A stretch of 64,000 nucleotides of DNA, from the NCBI RefSeq assembly GCF_001426265.1, contig NZ_LMDG01000023.1, forward strand, positions 87,826 through 151,825, read 5' to 3'. The DNA comes from Rhizobium sp. Root1220 (GTDB lineage Bacteria; Pseudomonadota; Alphaproteobacteria; Rhizobiales; Rhizobiaceae). Positions 1-64,000 of the stretch are shown in pieces (position 1 is the first letter of the stretch; the number at the start of each line of letters is the position of its first letter). Made by a program: the position numbers and the translations under genes. The notes under the pieces are model-generated. The model worked only from the letters and a program-made list of their open reading frames with translations, was not told the origin of the DNA and did no database searches.

Positions 1-3000
1 TGGCGAGCACCGTAGCGATGATCTCGCGTTTCAGTCGATGCGCGGCAATATCCGACGCATTCGTCTTGCGCATCTTCGCCGGGAAGTACTGTGAGAGCGT
101 GGCGGCGAAATAGGCGTCATCCGGCAGATCGCTTGCCACGAGAGCGTCGAAAAGAACGATCTTTGCGTAGGAAAGCAGAACACCGATTTCCGGCCGTGTC
201 AGAGGCTTGTTCGTCGCGTAACGCTCCGCCATCGTCGTGTCGTCCGGCAGGGTCTCGACCTTGCGGTTCAGCTGCTTTGCACCTTCCAGCACGGTCATGA
301 ATCGGCCGAGTTCCAGCCCGTTCCCCGTTCCCTTGCGCTCTGTGAGGGATATAGCGAGCGATTGCAGGTAGTTGTTTCGAAGCACAAGCGTCGCGACTTC
401 TTCGGTCATGGAGGAAAGTAGCTGGTCCCGCTTCGCCCGCGTGAGGTGGCCGTCATGCATTGCTGCAGCGAGTGCAATCTTGATATTCACCTCGACGTCG
501 GAGGTGTTTACACCGGCCGAATTGTCGATCGCATCGGAATTGCAACGACCGCCCTTGAGACCGTAGGCGATGCGACCCTTCTGGGTGACGCCAAGGTTCG
601 CCCCCTCGCCGATCACCTTGGCGCGCAGGTCGTCAGCGGACACGCGGATCGAATCGTTAGCACGGTCGCCGACGTCGGCATCAGTTTCGGATAGCGCCTT
701 GACGTAGGTACCTATCCCGCCGAACCAAAGCAGATCGACCGAGCTCTTGAGGATCGCCGTCATGATCTCAAATGGGGTGGCGACCGCCTTGTCGATGCCG
801 ATTGCAGCAACGGCCTCCGGCGTCAAGGTCACGGTTTTGGCCGAGCGGGAGATGACCATCGCGCCCTTCGACAGAATGCCCCGGTCGAAATCCTGCCAGC
901 TTGAGCGCGGCAAGTTAAACAGGCGCTGACGCTCGCCGAGCGTCCTGTCCATATCCGGATCGGGATCTATGAGTATATCCCGGTGGTCGAACGCAGCGAT
1001 AAGCCTGATCTTCGGCGAGAGCAGCATGCCGTTGCCGAAAACGTCGCCCGACATATCGCCGACGCCGGCGACTGTGAATGGCGTGGTCTGGATGTCGATA
1101 TCCATTTCGCGGAAGTGGCGTTTCACGGTCTCCCACGCGCCACGCGCGGTGATCCCCATCTTCTTGTGATCATAGCCGGCAGAACCACCGGACGCGAAGG
1201 CGTCATCGAGCCAGAAACCGGCTTCCTGAGCAAGCGCGTTGGCCGTGTCCGAGAAGGTTGCAGTACCCTTGTCGGCCGCCACGACAAAGTAAGGATCGTC
1301 GCCGTCGAGCCGTACCGTATCCTTGGGAGGCACAATATCCATGCCGGCAATGTTGTCGGTTATCGAGAGAAGTGTACGGATGTAGGTCTTGTACGCGTCC
1401 CGACCCGTATTGAAGATTTCGTCACGGGTTCCGCCGACCGGGAGCTTCTTGGGATAGAAGCCGCCCTTCGCGCCGACCGGCACGATAACGGCGTTCTTGA
1501 CCTGCTGTGCTTTGACCAGGCCCAATACTTCCGTGCGGTAGTCTTCCGCACGATCCGACCAGCGTAGCCCACCGCGGGCGACTTTGCCGAAGCGCAAATG
1601 CACGCCTTCGACCTCGACGCCGTAGACAAACATCTCGCGGAACGGACGCGGTGCCGGCAAGCCGTCTACGAGGTTCGGATCAAGCTTGAAGGCGAGCATC
1701 GTCCGGGGAGAGCCATCGGGATTGCGCTGGAAGTAGTTTGTGCGCAGGGTTGCGTCTACAACATTCACGTAGCGACGCAGGATTCGGTCATCGTCAAGAC
1801 TGGGGACGTCCGACAACGCCGCCTCGATCTTCCCGTGCAGTTCGGCAACCTTCTTGATCCGTGCTTTCTCGGCTTGCCTGGGATCAAGGGTTTCGTGGAA
1901 CAGCCGGAAGATCAGGCCGGCAATTGCCGGATACTTGTCGAGCGTTGTCGCTATGTAGTCCTGAGAATAGGGAACTCCGACCTGGCGCAAGTAGCGGCCG
2001 TAGGCGCGAAGGACACTGGTTTCCCGGGCCGATAGCTCTGCCGAGACGATCAGCCTGTTGAAGTTGTCGTTGTCGATACGGCCGGCAAAAGCCGCGAGAA
2101 ATGCCTCTTCCAAAGTTGCGCCGTGCCGCGAGATGTCAGTTTCGACGCCGGCGCGAGCTTCCAGATCCATATCGTGCAGAACGACCAGTTTCTCGCTGCC
2201 ATCGCTGAGGGTGACATCGATGTCAAACGTCCCCTCGCTAATCACGTTGAATCCGAGATTCTCAAGCAATGGCACGCGGCGCGACAAGGCAAGCTGACCA
2301 GCCGCATGAAAGATCTTCAGGCAGCAAAGCTCGATACCGTCTTTCTCGCGGGTATAAAAGGCGATGCGGATTGCTTCGCCCTCAGCACAGGCCGCAATAT
2401 CGGCCAAATCGGAAAAAGTCTCTTCGGGCGGGAAGAGGTCTTGAAAGGCGGGAGTCACATGAATTCGCAGTGCCTTTGGACCCGCCAGCGCTTCGAAGCG
2501 GTCGTCCCAACGTGCCGTGATGGCGCGGATCGCCTCTTCTAGTTTCGCTTGCGGAACCCGTGGCGTCTTGCCGCCTGAACGACCGATGATGAAATGCACG
2601 CGTGCCACTCCACCTTCCGGAAAGGCCGGGTAGTAGGCCGACACGCGCCCATCATAGGCTTCCTTGAGATAGCTGCCGATCTTCTCGCGGACGATCGAGT
2701 CGTACTCCTCACGCGGCACATAGACGATCACGGACACAAAGCGGTCGAAGTGATCGATGCGTGGCAAGGCTCGGACCCGCGGTCGATCTGCGAGGTCATT
2801 GATCTGTTCCGCGAAGGTCGCGAGCAGCGTCGTGTCAATCTGAAAAAGGTCGTCACGTGGATAGGATTCCAGCGTGTTGTCCAGCATACGTCCCGAATGG
2901 CTCATCGGATCGAAGCCGAAATGCTCCTTCACCCGGTCGATCTTCGACCGCAGCAGGGGGATATCCTTGGCAAGGGATGTGTAGGCCGTCGAGGTGAAAA

Positions 3001-3967
3001 GGCCAACGATGCGCAGTTCGCCGACCACGTTGCCGTTCTTGTCGAAGCGCTTGACGCCCACATAGTCCATGTAGGCCCTGCGGTGGACGATCGACTTCAC
3101 ATTTGCCTTGGTGACAATCAGGAAATCCGGACCGTCCAGGAAGGCGAGAATCTCCGGTGTCGTGGTGACGGCGTCCTTTCCGGTACGCAGGACGAGCACA
3201 TCAGGATTCGAAAGAATGCCGAGGCCAGCACCCTTGTCGCGCTCGACCTTTGAGCCGGACCCCTTCCCAGAATAGACGTACTCTCGCATTCCGAGAAAGG
3301 TGAAATTCGTGTCGCGCAGCCAGGTCAGAAATGCGAGCGCCTCGTCCCGTTCCGCTTTTCTGCGACCGGGATTGTAAGCGGAAAGCGCGTCTATTGCCGT
3401 TCCGAGTTTGTCGAGCATTGGCCTCCAATCGGACACCGTTAGTCGTACCTGTTCGACAACCGCCTCGATTCGCTCGATCAGATTGGCGGATTGCGCTGCG
3501 GTTAGCGGAGCAAGGTGAAGTTGGATAAGGCTGACCCGCTTTGCCGGTTCGCTTGGCGCGTCGGCGGAATAAAGCGTAGGCGCCTTGCCGTCATCTATTA
3601 CGAGGATCGGATGCACTGCCATGTACAAGTCGCGATAGCTGCTGGTCACCTCGCCCATGACGGATTCATAGAGGAAGGGCATGTTGCGCTCGGTGACCGT
3701 CAGGATCGAAACTGCCGTCCCATTCGGCTCGACATCGTCGACGGTTTCGACGCTGATGTGCGGCGCCTTGCCTCCCCAGGCTGCCAGTTCCCTTGCCGAG
3801 TGCACTGCGGCAAGTGCCAGCATCTCCGGCGTATAGAGTTCCAGATCGTCGTTGCTTGCTCGTCCAAAAAGAATCTCCGGATCGAGATGCGCTTCGCCTG
3901 TTGCCGCTGCGATCTTGGCCGCGCTTTCGAGTTGCTTTTCCCGTTTTGGACTGTTCCGTCCGGCCAT
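1..3967 (-). CDS. NAD-specific glutamate dehydrogenase, large type (C-terminus outside window)
   Basis: This is the 5' part of a large NAD-dependent glutamate dehydrogenase, which oxidatively deaminates glutamate to 2-oxoglutarate in the cytoplasm. About 1,322 codons are open without a stop from 3967 to the window edge. The family is usually near 1,570-1,600 residues, so roughly the last 250-280 residues are missing. The protein starts MAGRNSPKREKQLESAAKI and, near the window edge, reads KTNASDIAAHRLKREIIA, both typical of this family. The ATG at 3967 is preferred because GGGAG lies 8 nt upstream. An in-frame ATG at 3982 would add five residues. The gene is divergent from pyridoxal kinase. 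The family assignment is firm; the reading frame was checked at both ends but not at every codon. Confidence 0.93.
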   Translation of the reverse strand, partial: MAGRNSPKREKQLESAAKIAAATGEAHLDPEILFGRASNDDLELYTPEMLALAAVHSARELAAWGGKAPHISVETVDDVEPNGTAVSILTVTERNMPFLYESVMGEVTSSYRDLYMAVHPILVIDDGKAPTLYSADAPSEPAKRVSLIQLHLAPLTAAQSANLIERIEAVVEQVRLTVSDWRPMLDKLGTAIDALSAYNPGRRKAERDEALAFLTWLRDTNFTFLGMREYVYSGKGSGSKVERDKGAGLGILSNPDVLVLRTGKDAVTTTPEILAFLDGPDFLIVTKANVKSIVHRRAYMDYVGVKRFDKNGNVVGELRIVGLFTSTAYTSLAKDIPLLRSKIDRVKEHFGFDPMSHSGRMLDNTLESYPRDDLFQIDTTLLATFAEQINDLADRPRVRALPRIDHFDRFVSVIVYVPREEYDSIVREKIGSYLKEAYDGRVSAYYPAFPEGGVARVHFIIGRSGGKTPRVPQAKLEEAIRAITARWDDRFEALAGPKALRIHVTPAFQDLFPPEETFSDLADIAACAEGEAIRIAFYTREKDGIELCCLKIFHAAGQLALSRRVPLLENLGFNVISEGTFDIDVTLSDGSEKLVVLHDMDLEARAGVETDISRHGATLEEAFLAAFAGRIDNDNFNRLIVSAELSARETSVLRAYGRYLRQVGVPYSQDYIATTLDKYPAIAGLIFRLFHETLDPRQAEKARIKKVAELHGKIEAALSDVPSLDDDRILRRYVNVVDATLRTNYFQRNPDGSPRTMLAFKLDPNLVDGLPAPRPFREMFVYGVEVEGVHLRFGKVARGGLRWSDRAEDYRTEVLGLVKAQQVKNAVIVPVGAKGGFYPKKLPVGGTRDEIFNTGRDAYKTYIRTLLSITDNIAGMDIVPPKDTVRLDGDDPYFVVAADKGTATFSDTANALAQEAGFWLDDAFASGGSAGYDHKKMGITARGAWETVKRHFREMDIDIQTTPFTVAGVGDMSGDVFGNGMLLSPKIRLIAAFDHRDILIDPDPDMDRTLGERQRLFNLPRSSWQDFDRGILSKGAMVISRSAKTVTLTPEAVAAIGIDKAVATPFEIMTAILKSSVDLLWFGGIGTYVKALSETDADVGDRANDSIRVSADDLRAKVIGEGANLGVTQKGRIAYGLKGGRCNSDAIDNSAGVNTSDVEVNIKIALAAAMHDGHLTRAKRDQLLSSMTEEVATLVLRNNYLQSLAISLTERKGTGNGLELGRFMTVLEGAKQLNRKVETLPDDTTMAERYATNKPLTRPEIGVLLSYAKIVLFDALVASDLPDDAYFAATLSQYFPAKMRKTNASDIAAHRLKREIIATVLA

Positions 3968-4214
3968 CGCAGATACTCCCATTTCTTTGATTTTGCACAG
4001 GTTAGCAGAAGATCCGACGAAAGAATCGCTAAAAGAAGCCGCCCGTTGGCAGCTTTCGTGCGTTTTTGTTCGCCGAGACGTAAAATTTTACAAGATCAGG
4101 CTTCCACAGACAGATGTTTCCCTTGGCGCGACATTTCCATGTCTGCATGAAGGATGGTTGACAGTGGAGCTGCAAAAAGACGATCAACGGATCGTCGCAA
4201 TTGGGTCGAGCATA

Positions 4215-5090
4215 ATGTCGCAGACTGCACCGGGAACCGTGATCGTCATCTCAAGCCATGTCGTGCGTGGTTCGGTCGGAAATCGCGCGGCGGTATTTGC
4301 GTTGGAGACATTGGGCCATCCGGTGTGGGCGCTACCGACGATCGTGCTGCCCTGGCATCCCGGGCACGGCCGTTCGACGCGGTTGACCTTTTCCGAATCC
4401 GATTTCGACGCTGCGATCGACGATCTCATTCGAGCGCCCTGGCTAGGAGAAGTGAAGGCCGTTCTCTCTGGCTATTTTGGCAATCCTGCCCAAGCGCGCT
4501 CCGTCGCGCGGCTGGTGACGGCGCTGCGACTAAGAGACCCGGATGTCTTCTATGTCTGCGATCCTGTTATGGGCGACCTCGGGGGACTCTACGTTCCCTT
4601 GGCAACGGCGGAGGCGATCCGTGATCACCTCATACCCCTCGCTTCGCTTGCCACTCCAAACCGGTACGAGCTTGCCTGGTTGGCTGGCGCGCCGCTGGAA
4701 GATAATACAGCCATCATGGATGCTGCTCTCGCGCTAGGCCCGTCGCGCATGCTGGTAACTTCTGCGGTGCCGATGATGGCTGGTGGAACGGGCAACCTCT
4801 ATCTTTCGGGGCGCCATGCATTGCTGGCGGAGCACCGCGTCATCGAGAAGCCGCCGAATGGTTTGGGCGATCTTCTTGCCGCGTTGTTTCTTTCACGTCT
4901 TCTATCCGGGATGGACGACGAAAGGGCGCTGCAACTGTCGACCGCTAGTGTGTACGAGGTGCTGGCTCGCGCAGTGAAGCGCGGCAGCGATGAATTGACG
5001 CTGGCAAGTGATTCAGCCAGCCTCGCCACGCCCATGGCGATGGTGCAGATGCGACGCCTGATGCATCCGGCTCAGCGGCGCAGAAGCTAG
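4215..5090 (+). CDS. pdxY: Pyridoxal kinase
   Basis: This 291-residue protein belongs to the ribokinase-like pyridoxal kinase family, which phosphorylates pyridoxal with ATP in the vitamin B6 salvage pathway. Family features visible include an early SSHVVRGSVGNRAAVF stretch for substrate binding, LPWHPGHGRSTR, the CDPVMGD segment (about residues 115-121) and a late GLGDLLAALFLSRLL segment. In that last segment the GxGD catalytic aspartate motif reads GLGD. The open frame extends upstream to 3852, but that part overlaps the divergent glutamate dehydrogenase and has no family similarity. The ATG at 4215 (MSQTAPGTVIVISSH) gives the usual length. There is no strong Shine-Dalgarno sequence. The gene appears monocistronic. 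Confidence 0.9.
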   Translation: MSQTAPGTVIVISSHVVRGSVGNRAAVFALETLGHPVWALPTIVLPWHPGHGRSTRLTFSESDFDAAIDDLIRAPWLGEVKAVLSGYFGNPAQARSVARLVTALRLRDPDVFYVCDPVMGDLGGLYVPLATAEAIRDHLIPLASLATPNRYELAWLAGAPLEDNTAIMDAALALGPSRMLVTSAVPMMAGGTGNLYLSGRHALLAEHRVIEKPPNGLGDLLAALFLSRLLSGMDDERALQLSTASVYEVLARAVKRGSDELTLASDSASLATPMAMVQMRRLMHPAQRRRS

Positions 5091-5151
5091 CCGTCTATCA
5101 TTCTGCAGTGCGATAGTTGATCTTGCCTAGTGCACGCTGTATTCGAAATGA

Positions 5152-5802
5152 ATGCAGGATTTTCCAGATTCCCTTTTGAACGGTTACCGCAACTTTATGA
5201 ACGGGCGTTACGCAGACGCACGCGATCGATACAAGGCGCTGGCCGAAGACGGTCAGAACCCCAGTACGCTCGTCGTCGCCTGCTCGGATTCGCGCGCAGC
5301 GCCAGAGCTGATATTCGATGCCGGTCCCGGTGAACTTTTCGTTATCCGGAACGTTGCGAACATGGTCCCCCCATACGAGCCGGACGGGCACTTTCACGCG
5401 ACGTCCGCGGCGTTGGAATTCGCGGTCCAAGTGCTCAAGGTTCCCGATATCGTCGTGATGGGACATGGCCGGTGCGGCGGTATTCGGGCTGCGCTGGATC
5501 CCAACGCGGAACCATTGTCACCGGGAGATTTCATCGGGCGCTGGATGTCGCTGGTGCGGCCTGCCGCCGAACAGATCCAAAGCAACGATGTAATGACCGC
5601 AGCGGAGCGTCAGACAGCGCTCGAACGCGTGTCGATCCGCAATTCAATCGAAAACCTCAGAACCTTTCCCAACATCAAAGCTCTGGAAGAGGCCGGCAAG
5701 ATAAGTCTTCATGGCGCCTGGTTCGATATCTCGACAGGCGAATTGTGGGTCATGGATGCCGCGACGCGCGACTTCATCCGCCCCGAAATCCGAAACCAAT
5801 AA
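5152..5802 (+). CDS. Beta-class carbonic anhydrase
   Basis: This 216-residue enzyme interconverts carbon dioxide and bicarbonate in the cytoplasm. The zinc site is plain: ACSDSRAAP carries the Cys-x-Asp-x-Arg signature near residue 44, and GHGRCGG near residue 105 supplies the His-x-x-Cys pair. Length and layout match plant-type beta carbonic anhydrases. It lies 61 nt downstream of the pyridoxal kinase on the same strand, so the two may be cotranscribed, and it is convergent with the lytic transglycosylase gene. Nothing unusual is seen. Confidence 0.93.
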   Translation: MQDFPDSLLNGYRNFMNGRYADARDRYKALAEDGQNPSTLVVACSDSRAAPELIFDAGPGELFVIRNVANMVPPYEPDGHFHATSAALEFAVQVLKVPDIVVMGHGRCGGIRAALDPNAEPLSPGDFIGRWMSLVRPAAEQIQSNDVMTAAERQTALERVSIRNSIENLRTFPNIKALEEAGKISLHGAWFDISTGELWVMDAATRDFIRPEIRNQ

Positions 5803-5853
5803 AAAGCGCCAGATTTTCATCCAGCGCCTTGCTCTGCTGAAATCGAGCCCCGC

Positions 5854-6675
5854 TCAGCTGTTGTCGATCTGCTGACCGATATAGGCAATCGCCTGCTGGT
5901 ATACCGTCGCAGCGTTCCAACCGGCAATGGCTGCAAAATTGGGTTCACCGGGTTGATAGCCAGCGCCCGGCTGCCAGCCGTGTCCTCTCAGGAAGTTGGC
6001 TGTCGATGCGAGGGCATCGGCACGCGAACCAACCATATCGACACGGCCGTCGCCATCTCCATCGATGCCGAACAGCACGACATTGCGCGGGAGGAATTGT
6101 GTCTGGCCGATTTCACCATGCGCCGCGCCGCGAGCTTGAGGATTCAGGTAACCCTCGGAGACGAGTTGAAGTGCTGCGTAGAGCTGGTCCGTGAAATAGG
6201 CGGAGCGACGGCAATCGTAGGCCAGCGTCGACACCGCCGACAGTGTATGTTGATTCCCCATGTAGCTGCCGAAGCCTGTCTCCATGCCCCATATCGCAAT
6301 CAATGGGCCGGCGGGCACCCCAAAGCGGCGCTCAATGGAGGCGAAGAGTGCAGCATTGGCACGCTTCATCGCCTTGCCGCGAGAAATGATTGTTGCCCCA
6401 CCGCGCTTTTGCATGAAGGCGTCGAAAGAGAGCTTGAAGCTTTTCTGGCCGCGATCTGCTGAAATCGTCGGTCTGTTGTAAACGACATTTGCAAAAGCTC
6501 GGTCAAGAACTGACCGGCTGACCCCGTTTGCAGCCGCCTCCTGCTTGAATTCGCCGACCCAGGCGCCGAAGCCAGCGCCGGTGTTGCCGCATTGGGCCGC
6601 ATTTGCTGCCGAAGGAACTGTGTGGAGAATAGCTGCTGCTGCCGCAGCTGCCAGAAAAAATCTTTTTACATGCAT
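5854..6675 (-). CDS. Lytic murein transglycosylase (MltB-like, SLT domain)
   Basis: The protein is 273 residues from the ATG at 6675. It begins with a secretion signal: MHVKRFF, then an alanine-rich hydrophobic stretch ending ANAAQ, so cleavage after about residue 25 is likely. It cleaves peptidoglycan glycan strands in the periplasm, forming 1,6-anhydro-muramoyl ends. The catalytic glutamate sits in IWGMETGFGSYMG, and the GEIGQTQFLP segment is also typical of the MltB-type fold. There is no C-terminal peptidoglycan-binding domain, so this is the short form. The frame is open upstream to 6753, but that would put non-signal residues in front of the signal peptide. The gene stands alone, convergent with carbonic anhydrase. 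Confidence 0.9.
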   Translation of the reverse strand: MHVKRFFLAAAAAAAILHTVPSAANAAQCGNTGAGFGAWVGEFKQEAAANGVSRSVLDRAFANVVYNRPTISADRGQKSFKLSFDAFMQKRGGATIISRGKAMKRANAALFASIERRFGVPAGPLIAIWGMETGFGSYMGNQHTLSAVSTLAYDCRRSAYFTDQLYAALQLVSEGYLNPQARGAAHGEIGQTQFLPRNVVLFGIDGDGDGRVDMVGSRADALASTANFLRGHGWQPGAGYQPGEPNFAAIAGWNAATVYQQAIAYIGQQIDNS

Positions 6676-6763
6676 GGAGGTACCCCGATTCCGGATCTGG
6701 CTAGCCTTCAAACGGGGCAAGCAGCCCACAGTCGGCGATATTGTGACCATCATTCATTTAGCA

Positions 6764-6796
6764 AGGGCGGGAAGCCACAATAGACCCACCCGCCCT
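6764..6796. other. Inverted repeat between asd and the transglycosylase gene
   Basis: An 8-bp perfect inverted repeat (AGGGCGGG at 6764-6771, CCCGCCCT at 6789-6796) with a 17-nt loop lies between the two minus-strand genes. No T-tract follows it on the minus strand, so it is a weak terminator candidate for asd, or a regulatory structure. Confidence 0.35.
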
Positions 6797-6851
6797 AGCG
6801 AAAGCCCTATCTTATTAAGCGGGGCTTAACAAACTATAGTTAACAATTGGT

Positions 6852-7886
6852 TCAAGCCGCCTTCTTGCGCGGCTTGATCAGGCCGCGGTTGACGAGCAGT
6901 TCAGCGATCTGAATCGCGTTGAGAGCGGCGCCCTTGCGGAGGTTGTCGGAAACGACCCAGATGTTAAGTCCGTTCTCGACAGTTGCGTCTTCCCGGATGC
7001 GCGAGATAAAGGTCGCATCTTCGCCGGCAGACTCGTAGGGCGTGATGTAGCCGCCGTTCTCGTGCTTGTCGATGACGAGGCAGCCCGGCGCTTCGCGCAG
7101 AATGTCACGTGCCTGGTCGGCCGTGATCTCGTTCTCGAACTCGATATTGACGGCTTCCGAATGACCGATGAAAACCGGGACGCGAACCGCGGTGCACGTC
7201 ACTTTGATCTTCGGGTCGAGCATCTTCTTGGTTTCGGCCAGCACCTTCCATTCTTCCTTGGTGTAGCCGTCTTCCATGAAACTATCGATATGCGGGATCA
7301 CGTTGAAGGCGATACGCTTGGTGAACTTCTTGTTCTCGATCGGGTCGGCAACGAAGACGGCGCGCGTCTGGTTGAAGAGTTCGTCCATGCCGTCCTTGCC
7401 GGCGCCTGAAACGGACTGGTAGGTCGAAACGACGACACGCTTGATCTTGGCAAAGTCGTGCAGCGGCTTGAGCGCGACAACCAACTGCGCGGTCGAGCAG
7501 TTCGGGTTGGCGATGATGTTGCGCTTGGTGAACTGCGTGATGGCATCCGGGTTTACCTCGGGAACGATCAACGGCACATCGGCGTCGTAACGCCATGCCG
7601 AGGAGTTGTCGATGACAACGCAACCCTGCGCACCAATCTTCGGTGAAAACTTCTTCGACACCTCGCCGCCGGCAGACATCAGGCAGATATCCGTATCGGA
7701 GAAATCATAGTTCTCGAGGTTTGCGACTTTCAGCGTCCTGTCACCGTAGGAAACCTCGGTGCCTTGCGAGCGCGAAGAGGCAAGCGCCACCACCTCGTCA
7801 ACCGGAAATCCGCGTTCGGAGAGGATATTGAGCATTTCCCGGCCGACATTTCCGGTAGCTCCCGCAACTGCAACTTTAAAACCCAT
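6852..7886 (-). CDS. asd: Aspartate-semialdehyde dehydrogenase
   Basis: This 344-residue enzyme reduces beta-aspartyl phosphate to aspartate semialdehyde with NADPH. It is the shared step for lysine/diaminopimelate, threonine and methionine synthesis. The N-terminus MGFKVAVAGATGNVGREML is the dinucleotide-binding motif, and NPNCSTAQLV holds the catalytic cysteine at about residue 131. The segment GKDGMDELFNQ and the late HSEAVNIEFE are typical of the bacterial enzyme. Length is standard. The gene appears monocistronic, with 335 nt of noncoding DNA upstream. Confidence 0.97.
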   Translation of the reverse strand: MGFKVAVAGATGNVGREMLNILSERGFPVDEVVALASSRSQGTEVSYGDRTLKVANLENYDFSDTDICLMSAGGEVSKKFSPKIGAQGCVVIDNSSAWRYDADVPLIVPEVNPDAITQFTKRNIIANPNCSTAQLVVALKPLHDFAKIKRVVVSTYQSVSGAGKDGMDELFNQTRAVFVADPIENKKFTKRIAFNVIPHIDSFMEDGYTKEEWKVLAETKKMLDPKIKVTCTAVRVPVFIGHSEAVNIEFENEITADQARDILREAPGCLVIDKHENGGYITPYESAGEDATFISRIREDATVENGLNIWVVSDNLRKGAALNAIQIAELLVNRGLIKPRKKAA

Positions 7887-8222
7887 TTCTCAAGCTCTCT
7901 TTCTCTTCTCTCCTCTTGTCCGGTGAGGGGGAAGGCGCGAATGGATCGCGGCTTCCTGTCCCCAGCCGGGCCGGGGAGAGAGCGGCAGGCCAGAGACGTC
8001 AGACGGTTTTCGTCGTCGTTTTGGCCTTGGTTTTGGAAGAAACCGGAACGGCAATATCCATCCTGGCACTGCGTGCCCGGTCATTGCATGCAGCAATGGT
8101 ATGTTCGTCGCGAACCATGGATATTCCTATTCCGTCGTTGCTCATAAAAGGTTTTCCACAGGAGTCAAGGTTTTTGGTCGATCCGGGTCGGTGAACCTAT
8201 CGTATCTGCCGCGCCGGACACC
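7887..8222. other. Intergenic stretch upstream of asd with an imperfect palindrome
   Basis: No convincing gene is seen in these 336 bases. Positions 7907-7929 and 7959-7981 are roughly complementary (outer TCTCTCCTC paired with GGGGAGAGA), giving a long imperfect hairpin like the degenerate intergenic repeats common in rhizobial genomes. The asd promoter and any opgC terminator should lie here, but neither is clear. Confidence 0.4.
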
Positions 8223-9449
8223 CTATCTCCGACCCGGACCGCGCTGGTGATCAGCGCGAACCGGGACAGGGATCATGGAAACACTGGAGGATCGTGGTTC
8301 AGTGGTGCTGCTGGCCTGACGCTTCCTCTCGAGGTAGTAGGCATAAGCAAATTGCGCGGTGAGACCGACAACGACGAACACGGGGCCGACAACTTGATCG
8401 TGATTGTTGATATAGAGAATAACCTGACCGACCATGGCGAGGATCGTTCCGGCCACGAAGATATTCAGCGAATGTCGACCAAGGATGGACAGCGGGTGAT
8501 CGGTCGGGCGTCGCAACATGCTCGAGATTGCCGGTATGTTGATGACGAGGTAGGCCAAAGCAAGAGTATGCAATAGCCTGGGCAGTGAAAGGAACGTCTT
8601 GTCGAAGCCAGTGAGAACCGGCGGCAAGCCGAGCGAGGCCAGTGCGTTTCCGAAGCCCCAAAGCTGGCCGACTACCCAAGCGAAAGACAACGCGACGTAG
8701 GCTGCGGCGAGGGCAAAGAGGATCGGGTGCTGCGGCAGTTTGCCGCCACGGCGGACATGCATCATTCCCACAATGCCGATCGTGAACAGCAGTTGCCAGG
8801 AGAGCGGGTTGAGGAACCAGTAGCCCTCGATCAACATGTTGTGAGGAGCTATCTCGAAGACACCGGCGAGAAACCAGACCGTGCCGGAGACGGCAAGCGC
8901 AAGGAGCGGGCTTACGGCGTTCAACAACAAAATGATCGGCACCGTCAGCATAAGTGCGCCGTACATCGGCAGAATGTTGTTGTATCCTATTTGATGGCCT
9001 AGCAGCAGCAGCGATGGGACGCCGGCTTGGGGATTGGTGAGCACCGCCAGAATATTGATTTCGCAAAGCAGTCCGGGCCGATGATAAATCCAGGCACCCG
9101 TGAGAAACAGCGCGAGTGTCATGAAGGTAGTGATCATGTGGGCGAGGTAGAGCGTGAAAGCTCGCTTCGCGGCCTTGGCTGCCGTTTGCAGCCACGCTTT
9201 CGGCTGAAAGCGCGAACCGTAGGCCAGGCCGACGGCTATACCGGAAATAAGGACGAAGGCTTCCGCTGCATCGGAGAAGCCGAAATTCTTCGTTGTCAGG
9301 TGCTCGAAAATCTGCCCGGGTACATGGTTGATGAAAATCGTGATCAACGCCAGTCCTCGTAGGACATCCAATCGTGTGTCGCGCTTTGGCGTTGCTGATG
9401 CCACGGAACTCCGTGTGGCGCTGACTGTTCGTCCGGGCGCTGCTGCCAT
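8223..9449 (-). CDS. opgC: OpgC-family membrane acyltransferase (glucan succinylation)
   Basis: This 408-residue polytopic membrane protein belongs to the OpgC group of acyltransferases, which transfer succinyl residues to osmoregulated periplasmic glucans. It starts with a short cytosolic tail, then TRLDVLRGLALITIFINH, the family N-terminal signature, followed by SDAAEAFVLISGIAVGLAYG and about ten hydrophobic segments. The chosen start at 9449 has AGGAG 6 nt upstream. The frame stays open to 9515, inside a hairpin, so a longer protein is unlikely. It follows ndvB by 99 nt on the same strand, which supports a role in decorating the cyclic glucan made by NdvB. Confidence 0.9.
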   Translation of the reverse strand: MAAAPGRTVSATRSSVASATPKRDTRLDVLRGLALITIFINHVPGQIFEHLTTKNFGFSDAAEAFVLISGIAVGLAYGSRFQPKAWLQTAAKAAKRAFTLYLAHMITTFMTLALFLTGAWIYHRPGLLCEINILAVLTNPQAGVPSLLLLGHQIGYNNILPMYGALMLTVPIILLLNAVSPLLALAVSGTVWFLAGVFEIAPHNMLIEGYWFLNPLSWQLLFTIGIVGMMHVRRGGKLPQHPILFALAAAYVALSFAWVVGQLWGFGNALASLGLPPVLTGFDKTFLSLPRLLHTLALAYLVINIPAISSMLRRPTDHPLSILGRHSLNIFVAGTILAMVGQVILYINNHDQVVGPVFVVVGLTAQFAYAYYLERKRQASSTTEPRSSSVSMIPVPVRADHQRGPGRR

Positions 9450-9482
9450 AGACATCTCCTGCTTTTCCGATTTGCAAACGCA

Positions 9483-9516
9483 GTTGCGGCCAAAAGGTTT
9501 CCCCTTTGGCCGCAAC
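9483..9516. terminator. Strong hairpin between ndvB and opgC
   Basis: A perfect 12-bp stem (GTTGCGGCCAAA at 9483-9494, TTTGGCCGCAAC at 9505-9516) lies in the 99-nt gap between ndvB and opgC. No T-run follows on the minus strand, so it is more likely an attenuating or mRNA-stabilising structure than a full intrinsic terminator. It sits just upstream of the opgC ribosome-binding site. Confidence 0.55.
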
Positions 9517-9548
9517 GAAATGCCGGATGGTAAGCGTGGAAAGTGCTG

Positions 9549-12500
9549 TTATCCGACCGGATATCCCTCTTCGGGATCGGCGACTCCGCCTCCGTTGATA
9601 GCGAGATCGTAGCCTCGCTCATGGGACGATTTTGAGACCGAAATGAGGTATTTGGCACCTGCGTGTTCGATCTCCGCGGTGAAGCCGTCCCATGCGCTCG
9701 GTAGCGCCGGGCGGACATACAAGCGGCCATCCTTCAATCGTATGCCGAGGATGCCCTCTATCGCAGCGCGATAGAGCCAGCCGGCCGATCCGGTGTACCA
9801 CGTCCAGCCACCGCGTCCGGTGAGCTCCCCGTCGCCATAAACATCGGCGGCGATGACATAGGGCTCGACCCGGTAGCGTTCGGCCGATTCGGAGTCCCGT
9901 GCGTGGCTGATCGGATTGAGCAAATCGAAGCAGCGCAACGCATCATCGCCGCGACCGAGTTCCGCCAGCGCCATGACCACCCAGGTCGCGGCGTGAGTGT
10001 ATTGGCCGCCGTTTTCACGCACGCCCGGCGGATAGGCCTTGATGTAACCCGGATCCTTGGCGGAGTTCGCGAAGGGAGGCGTGAAGAGCCGGATGATTCG
10101 GGCATCGCGATCGACGAGTTTGTCGAGAACCGACTCCATCGCCGTGGCCGCATGGGCCGGATCACCCTCTCCGGACAGCACGCTCCACGACTGTGCGATC
10201 GAATCGATCTGGCATTCGAGGCTTTCCTTTGAGCCCAGCAAGCTGCCATCGTCGAAAGTGCCGCGCCGATAGTAGGCGCCATCCCAGGCCACGGTTTCAA
10301 GCGCGGTCTTCAACTCGCCGAGATGTTTTGCCCAACGCTCAACACGCGCCGTATCTCCGCGCTCCTCGGCGTAGGAGGCAAACGAGCGCAGGGCGCCGGC
10401 CAGGAACCAGCCGAGCCATACGCTGGTACCCTTGCCGCCAACGCCGACACGGTTCATGCCGTCGTTCCAATCACCGCCGAGGAACAGCGGCAGGCCGTTT
10501 GCTCCCTTGCGCGCGATGGCGAGATCGAGCGCGATTGCCGCATGCTCATAGACGCTGGCCGTGTCTTCGGAGATTTCTGGCCGATAGAAGGAATCGTGCT
10601 GGCCTTCGAGAAGGGCGGGGCCCTCGAGGAAGGCAAGCTGTTCGTCGAGCACGCCCTTGTCGCCTGTGACGCTGCAGTAGTGATGGATGGCGTAGGCGAG
10701 CCAGACCACATCGTCGGAAATCAGCGTGCGAACGCCGGCACCTGTGCCCGGCAGCCACCAATGCTGAACGTCACCCTCGCGGAACTGACGCGAGGCAGCG
10801 TTCAGGATCTGCTTGCGGGCGATCGAAGGCTCGTGGAGCACGAAGGCCAAGGTGTCCTGCAATTGGTCGCGGAAACCGAAAGCGCCGCTGGCCTGATAGA
10901 ACGCGGTGCGTGCCATGATGCGGCAACCGAGGCTCTGATAGGGCAGCCAGGTGTTGATCAGGTTGTTCATGCCCTGATCCGGGGTCGAGATCTGTACCTT
11001 GCCCGTGAAGTCCTGCCAGAAGGAGCGGTTGGAGTGAACCACATCATCGAATGCCGTTTGCCGGATGTCAGCAATCAAGGTTCGCGCTTCGGCTTTCGTC
11101 GTGGTGTCGCCCAGGAAGAAGGAAATGTGTCGTTCTTCACCCGGCGCCAATTCGATATCGATCGCCAGCGCTGCCGCGGGATCGCCGTCCAGATCGGTCA
11201 CCCCGGCGAGCGTGGCGGCGGAAACTACGGCGCGCGGCGACTGGATCGTGCCACCCTTTGCGATGAACTCGCGACGGCTTGTGCTGAAGCTCGATGGCCT
11301 TTCGCTCGCCGCGAAGAACGCAACACGACCGGAATAGTCGATGCTGTAGTTGTTGCTGGCGAACAGGGCATCCGTCTCCTCATCAAGTTCAGAGAGGATG
11401 AACGGTGCAGTCTTCTGGGCATTGTTGCCCAGAATCCATTCGACATAACCGTAGAGCCGAAGTTTGCGCGGTTTGGATCCCTGATTGCGCAGCCGCAGCC
11501 GTTGCAGCTTGACGGGCCTTTCACGATCGACGGTTTGCGTCATCTCGAGGGCTATCTCGTTCTGGATGCTGGAGAAAGTCGAGTATCCTAGACCGTGACG
11601 TGCCTCGAAGCGAATATCCTGGCGCTTGGAAAGGCTTGCGTATGGTGTCATCACTGCGCCGTCGTCACGATCGACGACGTAAATTGCCTCGCCTGGCCGG
11701 TTGACGACCGCATCGTTTGACCATGACGTCAGTTGGTAGTCGCGCGAATTCGCGCTCCACGTGAAGCCAGCCCCTTCCGCGGAGACGTGGAAACCGAACT
11801 TTTCGTTCGAGATGACATTGATCCATGGTTGCGGGGTGGCGTGTCCGCCCGGCAACCGCACCACATACTCGCGGCCGTCTCCGGAAAAGCCGCCCATTCC
11901 GTTCCAGAAACTCAGGTCGCCTTCATCCTCTATAACCTGCTTCGATATTTCAGATGCGGGTGTCAGCGCAATCGGCTTTGAGGGACCTTTGGCGCGGTTG
12001 ACGCGCTCAAGCTCCAGCTGCTCTTCCTTGCTCGGAGCGGAAAGCGCCACGGCACGATTGAGCTGATCGATGATTTTGCCGTTCTTCGCGTGGAAGGTGA
12101 CACGCGATGCCGAGATCAAGGCGTGGTAGGTCGCCTCTTCCATCAGGTCCTTTCTGACCGCGAAAATGTGCTGGCGCAGGCCGTCGGCCTGACCCAGGCG
12201 GCGCACGTTCTCCGCCATCTGGTCGACCGCGTGTTGCATGTCCTGTGCGTAGGACGACGCGCGCTCGTTCATGATGACGAGGTCGGCGGTAACGCCGCGG
12301 GACCGGAGGTACTCCTGCGCGAGCAGGGCCTCTCGGACGATATCGAGATCCATGTCGTCATTGACGCGAAGGGTGAAGATCGGGAAGTCGCCCGAGATCG
12401 CCAATGGCCAGAGAGACGACTGCGATTGCATGCCGGCCTCGACCGCTGCCGCGTCGGCGCGTAATTGCATATCCGGATAAACAAGATGTCGGCCGAGATA

Positions 12501-15500
12501 CTGGAACGCAGCTGCCTGCTGCGATGTCACACCGACATGGCGCATCTGTACCTGCGTGCGTGTCCAGGCCTGGACGAGCTCGTGATTGAACGCATCGGCG
12601 TGCCTGTAGCGGCTGACTGCCTGATCCACCTCGTGGCGGCTAGGAGCGGCAATTGTCCAGAAGATGACGCTGACCTTCTTGCCGACTGGTACGCGGACCG
12701 TGCGGCGCAGCGACAGAACGGGATCGAGCGTGAAACCGTCGGTGCCCGAAAGCGTCGCGCCGGCATCGAAGGCGGCAGCATTCGCCAAGGTCCGGGCGCG
12801 TCCCAGGAACCTGCGTCGGTCGGTCTCGAATTCGGTGTGGCGCGACGAACCGGCATTATCCACGATGAGGTGGGCAACTGCCATATTCGGCTCGCCGGGG
12901 TCACGCTTGTTGCGCTCGACGCGGATGACATCGCCGCGCTTGCCGATTTCCGTCTTGACGAACATACGGGCGAACGCCGGATGAGCGTTGTCGACATCGT
13001 CCGTCGCGAGTACCGGTTCGAGGTAAGAGGTTACCTCGATGAAGCGGTCTTCCGTTCCGGTGTTGATCAAGGTCAGACGGCGGCCTTCGGCATCGTGCTC
13101 TGTTGCGACGATGCATTCGACCTCGCTGGTCAGGTCGCCAACGGTTTTCGTGAACTCCGCCTTTTCGTCGGCGAAAAGAACCCGCACCTGTTCTCCTTCG
13201 ACACTCTTGGGCTCCGCAGTCGCCGACCACCATTCGTTGGTCGCTGTATCGCGAAGGAAAATAAAGGTGCCCCAGCGATCTTCGGTCGGATCAGCCTTCC
13301 AGCGCGACACGGACTGGCCATTCCAGCGCGCGTAGCCGACGCCGGTTGCCGTTAGCATCATCGAGTAATGGCCATTGGAGAGGAACACCAGCTCGCGATC
13401 GCGCGATGCGGGGTCATAGATCTTACGCAGTTCGGGCTTCAGCAGATCGTCCTGAATGCTGGCTGGCGTGTCGGATTCGTGCTTGCCGCTCATCACCGGG
13501 ATATCGCGAGGCGCCTTTTCCTGAAGCAGGAGTTCGGCAGCTTCGATGACCGGATCCGAATGGAAGAGCTCGCGCAGGTGGCCGTTGAAAGCCACGTTTG
13601 CCACCGCCGCAATCGACATGCCATGGTGGTGGGCGTAATAATTGTAGACGACGGCGCAAGTCTTGCCCTCCGGCACACGTGTCGGTGTGAAGTCGACGGC
13701 GTCATGGAAACCGTACTTGCCAAGGGCGCCGAGCTTGCGCAGGCGTTGGAGATTTTCCAGCGCGGCCGGGGGATTGTACTGGCTGGCCAGGATCGATGCG
13801 TACGGCGCAATTACGGCGTTGTGGCCAAGGCCGCGCTTGAGGCCGAGCGTCGGTACGCCGAAGTTTGTGTACTGATAGTTGAGATTGTGGTCGCGTGCGT
13901 TGAACGCCGCTTCGGAAATGCCCCACGGAATCCCCAGCTTGCGAGCGTGGTTCATCTGCTCGACCACCACGAGGTTGTTGGTCTGGTTAAGGATACCACC
14001 CCCGCGCTCCTGCATCACGAGCGGCGGCATGAGGTATTCGAACATTGAGCCGGACCACGAGACCAGCGCACCGCGGGAGCCGACCGGCACGACCTGACGG
14101 CCGAGGCGATACCAGTGCTCTGTAGGCAAATCACCCTTGGCGATCCCGAACAGACTGGTCAGGCGGCACTCGGAAGCCAGAAGGTCGTAGCAGGCCTGAT
14201 CGAGTTCGCCGCTTTCGACGCGATACCCGATCGAAAGGAGGCGGCGTTCGGGACGGAACAGGAAGCCGAAATCCATGGAGAAGGCGAGGTCGCGAGCCTG
14301 ATCGCGGAGGGCGATCAAGCGCGGACGCAGTGCGTCTATGTTCGACAGATCAAAGGTACTGTCGGAGATGTGAGCTTCACAGACCCTGACGAGCGATTCT
14401 GCCCAAAGCGTCACTTCGGCACTCAGCGCAGACTTAACCTCGTGATCGAGATTTGCCGCGAGTTTCTGTATGTCGCGGGCAAGCACCGCCAGATTGATGA
14501 TGCGGATGGAGGCGAACTCGTGCTCGCGCTTGACCGCCGCCAGGGCATTCTGGAATCCGATGATGCGCTCTTCGAGCCGGCGACGCAGTGGACGCACGGT
14601 CTTTCGATCATCAGGCAGCTCGGAAAGCACTTCCGCGAGAATGCCGGCAGTATCTCCAACGCCATCCAGATTGCCCTGCATATGGGCTGAAGGCGCTTCG
14701 GCCCAGTTACGGCAAGCGGATGATATCGCGATGAGGTGGCCGGCGAGATTTCCGCTGTCGACCGCCGAGACGTAACGCGGTCCAAGCGTCTGCAACGTGT
14801 CCGTATGGTACCAGTTGAACAGGTGGCCGCGGAACTTCTCCATCTTATCGATGGTGGCAATCGTCTGTTCGAGCCGCGTGATGGTTTCTTCGAACGAGAA
14901 CCAGCCAAAATGGCGACCGGACACGACTGACAGCAGATAGACGCCAATGTTGGTCGGCGAGGTGCGGGTCGCCACGATCATATGTGGCGTTTCCTGCACG
15001 TTGTCCGGCGGCAGGAAGTTCTGCTCGGCCGTGGTGAATGTTTCGAAATAGCGCCAGGTTCGACGAGCGATCTTGCGAAGCTCGGTGGAAACGGTCTCGG
15101 CAACTTCCAAGCGATCTTCCGTCTCTGCCGACTGGCTGACGTAGTAAGCGACCAACGGGGAAAGAATCCAGAGTACTGCGAAGGGGATTCCGACCAGATA
15201 GGCGTTGTCACCCGAAAGGGCTGCGAAGCCGAGGGCCAGGATTGCCAGCACCGGCGCATGCCACATCGCCTTGTAGTAGGACAAGATCGTGCCCTGTTTG
15301 CCGGCCTGGACGCTGGCTGCGGTTTTCCACTGGAGCATCAGCTTGTGGCTGACCATCAGCCGGTAGAGAGACCGGCCGATCGCGTCAGCCATCATGCAGG
15401 CACTATCGGCAATAAAGACAATTCGCAGTGCGACTTGCGCATTGGCTGCGCGGATATCGGACCATACGGTGTAGAGGTGGGCGCGAGCGACGATATCGCT

Positions 15501-18068
15501 GGTTCGCGGAATGATCCCGTTGATGAGTGACAATGTCGGTGCGACGAACAGGCAAAAGATAAGGAGAATCTGCCAGATAAGCGCTCCGAGAGGACCCATG
15601 AAATACCAGCCCAGGACGGAAGCGAAGAACCAGGCAATTGGCGTCAGCGAACGACGGAGATTGTCGAACATCTTCCAGCGGCCGAGTGCGGTGACGCCGT
15701 ACTTCGGGTTGAACATATAGGGTAGCAGCTGCCAGTCGCCGCGTGCCCAGCGATGCTGGCGCGAGGTCTCGACCTCGTAGCGGACCGGGAAATCTTCCAC
15801 GAGCTCGAGGTCTGTGACCAATGCGCACCGCGCCATCGAGCCCTCGAGCAGGTCATGGCTGAGCACCGAGTTTTCATCGATACGGCCCTTCAGCGACGCT
15901 TCAAAAGCATCGACGTGGTACAGGCCCTTGCCGGTGAACGTGCCCTCGCCGGCGAGGTCCTGGTAGACGTCGGAAACGGTAAAGACATAGGGATCCAAGC
16001 CGCGGTTGATCGAGAAGACCCGCTGGAACACCGACGCGTCCTTGCCCGTTGTCAGGGATGGTGTCACGCGTGGCTGCAGCACCCCATAGCCGCTTTCGAC
16101 GCGACCCGTCGTCGGATTGATAACGGGTCGGTTGATAGGGTGGTAGAGTTTGCCGACGAGCTTGGTGACCGCGTCGCGCATCAGGCGCGTGTCCGCGTCG
16201 AGCGTCATCACGTACTGGACGTTTGCCGGTGCCGTGTTGGCGCCAGGAAGGTAGGTCGTGTCGCGATCGCCGCGAAGCAGCAAGTTCAGTTCGTGGAGTT
16301 TCCCGCGCTTGCGTTCCCAGCCCATCCACACGCCTTCGGAGGGATTGTAGAGGCGGCGACGGTGCAGGAGATAGAAGCGGTTTTTTCCGTCAAAGGCGTA
16401 ACGTGCTGAAAGGTTGGCGACCTCGCGGCGGGCATAGTCCAGGACTTCGAGGTCGGTTACGGTTTCCTCAACCTCGCTGTCTGGCCAATCGCTGAGCAAT
16501 GCGAAATAGATTTCACCGCGCGGATTGGCGAGATAGTGGACCTCAAGATTGCGGACGAGTTCATCGACGCTGTCGCGGTTCGAGATCAGGCACGGCACCA
16601 CCAGGAGCGTCCGCGCCTCTTCCGGAATTCCTTCCTTGAACTCGTAGCCGACGAGCCGCGCCGGTGTAACGAAAAACGACAGCAAGGTGTTGAACAGGCC
16701 TGTCGCACCCTCGGAGGCCGGGAGCGAAAACATGATCAGCATGACGGCGATCTCGAACGGACCCATGCCGGCATTCGCCATGAACCGCCCAACGATGGCC
16801 ATGGCGACGACGGTCAGCAGCAGCACGGGAACGGCAATCGACAGCCAGTTGAACTTGCGGACCGTCCGTACAAAATACTGGACAAGCGTCGGGCGATAGT
16901 TTGCCCGTGCTTCGAGCTTTGGCCGTTGGGCACCGGTCAGGTAGCCGCCGACATTCGGCTCGTGTGGCTCCTGCTCTCCCGAGGCAACTGCCTCCTGCGT
17001 CATATCAAGCGAAAGCTGCGCGATTTCCATTTCGGTCATTGACGACCGTTTGGCGAGCTTTTCTATCTGCTTGCGGTATTTGTTGCGTGAACCGGAATCG
17101 AGCGTGCCGTAATCCGAATGATCCCAGAGCAGTTTGTCCACGTGGCTGACTTGTTCGACCCATACCGACCACTCGGTATCGTCGATTTCGCGGAGGCTTC
17201 GAATGATATTGCCCATCGTGACGTTGCCGGAGGACAGACGGCTGTGTTCCGCCATCGTCGTCTCTTCGGTGTCGCGCCCGAGCGTCTCCAGCTGTTCGTC
17301 AAGCCACGCGATGGCGACACTGGACGCCTGCGAACCGTCTCGCATGCGGTAAAGGAACTGTGTCGAAAATGTATTGTCTTCCGCAAGCGGCTGAAGCGAC
17401 TTCAGGTACTCGGCCGCCTTTGCTGGATCGGTCAGCCGCACAAGTTCGTCTGCCGCCTCATTGGCGCGGCGACGCATGCGCCGGCTCCGCTCCACTCGAC
17501 TTGAGATCCGGCGCAAGTTTTCCACCAGCACGTAGCGCACCAGCGACGGCAGGGCCCAGAGCTCGCCGATTCTCAGCGTTTCGCTCTGCTGGAAGCCATC
17601 AACCAGCGAGGTGAGGCTTTCCTGGGAGATCGTGCTATGGGTGTGGGCGACATACAGCCAGGCGAGCGCAAGCGTTCGCGGAATTTGCGTGCCGCCAACG
17701 TTGATTGTCGGCAATTCGCGGTAGAACCGTTTCGGGAAGTCGCGACGTACTTCCTGGATCGCTTCCTCGACGATGTAGTGGTTGTCCAGCAGCCATTCCG
17801 CCGCTGGCGTGATGGTCTCGCCTGATTCAACGTCTGCCGCCGTCGTACGGTAGACACGCAGGATTTCTTTTTCATTTTCCTTGTGCCGAGCGAAGAAATC
17901 GAAAGGCGCGTAAGCTGGGAGCGCATCCACTCCACGGGTGGCGGCGGATTCTCCCATCGCCTTGATGTCTTCGATGGAAAGATAGGTCGAGCGGATCGAA
18001 TCGTTGTGATCGATCTGCTTCATTTCGGACTCGCGGGACGGGCTCGGAGACGTGACGGAAATGGTCAT
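9549..18068 (-). CDS. ndvB: Cyclic beta-1,2-glucan synthase (NdvB/ChvB)
   Basis: This giant inner-membrane enzyme (about 2,839 residues) makes cyclic beta-1,2-glucan from UDP-glucose, acting as initiator, polymerase, length control and cyclase. Visible parts in order: an N-terminal cytosolic region; membrane segments around 400-460 and again around 800-1000; a family-84-type glycosyltransferase with TLDADTRL near residue 624; a glycoamylase-like region (GIPWGISEAAFNARDHNLNY near 1380); and a C-terminal glycoside-phosphorylase (GH94-like) domain with GGDWNDGMNRVG near 2536. The length matches rhizobial NdvB/ChvB (about 2,820-2,830). The start is uncertain: 18143, 18068 and 18023 are all in frame and none has a clear Shine-Dalgarno sequence. 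In rhizobia the product is needed for low-osmolarity growth and plant infection. Confidence 0.97.
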   Translation of the reverse strand: MTISVTSPSPSRESEMKQIDHNDSIRSTYLSIEDIKAMGESAATRGVDALPAYAPFDFFARHKENEKEILRVYRTTAADVESGETITPAAEWLLDNHYIVEEAIQEVRRDFPKRFYRELPTINVGGTQIPRTLALAWLYVAHTHSTISQESLTSLVDGFQQSETLRIGELWALPSLVRYVLVENLRRISSRVERSRRMRRRANEAADELVRLTDPAKAAEYLKSLQPLAEDNTFSTQFLYRMRDGSQASSVAIAWLDEQLETLGRDTEETTMAEHSRLSSGNVTMGNIIRSLREIDDTEWSVWVEQVSHVDKLLWDHSDYGTLDSGSRNKYRKQIEKLAKRSSMTEMEIAQLSLDMTQEAVASGEQEPHEPNVGGYLTGAQRPKLEARANYRPTLVQYFVRTVRKFNWLSIAVPVLLLTVVAMAIVGRFMANAGMGPFEIAVMLIMFSLPASEGATGLFNTLLSFFVTPARLVGYEFKEGIPEEARTLLVVPCLISNRDSVDELVRNLEVHYLANPRGEIYFALLSDWPDSEVEETVTDLEVLDYARREVANLSARYAFDGKNRFYLLHRRRLYNPSEGVWMGWERKRGKLHELNLLLRGDRDTTYLPGANTAPANVQYVMTLDADTRLMRDAVTKLVGKLYHPINRPVINPTTGRVESGYGVLQPRVTPSLTTGKDASVFQRVFSINRGLDPYVFTVSDVYQDLAGEGTFTGKGLYHVDAFEASLKGRIDENSVLSHDLLEGSMARCALVTDLELVEDFPVRYEVETSRQHRWARGDWQLLPYMFNPKYGVTALGRWKMFDNLRRSLTPIAWFFASVLGWYFMGPLGALIWQILLIFCLFVAPTLSLINGIIPRTSDIVARAHLYTVWSDIRAANAQVALRIVFIADSACMMADAIGRSLYRLMVSHKLMLQWKTAASVQAGKQGTILSYYKAMWHAPVLAILALGFAALSGDNAYLVGIPFAVLWILSPLVAYYVSQSAETEDRLEVAETVSTELRKIARRTWRYFETFTTAEQNFLPPDNVQETPHMIVATRTSPTNIGVYLLSVVSGRHFGWFSFEETITRLEQTIATIDKMEKFRGHLFNWYHTDTLQTLGPRYVSAVDSGNLAGHLIAISSACRNWAEAPSAHMQGNLDGVGDTAGILAEVLSELPDDRKTVRPLRRRLEERIIGFQNALAAVKREHEFASIRIINLAVLARDIQKLAANLDHEVKSALSAEVTLWAESLVRVCEAHISDSTFDLSNIDALRPRLIALRDQARDLAFSMDFGFLFRPERRLLSIGYRVESGELDQACYDLLASECRLTSLFGIAKGDLPTEHWYRLGRQVVPVGSRGALVSWSGSMFEYLMPPLVMQERGGGILNQTNNLVVVEQMNHARKLGIPWGISEAAFNARDHNLNYQYTNFGVPTLGLKRGLGHNAVIAPYASILASQYNPPAALENLQRLRKLGALGKYGFHDAVDFTPTRVPEGKTCAVVYNYYAHHHGMSIAAVANVAFNGHLRELFHSDPVIEAAELLLQEKAPRDIPVMSGKHESDTPASIQDDLLKPELRKIYDPASRDRELVFLSNGHYSMMLTATGVGYARWNGQSVSRWKADPTEDRWGTFIFLRDTATNEWWSATAEPKSVEGEQVRVLFADEKAEFTKTVGDLTSEVECIVATEHDAEGRRLTLINTGTEDRFIEVTSYLEPVLATDDVDNAHPAFARMFVKTEIGKRGDVIRVERNKRDPGEPNMAVAHLIVDNAGSSRHTEFETDRRRFLGRARTLANAAAFDAGATLSGTDGFTLDPVLSLRRTVRVPVGKKVSVIFWTIAAPSRHEVDQAVSRYRHADAFNHELVQAWTRTQVQMRHVGVTSQQAAAFQYLGRHLVYPDMQLRADAAAVEAGMQSQSSLWPLAISGDFPIFTLRVNDDMDLDIVREALLAQEYLRSRGVTADLVIMNERASSYAQDMQHAVDQMAENVRRLGQADGLRQHIFAVRKDLMEEATYHALISASRVTFHAKNGKIIDQLNRAVALSAPSKEEQLELERVNRAKGPSKPIALTPASEISKQVIEDEGDLSFWNGMGGFSGDGREYVVRLPGGHATPQPWINVISNEKFGFHVSAEGAGFTWSANSRDYQLTSWSNDAVVNRPGEAIYVVDRDDGAVMTPYASLSKRQDIRFEARHGLGYSTFSSIQNEIALEMTQTVDRERPVKLQRLRLRNQGSKPRKLRLYGYVEWILGNNAQKTAPFILSELDEETDALFASNNYSIDYSGRVAFFAASERPSSFSTSRREFIAKGGTIQSPRAVVSAATLAGVTDLDGDPAAALAIDIELAPGEERHISFFLGDTTTKAEARTLIADIRQTAFDDVVHSNRSFWQDFTGKVQISTPDQGMNNLINTWLPYQSLGCRIMARTAFYQASGAFGFRDQLQDTLAFVLHEPSIARKQILNAASRQFREGDVQHWWLPGTGAGVRTLISDDVVWLAYAIHHYCSVTGDKGVLDEQLAFLEGPALLEGQHDSFYRPEISEDTASVYEHAAIALDLAIARKGANGLPLFLGGDWNDGMNRVGVGGKGTSVWLGWFLAGALRSFASYAEERGDTARVERWAKHLGELKTALETVAWDGAYYRRGTFDDGSLLGSKESLECQIDSIAQSWSVLSGEGDPAHAATAMESVLDKLVDRDARIIRLFTPPFANSAKDPGYIKAYPPGVRENGGQYTHAATWVVMALAELGRGDDALRCFDLLNPISHARDSESAERYRVEPYVIAADVYGDGELTGRGGWTWYTGSAGWLYRAAIEGILGIRLKDGRLYVRPALPSAWDGFTAEIEHAGAKYLISVSKSSHERGYDLAINGGGVADPEEGYPVG

Positions 18069-18348
18069 GGGTTCGGTCTGGATCCAAACGGAGTTGTGGT
18101 CATTATGTGAAGCCTTTTGCACCGCCAAGTATGACTGCCACATGAACAGCGCGGGGTTTACCTAGTGCCGTGCGGCAGCATGCGAGGGCAATCAACGGGC
18201 GATACTAATCGGTTTAAACGCGGTGCGGGCTTTACGACAACATGGCCCCGTCGTGCCCTCATCCGAGAAAGTTGGACACTATTACAATAATTCAAGTCAA
18301 GATGTTTCGCTCGGGGCAACTGCCTCGCTCTGGGATTGCGCCGAGAAT
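18069..18348. other. Upstream region of ndvB
   Basis: About 280 bases between the ndvB start and the next terminator hold no convincing gene. The part from 18260 to 18310 is AT-rich relative to its surroundings and is the likely place for the ndvB promoter. No clear -35/-10 pair could be assigned. Confidence 0.4.
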
Positions 18349-18376
18349 AAAAAACCGGCGCTTGGATAGCGCCGGC
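18349..18376 (-). terminator. Intrinsic terminator of the DUF1328 gene
   Basis: On the minus strand an 8-bp GC-rich stem (arms at 18368-18375 and 18355-18362) is followed directly by TTTTTT. It lies 24 nt after the DUF1328 stop and is a standard rho-independent terminator. Confidence 0.85.
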
Positions 18377-18399
18377 TCTGCCGAACTATGTGCTGCATC

Positions 18400-18564
18400 C
18401 TAGGCGCGGCGCATGAGACGCATCACCAGCGAGACTACGAACAACACGAGGAATAGGAAGAACAGGACCTGCGCGATGGATGCGGAAGCGCCCGCAATAC
18501 CACCGAAGCCCAATACGCCGGCAATCAGTGCCACAACAAGAAACACAAGTGCATAGTAAAGCAT
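18400..18564 (-). CDS. DUF1328 small membrane protein
   Basis: This 54-residue protein begins [20 protein letters not shown] and has two hydrophobic segments separated by [12 protein letters not shown], the layout of the DUF1328 (YtjA-type) family of inner-membrane peptides. The family's function is not established; members are often stress-responsive. The start at 18564 is well supported by AAAGGAG about 7 nt upstream. The gene has its own terminator and looks like a single-gene unit. Confidence 0.88.
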
Positions 18565-18707
18565 GGGGATCTCCTTTGTCGTTGCTGATCGGATAACGAA
18601 GGTTCGCCTTATTGGTTCCCGTGACATAAAAGCCAATGATTCTAAGGGACGACATGTCTGGAGGGGTGGCTGTGTGGTGCATGGCCGATCAGCGAGCTCG
18701 GCGAAAG

Positions 18708-19469
18708 CTATGACTTGTCCAGGAAGGCTGAAATTCCTTCCATTGCCTCCTTGGTTTCCCAGCTGTCCGCGAGCTGATGAATGACGTCCTCGATGACGTC
18801 GCCGGTAATAGACGGCGCAAGCGAACGCGCAAGAGCCTTGGCGCGGGCGGCGGCTTGCGGCACGGCTGCAATGAAAGCAGTGATCTCGGTCTCCATTGCG
18901 CCGTCGAGCTCGGTTGCGGGGACAACAGTGTTGACGAGGCCAATTGCCTTGGCATGCGACGCGTCGAAAATTCTGCCCGAGATGAAGAGCGGTCGAGCAG
19001 CGGCGCCGATACGCGCTACCACATAAGGGCTGATGGTCGCCGGTATAAGTCCGAGCCGAACCTCGGTCAGGCCGAAGCGTGCTGTTTCCACGGCAATCGC
19101 CATGTCGCAGATGCTGATCAGGCCGATGCCGCCGCCGAAGGCGTTTCCGTGGATACAGCCGATCAGTGGCTTTGGAAGCTCATTCAGCGATTTGAACATC
19201 ATCGCCAGCCGTCGTGCTTCGAAGATTCTTTCGGAGCGGCTTGCCGCGAACTGGGTGCGCATCCATTCCAGATCACCGCCGGCACAGAAGCTCTTGCCCG
19301 CGCCGCCAATGACGACGACGCGCACATTATCGTCAGCGCCCAGCACTGCAGCCGCCTCAGTCAACTCGTCGATCATCTGTTCGGACATTGCATTGTGTTT
19401 GTCCGGCCGAGAAAGGGTCACGCGCGCGACACCGCGTTCGTCGATCAAGATACGGAGGGTTTGCGGCAT
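18708..19469 (-). CDS. liuC: Enoyl-CoA hydratase family, probable methylglutaconyl-CoA hydratase
   Basis: This 253-residue crotonase-fold protein probably hydrates 3-methylglutaconyl-CoA to HMG-CoA in leucine catabolism. The oxyanion-hole segments are visible as [12 protein letters not shown] and [16 protein letters not shown]. The substrate is inferred mostly from context: it is the last gene of the operon and its ATG overlaps the stop of the HMG-CoA lyase gene by one base (TGATG), which implies translational coupling. A generic enoyl-CoA hydratase is the alternative. Confidence 0.88.
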
Positions 19470-20350
19470 CAGCGTTCGCCTCCAAGGTCCCGGGCAAACG
19501 CGGCCGCCGCGTTCAGCTTCGCCGGAAGCAGACCTGTCCGATAACCCTTGCGAGCAAGAAACTCTGCTACCGCCAGCGTGTCGACATTGCCCTTGGCGCC
19601 CGGTGCGTAGGGACAGCCACCAAGTCCGCCGACCGATGCATCGAACACGCGCAGACCGTGCTCCAGCGAAACGGCGATGTTGTCGAGCGCCCAGCCGTCA
19701 GTGTCATGGAAGTGACCGGCGAGCATCGTAGCCGGCGCATAGGACAGAACGGTCATCAGCATCCGTTCGACCTCTTCCGGTCTGCCGCGACCTATCGTAT
19801 CTCCGAGGCTGATCTCGTAACAGCCAAGCGCATGCAGCTGTTCGACGACTTTTGCCGCCGCATCTGGCGCGATCGCTCCCTCGTAGGGACACTCGACGAT
19901 ACAGCTGACGTAGCCACGCATCGGAATCGCACGCTGTCGGCTCGCGTCAGCAATAGGCTTGAACCGTTCGATGCTTTCAGCAATCGAGCAGTTTATGTTG
20001 TGTTGCGAGAAACGTTCCGAGGCGGAGGCGAAGATTGCAATCTCATCCGCACCGGATGCCATCGCCGCCTCGAAACCCTTCATGTTCGGCGTGAGCACGG
20101 CGTAGCGTACGCCGGGCCTGCGTTTGATGCCGGCCATCACCTCGGCGGCGTCGGCGAGTTGCGGCACCCATTTTGGGCTGACAAAGCTCGTTACCTCGAT
20201 CCGTTCGAAACCGCATTCGGAAATCAGGTCGACGAGCGCGATCTTTGCTGCTGTCGGAATTAGGTCCGCCTCGTTCTGCAGACCGTCGCGCGGCGCCATC
20301 TCCACGATGGAGACATCCCGTGGCAGCAAGGACGATTCTGCGACCTGCAC
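19469..20350 (-). CDS. liuE: Hydroxymethylglutaryl-CoA lyase
   Basis: This 293-residue TIM-barrel lyase splits HMG-CoA into acetoacetate and acetyl-CoA, the final step of leucine degradation. Diagnostic segments are EMAPRDGLQNE at the N-terminus (catalytic Arg-Asp), GHFHDTDGWALDN (metal-binding histidines) and GGLGGCPYAPGAKGN, which carries the active-site cysteine. It begins 2 nt after the stop of the upstream biotin-carboxylase subunit gene and overlaps liuC by one base, so it sits in the middle of a tightly packed operon. Confidence 0.95.
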   Translation of the reverse strand: MQVAESSLLPRDVSIVEMAPRDGLQNEADLIPTAAKIALVDLISECGFERIEVTSFVSPKWVPQLADAAEVMAGIKRRPGVRYAVLTPNMKGFEAAMASGADEIAIFASASERFSQHNINCSIAESIERFKPIADASRQRAIPMRGYVSCIVECPYEGAIAPDAAAKVVEQLHALGCYEISLGDTIGRGRPEEVERMLMTVLSYAPATMLAGHFHDTDGWALDNIAVSLEHGLRVFDASVGGLGGCPYAPGAKGNVDTLAVAEFLARKGYRTGLLPAKLNAAAAFARDLGGER

Positions 20351-20352
20351 GA

Positions 20353-22338
20353 CTATTTCTCCTCTTCCTGCAGGGTGAGAAGAACCGCACCCTCATCGAC
20401 CTGCTGCCCTTCGCTGACTTGCACCGCTTCGATGGTTCCGCCGCGTGGCGCGACAAGTGTTAACTCCATCTTCATGGCCTCCATGACGAGCAGAGGTTCG
20501 TCCTTGGCGACCTCGGAGCCCTGGCGGGTATGGACGATCTTGACGAAACCGGGCATTGGCGCGATGAGCGTGTTTCCGGCGGCGGCCTTTCCGGTCTCGG
20601 CATCGAGCGGATTGGCGAGATGGAAAACGTGTGATTTGCTATCCATGCCCAAAACAAGCTGGTGGGCGCTCAGGCTTGCCATGACCTCGATTTGTCGGCC
20701 ATCGACTTCTGCCCTGCAACCTTCAGCCGCGCGGCTGACGATTTTCACCGGGATAACCCTTCGGCCATCGTGGACGGCAAAGAAATCGAAACCCCTGGCG
20801 GCGATCCGCAGGCTGGCGTGCCCCCCTTTGTGCGACAACGTGACGATGCGTTGCATCTCGCTCCACAGCTGCCAGTGCCCCAGCGCGTCCCAGGGGTTAC
20901 CGCCTTGCAGCGGCGCCAGCGTTCCCAAGGACAGCACGGCTGCAAGCGCGATGGTGGTATCAGTCGGAGGCTCGACTGCGGTGAGGGCCTGAAGGTTGCG
21001 CTCGATCAATCCGGTATCGGGATGGCCGGCAACAAACTCAGCTTCAGCGCTCAAGCGTGCCAGGAAGTCGAGATTGGTCGTAACACCGACGATATGAGAC
21101 GCCTGCAACGCTCTCGTCAGGCGCGCCAGTGCCACCGTTCGGTTCGGGCCGTGCACGATCATCTTGGCAATCAGCGGATCATAATGGGCAGAGATGACGT
21201 CGCCGGAACGCACGCCGGCATCGACCCGTGCCGTCACATCCGGGAAACTCAACTGCCGGATCGTGCCTGTGGCAGGCAGGAAACCGGTGGACGCGTCCTC
21301 CGCATAGATTCGTGCTTCAAAGGCCCATCCGTAGATTTCCAGTTCGGATTGCTTCTTCGGCAGAGGCTCGCCCGCGGCGACCCGCAATTGCCACTCCACC
21401 AGATCAACGCCGCTGATCGCTTCGGTGACGGGATGCTCGACCTGAAGCCGGGTGTTCATCTCCATGAAATAGAACCGGTCCGGCCAGAGCCCGTTCGACA
21501 CATCCGCGATGAATTCGACGGTGCCGGCGCCGCGATAGCCGATTGCGCGTGCCGCTCGCACGGCAGCGTCGCCCATCACCCGTCGCATCTCGGGCGTCAT
21601 GCCCGGCGCGGGCGCTTCCTCGATGACTTTCTGATGGCGGCGCTGCAGCGAACAATCGCGTTCAAAGAGATGAACGACGTTGCCATGACGATCCCCGAAA
21701 ATCTGGACCTCGATATGGCGGGGGCGAATCAGGCAGCGTTCGATCAGGACGGCGTCGTCGCCAAAGGCTGCCATCGCCTCGCGTCTAGCCGCTTCGAGCG
21801 CTTGCGGAAAATCGTCTTCGTGATCGACGCGGCGCATGCCCTTGCCGCCGCCGCCGGCACGAGCCTTTATGAGGACGGGATAGCCGATCAGAACCGCTTG
21901 ATCAGCTAGGAATCCGTTATCCTGCTCTTCGCCATGATAGCCCGGCACGACCGGAACGCCCGACTGGTCCATCAATGCCTTCGCAGCATCCTTCAATCCC
22001 ATTGCCCGGATCGATGATGGCTGCGGTCCGATGAACACGAGCCCAGCAGCCTCCACCGCCTCGGCAAAGTCGGCGTTCTCCGACAGGAAGCCATAGCCGG
22101 GGTGGATGGCTTCCGCGCCGGTCCGGTGAGCCGCTGCGATGATGCGCTCGATCGAAAGGTAGCTCTCCCGGGCACTGGCTGAGCCGAGGCGCACCGCCTC
22201 GTCGGCCAGTTCGACGTGCAATGCCGCCACGTCGGTATCCGAGTAGACCGCAACCGTGCTGATCCCCATGCGCTTGGCGGTGCGGATGATCCTGCAGGCA
22301 ATCTCGCCCCGGTTTGCAATGAGGATCTTGTGGAACAT
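20353..22338 (-). CDS. liuD: Methylcrotonoyl-CoA carboxylase, biotin-containing alpha subunit
   Basis: This 661-residue subunit carries biotin carboxylase and biotin carrier domains. With the beta subunit it carboxylates 3-methylcrotonyl-CoA in leucine breakdown. From the N-terminus it shows MFHKILIANRGEIACRI, the ATP-grasp glycine loop (ARAGGGGKGMR), MNTRLQVEHPVTE, and near the C-terminus LLVMEAMKMELTL with the biotinylated lysine. The start at 22338 was chosen because the family begins exactly at MFHKILIANRG; the frame is open further upstream to 22593, but that stretch overlaps the beta-subunit gene. It follows liuB by 7 nt. Confidence 0.95.
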   Translation of the reverse strand: MFHKILIANRGEIACRIIRTAKRMGISTVAVYSDTDVAALHVELADEAVRLGSASARESYLSIERIIAAAHRTGAEAIHPGYGFLSENADFAEAVEAAGLVFIGPQPSSIRAMGLKDAAKALMDQSGVPVVPGYHGEEQDNGFLADQAVLIGYPVLIKARAGGGGKGMRRVDHEDDFPQALEAARREAMAAFGDDAVLIERCLIRPRHIEVQIFGDRHGNVVHLFERDCSLQRRHQKVIEEAPAPGMTPEMRRVMGDAAVRAARAIGYRGAGTVEFIADVSNGLWPDRFYFMEMNTRLQVEHPVTEAISGVDLVEWQLRVAAGEPLPKKQSELEIYGWAFEARIYAEDASTGFLPATGTIRQLSFPDVTARVDAGVRSGDVISAHYDPLIAKMIVHGPNRTVALARLTRALQASHIVGVTTNLDFLARLSAEAEFVAGHPDTGLIERNLQALTAVEPPTDTTIALAAVLSLGTLAPLQGGNPWDALGHWQLWSEMQRIVTLSHKGGHASLRIAARGFDFFAVHDGRRVIPVKIVSRAAEGCRAEVDGRQIEVMASLSAHQLVLGMDSKSHVFHLANPLDAETGKAAAGNTLIAPMPGFVKIVHTRQGSEVAKDEPLLVMEAMKMELTLVAPRGGTIEAVQVSEGQQVDEGAVLLTLQEEEK

Positions 22339-22345
22339 CTCTGCC

Positions 22346-23953
22346 TCACATCCGAAACAGACCGAAGCGCGTATCTTCGATCGGTGCGTTGAGCGTTGCG
22401 GAAAGCGAAAGACCAAGTACGTCGCGGCTCTTCGCAGGATCGATGATGCCGTCGTCCCAAAGGCGCGCCGAGGCGTAAAGCGGATGGCTTTGCCTCTCGA
22501 AAAGGTCGAGGACCGGCTGTTTGAAACTTGTTTCTTCCTCGGGCGTCCATGGCGTGCCTGCTCGAGCGAGCGCTTCGCTGCGAACGGTCGCAAGCACGCC
22601 TGCCGCCTGCTCGCCGCCCATCACCGAGATGCGGCTGTTCGGCCAGGTCCAGAGAAAGCGTGGGGAGAAAGCTCGTCCGGCCATCCCGTAGTTTCCGGCA
22701 CCGAACGAGCCGCCGATCAGCATCGTCACTTTAGGCACGCTGGTCGTCGCAACCGCGGTCACCAGTTTGGCGCCGTTCTTGGCGATACCTTCCGTCTCGT
22801 ACTTGCGTCCCACCATGAAGCCGGTGATGTTCTGGAGGAATACCAGCGGTATCTTCCGCTGTGAGCACAGTTCGACGAAATGCGCGCCCTTCAGCGCGGA
22901 CTCCGAAAACAACACGCCGTTGTTTGCGACGATCCCGACGGGGATGCCATGAATATGCGCAAAGCCGCAAACCAGCGTAGTTCCGTAGCGTGCCTTGAAC
23001 TCGTCGAACCGGGAGCCGTCGACGACGCGGGCGATCACCTCACGGACATCGTATGGCGTACGAACGTCAGCCGGCACGATTCCGGCAATTTCGGCTGGAT
23101 CGAAAAGCGGCGCCTCTAGCGATCGACGCGCCACGTCTTTGTTCTTGCACCGGTTGAGATTAGCGACAGCCTGCCGTGCCAAGGCGAGCGCATGAGCGTC
23201 GTCGCGGGCTAGGTGATCGGCCACTCCCGAGAGCCGTGTGTGAACATCCCCACCGCCGAGGTCCTCCGCCGAGACCACTTCACGGGTAGCCGCCTTGACG
23301 AGCGGTGGCCCGGCAAGAAAAATCGTGCCTTGGCCTTCGACGATGATGGCTTCGTCCGACATTGCCGGAACATAGGCGCCACCCGCGGTGCAAGACCCCA
23401 TCACGACCGAAATCTGCGGAATTCCAGCCGCCGACATGTTGGCCTGATTGAAGAAAATCCGACCGAAATGGTCTCGATCTGGAAAGACCTCATCCTGGTT
23501 CGGCAGATTGGCGCCACCGGAATCGACCAGATAGATGCATGGAAGGTTGTTCTGGGCGGCGATCTCCTGCGCACGCAGATGCTTTTTCACCGTAATCGGA
23601 TAGTAGGTGCCGCCTTTTACGGTCGCGTCGTTGCACACGATCATGCAATCTTGGCCTGCGACGCGGCCAATGCCGGTAATCAGGCCAGCTCCAGGCGCAT
23701 CGTTGTTGTACATGCCGTGCGCCGCGGTCAGCCCTATCTCAAGAAATGGTGTCGCCTGATCGAGCAGCGCCGCGATACGGTCGCGCGGCAGCATCTTGCC
23801 ACGCCCGACATGGCGTTCGCGCGCGACGGCCCCGCCACCGCCGGCAGCCGATGCCGCCGCCTCTTCGATGCCGCGGATCGCGTCCGCCATCGCAGCGCGA
23901 TTCGTCTTGAAGTTTTCCGAGTTCGTCGATATCTGCGACTTCAGAATCGTCAT
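22346..23953 (-). CDS. liuB: Methylcrotonoyl-CoA carboxylase, beta (carboxyltransferase) subunit
   Basis: This 535-residue crotonase-superfamily carboxyltransferase transfers the carboxyl group from biotin to methylcrotonyl-CoA. Family landmarks include [11 protein letters not shown], the long [16 protein letters not shown] region, [29 protein letters not shown] and [15 protein letters not shown]. Length is standard. It lies 37 nt after liuA and 7 nt before liuD, so both subunits are made from one transcript. Confidence 0.96.
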
Positions 23954-23990
23954 TCGTCACCAGCGCCGGGTTCGCGGATCAGTTCTCGCA

Positions 23991-25154
23991 TCAGGCCGTC
24001 TCCGCAAAGAGTTCGCGCCCAATCAGCATGCGCCGGATTTCCGATGTCCCGGCACCGATTTCGTAGAGCTTTGCATCGCGGAGCAACCGGCCCGCGGCAT
24101 AGTCGTTGGTGTATCCGTTTCCTCCGAGCGCCTGGATCGTCTCTAGCGCCATGAAAGTCGCGCGCTCGGCTGCATAGAGGATGCAGCCGGCCGCATCCTT
24201 GCGTGTTGTTTCGCCGCGGTCACAGGCGGCTGCGACGGCATAGACATAGGCTCGTGCCGTGTTCATCGCCACATACATGTCGGCAAGTTTTCCCTGCATC
24301 AGCTGGAACTCGCCGATCGGCTGACCGAACTGTTTCCGCTCGTGAAGATAGGGCACGACGATGTCCATGCACGCGGTCATTATTCCAAGCGGGCCGGCGG
24401 AGAGAACCACACGCTCATAGTCGAGGCCCGACATCAGGACGCGAGCGCCGCCGCCGAGGCCGCCGAGAATATTCTCTTGCGGTATTTCGCAATCGAGGAA
24501 GATTAATTCGCAGGTATTGGAGCCGCGCATCCCCAGCTTGTCGAGCTTCGGCCCTGTTGTAAAACCGTTGAAGCCACGTTCCACTAGGAAAGCCGTGATT
24601 CCACGAGGCCCAGCCTCGATATCTGTCTTCGCATACACAACCAGCACATCGGCGTCTGGTCCGTTGGTGATCCACATCTTGCTGCCATTCAGGACGTAGG
24701 CGTTGTCGCGCTTTTCGGCGCGAAGCTTCATCGAAATGACGTCGGATCCAGCATTTGGCTCCGACATGGCAAGTGCGCCGACGTGCTCGCCCGAAATGAG
24801 CTTCGGGAGATAGCGCGATTTCTGCGCCGGCGTTCCATTGCGGCTGATCTGATTGACGCAAAGATTGGAATGCGCGCCATAGCTGAGACCGACGGATGCG
24901 GAAGCGCGGCTGATTTCTTCCATGGCGACGCAATGCGCAAGGTAACCCAGCCCGGCACCGCCGTAGGTCTCATCTGCGGTAATGCCGAGCAACCCCATTT
25001 CGCCCATCGCACGCCAGAGCCGCATGGGAAAGCTATTGCTGCGGTCTGTCTCGTCGGCAAGCGGTGCAATGCGCTCGAGAGCAAAGCGGCGGACGCTGTC
25101 CCGTAGTGCTTCGATCTCTTCCGCCAAGCCAAATTTCAGGCCACCAGAATACAT
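23991..25154 (-). CDS. liuA: Isovaleryl-CoA dehydrogenase
   Basis: This 387-residue acyl-CoA dehydrogenase oxidises isovaleryl-CoA to 3-methylcrotonyl-CoA, with FAD as cofactor and electron-transfer flavoprotein as acceptor. Typical segments are [41 protein letters not shown], and [13 protein letters not shown], which holds the catalytic glutamate expected in isovaleryl-type enzymes. The C-terminus [26 protein letters not shown] is also family-typical. It is the first gene of the liu operon, so the promoter should lie just upstream of 25154. Confidence 0.95.
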
Positions 25155-25634
25155 GCCCTTTCCTCCCAGGTCCGGTGCATTAGCAGCAGCGAGTCTGCCT
25201 ACCGCTCTTCAAGGTCCTTACAAACGCCTGGCCATAGCGGTCCACACCTTGCCGGCCGCGCCTCCCTAGCCAGCCGAGCGCCATAAATCTCGCTGAAGAT
25301 ACTCGATATGGCAAGCGATTCCAGCGTGTTTAGTAGCCGTAGCCTTGACGGTAGCCGGAACAGGCAATCCGTAACCACGCCCCGGCTTTCGCGGGCGGTC
25401 GGTTTCGCCGGGCGAGACTTTATTCGTCAGCATCCGCTTTCCTACCGAGACAGCGGCGATGACTTTTCAGCGCGGCCATTTGGCCGTGCGCCGCTCCGGT
25501 CCTCGCACTGCGACAATGGAATTGCTAACCGAGAAAGCTCGGCTAGCGCGATGAGAGGTTGGATTTATCGTTCGTACGATATGGTAGGGTTGCCGCAGGA
25601 GGGTTGGCTACCGCGAGTCCCCTGTTCGGCGATG
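25155..25634. other. 480-bp noncoding stretch upstream of liuA
   Basis: No supported gene is seen here. The only long plus-strand frame (25308-25757) uses rare patterns, matches no family and overlaps the DUF6074 gene antisense. The liuA promoter should lie next to 25154. No MerR-type liuR regulator gene, which often accompanies liu operons, is present on either side. Confidence 0.5.
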
Positions 25635-25949
25635 TTATCGCTTGATCGCGCGACCGTTGCGGCTTTCAGAGATCGCTCGCGCCTGGTGGCTTCGAACAAG
25701 CTCCCCCTGCACTTCGGCCTGAAAGGTCAGCACTTGCTGGCGCACTTCAGACTCTGAGAGGCCTAGCGATGTCAGTTGGTCTGCCAGCTTGCGGCACTCG
25801 GCTTTCCAGAACCGGACGGCTTCCTCGCCGTGGCAGCTGTCAAGGGCGGCGGCGCACCTTGCGATATCACCGGCACGTGACGCGACCGGGAAAACGACGA
25901 TCTCGCTTGTGGTCATTGCCTTCAGGGTTTTCTTTGACTGTACTGACAT
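25635..25949 (-). CDS. DUF6074 family protein
   Basis: This 104-residue protein matches the layout of the small DUF6074 family common in rhizobia: a short tail, the EIVVFPVASRAGDIARCA segment, then ALDSCHGEEAVRFWKAECRK and a helical C-terminus with VQGELV. It is probably soluble; the function is unknown. The start at 25949 gives the family-typical beginning; the frame stays open to 26615, but that stretch reads like noncoding sequence and overlaps the divergent plsC-like gene. The gene is transcribed away from the lipid operon. Confidence 0.75.
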   Translation of the reverse strand: MSVQSKKTLKAMTTSEIVVFPVASRAGDIARCAAALDSCHGEEAVRFWKAECRKLADQLTSLGLSESEVRQQVLTFQAEVQGELVRSHQARAISESRNGRAIKR

Positions 25950-26192
25950 CGACTCGTTCCGTTGCGACTGATGTAATTGGTAGCCGAGCATGGTTAACGC
26001 TTTGCTCTGCGGCGGGGATAAAACTGCCGACCTCTCGCCACCTGGGATATCGCCTCTTCGCGCGCTGATTGGGGCTTGCGACACCAACCTTTGACGGTTG
26101 CGCCTATCAGGCTTTGGTGGGGCTTTCGAGCGGGCAGAAATACGGTTACGGTCCAGCAATCTGCTTTGTGGGCGCGGCGGGGGCTGAAATCG

Positions 26193-26837
26193 ATGCGAAG
26201 GATGATTGCGAGACCTGCTGCGGCAGCTATCGTCCTCTTCGCACGTGCCATAACGGCCGTCCGCGCCATTTGGCCCAACGAGGGCGCTCCCCAAGGCAAG
26301 TGCATCTACTTCGCAAACCATTCCAGCCATGGCGATTTCATCCTGGTGTGGGCCGTACTGCCGCCGCGACTTAGGAGTCAGGCACGTCCCGTTGCCGGTG
26401 CTGAGTATTGGCTGAAATCGGCGATCAATCGCTTCATCGGACGTGACGTCTTCGACGCGGTTCTGATCGAGCGTGATCCTGATAAGCGTACGCAGGACCC
26501 GGTCGAAGCCATGGCGGCTGCAATCGATGGAGGCTCCTCTTTGATCCTCTTCCCGGAAGGCACCCGCAACCAGACGGAGATGGCGCTCCTCCCGTTCAAG
26601 AGCGGGCTCTTTCACCTTGCGTCGGCGCGGCCGGACGTGCTGCTTGTTCCGGTCTGGATCAACAATCTCAACCGCGTCATGCCCAAGGGCGAGATCATTC
26701 CGATCCCTCTCATTTGCACCGTCACTTTCGGCAGCCCCATGAAAATCGACGCTGACGAAAGCAAGGAGGCGTTTCTGGCCAGGACGCGGTCCGCACTTCT
26801 CGATCTATCCCGCAAACAAATAGGCGGTCACGAATGA
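26193..26837 (+). CDS. 1-acyl-glycerol-3-phosphate acyltransferase (PlsC-like)
   Basis: This protein of about 214 residues has the lysophospholipid acyltransferase fold. NHSSHGDF supplies the HX4D catalytic motif and LFPEGTRNQ the acyl-acceptor glycine motif. It probably acylates lysophosphatidate at the membrane to form phosphatidate, the substrate of the CdsA-like enzyme encoded next. The ATG at 26193 is preferred because GGGGGC lies upstream; longer starts back to 26076 lack family character. Its stop overlaps the next start (ATGA). It is shorter than the housekeeping PlsC and is probably a second, specialised copy. Confidence 0.85.
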   Translation: MRRMIARPAAAAIVLFARAITAVRAIWPNEGAPQGKCIYFANHSSHGDFILVWAVLPPRLRSQARPVAGAEYWLKSAINRFIGRDVFDAVLIERDPDKRTQDPVEAMAAAIDGGSSLILFPEGTRNQTEMALLPFKSGLFHLASARPDVLLVPVWINNLNRVMPKGEIIPIPLICTVTFGSPMKIDADESKEAFLARTRSALLDLSRKQIGGHE

Positions 26838-27784
26838 GCGCAGCAGCTTCCGATCTGTGGAGACTGGTCCTGGGCACCTTGACCGTCCTCATCGTCGCGT
26901 CAGCCATCGGTTACGTTTTGCAGCGGCGACTTTCGCAGGATGGGTCGAATGCGGCCATCGAAAATCTCAATGCGCGCATCAAGGCCTGGTGGGTGATGGC
27001 GATCCTGATCGGGCTTGCCTTTCTCGTTGGCCGTATCGGTGTGCTGGTCCTCTTCGGCTTTTGCTCGTTTGCCGCCCTGCGGGAATTCATCACACTGACC
27101 AACACCAAACGTGCAGATCACTGGGCGCTCGCTGCCGCCTTTTTCGTGGTGCTTCCGATCCAGTATTTCCTTCTCTGGGCTGAGGAGTACGGCATTTTCT
27201 CGATCTTCATCCCGGTCTACGCATTCTTGCTGATGCCAATCATTTCCGTGTTGCGTGGTGATACCGAACGCTTCCTTGTCCGGATCGCCGAGGTCCAGTG
27301 GGCGTTGATGATTTGCGTCTTCTGTGCGTCGCACGTCCCTGCGCTTCTGACGCTCCACATCGCGGGATATGAAGAGCGCAATGTGCTCCTGATCGCATTT
27401 CTGGTGATCATTGTTCAGCTTAGCGACGTGCTTCAGTACGTCTGGGGAAAGCTGTTCGGACGAACCAAGATCGCACCCAATCTGTCGCCGTCGAAGACGG
27501 TCGAAGGCTTTGTCGGCGGCGTGGCGAGTGCGACGCTCATTGGTGCAGCACTATGGTGGATCACGCCGTTTACACCCTTTCAGGCCGGACTTCTTGCCTT
27601 GATCATCACCATGATGGGTTTCTTCGGAGGGCTTGTGATGTCGGCGATCAAACGGGATCGCGGCGTCAAGGACTGGGGTCATCTGATCGAAGGTCACGGC
27701 GGCCTGATCGATCGGCTCGATTCCGTGGTCTTTTCTGCTCCGATCTTCTTTCATATCGTCCGCTACTGGTGGTCAAGCACATGA
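26834..27784 (+). CDS. Phosphatidate cytidylyltransferase (CdsA-like)
   Basis: This 316-residue integral membrane protein makes CDP-diacylglycerol from CTP and phosphatidate. It has about eight hydrophobic segments. The C-terminal half carries the CDS signature: NLSPSKTVEGFVGG and later SAIKRDRGVKDWGHLIEGHGG-type residues ending LIDRLDSVVF. The start overlaps the plsC-like stop and the stop overlaps the next start, so the operon is translationally coupled. It is probably an accessory copy alongside the housekeeping cdsA, which is normally found near frr and dxr rather than here. Confidence 0.9.
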   Translation: MSAAASDLWRLVLGTLTVLIVASAIGYVLQRRLSQDGSNAAIENLNARIKAWWVMAILIGLAFLVGRIGVLVLFGFCSFAALREFITLTNTKRADHWALAAAFFVVLPIQYFLLWAEEYGIFSIFIPVYAFLLMPIISVLRGDTERFLVRIAEVQWALMICVFCASHVPALLTLHIAGYEERNVLLIAFLVIIVQLSDVLQYVWGKLFGRTKIAPNLSPSKTVEGFVGGVASATLIGAALWWITPFTPFQAGLLALIITMMGFFGGLVMSAIKRDRGVKDWGHLIEGHGGLIDRLDSVVFSAPIFFHIVRYWWSST

Positions 27785-28173
27785 CGGCGGGACTTCGCCG
27801 CCTTGCTCAGAGCAGCATCACACATGTCGCGTTCGCGTTTTTCGCGATGGGCGGCTGGGCACTTTTCGCCAATAGCAGCCATGCGCTGCCGCAAGCTCTG
27901 CAGGCTGGGCTCGTGCAGGGAATGCTTTCGGCAGGCCTCACTCTCTTTCTGAAGACGACGATTGAATTTCTGTCGCGCCGGTTTTTGGGCCTCGCGGCGC
28001 TTTGGGTACCGCCACTGATCGCCTGCCTGGGATCGACGGGAACGCTGGTGGCAATCCACGCCCTGAGCGGTACACCGGAGATTCTGAGGACAGTAGCACT
28101 GCCGCTTGCCGTCTCCACCAGCTACGCAGCGATCTACAACTACTCCCTGTATCGAAAGAGGACGCACGAATGA
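27781..28173 (+). CDS. Small integral membrane protein of the lipid operon
   Basis: This 130-residue protein starts MTAGLRRLAQSSITHVAF and has about four hydrophobic segments and a short basic C-terminus (YRKRTHE). No catalytic motif is recognised. Both ends overlap its neighbours by an ATGA junction, with the CdsA-like gene upstream and the CDP-alcohol phosphatidyltransferase downstream, so it is very likely produced with them. It may act as a partner or a lipid handling factor, but this is inference only. Confidence 0.75.
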   Translation: MTAGLRRLAQSSITHVAFAFFAMGGWALFANSSHALPQALQAGLVQGMLSAGLTLFLKTTIEFLSRRFLGLAALWVPPLIACLGSTGTLVAIHALSGTPEILRTVALPLAVSTSYAAIYNYSLYRKRTHE

Positions 28174-28823
28174 CGGAGAAGGGGGACCGGCGGCCATTGG
28201 CGAGCCGCGATAGGCACTGGGCAAAATGGATCGCGCGATGGCTGGCGACGATGTCGGTCACCCCCAATGAGATTTCCCAGTTGAGCATGGTCTTTGCGGC
28301 GTTGGCAGGCGGGGCATTCCTTGTTGCAGGGCAGGGAACGGGTTGGATGCGCATTAGCTTCCTCGTGTTGGCTGCAGCCCTGTGCCAGCTGCGGCTGCTG
28401 TGCAATCTCTTCGACGGCATGGTCGCCGTGGAGGGTGGGAAAGGCGCTGCCGATGGACCATTCTGGAATGAATTCCCGGATAGGGTTGCCGATATCCTGA
28501 TCTTCGTAGGCGTCGGCTTCGGAGTCGGATCCGCCGGGCTCGGCTGGGCTGTGGCTTGCGGTGCCGTGCTAACGGCCTACATCCGTGAACTTGGGCGCGC
28601 GGCGGGTACGCCAAGCGACTTCTCCGGCCCGATGGCGAAGCAACACCGGATGGCAACGATCACGGCAGCCGCCATTCTCTCGGTCCCTGAGCCGCTCTGG
28701 AGCGGACACAATCAAATTCTGACGGCGGCCCTCTGGCTCATTGCGATTGGGACAGGGTTCACCGCGGTCCGGCGTGGCCGAAATGTTGTTCACCGGCTTA
28801 AGGGCGGCGAGCCCCGACAATAA
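28170..28823 (+). CDS. CDP-alcohol phosphatidyltransferase family protein with divergent active-site motif
   Basis: This 217-residue membrane protein has the CDP-OH-P-transferase layout. The canonical motif is D-x2-DG-x2-AR-x8-G-x3-D-x3-D. Here the matching stretch begins NLFDGMVAVEGG and continues GPFWNEFPDR, so the first Asp is Asn, the Arg of AR is Val, and the third Asp is Asn. Two of the four acidic positions are kept. Such proteins form a recognisable subgroup in my recollection of the family, so they may use a different alcohol or metal arrangement. The gene is the last of the coupled operon and is followed by a strong terminator. Confidence 0.82.
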   Translation: MTEKGDRRPLASRDRHWAKWIARWLATMSVTPNEISQLSMVFAALAGGAFLVAGQGTGWMRISFLVLAAALCQLRLLCNLFDGMVAVEGGKGAADGPFWNEFPDRVADILIFVGVGFGVGSAGLGWAVACGAVLTAYIRELGRAAGTPSDFSGPMAKQHRMATITAAAILSVPEPLWSGHNQILTAALWLIAIGTGFTAVRRGRNVVHRLKGGEPRQ

Positions 28824-28936
28824 GATCGCTATCGAGGCAGGCGTACCAAAATGCCCGAAAGTGCGCTTTGCAGAAGGCATGCGCAGCAATAGAACAACCT
28901 TGCCGCTTCTTCTTTTCCCCGAAGCGGCCTGGACTA

Positions 28937-28960
28937 GCCTCGCTTCGGCGAGGCATTTTT
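28937..28960 (+). terminator. Intrinsic terminator of the lipid operon
   Basis: A perfect 7-bp stem GCCTCGC/GCGAGGC with a TTCG tetraloop is followed by ATTTTT. It lies about 115 nt after the last gene of the lipid operon. Confidence 0.9.
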
Positions 28961-29091
28961 CATCTCCCGACATTTATAAGATTTTTATATCCGCGGCCCT
29001 GCGTCGATCTCGTACGCTTATGCTCTTCGGCCGTATATTGATGGCTGAGAGATCATCACGATCATCTCCACGCCAGAAAGCATGAAAGGTG

Positions 29092-29107
29092 CCATTCCAA
29101 GGAATGG
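29092..29107. promoter_or_regulatory. Near-palindrome upstream of the kdp genes
   Basis: CCATTCC, two bases, then GGAATGG forms a 16-bp near-palindrome 50 nt before the first small ORF of the kdp operon. With such a short loop it fits an operator better than a terminator. Assignment to KdpE or another regulator is not possible from sequence. Confidence 0.35.
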
Positions 29108-29157
29108 AGCCCTTTGTCTTGTCTGACTCCAAAGAAGAACAACAGGAGTCAAGATCG

Positions 29158-29241
29158 ATGATGGACATAGTTCTACTCGCCACAGCAATCGTATTTTTCG
29201 CCTTGTGCTTTGCCTACACCAAAGCCTGTGACCGACTCTGA
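29158..29241 (+). CDS. 27-residue membrane peptide upstream of kdpF
   Basis: The ORF encodes MMDIVLLATAIVFFALCFAY followed by TKACDRL: one hydrophobic helix and a short polar tail. AGGAG lies 9 nt before the first ATG. It is 13 nt before kdpF. Peptides with the same helix-plus-AxxRACDRL-like end occur upstream of kdpF in other alphaproteobacteria as far as I recall, so it is probably real and may be a second accessory subunit of the Kdp pump. Confidence 0.65.
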   Translation: MMDIVLLATAIVFFALCFAYTKACDRL

Positions 29242-29254
29242 ACGGAGAAGCGCC

Positions 29255-29344
29255 ATGACCCTCGACTATATTCTCAGCGGTGCCGTCACCGTGTTTCTCA
29301 CGGTTTACCTCACCTACGCTCTCATTCGCCCCGAACGCTTCTAG
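29255..29344 (+). CDS. kdpF: Potassium-transporting ATPase subunit F
   Basis: This 29-residue peptide (MTLDYILSGAVTVFLTVYLT, then YALIRPERF) is a single membrane helix ending in the RPERF motif that is characteristic of KdpF. It stabilises the KdpABC complex in the inner membrane. AACGGAGAAG upstream provides the ribosome-binding site. It lies 78 nt before kdpA. Confidence 0.9.
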   Translation: MTLDYILSGAVTVFLTVYLTYALIRPERF

Positions 29345-29422
29345 GCATCGCCATTCCCCTGGGCTCAGCCAACAAGGGGAACGCGCCAGGCAGAACCAAC
29401 CGGGTATTGAAAGTTACCTCAT

Positions 29423-31126
29423 ATGACCCTCAACGGATGGCTTCAGATCCTGCTTTACTGCGGGATTCTCATCGTGCTCGTCAAACCGCTTGGCGGTTAC
29501 ATGACCCGCGTCTTCAGTGGCGAGCGAACATTCCTCTCACCGGTCCTCGTTCCAATCGAACGCGGGCTTTATGCCGTTGCCGGCACCAGCGAGCGTGAGG
29601 AACAGCATTGGACAACCTATGCTTTCTCCATGCTGATGTTCAATCTGCTGGGCGTGCTCGTTCTGTACGCGCTCATGCGCCTGCAGGGCATGCTTCCCTA
29701 TAACCCGGCAGGCATGGCAGCGGTCGGGCCCGAGCTTTCCTTCAACACCGCAGTCAGCTTTGTCAGCAATACCAACTGGCAGAACTACGGCGGCGAAAGC
29801 ACCATGTCCTATCTGACGCAGATGGTCGGCTTCACCGTGCAGAACTTCGTATCTGCGGCGACCGGCATGGCGATTGCCATGGGCCTCATCCGCGCCTTTT
29901 CTCGCGCTTCCGGCAAGGCCATCGGCAATTTCTGGGTAGATATGATTCGCGGCACACTCTATGTGCTGCTGCCGATATGCATCGTGCTGACGCTGGTGTA
30001 CGTCTACCTCGGTGTGCCGCAGACGCTCGGTCCCTATATCGATGCGACGACGCTGGAAGGCGCCAAACAGACGATCGCCGTCGGCCCCGTTGCCTCGCAG
30101 CTTGCGATCAAGATGCTCGGCACCAACGGCGGCGGATTCTTCAACGCCAACTCCGCGCATCCTTTCGAGAATCCGGACGCGATCTCGAACCTCATCCAGA
30201 TGCTCTCGATCTTTGCGATCGGCGCTGCCTTCACCAACGTCTTCGGACGCATGGTTGGAAACCAGCGTCAGGGCTGGGCGATCCTCGCCACTATGGGCAT
30301 CCTGTTCATCGTCGGCGTCGGCATCACCTATTGGGCCGAGGCTGCGGGCAATCCGCTGATGCATGCCTTTGGCCTGCAGGGCGGTAACATGGAAGGCAAG
30401 GAGGTCCGTTTCGGCGTGGTCCTGTCGTCGCTGTTCGCTGTGGTCACCACGGCAGCCTCCTGCGGCGCTGTCAATGCCATGCACGGCAGCTTCACGGCAC
30501 TCGGTGGCTTGATCCCGTTGATCAACATGCAGCTCGGCGAAGTCATCGTCGGCGGCGTCGGGGCGGGCTTCTACGGCATCCTGCTCTTCATCATCATCGC
30601 GATCTTCGTCGCGGGGCTGATGGTCGGTCGTACGCCGGAATACCTCGGCAAGAAGATCGAGGCCAAGGAGATGAAAATGGCCATCCTCGCCATTCTCTGC
30701 CTGCCGGCCGCCATGTTGATCTTCACGGCTATCGCAAGCGTGCTTCCCTCTGCCGTCGCCTCGATCGGCACGGCCGGCCCGCATGGCTTCTCGGAGATAC
30801 TGTACGCCTATACGTCGGCTGCGGCGAACAATGGCTCGGCCTTCGGCGGCCTGACCGGCAATACCCCCTGGTACAACATCACGCTGGGCATCGGCATGCT
30901 TGCCGGCCGGTTCCTGGTGATCATTCCCGCACTGGCGATCGCCGGCTCCCTGGTGGCCAAGAAAACCGTTCCCGCTTCGGCCGGGACGTTTCCGACAGAT
31001 GGCCTTCTCTTCGTCGGCCTTCTAACCGGGACGATCCTGATCGTCGGCGGATTGACGTTCTTCCCAGCACTGGCGCTTGGCCCAGTCATCGAGCACCTGG
31101 TCATGATCGCAGGTCAAACCTTCTGA
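29423..31126 (+). CDS. kdpA: Potassium-transporting ATPase subunit A (channel-like)
   Basis: This 567-residue subunit forms the potassium-selective pore of the high-affinity KdpFABC pump. Selectivity-filter-type segments are visible: [13 protein letters not shown] near residue 110 and [19 protein letters not shown] near residue 235, and others later such as [17 protein letters not shown]. About ten hydrophobic segments follow the expected pattern. Length and content are standard. The gene opens the main kdp operon. Confidence 0.98.
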
Positions 31127-31134
31127 GGTGAAGC

Positions 31135-31290
31135 ATGATTCTTCGTCACAGACTTCGCAAGACTTTCAACCCACGTCCCGGTTCGCCGGGACGTGACAGC
31201 CAGCGGATGGCGCGCGCCTCCGACATCATCCTGGTGATGATGGCCGGCCTGCTCGTGATCGTCGCTGCCGTTCGGATCCTACATGGCTGA
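31135..31290 (+). CDS. 51-residue membrane peptide between kdpA and kdpB
   Basis: The ORF starts 8 nt after the kdpA stop with a GAGG site upstream. It encodes a basic N-terminal half (MILRHRLRKTFNPRPG) and a hydrophobic helix (SDIILVMMAGLLVIVAAVRI), ending LHG. It lies 42 nt before kdpB. It has no match to canonical Kdp subunits and is below the usual annotation cutoff. Its placement suggests a pump-associated peptide; the function is unknown. Confidence 0.6.
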   Translation: MILRHRLRKTFNPRPGSPGRDSQRMARASDIILVMMAGLLVIVAAVRILHG

Positions 31291-31332
31291 TCGCACAGCG
31301 TTCGCCTTACTCTTTTCAAGCTGGAGTCTCTT

Positions 31333-33420
31333 ATGAGCCAGGCAAAATCCGCGAGCATCATGGATTCTCGCATCCTCATTCCGGCCGTGGGCGCCGCCTT
31401 TGTTAAGCTCAACCCACGTACACTCGCCAAGAATCCGGTCATGTTCGTCGTGGCCACCGTCTCAGTGCTCACCACCGTTCTCTTCCTGCGCGACCTCGCC
31501 GCCGGCGGCGGAAATCTCGGCTTCTCCTTCCAGATCAACCTCTGGCTTTGGTTCACCGTGCTTTTCGCCAACTTCGCGGAAGCGGTCGCTGAAGGACGCG
31601 GCAAGGCGCAGGCCGATTCGCTGCGCAAGGCCCGTACCGAAACGCAAGCGAAGCTGTTGACCGCCAACAACGGCACCGGCTACCGCATGGTGCCGGGCAC
31701 CAGCCTGAAGGTAGGCGATCTTGTACTTGTCGAGGCCGGCGATATCATCCCGTCCGACGGTGAAGTCGTCGAAGGCGTTGCCTCGGTCAACGAAGCGGCC
31801 ATCACCGGCGAATCCGCTCCGGTCATCCGCGAATCCGGCGGCGACCGCTCGGCCGTGACCGGTGGCACGCAGGTGCTTTCGGACTGGATCCGAGTACGCA
31901 TCACGGCAGCCGCCGGCTCGACCTTCATCGACCGCATGATTGCGCTGGTCGAGGGCGCAGAACGGCAGAAGACGCCCAACGAGATTGCCTTGAACATCCT
32001 TCTTGCAGGGATGACGCTGATCTTCGTTCTCGCCACCGCGACCATCCCGAGCTTTGCGATCTATGCCGGTGGATCGATCCCGATCATCGTTCTCGTGGCC
32101 CTGTTCGTCACGCTGATCCCAACGACGATCGGCGCGCTCCTTTCGGCAATCGGCATTGCCGGCATGGACCGGCTGGTGCGTTTCAACGTACTCGCCATGT
32201 CCGGTCGGGCCGTCGAGGCCGCCGGTGACGTCGACACCTTGCTGCTCGACAAGACGGGCACCATCACGCTTGGTAACCGCCAGGCGACAAGCTTCCGCCC
32301 GGTCCGCGGTATCTCGGAGCAGGACCTCGCTGACGCAGCGCAGCTGGCCTCGCTCGCCGACGAGACGCCGGAAGGCCGCTCGATCGTCGTTCTCGCCAAG
32401 GAAAAATATGCAATCCGCGGTCGCGACATGGCGAGCCTTAAGGCGACGTTCGTACCATTCACGGCACAGACGCGCATGAGCGGCGTCGATGTCGAAGGCT
32501 CTTCGATCCGCAAGGGCGCCGTCGACGCGGTACTCGCCTATGTCGGCGCTGCTTCCGCACCGGTGTCGGGCAATGCCGCCATCGCTATTCGGACCAACAC
32601 CGACGTGGTCAGAGAGTTGCAGGCGATCGCCGACGAAGTCTCCAAGGCGGGTGGCACGCCGCTGGCCGTCGCTCGTGACGGCCGTCTGCTGGGCGTCATC
32701 CAGCTCAAGGATATCGTCAAGGGCGGTATCCGCGAGCGGTTCGCCGAACTGCGCCGTATGGGCATCCGCACGGTTATGATCACCGGTGACAACCCGCTCA
32801 CTGCGGCAGCTATTGCTGCTGAGGCCGGTGTCGACGATTTTCTTGCGCAGGCAACGCCGGAAATGAAGCTAGCGCTGATGCGTGAGGAGCAGGCCAAGGG
32901 CAAGCTCGTCGCCATGTGCGGTGACGGCACCAACGACGCCCCTGCCCTCGCCCAGGCCGACGTGGGTGTCGCCATGAACACCGGCACGGTTGCAGCCCGC
33001 GAGGCCGGCAACATGGTCGACCTCGATAGCGACCCGACGAAGCTCATCGAGATCGTCGAGATCGGCAAGCAGCTCCTCATGACCCGTGGCGCGTTGACGA
33101 CCTTCTCGATCGCCAACGACATTGCCAAATACTTCGCCATCATCCCGGCGATGTTCTTGACCTTTTATCCGCAGCTCTCCGCGCTGAACGTCATGGGCCT
33201 GTCGACACCGCAAAGCGCGATCCTGTCCGCCATCATCTTCAACGCGTTGATCATTATCGCGCTGATCCCCCTCTCCCTCAAGGGTGTGCGCTACCGTCCG
33301 ATCGGCGCCGGCGCACTTCTGTCCCGCAACCTGTTGGTCTACGGCCTCGGCGGCATCATCGTTCCCTTCGTCGGCATCAAGGCGATTGACATGTTGATCA
33401 CCGCTATCGGCCTCGCCTAA
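31333..33420 (+). CDS. kdpB: Potassium-transporting ATPase subunit B (P-type ATPase)
   Basis: This 695-residue P-type ATPase energises potassium uptake by KdpA. The phosphorylation motif [10 protein letters not shown] is at about residue 308, the actuator-domain TGES at about 162, and the hinge [14 protein letters not shown] near 533. Hydrophobic segments lie at both ends. GGAG lies upstream of the ATG at 33333's expected position within the operon (start at 31333). Length is standard for KdpB. Confidence 0.98.
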
Positions 33421-33432
33421 GGAGTAATGACA

Positions 33433-34002
33433 ATGTTGAAACAACTTCGTCCGGCAATCGTCATGATCGTTGCCACAACGGCTATAACCGGGCTTGTCTA
33501 CCCGCTCGCCATGACGGGGGCCGCTCAGGCGCTCTTCCCGGCGAAAGCAAACGGGAGCCTGATCGAGAAGGACGGCAAGGTCATCGGCTCGACACTGATC
33601 GGTCAGGCCTTTACCAGCGACAAGTACTTCCACGGCCGGCCTTCGGCTGCGGGCGACGGCTACAACGCCGCCAGTTCAAGCGGCTCGAATCTCGGTCCGA
33701 CAAGCAAGAAACTGATCGACCGTGTGAAGAGCGACTACGAGGCTGCCAAGGCAACGAATCCGAATGCGGAGGTTCCTATCGATCTCGTAACGGCTTCCGG
33801 TAGCGGGCTCGATCCGGACATTTCGCCGGAGGCCGCATACTTCCAGGTGGCGCGCGTGGCCAAGGCTCGCGGCATGGATGAGGCCAAATTGAAGGCGTTG
33901 GTCGACAGCGCGGTTCAGCGCCGCGAACTCGGCATTCTTGGCGAACCGACCGTCAATGTTCTGGCATTGAACCAGTCCCTTGATGCTTCTATGTCTGAAT
34001 AA
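33433..34002 (+). CDS. kdpC: Potassium-transporting ATPase subunit C
   Basis: This 189-residue subunit has one N-terminal membrane helix ([23 protein letters not shown]) region and a periplasmic domain with [19 protein letters not shown] and [11 protein letters not shown], all typical of KdpC, which raises potassium affinity of the pump. The ATG at 33433 is preferred over 33427 because AGGAG is 8 nt from it and only 2 nt from the other. It follows kdpB by 12 nt. Confidence 0.96.
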
Positions 34003-34009
34003 GGTCGAA

Positions 34010-34039
34010 AGCCCCGGACGCCCCTATGCGCCCGGGGCT
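34010..34039 (+). other. Stem-loop between kdpC and kdpD
   Basis: AGCCCCGG (34010-34017) pairs perfectly with CCGGGGCT (34032-34039). The stem may extend by three inner pairs. No T-tract follows, so it is a possible attenuator or mRNA-processing site that would reduce kdpDE expression relative to kdpABC. Confidence 0.55.
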
Positions 34040-34062
34040 TGCTCGTAAGGAACAATTACCGC

Positions 34063-36771
34063 ATGCCCGAAGACAACCGCGACCAGGTCGGCAGACCCTC
34101 GCCCGATGCGCTGCTTGAAAAGGCGCGTCAGGAAACGCGCGGACGTCTGAAGATCTTCCTGGGCGCCGCGCCTGGTGTCGGCAAAACCTACGAAATGCTA
34201 GCCTCCGGCCACGCCAAGATGTCGGACGGCGTCGATGTCGTGATCGGCATTGTCGAAACCCACGGGCGCAAGGAAACGCAGGCTCTGGTCGACGGTTTCG
34301 AGGTCATTCCTCGGGCAAAAATCGACTACAAAGGCCGCGTGCTCGAGGAGATGGACATCGATGCAATCCTTGCGCGATGGCCAAGCCTGGTTCTTGTCGA
34401 CGAACTGGCCCATACCAATGCCGAAGGCAGCCGCCACCCGAAGCGCTATCTCGATGTCAAGGAATTGCTTGACCGCGGCATTGATGTCTATTCGACGTTG
34501 AACATTCAGCACGTCGAAAGCCTGAACGACGTCGTCTCGCAGATCACCCGCATCCGCGTTCGCGAGACGGTGCCAGACTCGATCATCGACCTGGCAGACG
34601 ATGTCGAGATCATCGATTTGACGCCGGATGATCTCATCAAGCGGCTGCATGATGGTAAGGTCTATGTTCCGAGGACCGCGGAACGGGCGCTCACCAACTA
34701 CTTCACGCCGGGCAATCTGACTGCGCTGCGCGAACTCGCGCTACGTAGGACGGCGCAGCGCGTCGACGATCAGCTACTGACCCACATGCAGGCACACGCC
34801 ATTGCCGGTCCCTGGGCCGCAAGCGAGCGGGTACTGGTATCGATCGACCACCATCCCCGTTCGACCTCGCTGGTTCGCTATGCCTCGCGCATGGCCTCGC
34901 GCCTGCGCGGACCCTGGGCGGCCGTTTACGTCGAGACCAACCGTTCGATCAATCTTACAGAGGCGGAACGCGATACGATTGCTGCAACGCTGCGACTTGC
35001 GGAGCAGCTTGGAGGCGAGGCCATCACTATTCCTGGTCGCGACGTCTCCGAGGAACTGATACGCCACGCCTCGGCGAACAATGTGACCCACATTGTCATA
35101 GGTGCTCCAAGCAAACCAACGTGGCGCGATTGGCTGCATCGTTCGATAGCGGATGATCTGATCAGGCGATCAGGCAATATCAGCGTACACGTGATCTCGG
35201 GCAACGAGAAGGAAGGCACATCGTCGCGCGGCGTAAAATCTGCGCAATCAGCGCCCCCGTTCGACTTGAGGGCTTATTTGCTGGCCACTGCCTACGTTGC
35301 GATTGCGCTCATTGCCGGTATCGTGCTGGATCAGGTTCTGGACGTCCGCAACCTTGCGCTGGTCTTCCTGATGGCCGTTCTGACCTCTGCCGTGATCCAC
35401 GGATTGCGGCCGGCACTTTACAGCTGCGTCATCAGTGCCCTCGCCTTCAACTTCTTCTTCCTGCCGCCGCGTTATACGCTGACGATCAGCGACCCGGAAA
35501 GCGTCCTCGCCCTGTTCTTTTTCCTCGGCGTGGCGATCATCGCCAGCAACCTGACGGCCACGGTGCAGCGCCAGGCTGTTTCAGCGCGGCAGCGGGCCAG
35601 GACGACGGAAGACCTCTACTTGTTCTCAAAAAAACTGGCCGGCACCGGCACTCTTGACGATGTTCTCTGGGCCAGCGCTTTCCAGTTGGCGTCCATGCTG
35701 AAGGTGCGTGTGGTGTTGCTGCTACCCGAGGGCGGCACGATTGCTGTCAAGGCGGGCTATCCACCGGACGATACGCTGGATGAGGCGGATATTGCCGCTG
35801 CCCGATGGGCTTGGGAGCATAACCATGCCGCGGGCCGCGGTGCCGACACCCTGCCCGGCGCCAGGCGCCTATACGTTCCGTTGCGCACTGGACGTGCGGC
35901 CGTCGGCGTCATCGGTCTCGATAACGATCGGCGCGATGGACCCTTGCTCACGCCGGAACAGCAGCGCCTTCTGGATGCGTTGGCCGATCAGGCGGCTCTT
36001 GCGATCGAGCGCGTTCAGCTTGTCGCCGACGTCGACCGTGCAAAGCTCGCTGTCGAAGCTGATCGGCTGCGCTCCGCCCTGCTGACGTCGATCTCGCATG
36101 ACCTGAAGACCCCACTGGCCGCGATCCTCGGTGCGGCCGGCACGTTGCGTGATTACCTGGACTCGATGTCGACAGAGGATCGTCTCGACCTGCTGTCGAC
36201 CGTAGTGGATGAATCGGAACGCCTCAATCGCTTTATCGCCAACCTGCTCGATATGACCAAGATCGAGTCCGGGGCCATGGAGCCAAACTATGCGCTTCAC
36301 TATCCGGGCGATATTGCCGGAAGCGCTTTGCGTCGTGCTGCCAAGATCCTCGAGCACCACGAGACCATCATGACGATCCCGTCGGATCTTCCGATGGTGC
36401 GCGTCGATCCCGTATTGTTCGAGCAGGTTCTTTTCAATCTCTTGGACAACGCCGCCAAATATGCTCCGGAGGACTCGACCATCCGAATCAACGGACGCGC
36501 CGACAGTTTCAACGTCGTCATCCAAGTGTCTGACGAAGGGCTCGGAATTCCGCCGGGTGACCTTGACCGCGTGTTTGACACCTTTTACCGCGTGCGCAAG
36601 GGCGACCAGGTGCGTGCGGGAACCGGCCTCGGCCTTTCCATCTGCCGGGGCTTTGTCGAAGCCATGGGAGGGACGATCACTGCGGGAAATCGCACCGACC
36701 GTTCGGGGGCTGTCTTCACCGTTCGCCTTCCCATACCAGACGATATCCCGAAATTGGATGAGCTCAGATGA
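34063..36771 (+). CDS. kdpD: Potassium-sensing histidine kinase KdpD
   Basis: This 902-residue membrane sensor kinase responds to potassium limitation or turgor and phosphorylates KdpE. Parts in order: KdpD N-terminal domain with Walker A GAAPGVGKTYEM near residue 38; a universal-stress-protein-like domain around 245-370; four membrane helices around 405-495; a GAF-like domain; and the kinase core with SISHDLKTPLAAI, placing the phospho-accepting histidine near 679, followed by ATPase motifs (LFNLLDNAAKYAP, GTGLGLSICRGF). The start at 34063 has AAGGA upstream; a TTG at 34039 would overlap a hairpin. Its stop overlaps kdpE by 4 nt. Confidence 0.97.
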   Translation: MPEDNRDQVGRPSPDALLEKARQETRGRLKIFLGAAPGVGKTYEMLASGHAKMSDGVDVVIGIVETHGRKETQALVDGFEVIPRAKIDYKGRVLEEMDIDAILARWPSLVLVDELAHTNAEGSRHPKRYLDVKELLDRGIDVYSTLNIQHVESLNDVVSQITRIRVRETVPDSIIDLADDVEIIDLTPDDLIKRLHDGKVYVPRTAERALTNYFTPGNLTALRELALRRTAQRVDDQLLTHMQAHAIAGPWAASERVLVSIDHHPRSTSLVRYASRMASRLRGPWAAVYVETNRSINLTEAERDTIAATLRLAEQLGGEAITIPGRDVSEELIRHASANNVTHIVIGAPSKPTWRDWLHRSIADDLIRRSGNISVHVISGNEKEGTSSRGVKSAQSAPPFDLRAYLLATAYVAIALIAGIVLDQVLDVRNLALVFLMAVLTSAVIHGLRPALYSCVISALAFNFFFLPPRYTLTISDPESVLALFFFLGVAIIASNLTATVQRQAVSARQRARTTEDLYLFSKKLAGTGTLDDVLWASAFQLASMLKVRVVLLLPEGGTIAVKAGYPPDDTLDEADIAAARWAWEHNHAAGRGADTLPGARRLYVPLRTGRAAVGVIGLDNDRRDGPLLTPEQQRLLDALADQAALAIERVQLVADVDRAKLAVEADRLRSALLTSISHDLKTPLAAILGAAGTLRDYLDSMSTEDRLDLLSTVVDESERLNRFIANLLDMTKIESGAMEPNYALHYPGDIAGSALRRAAKILEHHETIMTIPSDLPMVRVDPVLFEQVLFNLLDNAAKYAPEDSTIRINGRADSFNVVIQVSDEGLGIPPGDLDRVFDTFYRVRKGDQVRAGTGLGLSICRGFVEAMGGTITAGNRTDRSGAVFTVRLPIPDDIPKLDELR

Positions 36772-37472
36772 CCGGTTCAGCCGTCAAAATTCTCGTCGTC
36801 GATGACGAACCGCCTATTCGCAAACTGCTTCGCGTCGGCCTGACCGCACAAGGTTACGAAGTGCAGGAAGCGCCCAATGGCGCGACGGCCTTGCAGTCGG
36901 CAAAGGACGACCCGCCGGACCTTATCATCCTCGACCTGGGCTTGCCCGACAAATCGGGCCACGAGTTGCTCAAGGAATGGAGGGACGCTGGTCTCACGCT
37001 TCCAATCGTCATTCTGTCCAGCCGGACCGATGAAGCCGGTATCGTGAAGGCGCTGGAATCCGGCGCGGATGACTACCTGACCAAGCCGTTCGGTATGAAC
37101 GAACTTGGCGCTCGCCTCCGTGTCGCACTTCGCCACAAGCTGCAGCAGCAGGGCGAAAGGGCGATCTTTCAGGCCGGAGGGCTGTCGCTCGACCTCGTCA
37201 AGCGAATCGTCAAGGTCGAGGGCAAGGAGATCAAGCTCTCGCCCAAGGAATACGATATTCTCAGAGTGCTTGCCCAACATGCGGGAAAAGTGCTGACTCA
37301 CCAGTTTCTGTTGAAGCAGATCTGGGGGCCGGCCGCCGATGTCCAGTACCTGCGCGTGTATGTTCGTCAACTGCGCCAGAAGATCGAGGAGACGCCCGAC
37401 CAGCCGCAATACATCACCACGGAAACCGGCGTCGGATACCGGTTGAAAGAGGCTGATCCCGCGCCGGTCTAG
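36768..37472 (+). CDS. kdpE: Response regulator KdpE
   Basis: This 234-residue OmpR-type response regulator has a receiver domain (VVDDEPPIRKLL; phospho-accepting Asp56 in LIILDLGLPD; late Lys in DDYLTKPFG) and a winged-helix DNA-binding domain ending in RQLRQKIEETPDQPQYITTE-type residues. It activates the kdp promoter when phosphorylated by KdpD. It starts by ATGA overlap with kdpD, closing the kdp operon. Confidence 0.97.
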   Translation: MTGSAVKILVVDDEPPIRKLLRVGLTAQGYEVQEAPNGATALQSAKDDPPDLIILDLGLPDKSGHELLKEWRDAGLTLPIVILSSRTDEAGIVKALESGADDYLTKPFGMNELGARLRVALRHKLQQQGERAIFQAGGLSLDLVKRIVKVEGKEIKLSPKEYDILRVLAQHAGKVLTHQFLLKQIWGPAADVQYLRVYVRQLRQKIEETPDQPQYITTETGVGYRLKEADPAPV

Positions 37473-37482
37473 ACACCGCAGG

Positions 37483-38265
37483 CTAGCGATAGGCCCGTTC
37501 GGAAAGCGCACTCATGCCCGACCGAACCATGAGTTCATGCATGATGCGACGACGCATCGGGTTTTCGAGACGTATGACCGTGGAGCCCAGAAATTCGGTT
37601 TCAACGTGATCGAAGGCCTTGAGATCAGCCGACGCGGCAATTTCGCGGGAGTAGAATTCGTGGAAGGGCCGACGGCAGACATAGGTCTTGTACTTTGTCA
37701 TGCAGAAGACAGAGAACGAATCCGTGTACTCGCGCAGGAAATCAGTGACACCGACGGTGACCTCCGGCCACGCCGGATTGAACGTGTCGTCGAAGGCGAT
37801 GATCCCATGCTCTGCGAGCGAGCGCGCCGCGAGCCGGCTGTCCGAGGCCACGTGGTGCAGCATGTGGCCACCGTCGATGCTGAAGAAGCGAATCGTCCCG
37901 GCTAGGTCCGTTATCTGCGAAGGCTTAAGGAGCGTACTGTCACTTTCGATAACGCGGTCTTCATCGACCGCGAGGCCCAGACGGCGGCCGCTCTCGATAA
38001 ATCGGGCATATTGGGTGATGCCATGCTCAGCCCCGACGATGCTGAAAGGATCAATGGCGACGATCTTTTCTCCCTCTCCACAGATCTTACGGAAGAGAAA
38101 GTAAGAACGACCGTAGTAGACACCGATCTCGGCGATGCCGCCGGTTAGTCGGGCGGACATCTGGCACTTCAACAACGAGAGAAAAACAAGCGCATCCGGG
38201 GGGTCAATGTATCCGTCGATCGCCTGCAGATCATGGAATATGAATTTTCTGAGATCCGAGTTCAT
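37483..38265 (-). CDS. Class I SAM-dependent methyltransferase family protein
   Basis: This 260-residue protein resembles the Methyltransf_24-type family. GIAEIGVYYGRSYFLF near residue 45 is the glycine-rich SAM-binding motif I, IVAIDPF follows as motif II, and FFSIDGGHMLHH carries the acidic residues typical of motif III/metal-binding members. The substrate is unknown. It converges with kdpE, leaving only 10 nt between them, and seems monocistronic. Confidence 0.7.
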   Translation of the reverse strand: MNSDLRKFIFHDLQAIDGYIDPPDALVFLSLLKCQMSARLTGGIAEIGVYYGRSYFLFRKICGEGEKIVAIDPFSIVGAEHGITQYARFIESGRRLGLAVDEDRVIESDSTLLKPSQITDLAGTIRFFSIDGGHMLHHVASDSRLAARSLAEHGIIAFDDTFNPAWPEVTVGVTDFLREYTDSFSVFCMTKYKTYVCRRPFHEFYSREIAASADLKAFDHVETEFLGSTVIRLENPMRRRIMHELMVRSGMSALSERAYR

Positions 38266-38620
38266 TGGACGATACTTTCCAATTTATCGTTGAATCGCCT
38301 ATCGGACAGATCACCTGTCTATACGCAGCATCATGATCTATGTCGTCATGGCAACGGAGCGATGATAATCGAACCATTACACGGTTTGAGAAGAAATTGA
38401 GACAGATTAAATACGTCGTTTTTTGGTTTGATTCTCTTTGCGGCGCTTTTATTCGTTCCCGGAGGGTAACAGAAGGCGCCATAACTTCGATAAAACCAAT
38501 TTGCTAATGTCATCGGCGACAAAATGATGGCGGAGTGGCGTTGCGATCGTTTCCTTCTTTTTATCGCCATCGACCTGATTTAGTTCTCTCCTCATCCGAA
38601 GCGATATTAGAAGGTGGTGC
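38266..38620. other. 355-bp intergenic region between the methyltransferase gene and galE
   Basis: No gene is supported here. The stretch is AT-richer than its neighbours between about 38380 and 38460. It must contain the divergent promoters of the methyltransferase gene and galE, but no confident -35/-10 pair could be read. Confidence 0.4.
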
Positions 38621-39604
38621 ATGGCAGGTGAAACGGTTCTGGTCGTAGGCGGCGCTGGGTATATCGGCTCGCATACGTGTCTCGATCTTGCGAACAAGGG
38701 CTTCAAGCCGGTCGTTTTCGACAATTTTTCCAACGGTCATCGCGAGTTCGTCAAGTGGGGACCGGCTGAAGAAGGGGACATCAGGGATCGCGCCCGAATC
38801 GACGAGGTTCTGGCAAAACACAAACCCGCGGCCATTCTGCACTTTGCCGCGCTGATCGAAGTCGGCGAATCGGTCAAGGACCCTGTGGCGTTTTACGAGA
38901 ACAATGTCATCGGGACGCTGACGCTTTTGGCTGCCGCTCAGAATGCCGGGATCGACGCTTTCGTGTTCTCGTCCACCTGCGCGACCTATGGCTTGCCGCA
39001 GAGCGTGCCGCTCGATGAAACCCACGGCCAAGTGCCGATCAATCCCTACGGGCGGACAAAGCACATCGTCGAGCAGGCGCTATCCGACTATGATCGATAC
39101 AAGGGCTTTCGATCTGTCGTGCTGCGCTATTTCAACGCTGCGGGCGCCGATTTCGAAGGCCGGATCGGCGAATGGCATCAACCCGAAACGCATGCGATCC
39201 CGCTCGCGATCGACGCGGCTCTGGGCCGCAGGCAGGGGTTCAAGGTATTCGGCAGCGACTACGAAACGCGCGACGGTACCTGCGTGCGCGACTACATCCA
39301 CGTTCTCGACCTCGCCGATGCGCATGTGCGGGCTGTCGAATACCTGCTGAGGGGCGGCGAGTCGGTCGCTCTCAATCTGGGGACAGGCACGGGCACGACC
39401 GTCAAGGAGTTACTCTCGACGATCGAGCAGGTGTCGGAGCGTCCGTTCCCGGTGGAATATGTCGAACGCCGCGAAGGCGACTCGCATACGCTTGTTGCCA
39501 ACAATGACAAGGCGCGAGAAATTCTCGGCTGGGCGCCGCAGTACGATCTATCCCAGATCATACGTTCGGCGTGGAACTGGCACGCAAAATTCAACCAGCA
39601 CTGA
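38621..39604 (+). CDS. galE: UDP-glucose 4-epimerase
   Basis: This 327-residue short-chain dehydrogenase-type epimerase interconverts UDP-glucose and UDP-galactose with bound NAD. The NAD-binding motif GGAGYIGSH is at residues 10-18. The catalytic residues are visible as SST (117-119) and YGRTK with Tyr143 and Lys147. The C-terminal region GTGTTVKELL and RREGDSHTLVANNDKAREILGW is family-typical. In rhizobia it supplies galactose for exopolysaccharide and lipopolysaccharide. It is 9 nt upstream of the sulfatase-type gene, so cotranscription is likely. Confidence 0.95.
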   Translation: MAGETVLVVGGAGYIGSHTCLDLANKGFKPVVFDNFSNGHREFVKWGPAEEGDIRDRARIDEVLAKHKPAAILHFAALIEVGESVKDPVAFYENNVIGTLTLLAAAQNAGIDAFVFSSTCATYGLPQSVPLDETHGQVPINPYGRTKHIVEQALSDYDRYKGFRSVVLRYFNAAGADFEGRIGEWHQPETHAIPLAIDAALGRRQGFKVFGSDYETRDGTCVRDYIHVLDLADAHVRAVEYLLRGGESVALNLGTGTGTTVKELLSTIEQVSERPFPVEYVERREGDSHTLVANNDKAREILGWAPQYDLSQIIRSAWNWHAKFNQH

Positions 39605-39613
39605 GCACAACCA

Positions 39614-41131
39614 ATGACCGACCGGCCCAATATTCTCCTCGTCACTGCAGATCAATGGCGAGGTGATTGCCTGTCGGCGGTCGGGCACCCTTGCGTGAAA
39701 ACGCCCAACTTCGACGCGCTGGCCTCGGATGGCGTGCTGTTTGCACGCCATTATGCCGGTGCGGCTCCGTGTTCGCCGGCAAGGGCGACCCTCTACACCG
39801 GTCTCTACCAGATGAACCACCGCGTCTGCCGCAACGGCACGCCGCTGGACGCCCGCTTTGACAATCTGGCGCTGGCGGCAAGGCGCGCTGGCTATGAGCC
39901 AACGCTGTTCGGCTACACCGACACCGCGCCGGACCCACGCGGCATCAGCGCGAACGATCCACATCTGACGACTTACGAGGGCTTGTTGCCCGGCTTCACT
40001 TCGCGGCAGCTGCTTCCCGAACACGAGAAGCAATGGTTGTCCTGGCTGCGCTCCCGTGGACATGTCGATGCAAAAAGCCGGAGCATTCATGTTCCCGCCG
40101 GCGCTCGGCCGGGTGAAATATCCAGTGCGCCGACAGTCTATTCCAAGGACGAGACGCAAACGGCCTTTCTCGCCGGAGAATTCATTCGGTGGCTGGGCGA
40201 ACAGGATGCCCCGTGGTTTGCGCATGTTTCATTTCTGCGCCCGCACCCGCCATTTTCCGCGCCTGCCCCCTATGGCGAAATGTTTCGACCCGACGAGGGG
40301 CCTCGTTTTGCACGGGCCGAAAGCCGAGAATACGAAGCGGTGGCGCACCCGTATTTGTCGTATGCCATGCCAAGAATGGACAAGGGAAGCTTTGTCTATG
40401 GCGCCTCCGGTCCCGTGGGCGATTGGACGGCGAGCGACATCGACGCGATCCGGGCAATATACTTTGGAATGATCGTGGAAGTGGACGCCCAACTGGGGCG
40501 AATCTGGAACGCATTGAAAGAGTCCGGAGCCTGGAACAATACCCTGGTTATCTTCACATCCGACCATGCTGAAATGGCGGGCGACCACTGGACACTTGGC
40601 AAGGGCGGCTTTTTCGACGGCAGCTACCACGTTCCGCTGGTCATTCGTGATCCTCGGTCCTCGATCCGAGGCGTCGTTCGTGAGTTCACTTCGGCGGCAG
40701 ACATCTTTCCGACACTCAACGATCGATTGGCCGTTGAGCCGACGAATGGTCTGGATGGCCAATCGCTCATGCCGTTCATCGAACAGGGAAGCGCGCCGAG
40801 CTGGCGCGACGCGGCTTTCTGGGAGTTCGACTTCCGCGATATTGCCGGTCAGGATGCGGAAAATCACTTCGGGCTGCGCTCAAGCGAATGCAACCTCGCT
40901 GTCATTCGCGATGCCCGCTACAAATACGTTCATTTTGCCGCGCTGCCGTGCCTGCTTTTCGATCTCGAAAACGATCCGATGGAGCTGACCAACCTTGCAT
41001 CGGACCCCGCCTATCTGTCTATCCGACTTGCCTATGCCGAGAAGCTGCTTTCATTGCGAGCGCGCCATCTTGACCAGACGCTTGCCTACACCGAATTAAC
41101 GGAAAGAGGGCCGGTCTCGCGCCGGCCCTGA
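39614..41131 (+). CDS. Sulfatase / phosphonate monoester hydrolase-type enzyme
   Basis: This 505-residue alkaline-phosphatase-superfamily hydrolase has the CSPAR motif, in which Cys53 would be converted to formylglycine as the nucleophile. PNILLVTADQWRGD at the N-terminus and FTSDHAEMAGDHW provide metal ligands. The overall pattern resembles the phosphonate/arylsulfate monoester hydrolases described from Rhizobium, with relaxed ester specificity, but an aryl- or choline-sulfatase cannot be excluded. No signal peptide is seen, so it is probably cytoplasmic. A hairpin overlaps its stop codon. Confidence 0.82.
   Translation: MTDRPNILLVTADQWRGDCLSAVGHPCVKTPNFDALASDGVLFARHYAGAAPCSPARATLYTGLYQMNHRVCRNGTPLDARFDNLALAARRAGYEPTLFGYTDTAPDPRGISANDPHLTTYEGLLPGFTSRQLLPEHEKQWLSWLRSRGHVDAKSRSIHVPAGARPGEISSAPTVYSKDETQTAFLAGEFIRWLGEQDAPWFAHVSFLRPHPPFSAPAPYGEMFRPDEGPRFARAESREYEAVAHPYLSYAMPRMDKGSFVYGASGPVGDWTASDIDAIRAIYFGMIVEVDAQLGRIWNALKESGAWNNTLVIFTSDHAEMAGDHWTLGKGGFFDGSYHVPLVIRDPRSSIRGVVREFTSAADIFPTLNDRLAVEPTNGLDGQSLMPFIEQGSAPSWRDAAFWEFDFRDIAGQDAENHFGLRSSECNLAVIRDARYKYVHFAALPCLLFDLENDPMELTNLASDPAYLSIRLAYAEKLLSLRARHLDQTLAYTELTERGPVSRRP
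41107..41129. terminator. Hairpin at the sulfatase gene end
   Basis: AGGGCCGG (41107-41114) pairs perfectly with CCGGCCCT (41122-41129), the second arm reaching the stop codon. It lies between two convergent genes and could end transcription in either direction; there is no T-tract. Confidence 0.45.
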
Positions 41132-41137
41132 CATCAA

Positions 41138-41647
41138 TCAGCTGAAGCGGCCGAGATAGTCCATTTTGCCAACAGGAACGCCCCGGCTGCGCAGAATTGC
41201 GTGTGCCGTCGCAACGTGGAAATAGAAATTCGGGAGCGCGAAGCTCGCAAGGTACTCGTCTCCACGGAACGTGACTTTGTTCCCACCGGGTGAAATGACC
41301 ACCTCGCTGGTCTCGGTGCCTTCAAGAGCATCAGGTGCAATCGTTGCGAGGTAGGCTTCAGTCTTGCCGATCCGATCACGCAGTTCGGCAATTGTGGTCT
41401 CGTTGTCTTCAAATTTTGGCGCAGCCGTGCCGGTCAGGCGGGCGATAGCGAGTTTGGCGCTGTCGGTGGCCCGCTGGTATTGGCCGGACAGTGGCAGCAT
41501 ATCGGGAGACAGCCTCGCGCCAACCAGGTCGCCGGTGTCGATGCCCTTCTCCGCTGCAAAGCTTTCGGCCTTGTCGAGATAGCTCTTTAGCGTGTCGAGG
41601 CCGCGCTGGAAAATCGGGATTGTCAGTCGATACATCGAAATAGACAT
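41138..41647 (-). CDS. DUF1993 family protein
   Basis: This 169-residue protein matches DUF1993: MSISMYRLTIPIFQRGLDTL at the N-terminus, ARLSPDMLPLSGQYQRATDSAK, then LPNFYFHVATAHAILRSRGVPVGKMDYLG at the end. Members are small helical proteins of the DinB-like fold and may bind metal; the role is unknown. The gene is convergent with the sulfatase gene and seems to be a single unit. Confidence 0.85.
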   Translation of the reverse strand: MSISMYRLTIPIFQRGLDTLKSYLDKAESFAAEKGIDTGDLVGARLSPDMLPLSGQYQRATDSAKLAIARLTGTAAPKFEDNETTIAELRDRIGKTEAYLATIAPDALEGTETSEVVISPGGNKVTFRGDEYLASFALPNFYFHVATAHAILRSRGVPVGKMDYLGRFS

Positions 41648-41951
41648 CAGTTACTCCATCAAAGGCAGCCGAACTGCACCGCTGCCAGGCTGGTTATATA
41701 GTCTGCCGCATCCTGGTTTTTAGCGGGACATGCTCGTCCATTGAACGTTGCTGGATGTGTGTCTCTTTGCAGTCACAGACCAGGCTGATGCCTTCATTGA
41801 AGTCCATCGGAGGGACATTTGGGTCCTGTTTTTCGACGCCGCCAACCTTCTGTCCACTTCGGAAAAAATTCTCAGAAAAGGGGTAGCGAAATCCGTCAGC
41901 TTTTCTATTCTGCGCACGTCATATCGCCCGCCCGGGCATACAGGAACGCAG
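41648..41951. other. Divergent intergenic region, DUF1993 gene to dipeptidase gene
   Basis: About 300 bases with no supported gene. The open frame that continues upstream of the dipeptidase to 41748 lacks family similarity. Promoters for both divergent units should be here; none is clear. Confidence 0.4.
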
Positions 41952-43016
41952 ATGCAATTCGTATTCGACGGCCACAACGACGTTCTTCTCCGACTTTGGA
42001 CGCATGAACGAGATGGTGGCGATCCAATCGCGGAATTTTCAAACGGTACTGAATTGGGCCACATCGATGCCCCCCGGGCGAGAGCTGGCGGATTGGCTGG
42101 CGGTCTCTGCGCCGTTTACATTCCCTCCGGTGATCTTGTATTTGCCGATCCTGACAAGGGCGGGCACTATATTACGCCCCTCGCCGCTCCGCTCGAACAT
42201 CTGCCGTCGCTCAATATTGCCACCGAGATGGCCGCGATCGCGCTCCGGCTGGATCGTGCCGGCGCCTGGCGCCTGTGCCGCACAGTCAAGGATATCCGGA
42301 AGTCGATGGCGGACGGCATTTTTGCGGCCGTCATGCACATGGAGGGTTGCGAGGCCATTGGTGCCGACCTGGCTGCACTCGAAGTCTTCTATGCTGCCGG
42401 TCTGCGGTCATTGGGACCGGTATGGAGCCGGCACAATATCTTTGGTTACGGCGTGCCCTTTGCTTTCCCGATGACCCCGGACACGGCGCCGGGTCTGACC
42501 GATGCGGGCTTTGCACTAGTCCGGGAATGCAACCGCCTCGGCATCCTGGTCGATCTGGCTCACATCACCGAACGCGGTTTCTGGGACGTGGCGAAGACCA
42601 CGGAGCAGCCGTTGGTCGCTAGCCATTCGAACGCGCATGTGCTGACGCCGGTCGCACGCAACCTGACGGACAAGCAGCTCGACGCAATCAAGGAAAGCCG
42701 TGGCCTGGTCGGCGTCAACTATGCGACCGCAATGCTGCGCAGCGATGGTCGCTCCGAAGGCGATACGCCGCTCAGCGACATGGTTCGCCATATCGACTAT
42801 CTCGTAGAGCGCATGGGTATCGACTGCGTAGCTCTCGGATCGGATTTCGACGGCGCAACCATCCCCGACGAAATCGGTGATGCTGCTGGCAACCAGAAGC
42901 TGATTGCCGCGCTTAAACGTGCTGGATATGGTGCGGACGATCTTGAAAAATTGGCCAGCGGGAACTGGTTGCGGATTCTGGCTTTGGCGTGGAGGGAAGA
43001 GTGCGCCGGAGCTTGA
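41952..43016 (+). CDS. Membrane-dipeptidase family peptidase (M19)
   Basis: This 354-residue protein belongs to the renal-dipeptidase (M19) family of binuclear zinc hydrolases that cleave dipeptides, often with a D-residue. GHNDVLLRL supplies the His-x-Asp pair, MHMEGCEAIG the bridging glutamate, and LVASHSNAH and LGSDFDG later site residues. There is no signal peptide, so it is probably cytoplasmic. The start at 41952 has AGGA 7 nt upstream. It precedes a dipeptide-type ABC importer by 37 nt, so it probably cleaves the imported dipeptides. Confidence 0.92.
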   Translation: MQFVFDGHNDVLLRLWTHERDGGDPIAEFSNGTELGHIDAPRARAGGLAGGLCAVYIPSGDLVFADPDKGGHYITPLAAPLEHLPSLNIATEMAAIALRLDRAGAWRLCRTVKDIRKSMADGIFAAVMHMEGCEAIGADLAALEVFYAAGLRSLGPVWSRHNIFGYGVPFAFPMTPDTAPGLTDAGFALVRECNRLGILVDLAHITERGFWDVAKTTEQPLVASHSNAHVLTPVARNLTDKQLDAIKESRGLVGVNYATAMLRSDGRSEGDTPLSDMVRHIDYLVERMGIDCVALGSDFDGATIPDEIGDAAGNQKLIAALKRAGYGADDLEKLASGNWLRILALAWREECAGA

Positions 43017-43053
43017 TAGAACTTTCATTCTAAAAACAGGGGAACAAAAAACC

Positions 43054-44697
43054 ATGATACTCAGCAACTTGAACCGTCATTTTCGCCTGCTTTCCACAGG
43101 CGCTGCGCTTTCTCTTCTGATGATCGCCGCACCTGCCGCGTTTGCAGAAACGCCCAAGGATACGCTGGTCGAGGGCTTCGCCATTGACGACATCATCACG
43201 ATGGATCCGGGCGAAGCATTCGAGCTCTCGACCGCTGAAGTCACCAGCAACACCTATAGCCTTCTCGTTCGTCTCGACATGAGCGATACATCCAAGGTGA
43301 AAGGCGATCTGGCTGACAGCTGGACTGTTTCGGACGATGGCCTGACCTATACCTTCAAGCTGAAGCCCGGTATGAAATTCGCTTCCGGTAATCCGATCAC
43401 TGCGGAAGACGTCGCATGGTCGTTCGAGCGTGCCGTCAAGCTTGACAAGAGCCCGGCCTTCATCATCACGCAGTTCGGTATCAACGGCGAGAACGTTGCA
43501 GAGAAGGCCAAGGCTGCCGACGAGAGCACCTTCGTCTTCACAGTCGACAAGCCCTACGCGCCGAGCTTCGTTCTCAACTGCCTGACCGCGACCGTTGCTT
43601 CGGTTGTCGACAAGAAGCTGGTTCTGGATCACGTCAAGCCCGTTACTCCCAGTGCCGACTACAAATACGACAACGATTTCGGCAATGAATGGCTGAAGAC
43701 TGGCTATGCAGGCTCGGGCGCCTTCAAGCTGCGTGAGTGGCGCGCCAACGAGGTTGTCGTGATGGAACGCAACGACAATTACTATGGTGACAAGTCCAAG
43801 CTGAACCGCATTATCTATCGTTTCATGAAGGAAAGCTCGGCGCAGCGTCTGGCGCTGGAAGCCGGCGATATCGACATTGCACGCAATCTGGAGCCAGGCG
43901 ACCTGGATTCGATCGGCAAGAATGCCGACCTTGCAACGACCAGCGCGCCAAAGGGTACGGTCTACTACGTCAGTCTCAACTCCAAGAACGAAAACCTGAA
44001 GAAGCCGGAAGTCCAGGAAGCCTTCAAGTATTTGGTCGATTACGATGCGATTGGATCCACGCTGATCAAAGGTATTGGCGATATCCACCAGACCTTCCTT
44101 CCCGCCGGCCAGCTCGGCGCCCTGAATGACAAGCCCTACAAGCTCGATGTCGCCAAGGCGAAGGAACTGCTTGCGAAGGCCGGCTTGAAGGATGGCTTCT
44201 CGGTAACGATGGACGTGCGCAACACGCAGCCCGTAACCGGTATCGCCGAGTCGATGCAGCAGTCGCTCGCGCAGGCCGGCATCAAGATGGAAATCATCCC
44301 CGGCGACGGAAAGCAGACCCTGACGAAGTTCCGTGCACGCACGCACGATATGTACATCGGTCAGTGGGGTTCCGACTACTTCGACCCGAACTCGAACGCC
44401 GATACGTTCACTACCAACCCCGACAACTCGGATGCAGGCACGGTCAAGACGCTGGCGTGGCGCAATACCTGGGAGGCCCCCGAGCTCGACAAGGAAACGA
44501 AGGCTGCCTTGCTTGAGCGCGATAGTGCCAAGCGCGCTGCCATGTATGAGGACATTCAGCGGAAGTTCCTTGCCAACAGCCCCTTCGTGATCATTTTCCA
44601 GCAGACCGAAGTGGCTGGTTATCGCAAGGGTCTGAAGGACTTCAAGCTCGGTCCGAGCTTCGACACCAACTACGTCGGCCCGATCGGCAAGGAATGA
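43054..44697 (+). CDS. ABC transporter substrate-binding protein, dipeptide/oligopeptide family 5
   Basis: This 547-residue periplasmic binding protein has a clear signal peptide: basic N-terminus and hydrophobic core, with cleavage likely after AFA at residue 31. The mature part follows family 5: MDPGEAFELST, DLADSWTVSDDGLTYTFKLKPG, and NPITAEDVAWSFERAV. It captures the substrate and delivers it to the permeases encoded next. The long upstream frame extension overlaps the dipeptidase gene and was not used. The ligand is inferred to be a dipeptide from the neighbouring M19 dipeptidase. Confidence 0.93.
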   Translation: MILSNLNRHFRLLSTGAALSLLMIAAPAAFAETPKDTLVEGFAIDDIITMDPGEAFELSTAEVTSNTYSLLVRLDMSDTSKVKGDLADSWTVSDDGLTYTFKLKPGMKFASGNPITAEDVAWSFERAVKLDKSPAFIITQFGINGENVAEKAKAADESTFVFTVDKPYAPSFVLNCLTATVASVVDKKLVLDHVKPVTPSADYKYDNDFGNEWLKTGYAGSGAFKLREWRANEVVVMERNDNYYGDKSKLNRIIYRFMKESSAQRLALEAGDIDIARNLEPGDLDSIGKNADLATTSAPKGTVYYVSLNSKNENLKKPEVQEAFKYLVDYDAIGSTLIKGIGDIHQTFLPAGQLGALNDKPYKLDVAKAKELLAKAGLKDGFSVTMDVRNTQPVTGIAESMQQSLAQAGIKMEIIPGDGKQTLTKFRARTHDMYIGQWGSDYFDPNSNADTFTTNPDNSDAGTVKTLAWRNTWEAPELDKETKAALLERDSAKRAAMYEDIQRKFLANSPFVIIFQQTEVAGYRKGLKDFKLGPSFDTNYVGPIGKE

Positions 44698-44715
44698 TCC
44701 GGCAGGATTGATCCG

Positions 44716-45783
44716 TTGAGCATTGTCGAAACAAAGATGGAAGCACGGCCGAAACCCGGCCGTGCCTTTCCAATTGCGAAGGCGGTCGGGCGATTCTTTA
44801 TCGCCGCCGTCACCACCTATCTCGGCCTGTTGGCTGTGACCTTCTTCATCGGCCGTGTCGTGCCAATCGATCCCGTTCTTGCCATTCTCGGCGATCGTGC
44901 GCCGACGCATGTCGTCGAGCGCGTCCGTCGTGAACTCGGTTTCGATCTTCCGCTCTACCAGCAGTTCTATTTTTACCTGAAGAGCGTCCTGTCGGGTGAC
45001 TTCGGGACGTCGGTGCTCACGACAAATCCGGTAATGGTCGACATCCGTCGGGTCTTTCCTGCAACCATCGAGCTTGCCACGCTTGGCACCATCATCGGTT
45101 CAGTGATCGGCGTGCCGCTGGGTGTGCTGGCGGCGGTGAAGCGCGGCAGCTTTGCCGACCAGGTCGTCCGCGTCATCGGGCTCATCGGATATTCTGTGCC
45201 GATATTCTGGCTCGCGCTGATCTCGCTGGTGATCTTCTATGCGCAATTGCGCTGGGTCGCCTTCCCCGGGCGTATCGATATCGTCTTCGAATATACCTTC
45301 ACGCCGATAACCGGCTTTTACCTGATCGACAGTGCGGTACAGGGTCAATGGGATGTGTTCTATGATGTCTTCCGCCACATCATCCTGCCGGCCTCGCTGC
45401 TCGGCTACTTCTCGCTGGCCTACATCAGCCGCATGACACGCAGCTTCATGCTCAACGAACTCAGCCAGGAGTACGTTGTCGCTGCCCGTGCCAAGGGATT
45501 GTCTGAAACCCGGGTAATCTGGGGGCATGCCCTGCGCAACGCCGCCGTCCCTCTCGTGACCGTAATCGCCTTGTCGTACGCCGGACTGCTTGAAGGTTCC
45601 GTGCTGACCGAGACCGTCTTCTCATGGCCGGGCATCGGTCTCTACATCACCAATTCGCTGCAGAACGCAGACATGAATGCCGTCCTCGGTGGCACAATCG
45701 TCATCGGCACGGTCTTCATCGGCATCAATCTGCTGTCCGACCTTCTTTACCGGACACTTGACCCCAGGACACGAAGCCGATGA
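44716..45783 (+). CDS. ABC transporter permease, DppB/OppB type
   Basis: This 355-residue inner-membrane permease has about six membrane segments and the EAA loop NELSQEYVVAARAKGLSETRVIWGHALRN, shortened here to its key residues AxxKGL and GHALRNA. It pairs with the second permease to form the channel. The TTG at 44716 has AGGA 8 nt upstream; the ATG at 44737 is an equally reasonable start and would remove seven residues. The stop overlaps the next start by ATGA. Confidence 0.92.
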   Translation: MSIVETKMEARPKPGRAFPIAKAVGRFFIAAVTTYLGLLAVTFFIGRVVPIDPVLAILGDRAPTHVVERVRRELGFDLPLYQQFYFYLKSVLSGDFGTSVLTTNPVMVDIRRVFPATIELATLGTIIGSVIGVPLGVLAAVKRGSFADQVVRVIGLIGYSVPIFWLALISLVIFYAQLRWVAFPGRIDIVFEYTFTPITGFYLIDSAVQGQWDVFYDVFRHIILPASLLGYFSLAYISRMTRSFMLNELSQEYVVAARAKGLSETRVIWGHALRNAAVPLVTVIALSYAGLLEGSVLTETVFSWPGIGLYITNSLQNADMNAVLGGTIVIGTVFIGINLLSDLLYRTLDPRTRSR

Positions 45784-46715
45784 CGGCCCCCGCCCACCAA
45801 CCAGTACGGTTGAGCCGCCGTGATTGGCTGCTTTCCGACCGTCCACAATCGCGAATGCAGGCCCGGCTTGGGCGAGCATACGTCACCTGGCGCCAGTTCA
45901 CGGCGAACCGATTGGCGGTTGTCGGTCTGTTGATTATCGTCACCTTGTTGCTCGTTGCCGCCTTCGCCGACGTGCTCGCGACCCATTCGCCGGTCATCGG
46001 CGACCTCAAGAATTCCCGGCTGCTGCCACCGGGAACTCCGGGCTTCTGGCTCGGCACAGATGATCAGGGTCGCGATATCTATTCCCGTCTGGTCTATGGT
46101 TCGCGCATTACCCTGGTCGTCGTCTTTCTTGTTGCCGTCATCTCGGCGCCGATCGGGCTTATTGTCGGGACGGTGTCCGGCTATGCCGGCGGCTGGGTGG
46201 ATGCCGTTCTGATGCGCATCACGGATATTTTTCTGGCCTTTCCGAAGCTGGTTCTGGCGCTCGCCTTCGTGGCGGCGCTCGGTCCCGGCATCCAGAACGC
46301 CATCATTGCGATCGCAATCACCTCGTGGCCGCCGTACGCCCGCATCGCCCGCGCAGAGACGCTGACGGTTCGGCGCTCAGACTACATATCGGCCGTCAGG
46401 CTGATGGGTGCCTCGCCGTTGAGGATCGTCGTGCTGCACGTCATGCCGCTTTGCCTATCGTCACTCATCGTTCGCGTGACGCTTGATATGGCCGGCATTA
46501 TCCTGACGGCCGCCGGCCTCGGCTTCCTTGGCCTGGGCGCGCAACCGCCTCTGCCCGAGTGGGGCGCGATGATCGCGTCCGGCCGCCGGTTCATCCTTGA
46601 TCAATGGTGGGTTGCCGCGATGCCCGGCTTCGCGATCCTGATCGTAAGCCTGGGCTTCAATCTGCTCGGTGACGGGTTGCGCGATGCGCTTGACCCGAAG
46701 GAGAGCGGCCAATGA
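45780..46715 (+). CDS. ABC transporter permease, DppC/OppC type
   Basis: This 311-residue permease begins with a cytosolic tail, then FTANRLAVVGLLIIVTLLLV as its first membrane helix, the typical GTDDQGRDIYSRLVYG periplasmic segment, and an EAA loop with YISAVRLMGASPLRIVVLHV. It forms the importer channel with the preceding permease. It is coupled on both sides by ATGA overlaps. Confidence 0.93.
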   Translation: MTAPAHQPVRLSRRDWLLSDRPQSRMQARLGRAYVTWRQFTANRLAVVGLLIIVTLLLVAAFADVLATHSPVIGDLKNSRLLPPGTPGFWLGTDDQGRDIYSRLVYGSRITLVVVFLVAVISAPIGLIVGTVSGYAGGWVDAVLMRITDIFLAFPKLVLALAFVAALGPGIQNAIIAIAITSWPPYARIARAETLTVRRSDYISAVRLMGASPLRIVVLHVMPLCLSSLIVRVTLDMAGIILTAAGLGFLGLGAQPPLPEWGAMIASGRRFILDQWWVAAMPGFAILIVSLGFNLLGDGLRDALDPKESGQ

Positions 46716-47545
46716 CGACGCTTCTCACCGTTCAGAATCTCAAGGTCAGCTATCCCACGCGCACCGGGACGATCGAAGCCGTTCGCGGCGTTTCCTTCAC
46801 GCTTGGCAAGGAGCGCCTGGGGATTGTTGGCGAGTCCGGCTCGGGCAAATCCCAGACGGGGCGCGCAATCATGGGATTGACCTCGAAACACGGCGTCGTC
46901 ACCGCGGACAAGCTCGACTTCAACGGCATCGATCTGCTTTCCATATCGCCGAAACAACGTCGTCATCTTCGCGGCAAACGTATCGCCATGGTGCTTCAGG
47001 ACCCGAAGTATTCCCTTGATCCCGTCATGACAATAGGCCGCCAGATATGCGAGACGCTTCAGGCGCACGAGAGGATCGGCAAGGCGGAAGCGCGCGAGCG
47101 TGCGCTCGAAATGCTGGAAGCCGTTCAGATCCGCGACCCCGCACGGGTCTTCGATCTCTACCCCCACGAGGTATCTGGCGGCATGGGACAGCGCGCCATG
47201 ATCGCGATGATGTTGATTGCCGGCCCCGAACTGCTGATCGCCGACGAACCGACCTCGGCGCTCGACGTCACCGTGCAGCTCGACGTTCTGAAGATCATGG
47301 ATCGGTTGGTATCCGACCGAGGGATGGGATTGATCTTCGTGTCCCACGACCTGCGGCTGGTTTCGTCATTCTGTGATCGGGTCATCGTCATGTACGCGGG
47401 CAAGGTGGTTGAAGAACTCAAGGCATCCGAATTGAAGAATGCGCAGCACCCATACACACAAGGTCTCTTGAATTGTATGCCGCAGATCGGCGAGAGCAGG
47501 CACCCGCTTCCTGTCCTCGACCGCAAACCGGAGTGGGCGCTATGA
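46712..47545 (+). CDS. ABC transporter ATP-binding protein, DppD/OppD type
   Basis: This 277-residue ATPase has Walker A GESGSGKSQTG, a signature VSGGMGQRAM, Walker B LLIADEPTSALD and a switch histidine in FVSHDLRLV. The signature LSGG is replaced by VSGG, which is common in DppD-type subunits. It energises dipeptide uptake with the second ATPase. It is shorter than the usual DppD (about 320-330 residues), so part of the C-terminal oligopeptide-binding extension is reduced. Confidence 0.92.
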   Translation: MTTLLTVQNLKVSYPTRTGTIEAVRGVSFTLGKERLGIVGESGSGKSQTGRAIMGLTSKHGVVTADKLDFNGIDLLSISPKQRRHLRGKRIAMVLQDPKYSLDPVMTIGRQICETLQAHERIGKAEARERALEMLEAVQIRDPARVFDLYPHEVSGGMGQRAMIAMMLIAGPELLIADEPTSALDVTVQLDVLKIMDRLVSDRGMGLIFVSHDLRLVSSFCDRVIVMYAGKVVEELKASELKNAQHPYTQGLLNCMPQIGESRHPLPVLDRKPEWAL

Positions 47546-48303
47546 GCGCGGCGCTTTCCGTTCAGAACCTGAATGTGGTCTACGACCACTTCTATGCGCT
47601 GAAGGATGTCACTGTCGATATCGAGACCGGCGAATCCTTTGGTCTTGTCGGTGAATCGGGCTCGGGGAAGTCGACGCTCCTGCGTGCCGTTGCCGGACTG
47701 GCGCCAGTCTCTCAAGGCACGATCAGAATCCATGGAGATCCGCTCGAGGGTAGCAGGCGCACCAAGGCTTTCTACAGGCGGGTGCAGATGGTGTTCCAGG
47801 ATCCATACGGCTCCCTGCATCCACGCCAAACGATCGATCGCCTGTTGCTTGAGCCATTGGCGATCCACGGTATCGGCGACACCGAGAACCGGATCGCCCG
47901 GGCGCTCGACGAAGTGGGGCTCGGCAACGGTTTCCGCTTTCGATATCCGCACCAGTTGTCGGGCGGCCAGCGCCAGCGCGTCGCGATCGCCCGCGCCCTG
48001 ATCGTCGAGCCAACTATCCTGCTACTCGACGAGCCGACGTCGGCGCTGGATGCTTCCGTTCAGGCGGAGGTCTTGAACCTTCTCGAGCAGATCCGTCGTG
48101 ATCGCAAACTCACCTACATCATGGTCAGCCACGATTTGGGCGTGATCACGCATATGTGCGACCGGCTTGCCGTCATGCGCAACGGCGCCGTCGTCGAACG
48201 GCTGACGGCATCTGCTTTGGCCCATTCGGAGGTTCACGAGGACTACACGCGAAATTTGATGCTCGCGAGCAAGGGTTTCGTCAAATCTCCGGCGCTTGCG
48301 TGA
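47542..48303 (+). CDS. ABC transporter ATP-binding protein, DppF/OppF type
   Basis: This 253-residue ATPase has Walker A GESGSGKSTLLRA, signature QLSGGQRQRVAIARAL and Walker B LLLDEPTSALDASV. It starts by ATGA overlap with the preceding ATPase gene; the longer frame back to 47473 lies inside that gene. It is the last gene of the dipeptidase/transporter operon. It lacks most of the usual C-terminal extension of DppF proteins. Confidence 0.93.
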   Translation: MSAALSVQNLNVVYDHFYALKDVTVDIETGESFGLVGESGSGKSTLLRAVAGLAPVSQGTIRIHGDPLEGSRRTKAFYRRVQMVFQDPYGSLHPRQTIDRLLLEPLAIHGIGDTENRIARALDEVGLGNGFRFRYPHQLSGGQRQRVAIARALIVEPTILLLDEPTSALDASVQAEVLNLLEQIRRDRKLTYIMVSHDLGVITHMCDRLAVMRNGAVVERLTASALAHSEVHEDYTRNLMLASKGFVKSPALA

Positions 48304-48370
48304 TGCCGCTGCTCTGTTCCCTTAGCTCCCGGTAAGCAAATCCTTAAAACACGACCATTCAACTAGACTA

Positions 48371-48398
48371 TTGACAGTTGCCTTGCTTCTGTCATGAT
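48371..48398 (+). promoter_or_regulatory. Candidate sigma-70 promoter
   Basis: TTGACA at 48371 is followed after 16 nt by CATGAT at 48393, four of six matches to TATAAT. Two GTTAAC palindromes lie just downstream (48402-48407 and 48412-48417). It would drive the small ORF at 48441. Confidence 0.4.
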
Positions 48399-48440
48399 CC
48401 CGTTAACGACTGTTAACTTTCGTGATCATGGAGATCAGGC

Positions 48441-48626
48441 ATGTTTTTTCTCGGTGGCATGACCATGGGATATTTGCAGCCACCGGAGAAAGCCGAGAGA
48501 GAGACGATAGCCGCAGCCTCCATTCCTGCCGAAAAAGACAGGCGGCTGCTGGAAGCAGCACGTGAGTCGTCACGCGAAAACGCTGTCGAGCGGTCGTTGC
48601 TATGGGCTTGGCGCACCCTCTGCTAA
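48441..48626 (+). CDS. Hypothetical 61-residue protein
   Basis: This small ORF has GGAG 7 nt before its ATG and a candidate promoter upstream. The product (MFFLGGMTMGYLQPPEKAER, then a charged helical region ending LLWAWRTLC) matches no family I recognise. The hydrophobic start is too short for a membrane anchor. It is probably a genuine small gene, but evidence is limited to the upstream signals and alanine/glutamate-rich codon use like its surroundings. Confidence 0.45.
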   Translation: MFFLGGMTMGYLQPPEKAERETIAAASIPAEKDRRLLEAARESSRENAVERSLLWAWRTLC

Positions 48627-48748
48627 TCATCGGGCGAACGGATTTTTCACTGTGTCGCCGATGAACGAAAATTCATCTCTACTAATCAGATAGAGAAAAT
48701 AGGAAAATAGCTTCATCTCTCGAAGATTGAAGAGGTCGGAGGCAACAC

Positions 48749-48913
48749 ATGGCAAACTTGGGTATCCCGCATGCTCATGCGAACCAGTATGGTTCCGCAA
48801 AGATCAGCAAGCCGGGCACTGCGCGTGGCAAGTTTCAGTTCGCGATTCATGCGACGCTGGTCACTGCGGCGTTTGTTTTCGTCGCCGCGCTGGTTTGTGG
48901 CGTGGTTGGATAG
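48749..48913 (+). CDS. 54-residue small membrane protein
   Basis: A strong GGAGG site lies 6 nt before the ATG. The product has a polar N-terminal half (MANLGIPHAHANQYGSAKIS) and one C-terminal hydrophobic helix (TLVTAAFVFVAALVCGVVG). No family is recognised. The good ribosome-binding site and helix make it a likely real gene of unknown role. Confidence 0.6.
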   Translation: MANLGIPHAHANQYGSAKISKPGTARGKFQFAIHATLVTAAFVFVAALVCGVVG

Positions 48914-49018
48914 TCTGGGCGCGCTCCTGACAAACCCTGGCAGGAAAGCTTGAAATCCTTCGTCGCGCGATGTTCGAAATGACCAGTCATTGCAGTTTAG
49001 CAGACATCCAACTGTTCG

Positions 49019-49936
49019 TCAGTTAAGGAGGCTTCCTAGCCGCAGGACCAGTCTCCTGTCGAAGAGATGCCCTCTTTCAAACATCCATTTCAGTGCTTCG
49101 GTGCTGGTCCACGCGCGCTTGTAGGGGCGTACACTCGTAAGCGCGTCAAATACGTCACATACGGTGGATATGCGAACGGGTAAACTCAGCCGATCGCCTC
49201 GCAGTCCAAGCGGATAACCGCTTCCGTCCAGTGCCTCGTGGTGAAACCGGCAGATGTCGAGAATGAGATCGGAGACCTCCGGATGCTGTTTGAGGAGCAG
49301 GTAGCCCCGTTCGGGATGGCTGCGCACCATGCGCCGCTCGGCATCGGTCAACTGGCCGCCCTTGTTGAGGATGGCGTTGGGTATCAGCAGCTTGCCGAGA
49401 TCATGCAGCAGCCCGGCTATGGTCAGTTCCCTTGTAGTTTCATTTCCCAGGTCCAACAGCTGGCCTAGCCCCGTCATCAGCCCGCTGACCGCGAGCGAGT
49501 GAACATAAGTTCCCTCATCTTTGGTCTTCAGCCGCGTGACCTCTGCCAGGATGTGCGGCGAGAGGAGTACGGAAGCGGTGATGCTTCTGGCGACTGGTGC
49601 GAATCGAGCGATGTCGAATTTGCCTGTCTTGATATCGTCAAACCCGGTCCGCAAAGTCGCGCTTGCTTGAGATACCGCATGTCGGATACGGGTGCGCGCC
49701 TCGGCGTCGCGCAGGGTGGCATCGTCGTCCGGCTTGGCGCCAGCATGCAACTCGCAGTCGATCTCGCTTTTCGTTGGATTGACAAGGACGCTTTCCGCCG
49801 AGGAAGCGAGGATCGAACGCAGGTCGGAATCCGCTTCAAGCAGGAAACGCCGCCCGGAGAACTCCGAGTCAGCGCATTCCACCAACTCGATATACATTCC
49901 TTTGCGAAGCAAGTATTTCGGAATACGTAGAACCAC
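49019..49936 (-). CDS. HD-GYP domain protein, probable cyclic-di-GMP phosphodiesterase
   Basis: This 305-residue protein has an N-terminal DUF3391-like region (IPKYLLRKGMYIELVE) and a C-terminal HD-GYP domain with LLHDLGKLLIPNAIL (His-Asp metal pair) and HHEALDGSGYPLGLRGD, which contains the HHE and GYP signature residues. Such proteins hydrolyse cyclic di-GMP and influence motility and biofilm. No membrane segments are seen. The C-terminus after the GYP motif is of normal length. It is the last chromosomal gene to the left of the integrated element. Confidence 0.92.
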   Translation of the reverse strand: MVLRIPKYLLRKGMYIELVECADSEFSGRRFLLEADSDLRSILASSAESVLVNPTKSEIDCELHAGAKPDDDATLRDAEARTRIRHAVSQASATLRTGFDDIKTGKFDIARFAPVARSITASVLLSPHILAEVTRLKTKDEGTYVHSLAVSGLMTGLGQLLDLGNETTRELTIAGLLHDLGKLLIPNAILNKGGQLTDAERRMVRSHPERGYLLLKQHPEVSDLILDICRFHHEALDGSGYPLGLRGDRLSLPVRISTVCDVFDALTSVRPYKRAWTSTEALKWMFERGHLFDRRLVLRLGSLLN

Positions 49937-50152
49937 GCCAAGTGACCCCTCACTTCTGCTGATCCATCCTTCTTACACGCCGATATCTAATGAACCTCTT
50001 ACGTGTATCGAGAAATTCGGAAAGGTCGGAAATCAACTTGACGGAAACGCCAAAGTGTCACGCCGGTCTGACCGCCATGCGCTTTGTTGCCAGAATGGGT
50101 AGAAGCTGCCACACAATCCGGAGAAAGCTCTCAAAGGAGCTGTGCATGCCAA
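49937..50152. other. Chromosomal flank left of the integrated element
   Basis: About 215 bases of noncoding DNA separate the HD-GYP gene start from the left att repeat. Before integration this should have lain directly next to the 3' end of tRNA-Ser. It contains the HD-GYP gene promoter; no further feature is seen. Confidence 0.5.
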
Positions 50153-50167
50153 ATGGCGGAGAGGGTG
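50153..50167. repeat. Left attachment site (attL)
   Basis: ATGGCGGAGAGGGTG is identical to 61331-61345. It is the displaced original 3' end of the tRNA-Ser gene. The flanking bases differ on both sides, so the core is exactly 15 bp. Confidence 0.9.
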
Positions 50168-50275
50168 TCCAATGGGTTGACTAATCGCGACTAGTCCCAA
50201 ATAGCCAACCTGTTGATATTTATCGTTTTTAGTTAGCGACGACTATTCGAAGTATCTGCGGATGGGTTCTAAGCG

Positions 50276-50299
50276 GTTAGTTGGATTTGGCAAACTAAC
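50276..50299. promoter_or_regulatory. Inverted repeat in front of the integrase gene
   Basis: GTTAGTT (50276-50282) and AACTAAC (50293-50299) form a perfect 7-bp inverted repeat 17 nt before the integrase ATG. The related CAACTAAC occurs at the other end of the element (61277-61284). It could be an operator, an arm-type integrase site, or both. Confidence 0.45.
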
Positions 50300-50316
50300 A
50301 ACGATGGACCCCTTCT

Positions 50317-51654
50317 ATGGCAACCAAAATCGACCTTTTAAACCGCGAGTTGCGTAACCGAATTAAGGCTGGACGACCTAACATTTGGTCGCACGGAAAC
50401 AACTTGTGTTTTTCACTCGCTAAGAACGGCAGAGCGAGTTGGGTTTACCGCTACACAATCAACGGCAAGCGCCGCGTCATGACCGTTCAAGCATTCGATG
50501 ATGCCATATCGGAAAAAGAGCTCAAGTCATTGGAAGTGCTCGCTATCGAATACGGCGAACAACTGAAATCCGGTGTTGATCCTTTAAATATACGCGGGCA
50601 CTCCAAAGCCGTCGCAAAAACCGGTGACACTTTTCAGGAAGTGGCCGAAGCCTACATTAGAACGCAGCGATCTGGCTGGAAAAACGCGAAGCACGCCGAG
50701 CAATGGACCAGCACCCTTGAGGACTTCGTCTATCCACTAATTGGCTCGATGCTCCCGCATGAAATAGGAATTGCGGACGTGCTGCGGGTATTGCAGCAAT
50801 CGCATAAGCGTCGAAACAACGGCAAGGCCGGTCAACTTTGGGAAGTAGTTCCTGAAACTGCCAGCCGTGTTCGAATGCGCATTGAGAAGATCATCAGCGC
50901 AGCGAAATCGATGGGAGTTGGAAACGCCAATCGGGAAATTCGAGCACGATGGGCAAACCATACCAACCCTGCGCGTTGGGACGATGCGCTAGAGCATTGG
51001 CTCACCTCGCAAAGTCGGTCGTCTTCGCATTTCGCGGCTTTGCCGTATCAGGATGTCGGGCCATTTGTCCAAGAATTGCTCGCAAAGCGCGATTTCAGCT
51101 CGCGAGCATTAGCGTTCACGATCTTGACCGGCGTGCGGACAAGTGAAGCGTTGAACGCAGAATGGTCGGAAATCGATCTTGCATCCGCAACGTGGGAAAT
51201 CCCTGCTGAAAGAATGAAGGCAAACAAAATTCATCGGGTGCCGTTGTCGCGTGCCGCACTCGACTTGTTGAGAAAACAGCCGCGCTATCCGGGAAATCCC
51301 TTTGTATTCCCCGGCGCGAAAAAGAATCGACCTCTATCAAATCTGGCAATGCTTGAGGTGCTGCGCGGAATGAAAGGCTATGGTTGGACGGTGCACGGTT
51401 TTCGTTCATCACTACGGGACTGGATAACGGACACTACAATTCATCCAAGTGAAATCGCTGAAAGCGTTCTTGCGCACACAATTGGAAACAAAACAGAAGC
51501 GGCCTATCGGCGCGGAGAAGCGTTTCAAAGGCGCTCAGTATTAATGCAGCAATGGTGCGACTATCTGACTACAAATAGAAAACAATACGAAGGAAAATGG
51601 CAAAATTATTTGGCAATTACATTAAAAATGTTAGAAACTGGTGATATCATGTAG
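50317..51654 (+). CDS. int: Tyrosine recombinase / integrase (P4 type)
   Basis: This 445-residue integrase catalyses site-specific insertion and excision of the element. Catalytic residues are readable: Arg in LTGVRTSEALNAEW near residue 273, His-x-x-Arg in VHGFRSSLRDWI near 360, and the nucleophilic Tyr in KTEAAYRRGEAF near 397. The N-terminal part shows the arm-binding-like region typical of P4 integrases, ending in a core-binding domain (FQEVAEAYIRTQRSGWKN). Length is normal for the family. A terminator follows directly. Confidence 0.95.
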   Translation: MATKIDLLNRELRNRIKAGRPNIWSHGNNLCFSLAKNGRASWVYRYTINGKRRVMTVQAFDDAISEKELKSLEVLAIEYGEQLKSGVDPLNIRGHSKAVAKTGDTFQEVAEAYIRTQRSGWKNAKHAEQWTSTLEDFVYPLIGSMLPHEIGIADVLRVLQQSHKRRNNGKAGQLWEVVPETASRVRMRIEKIISAAKSMGVGNANREIRARWANHTNPARWDDALEHWLTSQSRSSSHFAALPYQDVGPFVQELLAKRDFSSRALAFTILTGVRTSEALNAEWSEIDLASATWEIPAERMKANKIHRVPLSRAALDLLRKQPRYPGNPFVFPGAKKNRPLSNLAMLEVLRGMKGYGWTVHGFRSSLRDWITDTTIHPSEIAESVLAHTIGNKTEAAYRRGEAFQRRSVLMQQWCDYLTTNRKQYEGKWQNYLAITLKMLETGDIM

Positions 51655-51659
51655 TTTGT

Positions 51660-51680
51660 GCTCGCTTACGCGGGCTTTTT
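51660..51680 (+). terminator. Intrinsic terminator of the integrase gene
   Basis: GCTCGC (51660-51665), TTAC loop and GCGGGC (51670-51675, with one G-T pair), followed by TTTTT. It lies 6 nt after the integrase stop. Confidence 0.85.
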
Positions 51681-51720
51681 CTATTGACTAACCATAGCTG
51701 TCCATGTTTACGGTGATATT

Positions 51721-51825
51721 GCCGCCTGATCGGATGACAGCGGTTCGAGGGACCAAATTTGCCGCCTGCTCGGATGACAGCGGTGCAAGGGACCAGATGT
51801 TGCCGCCTGATCGGATGACAGCGGT
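51721..51825. repeat. Three tandem 24-nt hairpin-forming repeats
   Basis: Three copies of a 24-nt unit (core CTGATCGGATGACAGCGG; the middle copy has CTGCTC at its start) lie at 51721-51744, 51761-51784 and 51802-51825. The spacers are 16 and 17 nt and share AGGGACCA, so the true unit is about 40 nt. Each unit can fold: CCG(C)CTG pairs with CAGCGG. They sit between the integrase terminator and the AlpA-like gene and could bind a regulator, an excisionase or the replication protein. Confidence 0.8.
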
Positions 51826-51890
51826 GACGACGTGACGCGAGCCGAATGGCTGCACCCCCCACTGTACGAAGATTACCGCGAGGCAACCTC

Positions 51891-52100
51891 ATGTCCGAGA
51901 ACACGATCCTGACGCGCGACCAGCTTTGCGCGATGCTCAATATTTCCGATACCTCCCGCCAGCGCCTCGAAAAGAGCGATCCAAACTTTCCGCCCAAGAT
52001 AAAGATAGGAGTGCGCCGCGTCGCCTATCTCCGAGATGATGCTTACGCGTGGCTATTGCAGCAGCGTGAAGACGCGTCAAAGCGCAGATATGTGGCGTAA
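51891..52100 (+). CDS. AlpA-family helix-turn-helix regulator / excisionase-like
   Basis: This 69-residue protein resembles AlpA/MerR-type small DNA-binding proteins: ILTRDQLCAMLNISDTSRQRLEK is the helix-turn-helix, followed by FPPKIKIGVRRVAYLRDDAYAWL, the wing with the typical R-x-V-x-Y/W residue pattern. Such proteins act as excisionases or activate the integrase and replication genes of satellites. The ATG at 51891 has GAGG upstream; the longer frame to 51846 has no support. Confidence 0.85.
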   Translation: MSENTILTRDQLCAMLNISDTSRQRLEKSDPNFPPKIKIGVRRVAYLRDDAYAWLLQQREDASKRRYVA

Positions 52101-52212
52101 TCGTTAGTCTGCATGATTAGATGGACGCAGACTAGGAGAGATTTGCAAACCAAATCAGCAACTTAATTAGAATGACTTCGCGGAGTCATCGTCCTTCGCA
52201 GTCAAAAAAAGC

Positions 52213-52243
52213 CCGTATCGGACAGTTGGGACAGTCGATACGG
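52213..52243. other. Stem-loop with GGACAGT repeats before the primase gene
   Basis: CCGTATCG (52213-52220) pairs perfectly with CGATACGG (52236-52243). The loop contains two direct GGACAGT copies (52220-52226 and 52229-52235). It lies 28 nt before the primase start and could be an operator or part of a replication origin. Confidence 0.5.
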
Positions 52244-52270
52244 ACACGGGAAATTAGGGTTCATTTCACC

Positions 52271-54508
52271 ATGTCTAACGTTATACAATTACATGCGGGT
52301 GCTGACAACTCGATTGCTCAAGATTACTCGCAAACTGCCACCTATATCCACGCGTTGACTGGCGAGCCGGTAGAAACCGCGCAAGTTTGGTTTCGTGCAA
52401 TCCACGATATCGACAAGAGCGTGCCAGCGCGTAAGTTTTACGGAACGCTCGCACAGCATTGGCAAGAGCTCTGCGCGCATAATACAAGCGGTTATGGGGT
52501 GTTCGTCAATATAAACGCGTTTTCTGCAACCGTTCAGACGCATAATCTTACGGACGTGGGGTACTTGCGAGCCCACGTCATTGACTTGGATAACCCGCTA
52601 TCCTCACAGCAGAATTACGAACGCGCCGCAGCGAGCAATCCGCCGCCATCTTTCGCCGTCCAATCTTCACCTGCTAAGTTTCATTGCTATTGGGTGACGC
52701 AGAACTACCAAGGCAACGAACGTTACACGACGCTGCAACGGAAACTCCGGCAGGTGTATGATAGTGACCGCGCAATTGTAGACCCGACCCGCGTCTTAAG
52801 AGTGCCTGGCTTCCTGCATATGAAGAACCCTGTAACGCCGCACATGGTCACGACTTGGCCACTAGCGGGCGCTGCCTGGCGCTACACTATCGAGCAGATG
52901 GAAGCCGCTTACCAGCACGTCAACGTTATCGACGGGCAAGGCGGTCGGCATAAATTGGGCGACGTGGAGTTGTCGGCGCCGTCACTCGAATGGCTGCGGT
53001 TCGGTCTGTCGCTGATCGATCCGAACGAACTGCCGCGCCACGAATGGGTGAGCGTAACAGCCGCCTTCAAACAGGCCGGTTGGCGGCATGCTGACGAACC
53101 AACGTTGTTCGAAGCATGGTCTCAATGGTGCGGTCGATTTCTCGGGAACGATGATGTGGAGAACCTGAAACAATGGCGGTCGATTCGTGAGACGGAAGTG
53201 GGTTGGAAATCGTTTCTCCGCAAACTACCGCAATTGCGGGCAGCAACGATGTTCGGTCGCAATGGAAACGCCGTGCCAGTGCCGAAGCCTGGAACGCAGG
53301 ACCCTGTCCCAAACCCAATGACAGTCCCAGAATATCTAGATGGTTTCTCGCCTGATGCAGCGGCAACGACCACAGCAGCAACGTTGCGTAAAATGCACGA
53401 ACTTCGCATTCCACTCGCCTATGACGAGTTCGCGATGCTCGTGTTGCTAACGTCGCCAGTCCCTTGGGAAAAGAATGGAAGATATCCGAGACGTTGGACC
53501 GACAACGACATGGTTGGATGCAAGGCCTATCTTGAAAGCTACTTTCTTAAGCCATCGAAAGAAACGGTGAACGACGCTGCAGTGTTCATCGCACGACGTA
53601 ACGGTTATCACCCGGTACGCAATTACGTGCGCAATTTGACTTGGGACGGAGAAATGCGGCTTGACGCGTTGTTGCCGCGCTACTTCGGCACCGCTGATGA
53701 TGCGTATGCGAAAGCAGTCGGGAAGCGGTTTATGATCGGTGCAATTGCTCGCGTCATGCGGCCGGGATGCAAGCTAGACACACTCCCGATCCTAGAGGGT
53801 TTGCAAGGCACAGGAAAATCTACCGCCCTCAAAATACTTGCTGGCGAAGAATGGTTCGGCGATCAACTCCCGGACATAGCCAGAAACAATGATGCGATGA
53901 TTTATTTGTCCGGCAAATGGTTTGTAGAGATTGCGGAACTGTCGGCATTTAGTCGCGCAGAAAGCAATCGTATTAAATCATTTGTGTCGTCAGCAACGGA
54001 CAGCTTCCGGGCGCCGTACGCCAAGACAGGGGAAAATCACCCGCGTCAATCCGTTTTCGTTGGCAGCACAAACGACGAAGGCTACTTGCGCGACCAGACC
54101 GGCAATCGGCGCTATTGGCCCGTAAAGTGCGGTCGGATCGATACGGCAGCACTGACACGCGACCGTGATCAGCTTTGGGCGGAAGCACGCTTTCGATTTG
54201 ATGTTGGCGAAAGTTGGTGGCTCGCGGACGGCGAAGAACAGCTTGCCGCCGCCGCGCAAGAGGATCGACGCGAGCAAGACGCATGGGAAGAACGGGTGCG
54301 CGCGTTTGTCGCGACGCTAAACGGGGCTGCTGTGTCATTGAACACTGTTGCTAGCATAGCACTTGGAATTCCCACGACAGAGCGGCACACGGGAACAGAT
54401 AAGCGCATTGCTAATTGTTTGCGGGCGGCAGGTTACGAAAGACAGCGACGTTGGGGTCCGGACGGCAAGCGATTTTACCAGTACGAGCTACGGCGGCTCT
54501 CTCCGTAA
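52271..54508 (+). CDS. Primase/VapE-type helicase replication protein
   Basis: This 745-residue protein has an N-terminal primase-like domain (HVIDLDNPLSSQQNYERA near residue 103, PTRVLRVPGFLHMKNP near 175), a PriCT-type linker (LIDPNELPRHEWVSVTAAFK near 250), and a C-terminal VapE/superfamily-3-type ATPase with Walker A LEGLQGTGKSTALK near 512 and FVGSTNDEGYLRDQTGNRRYWP. It probably starts and drives autonomous replication of the excised element, as in P4 and PICIs. The ATG at 52271 (MSNVIQLHAG) is preferred; the frame to 52172 reads through the stem-loop region. Confidence 0.9.
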   Translation: MSNVIQLHAGADNSIAQDYSQTATYIHALTGEPVETAQVWFRAIHDIDKSVPARKFYGTLAQHWQELCAHNTSGYGVFVNINAFSATVQTHNLTDVGYLRAHVIDLDNPLSSQQNYERAAASNPPPSFAVQSSPAKFHCYWVTQNYQGNERYTTLQRKLRQVYDSDRAIVDPTRVLRVPGFLHMKNPVTPHMVTTWPLAGAAWRYTIEQMEAAYQHVNVIDGQGGRHKLGDVELSAPSLEWLRFGLSLIDPNELPRHEWVSVTAAFKQAGWRHADEPTLFEAWSQWCGRFLGNDDVENLKQWRSIRETEVGWKSFLRKLPQLRAATMFGRNGNAVPVPKPGTQDPVPNPMTVPEYLDGFSPDAAATTTAATLRKMHELRIPLAYDEFAMLVLLTSPVPWEKNGRYPRRWTDNDMVGCKAYLESYFLKPSKETVNDAAVFIARRNGYHPVRNYVRNLTWDGEMRLDALLPRYFGTADDAYAKAVGKRFMIGAIARVMRPGCKLDTLPILEGLQGTGKSTALKILAGEEWFGDQLPDIARNNDAMIYLSGKWFVEIAELSAFSRAESNRIKSFVSSATDSFRAPYAKTGENHPRQSVFVGSTNDEGYLRDQTGNRRYWPVKCGRIDTAALTRDRDQLWAEARFRFDVGESWWLADGEEQLAAAAQEDRREQDAWEERVRAFVATLNGAAVSLNTVASIALGIPTTERHTGTDKRIANCLRAAGYERQRRWGPDGKRFYQYELRRLSP

Positions 54509-54692
54509 TGCTGTCTCGGTCTGGCGCACACTTTCCCTGATATGATCAACTGGCAGCCGTTTACGCAGGAACACCTGCCATTTGAGGCGCCTGCTAATTT
54601 TTGGAACTCACTATTAAAAAAAGAGTTGCCCGTTTTTTCGTTTTGGGCGATATGGCTTTAGACCACGACAGAGAGTCATTAAGAGAGCAACG

Positions 54693-56387
54693 ATGGGACA
54701 TGTATCTGAATTGTCTAGTGTAACAGGCCTAAAGCCAGAGGAATCAGTGCGTCAAATCACCATTAAAGAGCTGCTCCGTCTTGGATGGAAAGAGGCGCAG
54801 CTGCGATGGAAGCCCGAGTGGCCGGTTCCCAAGACCCCTCATGACCTTACCAAGCGCGAGAGGGATCAGAAATACGAAATCTGCGGAAGCGCCGATCTCG
54901 TCATTTTCGCCGACACAAGCGGCGCGGCCCATGCGCTCCAAATCATCTTTGAGTTCAAGGCTCCGAACATCGATGCGGGGAAGGCGCAGTTAATGCGCTA
55001 TCTTAGCAGCGAACCGATGGCCAAGATGGGGTTTTGGACAAACGGTTCAGCCTCGCTGGCGATCTACAAACGGCATTCTGCCGATTGGGTCGTGGTTGAA
55101 GGGGCAAAGCTGCCTCAGCCTGGCGATGACTTCAGCCGCGCACCAGATAAGCCTCCCACGTGGAATAGTATTCGTACCCCGACTGAAGCCGAATTGTCAG
55201 CTGTTCTCCGCCGCATCGTCGCGACGGTGGTGGTCTCGGACGCCGCGGTGAACCGGCGCGAGGATCAGCTGCGGGAACTACTCCATATCGTCCTCGTGAA
55301 GCTTGAGAACGACGCTGTTTTCAGTCGATCGTCACGGCAGGATGATGCAATGGATTTTCGCCTTTATGGGGCGACAGAGGATCGTGTCACACGAACAGCA
55401 GAAAAGATCCGCGAGCAGTTCAAGGACTATTTTTCGCGGCAGCGCACTCGTATTTTCCTTCCGCACGATCGCCACGACCTCCTGCTGACGGATCAAACGA
55501 TTTATTCTGTAGTCTCGGAGCTGTGGCCCTATCGCATTCTCGGCGACAAAATCGACTTGCTGTCAAAGGCCTTCCAGACTTTTAGAACGTCCGCGCTTAA
55601 GAGCGGCGAAGGGCAGTATCTAACTCCGCTCCGAGTCGTGCGACCGGCCATTATGGCACTGGATATCACATCCTCAGATAAAGTGATTGACCCGGCCTGC
55701 GGTACAGGCGGATTTCTAATCGAAGCGCTTCGACAGGTTGCGGCGAAGGAATTCCCAAAAGAGGAAGAAGCCTGGAATCTCATCAAGTGGGCTAATGACA
55801 ACCTGTATGGGATCGATAAGGACGACATTGGAGTTAAACTGACGCGAGCGATGATGGTTGCTATGCGCGATGGGTCAACTCACGTTCTCCTCGGTGACTC
55901 GATCCGGGTGAACGAGTGGCCGACCAAATACACCAGATTACGCGATGAGATCGGACAGAATCAAACGCCGTTTGTGCTAGAGCAGTTTACTGTAGTTGTT
56001 ACGAATCCCCCGTTCGGTGAGGATCTGAAGGTCAAAGCCGTCGACTGCAGGGCCGCGGGCTACACAATCTCTAATCACGCGGCAATGAAGGGACCTGGCA
56101 AATACGTCGATCTAGAAATTGGGTTGGTATATCTTGAACTCGCACACCGGCTTTTGCGAAGGGGCGGACGGATAGGGATTGTTCTTCCCGAAACATACTT
56201 TTTCAGCAAGAAATATCGTTGGCTTCCGGGATGGATGGATGGGCGACTGAAGCTCCGCGGCATGACGAACATCGCGATGGAAGCATTCGAAGAATTCTGC
56301 CGCGCAAAAACAAACTTTTACATTTTCGAGAAAGTTGGAGACGGCGATAAGGCTGCCGTCGCCACAATCTCTGATCAGGAGGACTGA
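54693..56387 (+). CDS. Fused restriction nuclease / N6-adenine DNA methyltransferase
   Basis: This 564-residue protein joins two activities. The N-terminal 180 residues resemble the HsdR N-terminal nuclease domain, with an Asp (CGSADLVIF) and Glu-x-Lys (IFEFKAPN) of the PD-(D/E)xK pattern. The C-terminal part is a type I-like N6-adenine methyltransferase with motif I DPACGTGGFLIEAL and motif IV VVTNPPFGED. There is no helicase/translocase domain, so it cannot act as classical type I. The arrangement matches type IIB enzymes of the BcgI kind (RM fusion plus separate specificity protein). The specificity gene follows by 3 nt. Confidence 0.88.
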   Translation: MGHVSELSSVTGLKPEESVRQITIKELLRLGWKEAQLRWKPEWPVPKTPHDLTKRERDQKYEICGSADLVIFADTSGAAHALQIIFEFKAPNIDAGKAQLMRYLSSEPMAKMGFWTNGSASLAIYKRHSADWVVVEGAKLPQPGDDFSRAPDKPPTWNSIRTPTEAELSAVLRRIVATVVVSDAAVNRREDQLRELLHIVLVKLENDAVFSRSSRQDDAMDFRLYGATEDRVTRTAEKIREQFKDYFSRQRTRIFLPHDRHDLLLTDQTIYSVVSELWPYRILGDKIDLLSKAFQTFRTSALKSGEGQYLTPLRVVRPAIMALDITSSDKVIDPACGTGGFLIEALRQVAAKEFPKEEEAWNLIKWANDNLYGIDKDDIGVKLTRAMMVAMRDGSTHVLLGDSIRVNEWPTKYTRLRDEIGQNQTPFVLEQFTVVVTNPPFGEDLKVKAVDCRAAGYTISNHAAMKGPGKYVDLEIGLVYLELAHRLLRRGGRIGIVLPETYFFSKKYRWLPGWMDGRLKLRGMTNIAMEAFEEFCRAKTNFYIFEKVGDGDKAAVATISDQED

Positions 56388-56390
56388 TTC

Positions 56391-57419
56391 ATGGCTATCC
56401 ACAAGCCCAAGTGGTTTTCTGACGACTATGTGATGGTTTCTACGGCTCCAACTTGTGGGCTCACAAAAGGCGGCCGCGCGCTAAAAAAGGTCGATCCCCT
56501 CACGGCACAGCGTATTCAGGTTGTTGACCCTGAAACTGGCGGCCTTGTGGATGCCGTAAACGATCAGCTGCTGGAAGATATGGAAGCGCTAGCGGCCTTG
56601 AAGGGCCTCCCAACGACGGAAGACAAGATCCCTGACACGCTAAACTTTGTACCAGCGAAGGACGTCAGCGTTGGTTGTGCCGTTCCAATTTACTACGATC
56701 ACCGTTACGGCGACCACTTTCATACCGAATTGAAGAACGATCCGACGTTCAAAGGTTTCACCTCGGAGACCCTAGGTGCGCTACTAAAAGACGGCCGCCT
56801 GCTGATCCGCAACGGTCATGGTTCGCCATCACAAGAGCAACGCATCGGCGAAGTTCCGTATATTAAGGTTTCCGATTTGCGGGCAGGGCTCGTGAACATT
56901 AATCCGACAAATCGGGTTCCTCGGGCTGTTGCCGAAAAATTCTGGCGCGCTTCATCGTCAGGTTTACAACCGTTCGATCTGATTTGCCCGGAGAGAACTT
57001 CCAAAAATATCGGGGACTTCTGCGTTATGATGCCTGGACAGGAGCAGGTCCTCACGACGAAGGAGGTTATCGTCCTTCGACCGGGACCGAACGCAAACTT
57101 CGACACTTTTTATCTTCTATGGGCTATGACGCTGAAGATTGTCCGCGATCAATGGCGGCGGGTCATTTTTATGCAAACTAACCGAGAGGATGTCGGGAAG
57201 AGGTATCTCGAAGTTGCTATTCCAGTGCCGCCCACGCGCCAACGCGCCGATGAACTGTCGAAGCCTTTCAAGACATACTACGAAAAGCTCGCAGAGGCTC
57301 GTAGCGGTCTCCAAGCTTACTTGAACGAGAATAAGACTCACCACTTCTTTGTCTCTGGAGCCGAGGAGCCAGAAATTACTGAAGACGACGGTATCGTTGA
57401 CGAGGATGTAGGCCCGTAA
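56391..57419 (+). CDS. Specificity subunit of the restriction-modification system
   Basis: This 342-residue protein has one recognisable target-recognition half: EVPYIKVSDLRAGLVNINP near residue 157 and the C-terminal FDTFYLLWAMTLKIVRDQW with AIPVPPTRQRADEL, typical of HsdS-like proteins. The first 150 residues do not look like a second target-recognition domain. BcgI's specificity subunit is of nearly the same length. It starts 3 nt after the fused methyltransferase gene, so they form one operon. A single recognition domain implies that two copies pair up. Confidence 0.82.
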   Translation: MAIHKPKWFSDDYVMVSTAPTCGLTKGGRALKKVDPLTAQRIQVVDPETGGLVDAVNDQLLEDMEALAALKGLPTTEDKIPDTLNFVPAKDVSVGCAVPIYYDHRYGDHFHTELKNDPTFKGFTSETLGALLKDGRLLIRNGHGSPSQEQRIGEVPYIKVSDLRAGLVNINPTNRVPRAVAEKFWRASSSGLQPFDLICPERTSKNIGDFCVMMPGQEQVLTTKEVIVLRPGPNANFDTFYLLWAMTLKIVRDQWRRVIFMQTNREDVGKRYLEVAIPVPPTRQRADELSKPFKTYYEKLAEARSGLQAYLNENKTHHFFVSGAEEPEITEDDGIVDEDVGP

Positions 57420-57505
57420 ATTTGGGCGTCGGCCGAGCTGGAGCGGGGTGTGATCCGGCATGCGAAATGCAAATAATCCTCGCGGTCGCCATGTGCCCGC
57501 GGGGA

Positions 57506-57599
57506 TTACTGACTGCTAGTTTTTAGGGACAGTGGGGAGAGCACGGCAATTCATTGAGTCCGAGGAGGTTCATCGGTGCCTGGCGGAGGCACTGTCCCT
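57506..57599. repeat. Duplicated noncoding unit, copy A
   Basis: The copy begins with TTACTGACTGCTA and ends with ACTGTCCCT. Its outer arms AGGGACAGTG/CACTGTCCCT can pair over 10 bp. It contains TGGCGGAG, which resembles the att core. Confidence 0.55.
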
Positions 57600-57660
57600 G
57601 TTGGTCCCCGTCGGACGCCTATAATACCAACACGTCAGAAACTTGCTATAATTTGCATAA

Positions 57661-57801
57661 TTGCTGACTGCTACTTCATCGCACTTCTTGTAGGGAAAGT
57701 AGGGACAATAGGGCAATTTACTGAAATTGCAGGGAAATTTTCGTCCCCCTTTAAATAAGAAATAGTAAGGCCAGTAGGGTGTGGCGGAGATAGTGTCCGC
57801 T
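57661..57801. repeat. Duplicated noncoding unit, copy B
   Basis: This copy matches copy A in block order, starting TTGCTGACTGCTA and ending GTGTCCGCT, with an insertion of about 47 nt. GTGGCGGAGATAGTGTCC at 57781-57798 matches the attL sequence and its following bases at 15 of 18 positions. Confidence 0.5.
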
Positions 57802-58085
57802 ATTGCAATCAGTCAATCTCTACGATTTACAATCGGTTATTGCAGGGGCCAATTGGCTCACTAATCCAAGCATCTATTATTTTCGACTATATCTTTAAGT
57901 GAAGGGTCGTTCAGAGCGCCATGGATCCGGGGTCCAATCCTCGGGTGCTACGGGCAGTGCTTGCCGCTCGTCGCCCAGGGCCTTGCCCCCGCGTACGACT
58001 TCGGCTTGATTGCCATGTCTTCTGGTAGGGTGCGCCTCATACGGCTATCACCATAATCTTGTTGTCCACATTAGGAGAACCCATC

Positions 58086-58850
58086 ATGAAAGATCTTGTT
58101 GCGGTCATTCCCGAGGTCGATTTGCTGTTGAGCTTGGAGCCAGAAGAGCTGGCGGGCAAGCTGCTATTCATCCTCCGTCGTCGCCTTCAAAGAGGGGAGC
58201 GATATGTTCATCTCGGAAACTGCCTGAATGAACTATCGGGTCGTGATTTCTCTGAAGGAGCGCCGGGCTACTCTCAAAACCGCATCGAAGATGTCAAAGT
58301 CGCAGTCAGCGAGGCTTGGCTCTGGTTACAGGCCCAGGGACTGTTAGTTCCAGCGCCGGACAGCAATGGGCAGAATGGCTTTCGCATTCTAAGCAGACGT
58401 GCGCAGACCTTTGAGGATGAGACCGCGTTTGCTCGCCACAATGTTGCGAGGCTTCTTCCAAAGGAAATTCTTCATGCTCGCTTTGCTGACCGTGTCTGGT
58501 CCGCATTCGTGCGCGGTGAGTTCGACGTCGCGGTATTTCAGGCTACAAAAAGCGTAGAGGTGTATGTTCGGGAAGTTGGCGGCTTTGGCAACGAACTTCT
58601 TGGGGTGAAGCTGATGCAAGAAGCGTTCAAGGCGGATGGGGGTGTCTTGACTGACGCAACTGCGGAGGCTGGTGAACGCCTAGCCCGCATGCAGCTTTTT
58701 TGCGGTGCAATTGGCTCATACAAGAACCCGAACTCGCATCGAGATGTCAACATGGAGGACCCAATGGAAGCGCTCGAAATCATTCTTCTCGCGAATCATT
58801 TGATGAAGATTGTTGACGCACGCGCACATGCACTTCGGCCAGGCCGGTGA
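58086..58850 (+). CDS. TIGR02391/Ymh-family protein, possible defence partner
   Basis: This 254-residue protein carries the C-terminal Ymh-type region: AFKADGGVLTDATAEAGERL, then MQLFCGAIGSYKNPNSHRDV. Members are of unknown function and are frequently found near restriction or other defence genes. The N-terminal half (MKDLVAVIPEVDLLLSLEPE) is helical and unassigned. AGGAG lies 10 nt before the ATG. It stands 666 nt after the specificity gene, so it has its own promoter and need not belong to the restriction system. Confidence 0.75.
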   Translation: MKDLVAVIPEVDLLLSLEPEELAGKLLFILRRRLQRGERYVHLGNCLNELSGRDFSEGAPGYSQNRIEDVKVAVSEAWLWLQAQGLLVPAPDSNGQNGFRILSRRAQTFEDETAFARHNVARLLPKEILHARFADRVWSAFVRGEFDVAVFQATKSVEVYVREVGGFGNELLGVKLMQEAFKADGGVLTDATAEAGERLARMQLFCGAIGSYKNPNSHRDVNMEDPMEALEIILLANHLMKIVDARAHALRPGR

Positions 58851-59030
58851 CTACGCCAAGTCTCAATCGTAGATGGCGTGGTCCGTGCCTGAGAAGGTGG
58901 TGAGTATTCGGAATTTAAGCCGGATTCCCGGAATGAAAATTTGGCCATTTGGCTAGAAAAAACAAATACTTGACAGGCTTTTATGATCCGGCCAATCTGT
59001 GGCCAGTCCCTGATTTTCTGAGGAAATGTC

Positions 59031-59786
59031 ATGCCTATCAAATTCCTGAATTTCGAAGATGACGCCGCTTCCATAATCACCGTCCGCGTGGAGAACGGCC
59101 CATCCGAGAGGGTGGTCTTTTATCGTAAGTTGCTTACCTCGGCGGCATTCAGAAATGTTGTTCAACCGCTTCAAGCCAATGTTGATCTGTTCGCCTTAGG
59201 AATTGCGAGAGCGTCCGAAACTTCAAATCTTCGCGGCATTCATCATCGCGCACGAGAGACCGCTCCGGCGCTTCGCCAATCCTTTCAAGATATTGGTAAT
59301 GCGGGGCGGCAAAAGCTCTCTGACATAGCGAATGTCCGCAACGATCAGCTTGGACGGCATAAAGTTGATCCGGCCCGGTCTGTTGCAATCGCAACCCGCC
59401 TTTCCGCAATGAAGATTGCTGACGCTTCTCGCTTGGCGTTGACCGATCCGGAAGTCGCCGTCTCTGCCTTGCAGAATTGGGCAATTGGCGGCCTTCCTGA
59501 CGCCCTTCGTCAGCAGATAGAAAACAGCTTGATCCTGCACAATCTGACGACAACGTATCTCGCCCACCATCCGCTAAAGCCGTCTTTCATCGACCCCATC
59601 CCGAATGGCTTTGATCGTGATGCGGCTATGACCAACGCGAAGGCAGCAATGAAGGCGCACGAGGATGGTGTTGCTGAGGTCGATCTTGTTCGATCCATGC
59701 TAACGAGCGTGGTCAATTTCGTTGCAGTTGCGACGGACCAGCATCCAGTTGTTGCTTTCGACTTGCTCAATGGCAAGGCTGCATAA
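59031..59786 (+). CDS. Hypothetical protein, first gene of the right-end operon
   Basis: This 251-residue protein is not recognised. It starts MPIKFLNFEDDAASIITVRV, is mostly predicted-helical by eye, has no cysteine, no signal peptide and no long hydrophobic segment. GAGG lies 8 nt before the ATG, and a TTGACA box lies at 58970. It is directly followed by a small helix-turn-helix gene, so its role may be linked to element regulation or packaging, but this is inference from position only. Confidence 0.7.
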   Translation: MPIKFLNFEDDAASIITVRVENGPSERVVFYRKLLTSAAFRNVVQPLQANVDLFALGIARASETSNLRGIHHRARETAPALRQSFQDIGNAGRQKLSDIANVRNDQLGRHKVDPARSVAIATRLSAMKIADASRLALTDPEVAVSALQNWAIGGLPDALRQQIENSLILHNLTTTYLAHHPLKPSFIDPIPNGFDRDAAMTNAKAAMKAHEDGVAEVDLVRSMLTSVVNFVAVATDQHPVVAFDLLNGKAA

Positions 59787-59787
59787 A

Positions 59788-60018
59788 ATGGAGCCTATTC
59801 GATTTGAGCTGCCTTGCGTTGTCACTTTGCCGAGCGAGCCGCTTGTTTCTCATGATCAGCTCCGCATTGCACTTGGGCAACCATCGCGTCAACTTATCGC
59901 CCTTTGGAAGCGTGACAGGGGCTTTCCGGCTTCGTTTCGTGAAGGCAACGGGGCATTTCTTCCAACCGACGCGGTTGAGGCGTGGCTGACCGCACAAAGC
60001 GTGCGAGTAAAGCGCTAA
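59788..60018 (+). CDS. Small helix-turn-helix (AlpA-like) protein
   Basis: This 76-residue protein has a DNA-binding pattern like AlpA: LVSHDQLRIALGQPSRQLIALWKRD, then FPASFREGNGAFLPTDAVEAWL. It is a second putative regulator of the element. It starts 1 nt after the previous stop and overlaps the next ATG (TAATG), so translation is coupled. Confidence 0.72.
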   Translation: MEPIRFELPCVVTLPSEPLVSHDQLRIALGQPSRQLIALWKRDRGFPASFREGNGAFLPTDAVEAWLTAQSVRVKR

Positions 60019-60449
60019 TGAAACCAGCTGTTCCCCAAAATTCCGCTTTCAATAGCGTCGTTCAACGCGATGAAACCGGTAAGTTTCTTCGCGGCTTCGG
60101 CGGTCGGCCCAAAGGATCAAAAAACCGCATCGCGCATGAAACGATGAAGCAAATTCAGGACATGCGCAGCGACGCAATTCATCAATTGTGGCAATTGATT
60201 ATGGCCGGTGATTTCAAGGCGATTTCTTATTGCCTTGACCGAATTTTGCCAAAGGAACGAGCCCTGGAATTGGACGACATGCGACCGGCAACAATTGGCC
60301 GCATGCTAGAAGACGGCGAAATCGTACCGAGCGAGGCAAAAGACCTCGCAGCCACAATCAAAAGTCTTCGAGAAATCGAAGACATAGAACAGCTGCGAGC
60401 AAAGCTAATCGAGCTTGAGGCAATTGTAAAAGATGGCTCTCAGCGCTGA
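60018..60449 (+). CDS. DUF5681-like protein, possible small-terminase-like subunit
   Basis: This 143-residue protein has the motif GKFLRGFGGRPKGSKNRIA, which matches the G-x-P-K-G-S-K-N pattern of DUF5681, a domain often seen next to phage terminase genes. The rest is helical (ETMKQIQDMRSDAIHQLWQL, then LDDMRPATIGRMLEDG). A DNA-binding, terminase-small-subunit-like role is plausible but unproven. It overlaps both neighbours by a few bases. Confidence 0.68.
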   Translation: MKPAVPQNSAFNSVVQRDETGKFLRGFGGRPKGSKNRIAHETMKQIQDMRSDAIHQLWQLIMAGDFKAISYCLDRILPKERALELDDMRPATIGRMLEDGEIVPSEAKDLAATIKSLREIEDIEQLRAKLIELEAIVKDGSQR

Positions 60450-60756
60450 GAAACGCAAGCTTGCCGAACTGCTAGCCCTGGTTCGCCCACGCCAAAGCAT
60501 GGCTGCTAGAATGGCGGCGCTCTCATTAGCTGATCGTCTGGCTTTCGAACGATGGGCGACCGCGCGCAAAGAATGGCACTCGAAATTTGACGCGCCTGGC
60601 GACGCCTACACGGCGCTACTGGATGGGAACGAAGGTCCTGCTCTGAACTGGCGAATTTCGCAAAAGGTATTCGCACCTGCACCGGAGATGCCGATCACCG
60701 AAAGTATCGAGTCGATACGCCAGAAGTACGCCGAATATGCGGAGACGAAGACATGA
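60433..60756 (+). CDS. Hypothetical 107-residue protein
   Basis: The protein starts MALSAEKRKLAELLALVRPR and ends EYAETKT. It is charged, probably helical and soluble, and matches no family I recognise. It overlaps the DUF5681-like gene by 17 bases and the next ORF by 4 (ATGA), so it is part of the coupled operon. Confidence 0.68.
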   Translation: MALSAEKRKLAELLALVRPRQSMAARMAALSLADRLAFERWATARKEWHSKFDAPGDAYTALLDGNEGPALNWRISQKVFAPAPEMPITESIESIRQKYAEYAETKT

Positions 60757-61241
60757 GTGATATTTTAGACGCCCTGACAAGAAGTCATGAACTCTATAGG
60801 GTGCGAAACAAACGGCTTATCGTTGCTTTTAGGCGCGCGACCGGACGGCTCGAATGGTTCGTAGTCGGAGATCTAAAAGGTATCCCGGCGTCCACGGTTG
60901 AGCTGCAACCCGCTCGTGAGAACGAAAAAACGCGTTTCGATCCCGACGCACAAAAGCTCTGGCTGGATGGTCTGGCAATAACGGACTTGCTCGCCTACGT
61001 GGCAGGGCTGCGAGAGTGGAAATCAGAGAAAGAATTCTGGAAGGTATTTGAGACCTTTTTCGGCGGGGGGCAAGGAATACGCCTTGCATCGCATCCCCGC
61101 GCAGCTCTTGCCGCTGTATTCAATTTCAAGCTTCCCGGCGAACTTGAATATTTCAAAAGGCAGATGATTGATCAGCACCCCCGAGCGTTTGCGGAACTAC
61201 AACGGGGTAAGTGCGTGATTGGCATCCTGGAAATCAGCTGA
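60753..61241 (+). CDS. Hypothetical 162-residue protein
   Basis: The last gene of the element, coupled by ATGA to the one before. The product starts MSDILDALTRSHELYRVRNK, contains FRRATGRLEWFVVGDLKG and ends with GKCVIGILEIS. No family is recognised, no membrane or signal segment is seen. It ends 90 nt before the tRNA-Ser gene. Confidence 0.68.
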   Translation: MSDILDALTRSHELYRVRNKRLIVAFRRATGRLEWFVVGDLKGIPASTVELQPARENEKTRFDPDAQKLWLDGLAITDLLAYVAGLREWKSEKEFWKVFETFFGGGQGIRLASHPRAALAAVFNFKLPGELEYFKRQMIDQHPRAFAELQRGKCVIGILEIS

Positions 61242-61252
61242 GAAACCAGTAG

Positions 61253-61286
61253 CTGTTAGAGGGTTGATTAGTAGCTCAACTAACAG
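61253..61286. promoter_or_regulatory. Inverted repeat at the right end of the element
   Basis: CTGTTAG (61253-61259) and CTAACAG (61280-61286) form a 7-bp stem, with TTGA/TCAA inside. CAACTAAC here (61277-61284) recalls AACTAAC in front of the integrase gene. It may be a terminator of the operon or an arm-type integrase-binding site. Confidence 0.45.
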
Positions 61287-61330
61287 AAATCCCCTAGTGC
61301 CGCTGAAACGTAACAATTTCACTGGACATT

Positions 61331-61345
61331 ATGGCGGAGAGGGTG
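61331..61345. repeat. Right attachment site (attR) at the tRNA 3' end
   Basis: This second copy of the 15-bp core covers the CCA end and part of the acceptor/T region of tRNA-Ser. The element supplies these bases after integration, so the tRNA stays intact. Confidence 0.9.
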
Positions 61346-61421
61346 GGATTTGAACCCACGGTGCCCTTGCAGGCACGCCGCATTTCGAGTGCGGTACATT
61401 CAACCACTCTGCCACCTCTCC
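61332..61421 (-). tRNA. tRNA-Ser (anticodon CGA)
   Basis: The minus strand folds as a tRNA-Ser: 5' GGAGAGG pairs with 3' CCTCTCC, followed by discriminator G and an encoded CCA. The anticodon stem CCGCA/TGCGG has the loop CTCGAAA with anticodon CGA (plus-strand 61385-61387), reading UCG. A long variable arm is present, as expected for a serine tRNA. Its 3' end is the integration site of the element. Confidence 0.97.
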
Positions 61422-61423
61422 GC

Positions 61424-61723
61424 GGTCTGGTTGGCGCTTGTTTGGCGCGGGCTGTCTCTTAGCGAGAGTTTGGCGGGCTGGCAAGTCGAAATCGCAAAGC
61501 TTTTTATCCTTTACCCTTGACAGTTTTTTTTCGCTCGCGTATCTGCGCAGGTCAATAGGCGTGGATAAGTCCGTGCCTTGCCCGTCCCACGCTCGCGTGA
61601 GGCGTCACCGGCAGTCAGAATTTTCGGCGAAAAGCCCTGAAATCCCTGCTTAACATCGACTGATAAAAAGACGGCCACCTGTTTGACGCGGGTTGAGCCG
61701 GAACGAACATGAAAGGATAAAAA
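61424..61723. other. Leader and promoter region of rplU
   Basis: No gene is seen. TTGACA at 61517-61522, 17 nt and TATCTG at 61540-61545 is a reasonable sigma-70-type promoter for rplU-rpmA. It would give a leader of about 170 nt, long enough for regulation, though no known leader motif was recognised. Confidence 0.5.
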
Positions 61724-62041
61724 ATGTTCGCAGTCATCAAGACCGGCGGTAAGCAGTACCGTGTGGCGGCAAACGACGTGCTGACCATCGAGAAGCTTGA
61801 AGCAACCGCTGGCGACGCAATTGAATTCACCGAAGTTCTCGTAATCGGCGAAGGCGCCGACGCTGCGATTGGGGCTCCCTTCGTCAAGGGCGCTTCCGTC
61901 AAGGCCGAAGTGGTCGAGCACAACCGCGGCAAGAAGGTCATCGCCTTCAAGAAGCGCCGTCGTCAGAACTCGAAGCGCACGCGCGGCCATCGCCAGCACC
62001 ACACTGTTGTCCGTATCACGGACATCGTGGCTGCCAAGTAA
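61724..62041 (+). CDS. rplU: 50S ribosomal protein L21
   Basis: This 105-residue protein is L21: [19 protein letters not shown] at the N-terminus, [20 protein letters not shown] near the middle and the C-terminal [11 protein letters not shown]. It binds 23S rRNA in the large subunit. AAAGGA lies 6 nt before the ATG. It precedes rpmA by 34 nt, the usual L21-L27 pair. Confidence 0.98.
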
Positions 62042-62075
62042 GATCACGGGACTTAAGGTTTAAAGGAGAACTCCA

Positions 62076-62345
62076 ATGGCACACAAAAAAGCTGGCGGTT
62101 CGTCGCGCAACGGTCGTGATTCCGAATCCAAGCGCCTTGGCGTGAAGAAGTTCGGCGGCGAAGCCGTCATTTCTGGCAACATTATCCTGCGTCAGCGCGG
62201 TACGCAGTGGCACCCGGGTTCCAACGTTGGCCTCGGCAAGGATCACACGATCTTTGCTCTCACCGCCGGCAATGTGAACTACCGTACGAAGGCCAATGGC
62301 CGCGTGTACGTATCCGTGATGCCGAAAGCGGAAGCAGCGGAATAA
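62076..62345 (+). CDS. rpmA: 50S ribosomal protein L27
   Basis: This 89-residue protein is L27: [20 protein letters not shown] at the start and IIRQRGT-type residues ([20 protein letters not shown]) that reach towards the peptidyl-transferase centre. AAAGGAG is well placed upstream. It is followed by a strong terminator. Confidence 0.98.
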
Positions 62346-62412
62346 GCCGGTAGCGCTTTATAGCAGCCGGTGTCTCATCGACCCGGCTGAGCGTACAAGG
62401 TTCAGTCAAGAC

Positions 62413-62449
62413 AAAAGGGGAGATGGGGCACCACCCATCTTCCCTTTTT
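62413..62449 (+). terminator. Intrinsic terminator after rpmA
   Basis: A 15-bp stem (AAAAGGGGAGATGGG at 62413-62427, CCCATCTTCCCTTTT at 62434-62448, one G-T pair) with a six-base loop is followed by T residues. It lies about 70 nt after rpmA and separates it from the acetyltransferase genes. Confidence 0.85.
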
Positions 62450-62474
62450 CTTTACCCTCAAGGAGGACTGAACC

Positions 62475-63131
62475 ATGCACGGCGAATTGTTAAGGGATGG
62501 CCAATCGCGGTCTCCCCGGGAAGACCAAAGGTCTCCCAAGGAACGGCTGAGGCCGGAACGGTTAAGGACCGATTGCCCTGTCTTGTTATCGGAACGGCTC
62601 GTCATGCGCGCGCCGCACGAAGAAGACATCGACGCCCTTGCCCATCTCGCCAACAACGCCAAAGTCGCCACGATGGTGTCGCGTATGCCGCACCCATATA
62701 CGGCCAATGATGCCGCCGACTTCGTGCGACGCACGAAAAATGGCGAGATTGGCAAGTGCGTCTATGCGATCACCAAAGCCGAAAACGGCGCCTTCGTCGG
62801 TTGCTGCGGGGTCGAGCCGCATCTGGACGGGCGAACCGTCGAGATCGGGTACTGGCTCGGCGAACCCTACTGGAATCAGGGCTTTATGACCGAGGCCTGC
62901 CATGCGCTCGTCGATATGGTGTTCCGCACGCGGCAGGACGTCGATCACATCGATGCCCGTTGCCGGGTGATGAACGTCGCATCGCGGCGGGTCATCCAGA
63001 AGTGCGGCTTTCAGTTCCAGGGTTCGGGACTTGCGGTCTCGCTGGCGCTTGGAAGCAATGTGCCGGTGGAATGGTACAGGCTGGACCGCAAGACCTGGAT
63101 GTCGCTCAGAAGCTGGGGGACCGTCCTATGA
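62475..63131 (+). CDS. GNAT family N-acetyltransferase (RimJ/RimL-like)
   Basis: This 218-residue protein has the GNAT fold: LLSERLVMRAPHEEDIDALAHL as the N-terminal part, EIGYWLGEPYWNQGFMTEAC with the acetyl-CoA-binding Q/R-x-x-G-like loop, and NVASRRVIQKCGFQF near the C-terminus. It resembles acetyltransferases acting on ribosomal or other proteins, but the substrate is unknown. AAGGAGG lies 8 nt before the ATG, so the basic N-terminal extension is probably real. It overlaps the next acetyltransferase by ATGA. Confidence 0.85.
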   Translation: MHGELLRDGQSRSPREDQRSPKERLRPERLRTDCPVLLSERLVMRAPHEEDIDALAHLANNAKVATMVSRMPHPYTANDAADFVRRTKNGEIGKCVYAITKAENGAFVGCCGVEPHLDGRTVEIGYWLGEPYWNQGFMTEACHALVDMVFRTRQDVDHIDARCRVMNVASRRVIQKCGFQFQGSGLAVSLALGSNVPVEWYRLDRKTWMSLRSWGTVL

Positions 63132-63715
63132 ACGCGATCAGCCTCCAGAGACCGAAGACCCAGTCGCTGATGGCCGGCCCGCAGCCGGTCATAACCACGG
63201 ACCGGCTGACATTGCGCCCACACCGGTTGAGCGATGCCGATGCTATCGCGGGATCGCTTTCCGATTTCGCGGTGACACGGATGCTTGCCCGCGTGCCCGC
63301 GCCCTACGATCGGCAAGATGCGCTCGACTGGCTGGTGGTTGCCACGTCGGGCAGCTTGCCGGACTGGCAGCTGGCGATCACCGACGGCGACGATACGCAT
63401 ATCGGCGTCGTTTCGATCGAACTCCGGCACGGCCGTTGGCACCTGGGGTATTGGCTGAACCGCTACTACTGGCGGCGCGGCTACATGAGCGAGGCAGTCG
63501 CTGCGATGCTTGAGCGCTTCTCGCGGCGGATGCCGGAAACGTCGGTTCATTCCGGCGTCTTCGCCGACAATCCGGCGTCGCTCAGATTGCAGGAGAGGCT
63601 CGGCTTCCGCATGACCGGTTGCAGCGAGATCTACAGTTTCGCGCGCAACACCATGGTCACGCATGTCGAGACGGTGCTGAAGCCTGGTGCATTGTGGCAA
63701 GGCAAGGGCGCCTGA
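63128..63715 (+). CDS. Second GNAT family N-acetyltransferase
   Basis: This 195-residue GNAT protein starts MNAISLQRPKTQSLMAGPQP and shows TDRLTLRPHRLSDADAI, then LGYWLNRYYWRRGYMSEAVAAML, which carries the acetyl-CoA-binding loop, and NPASLRLQERLGFRMTG. It overlaps the preceding GNAT gene by 4 nt and is probably translated with it. The pair may act in concert; the substrate is not known. A hairpin terminator follows. Confidence 0.85.
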   Translation: MNAISLQRPKTQSLMAGPQPVITTDRLTLRPHRLSDADAIAGSLSDFAVTRMLARVPAPYDRQDALDWLVVATSGSLPDWQLAITDGDDTHIGVVSIELRHGRWHLGYWLNRYYWRRGYMSEAVAAMLERFSRRMPETSVHSGVFADNPASLRLQERLGFRMTGCSEIYSFARNTMVTHVETVLKPGALWQGKGA

Positions 63716-63724
63716 GCAAGACAG

Positions 63725-63749
63725 GACGCCGCGGCAACACCGCGGCGTC
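63725..63749. terminator. Bidirectional hairpin terminator
   Basis: GACGCCGCGG (63725-63734) and CCGCGGCGTC (63740-63749) form a perfect 10-bp stem with a five-base loop. TCTTT follows on the plus strand. It lies between two convergent genes and can serve both. Confidence 0.8.
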
Positions 63750-63753
63750 TCTT

Positions 63754-64000
63754 TCAGTCGCCGATCTCGACCCACAGCGGGAAGTGGTCTGAACCGATCG
63801 AATTCGTGTCTATATCCGCAGATTTGAGGCGGCCTTCGAGACCGCCGCTCACGAAACAGTAGTCGAGATGCATGCGTTTGCCATGGTCCTTGGGATCCAT
63901 CCAGCTGTAGCTTCCAGGCTCGTAGGCCTTCAGCGCTGCAAGCGCGTCGACCGGCGTGCCGATCCGAGTGGTGCGGCCGTAAAAGCCGTCTTTGCTGCCC
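63754..64000 (-). CDS. Endonuclease/exonuclease/phosphatase family protein (3' end)
   Basis: Only the last 82 codons are in the window. They contain RMHLDYCFVSGGLEGRLK and the late GSDHFPLWVEIGD, where the Ser-Asp-His is the catalytic end motif of the endonuclease/exonuclease/phosphatase superfamily (as in exonuclease III relatives). The substrate cannot be told from this fragment. The gene runs off the right edge. Confidence 0.85.
   Translation of the reverse strand, partial: GSKDGFYGRTTRIGTPVDALAALKAYEPGSYSWMDPKDHGKRMHLDYCFVSGGLEGRLKSADIDTNSIGSDHFPLWVEIGD

Follow-up and report, generated by a model that had tools for sequence, protein, structure and literature searches.

What occupies the 11.2 kb between a short direct repeat and its second copy at the 3′ end of a tRNA-Ser gene in Rhizobium sp. 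Root1220? The window analyzed here, a 64,000-nucleotide stretch of contig NZ_LMDG01000023.1, had been read as carrying a small satellite-like element of the P4 or PICI type. Our analysis probably points to an integrated and presumably mobile phage-satellite-like element, with a DUF5681 protein as putative stand-alone small terminase (TerS), and with a restriction-modification (RM) pair and a Ymh gene as likely anti-phage cargo.

Boundaries and gene content

The features of the element, by window position, are as follows.

50153..50167, no strand: integrase-side att copy (15-bp repeat); exact, aligned with relatives' att copies
50317..51654, +: tyrosine recombinase (int), 445 aa; PF22022 2e-18, PF00589 1.5e-12
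51719..51839, no strand: three near-tandem 40-bp repeats
51846..52100, +: AlpA-like protein (alpA1), start uncertain; PF05930 0.0012, phrog_66 excisionase 3.6e-5
52172..54508, +: RepB-type primase with PriCT_2 and VapE-like helicase; PF16793, PF08707, PF05272 4.9e-78, PF19263
54693..56387, +: HSDR_N_2-like nuclease part fused to N6 adenine methylase (RM fusion, cargo); PF02384 3.4e-18, PF13588 2.9e-4
56391..57419, +: Type I S-like specificity subunit (cargo); PADLOC Specificity_I 1.6e-4
57782..57798, no strand: third att-like copy, a decayed 17-mer
58059..58850, +: Hypoth_Ymh (HEPN-like) protein (cargo); PF09509 1.2e-22, TIGR02391
59031..59786, +: u251, conserved core protein; homologues in seven other elements
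59722..60018, +: alpA2, small HTH-like protein (labelled by eye); kept in relatives
59982..60449, +: DUF5681 protein, TerS-like; PF18932 4.1e-5, below cut-off
60433..60756, +: u107, conserved core protein; homologues in relatives
60753..61241, +: u162, conserved core protein; homologues in relatives
61331..61345, no strand: tRNA-side att copy (15-bp repeat); exact
61332..61421, −: tRNA-Ser(CGA), intact, integration target

The direct repeat of the original prediction, ATGGCGGAGAGGGTG, is present in two exact copies, and 14 of the 15 bp of the right one are the 3′ end of the intact tRNA-Ser(CGA), as had been proposed. When the left 401 bp were shuffled by dinucleotides 300 times, the 15-mer never appeared. 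Four related elements have 14-15-bp repeats of their own, each agreeing with the local tRNA-Ser variant, and these host-matched sequences are more telling than the shuffle test in suggesting that the att sites are real. Integration at tRNA-Ser is upheld by the overlap of repeat and tRNA here and by the repeats of the relatives. In 1-kb windows G+C is 0.50-0.56 inside the element, 0.54-0.57 adjoining its ends, and 0.58-0.63 farther off. DNA homologues covering nearly the whole HD-GYP gene (75-82%) occur in 6 other genomes of 148 (any match in 44). They fit the empty site that had been expected, with this gene directly beside the tRNA, only roughly: the distance to tRNA-Ser is 1.06 kb in two genomes and 2.4 kb in one, and in three the gene and the tRNA are on separate contigs. 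A clean empty site, with homology reaching the left repeat, was seen in none of the 147 other genomes (148 including our own).

The integrase, AlpA-like, primase/VapE, and DUF5681-like genes that had been named were all recovered, with Pfam scores under cut-off for DUF5681 and alpA1 (19.1 vs 21 bits against PF05930). As claimed, capsid and conjugation genes are absent as far as the scans given to the window's eleven genes go (Pfam, PHROGs, and others), in which no structural, lysis, or conjugation family matched. Not in the original prediction are the two RM-like genes, the Ymh gene, another small HTH-like gene, three core genes, and the third att-like copy. The integrase is 51-55% identical to those of related loci L161, L176, and L191, versus only 28% for L160, and alpA1 has a counterpart in L176 (67% identity over 58 residues). 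The N-terminal half of the primase is 65% identical to the primase of Rigallicvirus P106B and groups with two Rigallicvirus phages, apart from the sister elements. The element also has a DUF5906 match (29.9 bits vs a 27.6 cut-off); the Pfam scan gave none for DUF3987, and a single-protein search of IMG/VR gave no VapE relatives. The 40-bp repeats are possibly an origin or operator; a conserved iteron array was considered and rejected, as they are absent from the equivalent spot in four relatives. For the RM fusion, the PF13588 match is below cut-off, and the closest PDB structure, RM.BsaXI, covers the methylase part alone; the S-like subunit has no Pfam match and no credible PDB match. In PADLOC the Ymh gene matches PD-Lambda-3_B (4.9e-5) and Aga_HEPN (0.0013). 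The cargo of L176, L245, and L159 is likewise defence-like, differing from that of the window.

A conserved core and its DUF5681 gene

Eight core genes follow an identical order in the window element and five others, that is, in 6 of the 20 DUF5681 loci having at least 12 kb. Four of the other members are in genomes of Hyphomicrobiales, the window's order, and the fifth is in an IMG/VR record; L245, from another taxonomic family, was left out of model building and still carries the core. Ends were located in four of the five, each a 14-15-bp copy of the host tRNA-Ser 3′ end, with the integrase at the far end. The repeats follow the host's tRNA-Ser variant in five of six elements; the target anticodons are CGA or TGA, and the 14-15-bp copy leaves the tRNA whole. 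Given the shared core order and the host-matched tRNA-Ser ends, the window element is, on sequence grounds, a member of a family of site-specific elements. The family is apparently unrecognised: we did not find it delimited before.

The right part of the element is an overlapping five-gene block (u251, the small HTH-like protein, DUF5681, u107, and u162). The AF2 model of u251 has a pLDDT of 88, and searches for its fold gave no clear match: the best E was 0.14 in the viral library of Foldseek, and the best Z in VIA-align was 7.8, in a range that the tool calls common. No Pfam family matches alpA2, whose true start is probably near 59800, and u162 matches neither Pfam nor PHROGs. Residues 33-152 of the 155 of DUF5681 align (hhalign, 99.2%) to three proteins encoded beside TerL in phage-like contigs. 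With a pLDDT of 68, the fold model of DUF5681 is of low quality, and the best Foldseek PDB hit on it (E 0.97) was discarded. Among 50,697 phage records, the window's u251, DUF5681, and u162 have no match. The TerS-like gene is kept in the block in all eight block carriers, and in the window it stands without TerL, as does the TerS of PICIs.

Of the 12 IMG/VR contigs retrieved with DUF5681, nine have TerL next to the DUF5681 homologue, as does L250. L198, a 13th DUF5681-bearing IMG/VR contig, which was found by its integrase, has no TerL by the models used, which miss the known TerL genes of P106B, L265, and L266. Among 14 genomes with DUF5681 loci, a phrog_2 TerL is present in 13 and lies beside DUF5681 in one. 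In six full-element records all phrog_2 matches, representing one TerL family only, fall outside the elements. The single phrog_2 match of our own genome sits in what appears, by eye, to be a GTA-type cluster. In two Ounavirinae phages the DUF5681-type protein does not adjoin TerL. A paper on a Salmonella phage names a DUF5681 protein among the virion proteins (PMC8954984).

Comparison with known satellites and phages

The satellite-like gene content of the original prediction is borne out by the lack of matches to structural, lysis, and conjugation families, by a core conserved in other elements, and by a TerS-like gene standing alone; the P4-like label finds no support. P4-like satellites, as far as the account consulted describes them, share the integrase, AlpA, primase-helicase, and variable defence region, yet Psu, delta, epsilon, and the P4 alpha families are theirs (PMC8628076). 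Such satellites are marked by genes for capsid size (Psu, Sid, or both), delta, and epsilon, the published profile for Sid being a custom one. No Psu, delta, or epsilon match was obtained with Pfam or PHROGs among the element genes, and the P4 alpha-type primase (PF03288) is replaced by RepB_primase, PriCT_2, and VapE/DUF5906. Several features by which Gram-negative PICIs are recognized are found here: int-alpA-primase order (the AlpA match being below cut-off), no structural or lytic genes, a size (11.2 kb) in the neighbourhood of 15 kb, and a specific attachment site, the tRNA-Ser 3′ end in five of six elements. In the strict sense, PICIs are further defined by induction that depends on a phage, by interference and packaging, and by gene families exclusive to them. 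In the sections seen, PICIs of the EcCICFT073 type likewise have int, alpA, and primase/rep at one end, about 10-15 kb, no structural or lysis genes, defence-like cargo, and a candidate packaging gene past the replication gene (PMC6092414). The window's element differs in its RepB-primase/VapE or DUF5906 protein and its DUF5681 TerS candidate, and no counterpart of the five-gene block was found. The capsid and packaging genes that cfPICIs own (TerL, portal, MCP) have no PHROG or Pfam match among the window genes. PICMIs of Vibrionaceae, in the passages available, share int and a primase with a DUF5906 match, lack capsid remodelling genes, and may protect against phage; of their other marks, AlpA scores below cut-off here and DUF3987 has no match; they integrate, however, at fis rather than tRNA-Ser, and PICMI115 has six genes, whereas our element has more, including the TerS-like gene and five-gene block (PMC10803314). 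Tycheposons, VEIMEs, and Streptomyces satellites, as named in part of PMC11389934, are similarly small proposed phage satellites.

The phages with a primase N-half 65% identical to ours, Rigallicvirus P106B and RHph_X2_24, have genomes of 56 kb. The primase gene of P106B is overlapped by an HTH_17 gene, much as that of the element is preceded by the AlpA-like gene. The HTH_17 protein has no measurable similarity to alpA1, and the helicase half in P106B is of DUF5906 type rather than VapE. Outside the primase, the element and P106B have no words of at least 15 bases in common as candidate packaging words, and no packaging site was found in the element.

Competing explanations and implications

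Under the satellite-like explanation, the integrase would insert the element at the tRNA-Ser 3′ end, excision or activation would be the role of AlpA1, and the excised circle would be copied by the primase-helicase. Homology and context suggest that DUF5681, as a lone small terminase, could steer a helper's TerL onto element DNA, which would then travel inside helper particles. The RM pair and Ymh gene would serve as anti-phage cargo, with u251, u107, and u162 as conserved partners. We favour this reading on the strength of the shared eight-gene core, the host-matched repeats, the TerL genes beside DUF5681 homologues in IMG/VR, the grouping of the primase half with phages, the differing defence-like cargo of relatives, and the lack of structural matches in the window's element. 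Counting against it are the rarity of TerL beside DUF5681 outside IMG/VR, the L198 contig, the two Ounavirinae phages, the lack of phage-record matches and the poor fold model of DUF5681, the failure to find a packaging site or words shared with P106B, and the GTA-like setting of the one TerL match in the host genome. Some of the same observations would suit an autonomous integrase-replication element that spreads RM/HEPN genes as a mobile defence island without hijacking phage particles, moving by transformation, general transduction, or mobilization from an unrecognised oriT, with DUF5681 as a DNA-binding protein of another role. The defence-like cargo of the window, L176, L245, and L159 fits this, as does the want of a known helper. 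So does the rarity of TerL beside genomic DUF5681 genes (1 of 14 genomes), which led us to lower slightly our confidence in a satellite-like element and in a new satellite family, and to raise slightly that in such an island. Yet the retention of a TerS-like gene in the block of all eight carriers would then be unexpected, and no relaxase family matched among the element genes, a relaxase or oriT being the mark of an integrative mobilisable element (IME); we hold this alternative to be unlikely.

Decay of a prophage that lost its structural genes could account for the phage relatives of DUF5681 and the primase, for a tape-measure gene in the L161 element, and for tape-measure and neck genes in the DUF5681 locus L163. 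However, the att type and the compact order of the eight genes are common to elements of two taxonomic families, whose core proteins are for the most part 20-55% identical, and independent decay is not expected to arrive at the same arrangement; a remnant is thus disfavoured, and we judge it improbable. The decayed third att-like copy, TGGCGGAGATAGTGTCC, found with at most two mismatches in none of 60 shuffles, could part two adjacent elements, one with the integrase (50153-57782) and one with the DUF5681 block (57782-61331), and it has GTGTCC in common with the integrase-side copy. L176 and L177 nonetheless keep both halves inside one att pair, with no inner copy at three mismatches or fewer on the same strand, which makes two elements very improbable.

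Our literature searches returned no paper on satellites of rhizobia, which may be mentioned elsewhere. In the portions available, PMC12949522 speaks of satellites in plant microbiomes in general terms only, and the satellite papers cited here cover enterobacteria, Gram-positive cocci, and vibrios. Overall, it seems somewhat likelier than its converse that these elements are a new tRNA-Ser-integrated satellite family of Hyphomicrobiales, in which a stand-alone DUF5681 TerS and a five-gene block serve to hijack helper packaging, and primase halves are traded with Rhizobium phages. If true, Hyphomicrobiales would gain a satellite family with a six-element test set. Three families of conserved proteins would be new, and DUF5681 would acquire a candidate function that extends to the unannotated phage families phrog_8771, 4114, and 26239. 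Such elements would also be a vehicle spreading restriction-modification and other anti-phage genes among Hyphomicrobiales.

Boundaries and gene content

A 15-bp direct repeat encloses the 11.2-kb element, its right copy forming the 3' terminus of a tRNA-Ser gene, as the original prediction had it; the match is exact at both positions:

50153-50167 and 61331-61345: end repeat, ATGGCGGAGAGGGTG, 15 bp, exact in both copies
61332-61421, minus strand: intact tRNA-Ser(CGA), its 3' end being the right repeat copy

In 1-kb windows, G+C is 0.50-0.56 within the element, 0.54-0.57 adjoining its ends, and 0.58-0.63 beyond. The element carries eleven genes, every one on the plus strand. These encode an integrase (int; PF22022, PF00589), an AlpA-like protein (alpA1; PF05930 at 0.0012, under the cut-off), a replication protein with RepB_primase-PriCT_2-VapE domains, a restriction-modification (RM) fusion with an HSDR_N_2-like start (under the cut-off) and an N6 methylase, an S-like subunit (PADLOC match, 1.6e-4), and a Hypoth_Ymh protein, as well as a block of five genes with overlapping ends: u251, alpA2, DUF5681 (PF18932, under the cut-off), u107, and u162, where u251, alpA2, u107, and u162 are names coined here. 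The product of alpA2 is HTH-like by eye, with no Pfam match. Thus, the integrase, AlpA-like, primase/VapE, and DUF5681-like genes first proposed are all present, the AlpA and DUF5681 assignments being Pfam matches under the cut-off. The claim that capsid genes are absent likewise holds in Pfam and PHROGs, where none of the eleven genes matched a structural family; lysis and relaxase families were equally without matches there, and all three kinds gave none in PADLOC (all genes but u107) or NCBIfam (all but DUF5681). Between int and alpA1 lie three near-tandem 40-bp repeats (51719-51839), possibly an origin or operator; none was found at the corresponding position in four relatives.

Related elements and the tRNA-Ser site

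A DUF5681 protein search matched 8 of 394 genomes of the taxonomic family, its own included, and an order-level profile search 22 of 347 (two already in our set, 12 whose regions were added, and eight outside the set). A single pattern scan across 84,980 named genomes turned up two loci, L176 (Rhizobiales bacterium AFS083231) and L177 (Mesorhizobium albiziae DSM 21822, the identical place to L160); L191 came from IMG/VR and was fetched again as L264. Profiles of the core genes, built from the window and its relatives, were run against every long locus. Among 20 distinct DUF5681 loci of at least 12 kb (window, L159-L163, L176, L191, and L245-L256; L136 was excluded, its DUF5681 match being 2e-3), six retain int, alpA1, primase, u251, alpA2, DUF5681, u107, and u162 in that order: window, L160, L161, L176, L191, and L245. 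In L160 the alpA1 match is weak (2e-3) and the integrase just 28% identical, while L245, from another taxonomic family and absent from all profile models, still displays the full core. L159 has the five-gene block behind an AAA protein and a different integrase, and L162 keeps four of the five block genes and a primase remnant amid insertion sequences. The remaining 12 loci are without the block; L163 matches DUF5681 and u107, but its own u107 row is in the u107 model.

Five full elements lie between copies of a 14-15-bp repeat; in each, the copy next to the tRNA coincides with the 3' terminus of a tRNA-Ser, with anticodon CGA (window, 11.2 kb; L161, 12.7 kb) or TGA (L176, 13.1 kb; L177, 13.2 kb; L264, 15.1 kb), and in all five the integrase sits at the tRNA-distal end. 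When aligned, every repeat matches its own local tRNA variant and so is not a product of chance. In L245, 18 kb searched gave no tRNA and no convincing repeat. The window also holds a third, decayed repeat copy at 57782 (a 17-mer with 2 mismatches; none in 60 shuffles); neither L176 nor L177 has an equivalent on that strand. Other tRNA genes occur within related elements: tRNA-Thr(TGT) in L160 (16385-16460) and tRNA-Leu(TAA) in L176 (13798-13870). In L264 a second integrase-like ORF, recognized by eye (1065-2383), sits immediately upstream of the tRNA-Ser(TGA) that is occupied; its 62-kb record contains a large terminase (TerL) gene elsewhere, and prophage and satellite-like element may be neighbours there.

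Across the genus, a close copy was found in none of 147 other genomes (one per species), the best integrase being 43% identical and the primase-helicase reaching at best 38-42%, across a portion of its length. To the right, the stretch from tRNA-Ser to rplU has a match in all 148 genomes; to the left, the neighbouring HD-GYP gene has a match of any kind in 44 of 148, and six genomes other than the window's own carry near-full-length DNA homologues of it (75-82%). Of these six, G052 and G041 have 1.06 kb, containing one small ORF, between the gene and tRNA-Ser, G101 has 2.4 kb between them, and G118, G013, and G005 have the two on different contigs; in G120, 324 bp separate tRNA-Ser from the region of the ABC gene found to the left of HD-GYP in the window. 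The site thus occurs without the element. The expected empty site was borne out only roughly in relatives: HD-GYP stands 1.06-2.4 kb off where it shares a contig with tRNA-Ser, and homology reaching the left repeat exactly was seen in no other genome of the 148. The Opp-type ABC genes (46600-48882) vary widely across the genus in distance to tRNA-Ser and orientation; in G022, for example, they are inverted and 36 kb away, and in G120 the distance is 324 bp. Other genomes carry additional copies of the end of tRNA-Ser(CGA), approximately 1.4-5 kb from the tRNA (L084, positions 89 and 1503; G014:C11, 369717; G067:C63, 143220), so that the site resembles a hot spot.

Cargo and replication genes

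The best solved relative of the RM fusion is RM.BsaXI, in the methylase part only. BsaXI and BcgI belong to the type IIB enzymes and have an RM plus S make-up, and we infer that the window pair is type IIB-like. The Ymh protein is HEPN-like as judged from its PADLOC neighbours. A PADLOC scan of ten cargo proteins from relatives identified a type II methylase and nuclease (L176), an AriAB-like ATPase (L245), an OLD/NsnB-like ATPase (L159), and one weak match (DitB, 3.7e-4); five, including both L160 proteins, gave none. L161 has a tape-measure gene between the element ends (5572-7890; phrog_8892, 4.3e-87), and the more distant DUF5681 locus L163 has one at 11343-13804, plus a neck gene; short of a gene-by-gene scan, no capsid gene was noticed near either.

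In its N-terminal half, the replication protein shares 65% identity with primases of the Rhizobium phages P106B and RHph_X2_24 (X2_24); over the same columns, the window primase half shows 66-67% identity to the phages versus 45-52% to sister elements. In a primase tree (18 sequences, 314 columns) window, P106B, and X2_24 separate from the other 15 with an ultrafast bootstrap of 100, the other satellite-like elements falling among viral contigs with weak support. The window and L176 have a VapE-type second half; that of L160, L161, L191, L245, and P106B is of DUF5906 type. With the first half closest to phages and the second of differing type, these elements and phages seem to exchange primase halves. 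In P106B an HTH_17 gene overlaps the primase gene, its product having no measurable similarity to alpA1 (E 0.063).

The DUF5681 protein and the class of element

In PICIs and SaPIs the small terminase diverts the helper TerL. Homology and context make the DUF5681 protein a candidate small terminase. TerL adjoins DUF5681 in nine of 12 IMG/VR contigs found via DUF5681 (L165, L168, L169, L171-L175, and L178), and PHROGs confirmed it in the seven of these nine that were submitted; in L169 and L172 it was recognized with models from other contigs, the L172 score being identical to that of L171. Small models detected no TerL within the following 0.4 (L166), 1.7 (L167), or 2.4 kb (L170), nor in L198, a 13th IMG/VR DUF5681 contig found by its integrase; these four models are insensitive, missing the known TerL genes of P106B, L265, and L266. 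When the profile of an eight-row alignment of DUF5681 was compared with that of the L168/L165/L250 group, the probability was 99.2% (E 1.7e-19, 121 columns; the window protein is covered at residues 33-152 of 155); against the L171-type group it was 96.9%, spanning 84 columns. Against the small-terminase reading, a DUF5681-type protein lies apart from TerL in Salmonella phage Mushroom and Erwinia phage phiEa104, the Mushroom homology being weaker (89%) and centred on a basic motif. Among 14 genomes with DUF5681 loci, phrog_2 detects TerL in 13 (G642 has no match in its genome), and only in G559 is TerL beside DUF5681 (locus L250; phrog_3717, 1.4e-34). Where full elements are present (six records), all phrog_2 TerL matches lie outside them. 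The sole match of the window's own genome (L266, G000:C37:85877-86581) adjoins portal- and capsid-like ORFs, and by eye its region looks like a gene transfer agent cluster. Window DUF5681, u251, and u162 have no match in 50,697 phage records. Within the literature searched, a single paper names DUF5681.

As to class, the tested P4-like features were absent, leaving the P4-like option of the original 'P4-like or PICI' label unsupported. The tested defining features of cfPICIs were equally absent, and the integration site is not that of PICMIs; membership of the PICIs would hinge on induction and packaging. The comparison covers these four classes; PMC11389934 also names Tycheposons, VEIMEs, and Streptomyces satellites. 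Overall, we favour a reading in which the element would resemble a PICI- or PICMI-type satellite in its manner of working.
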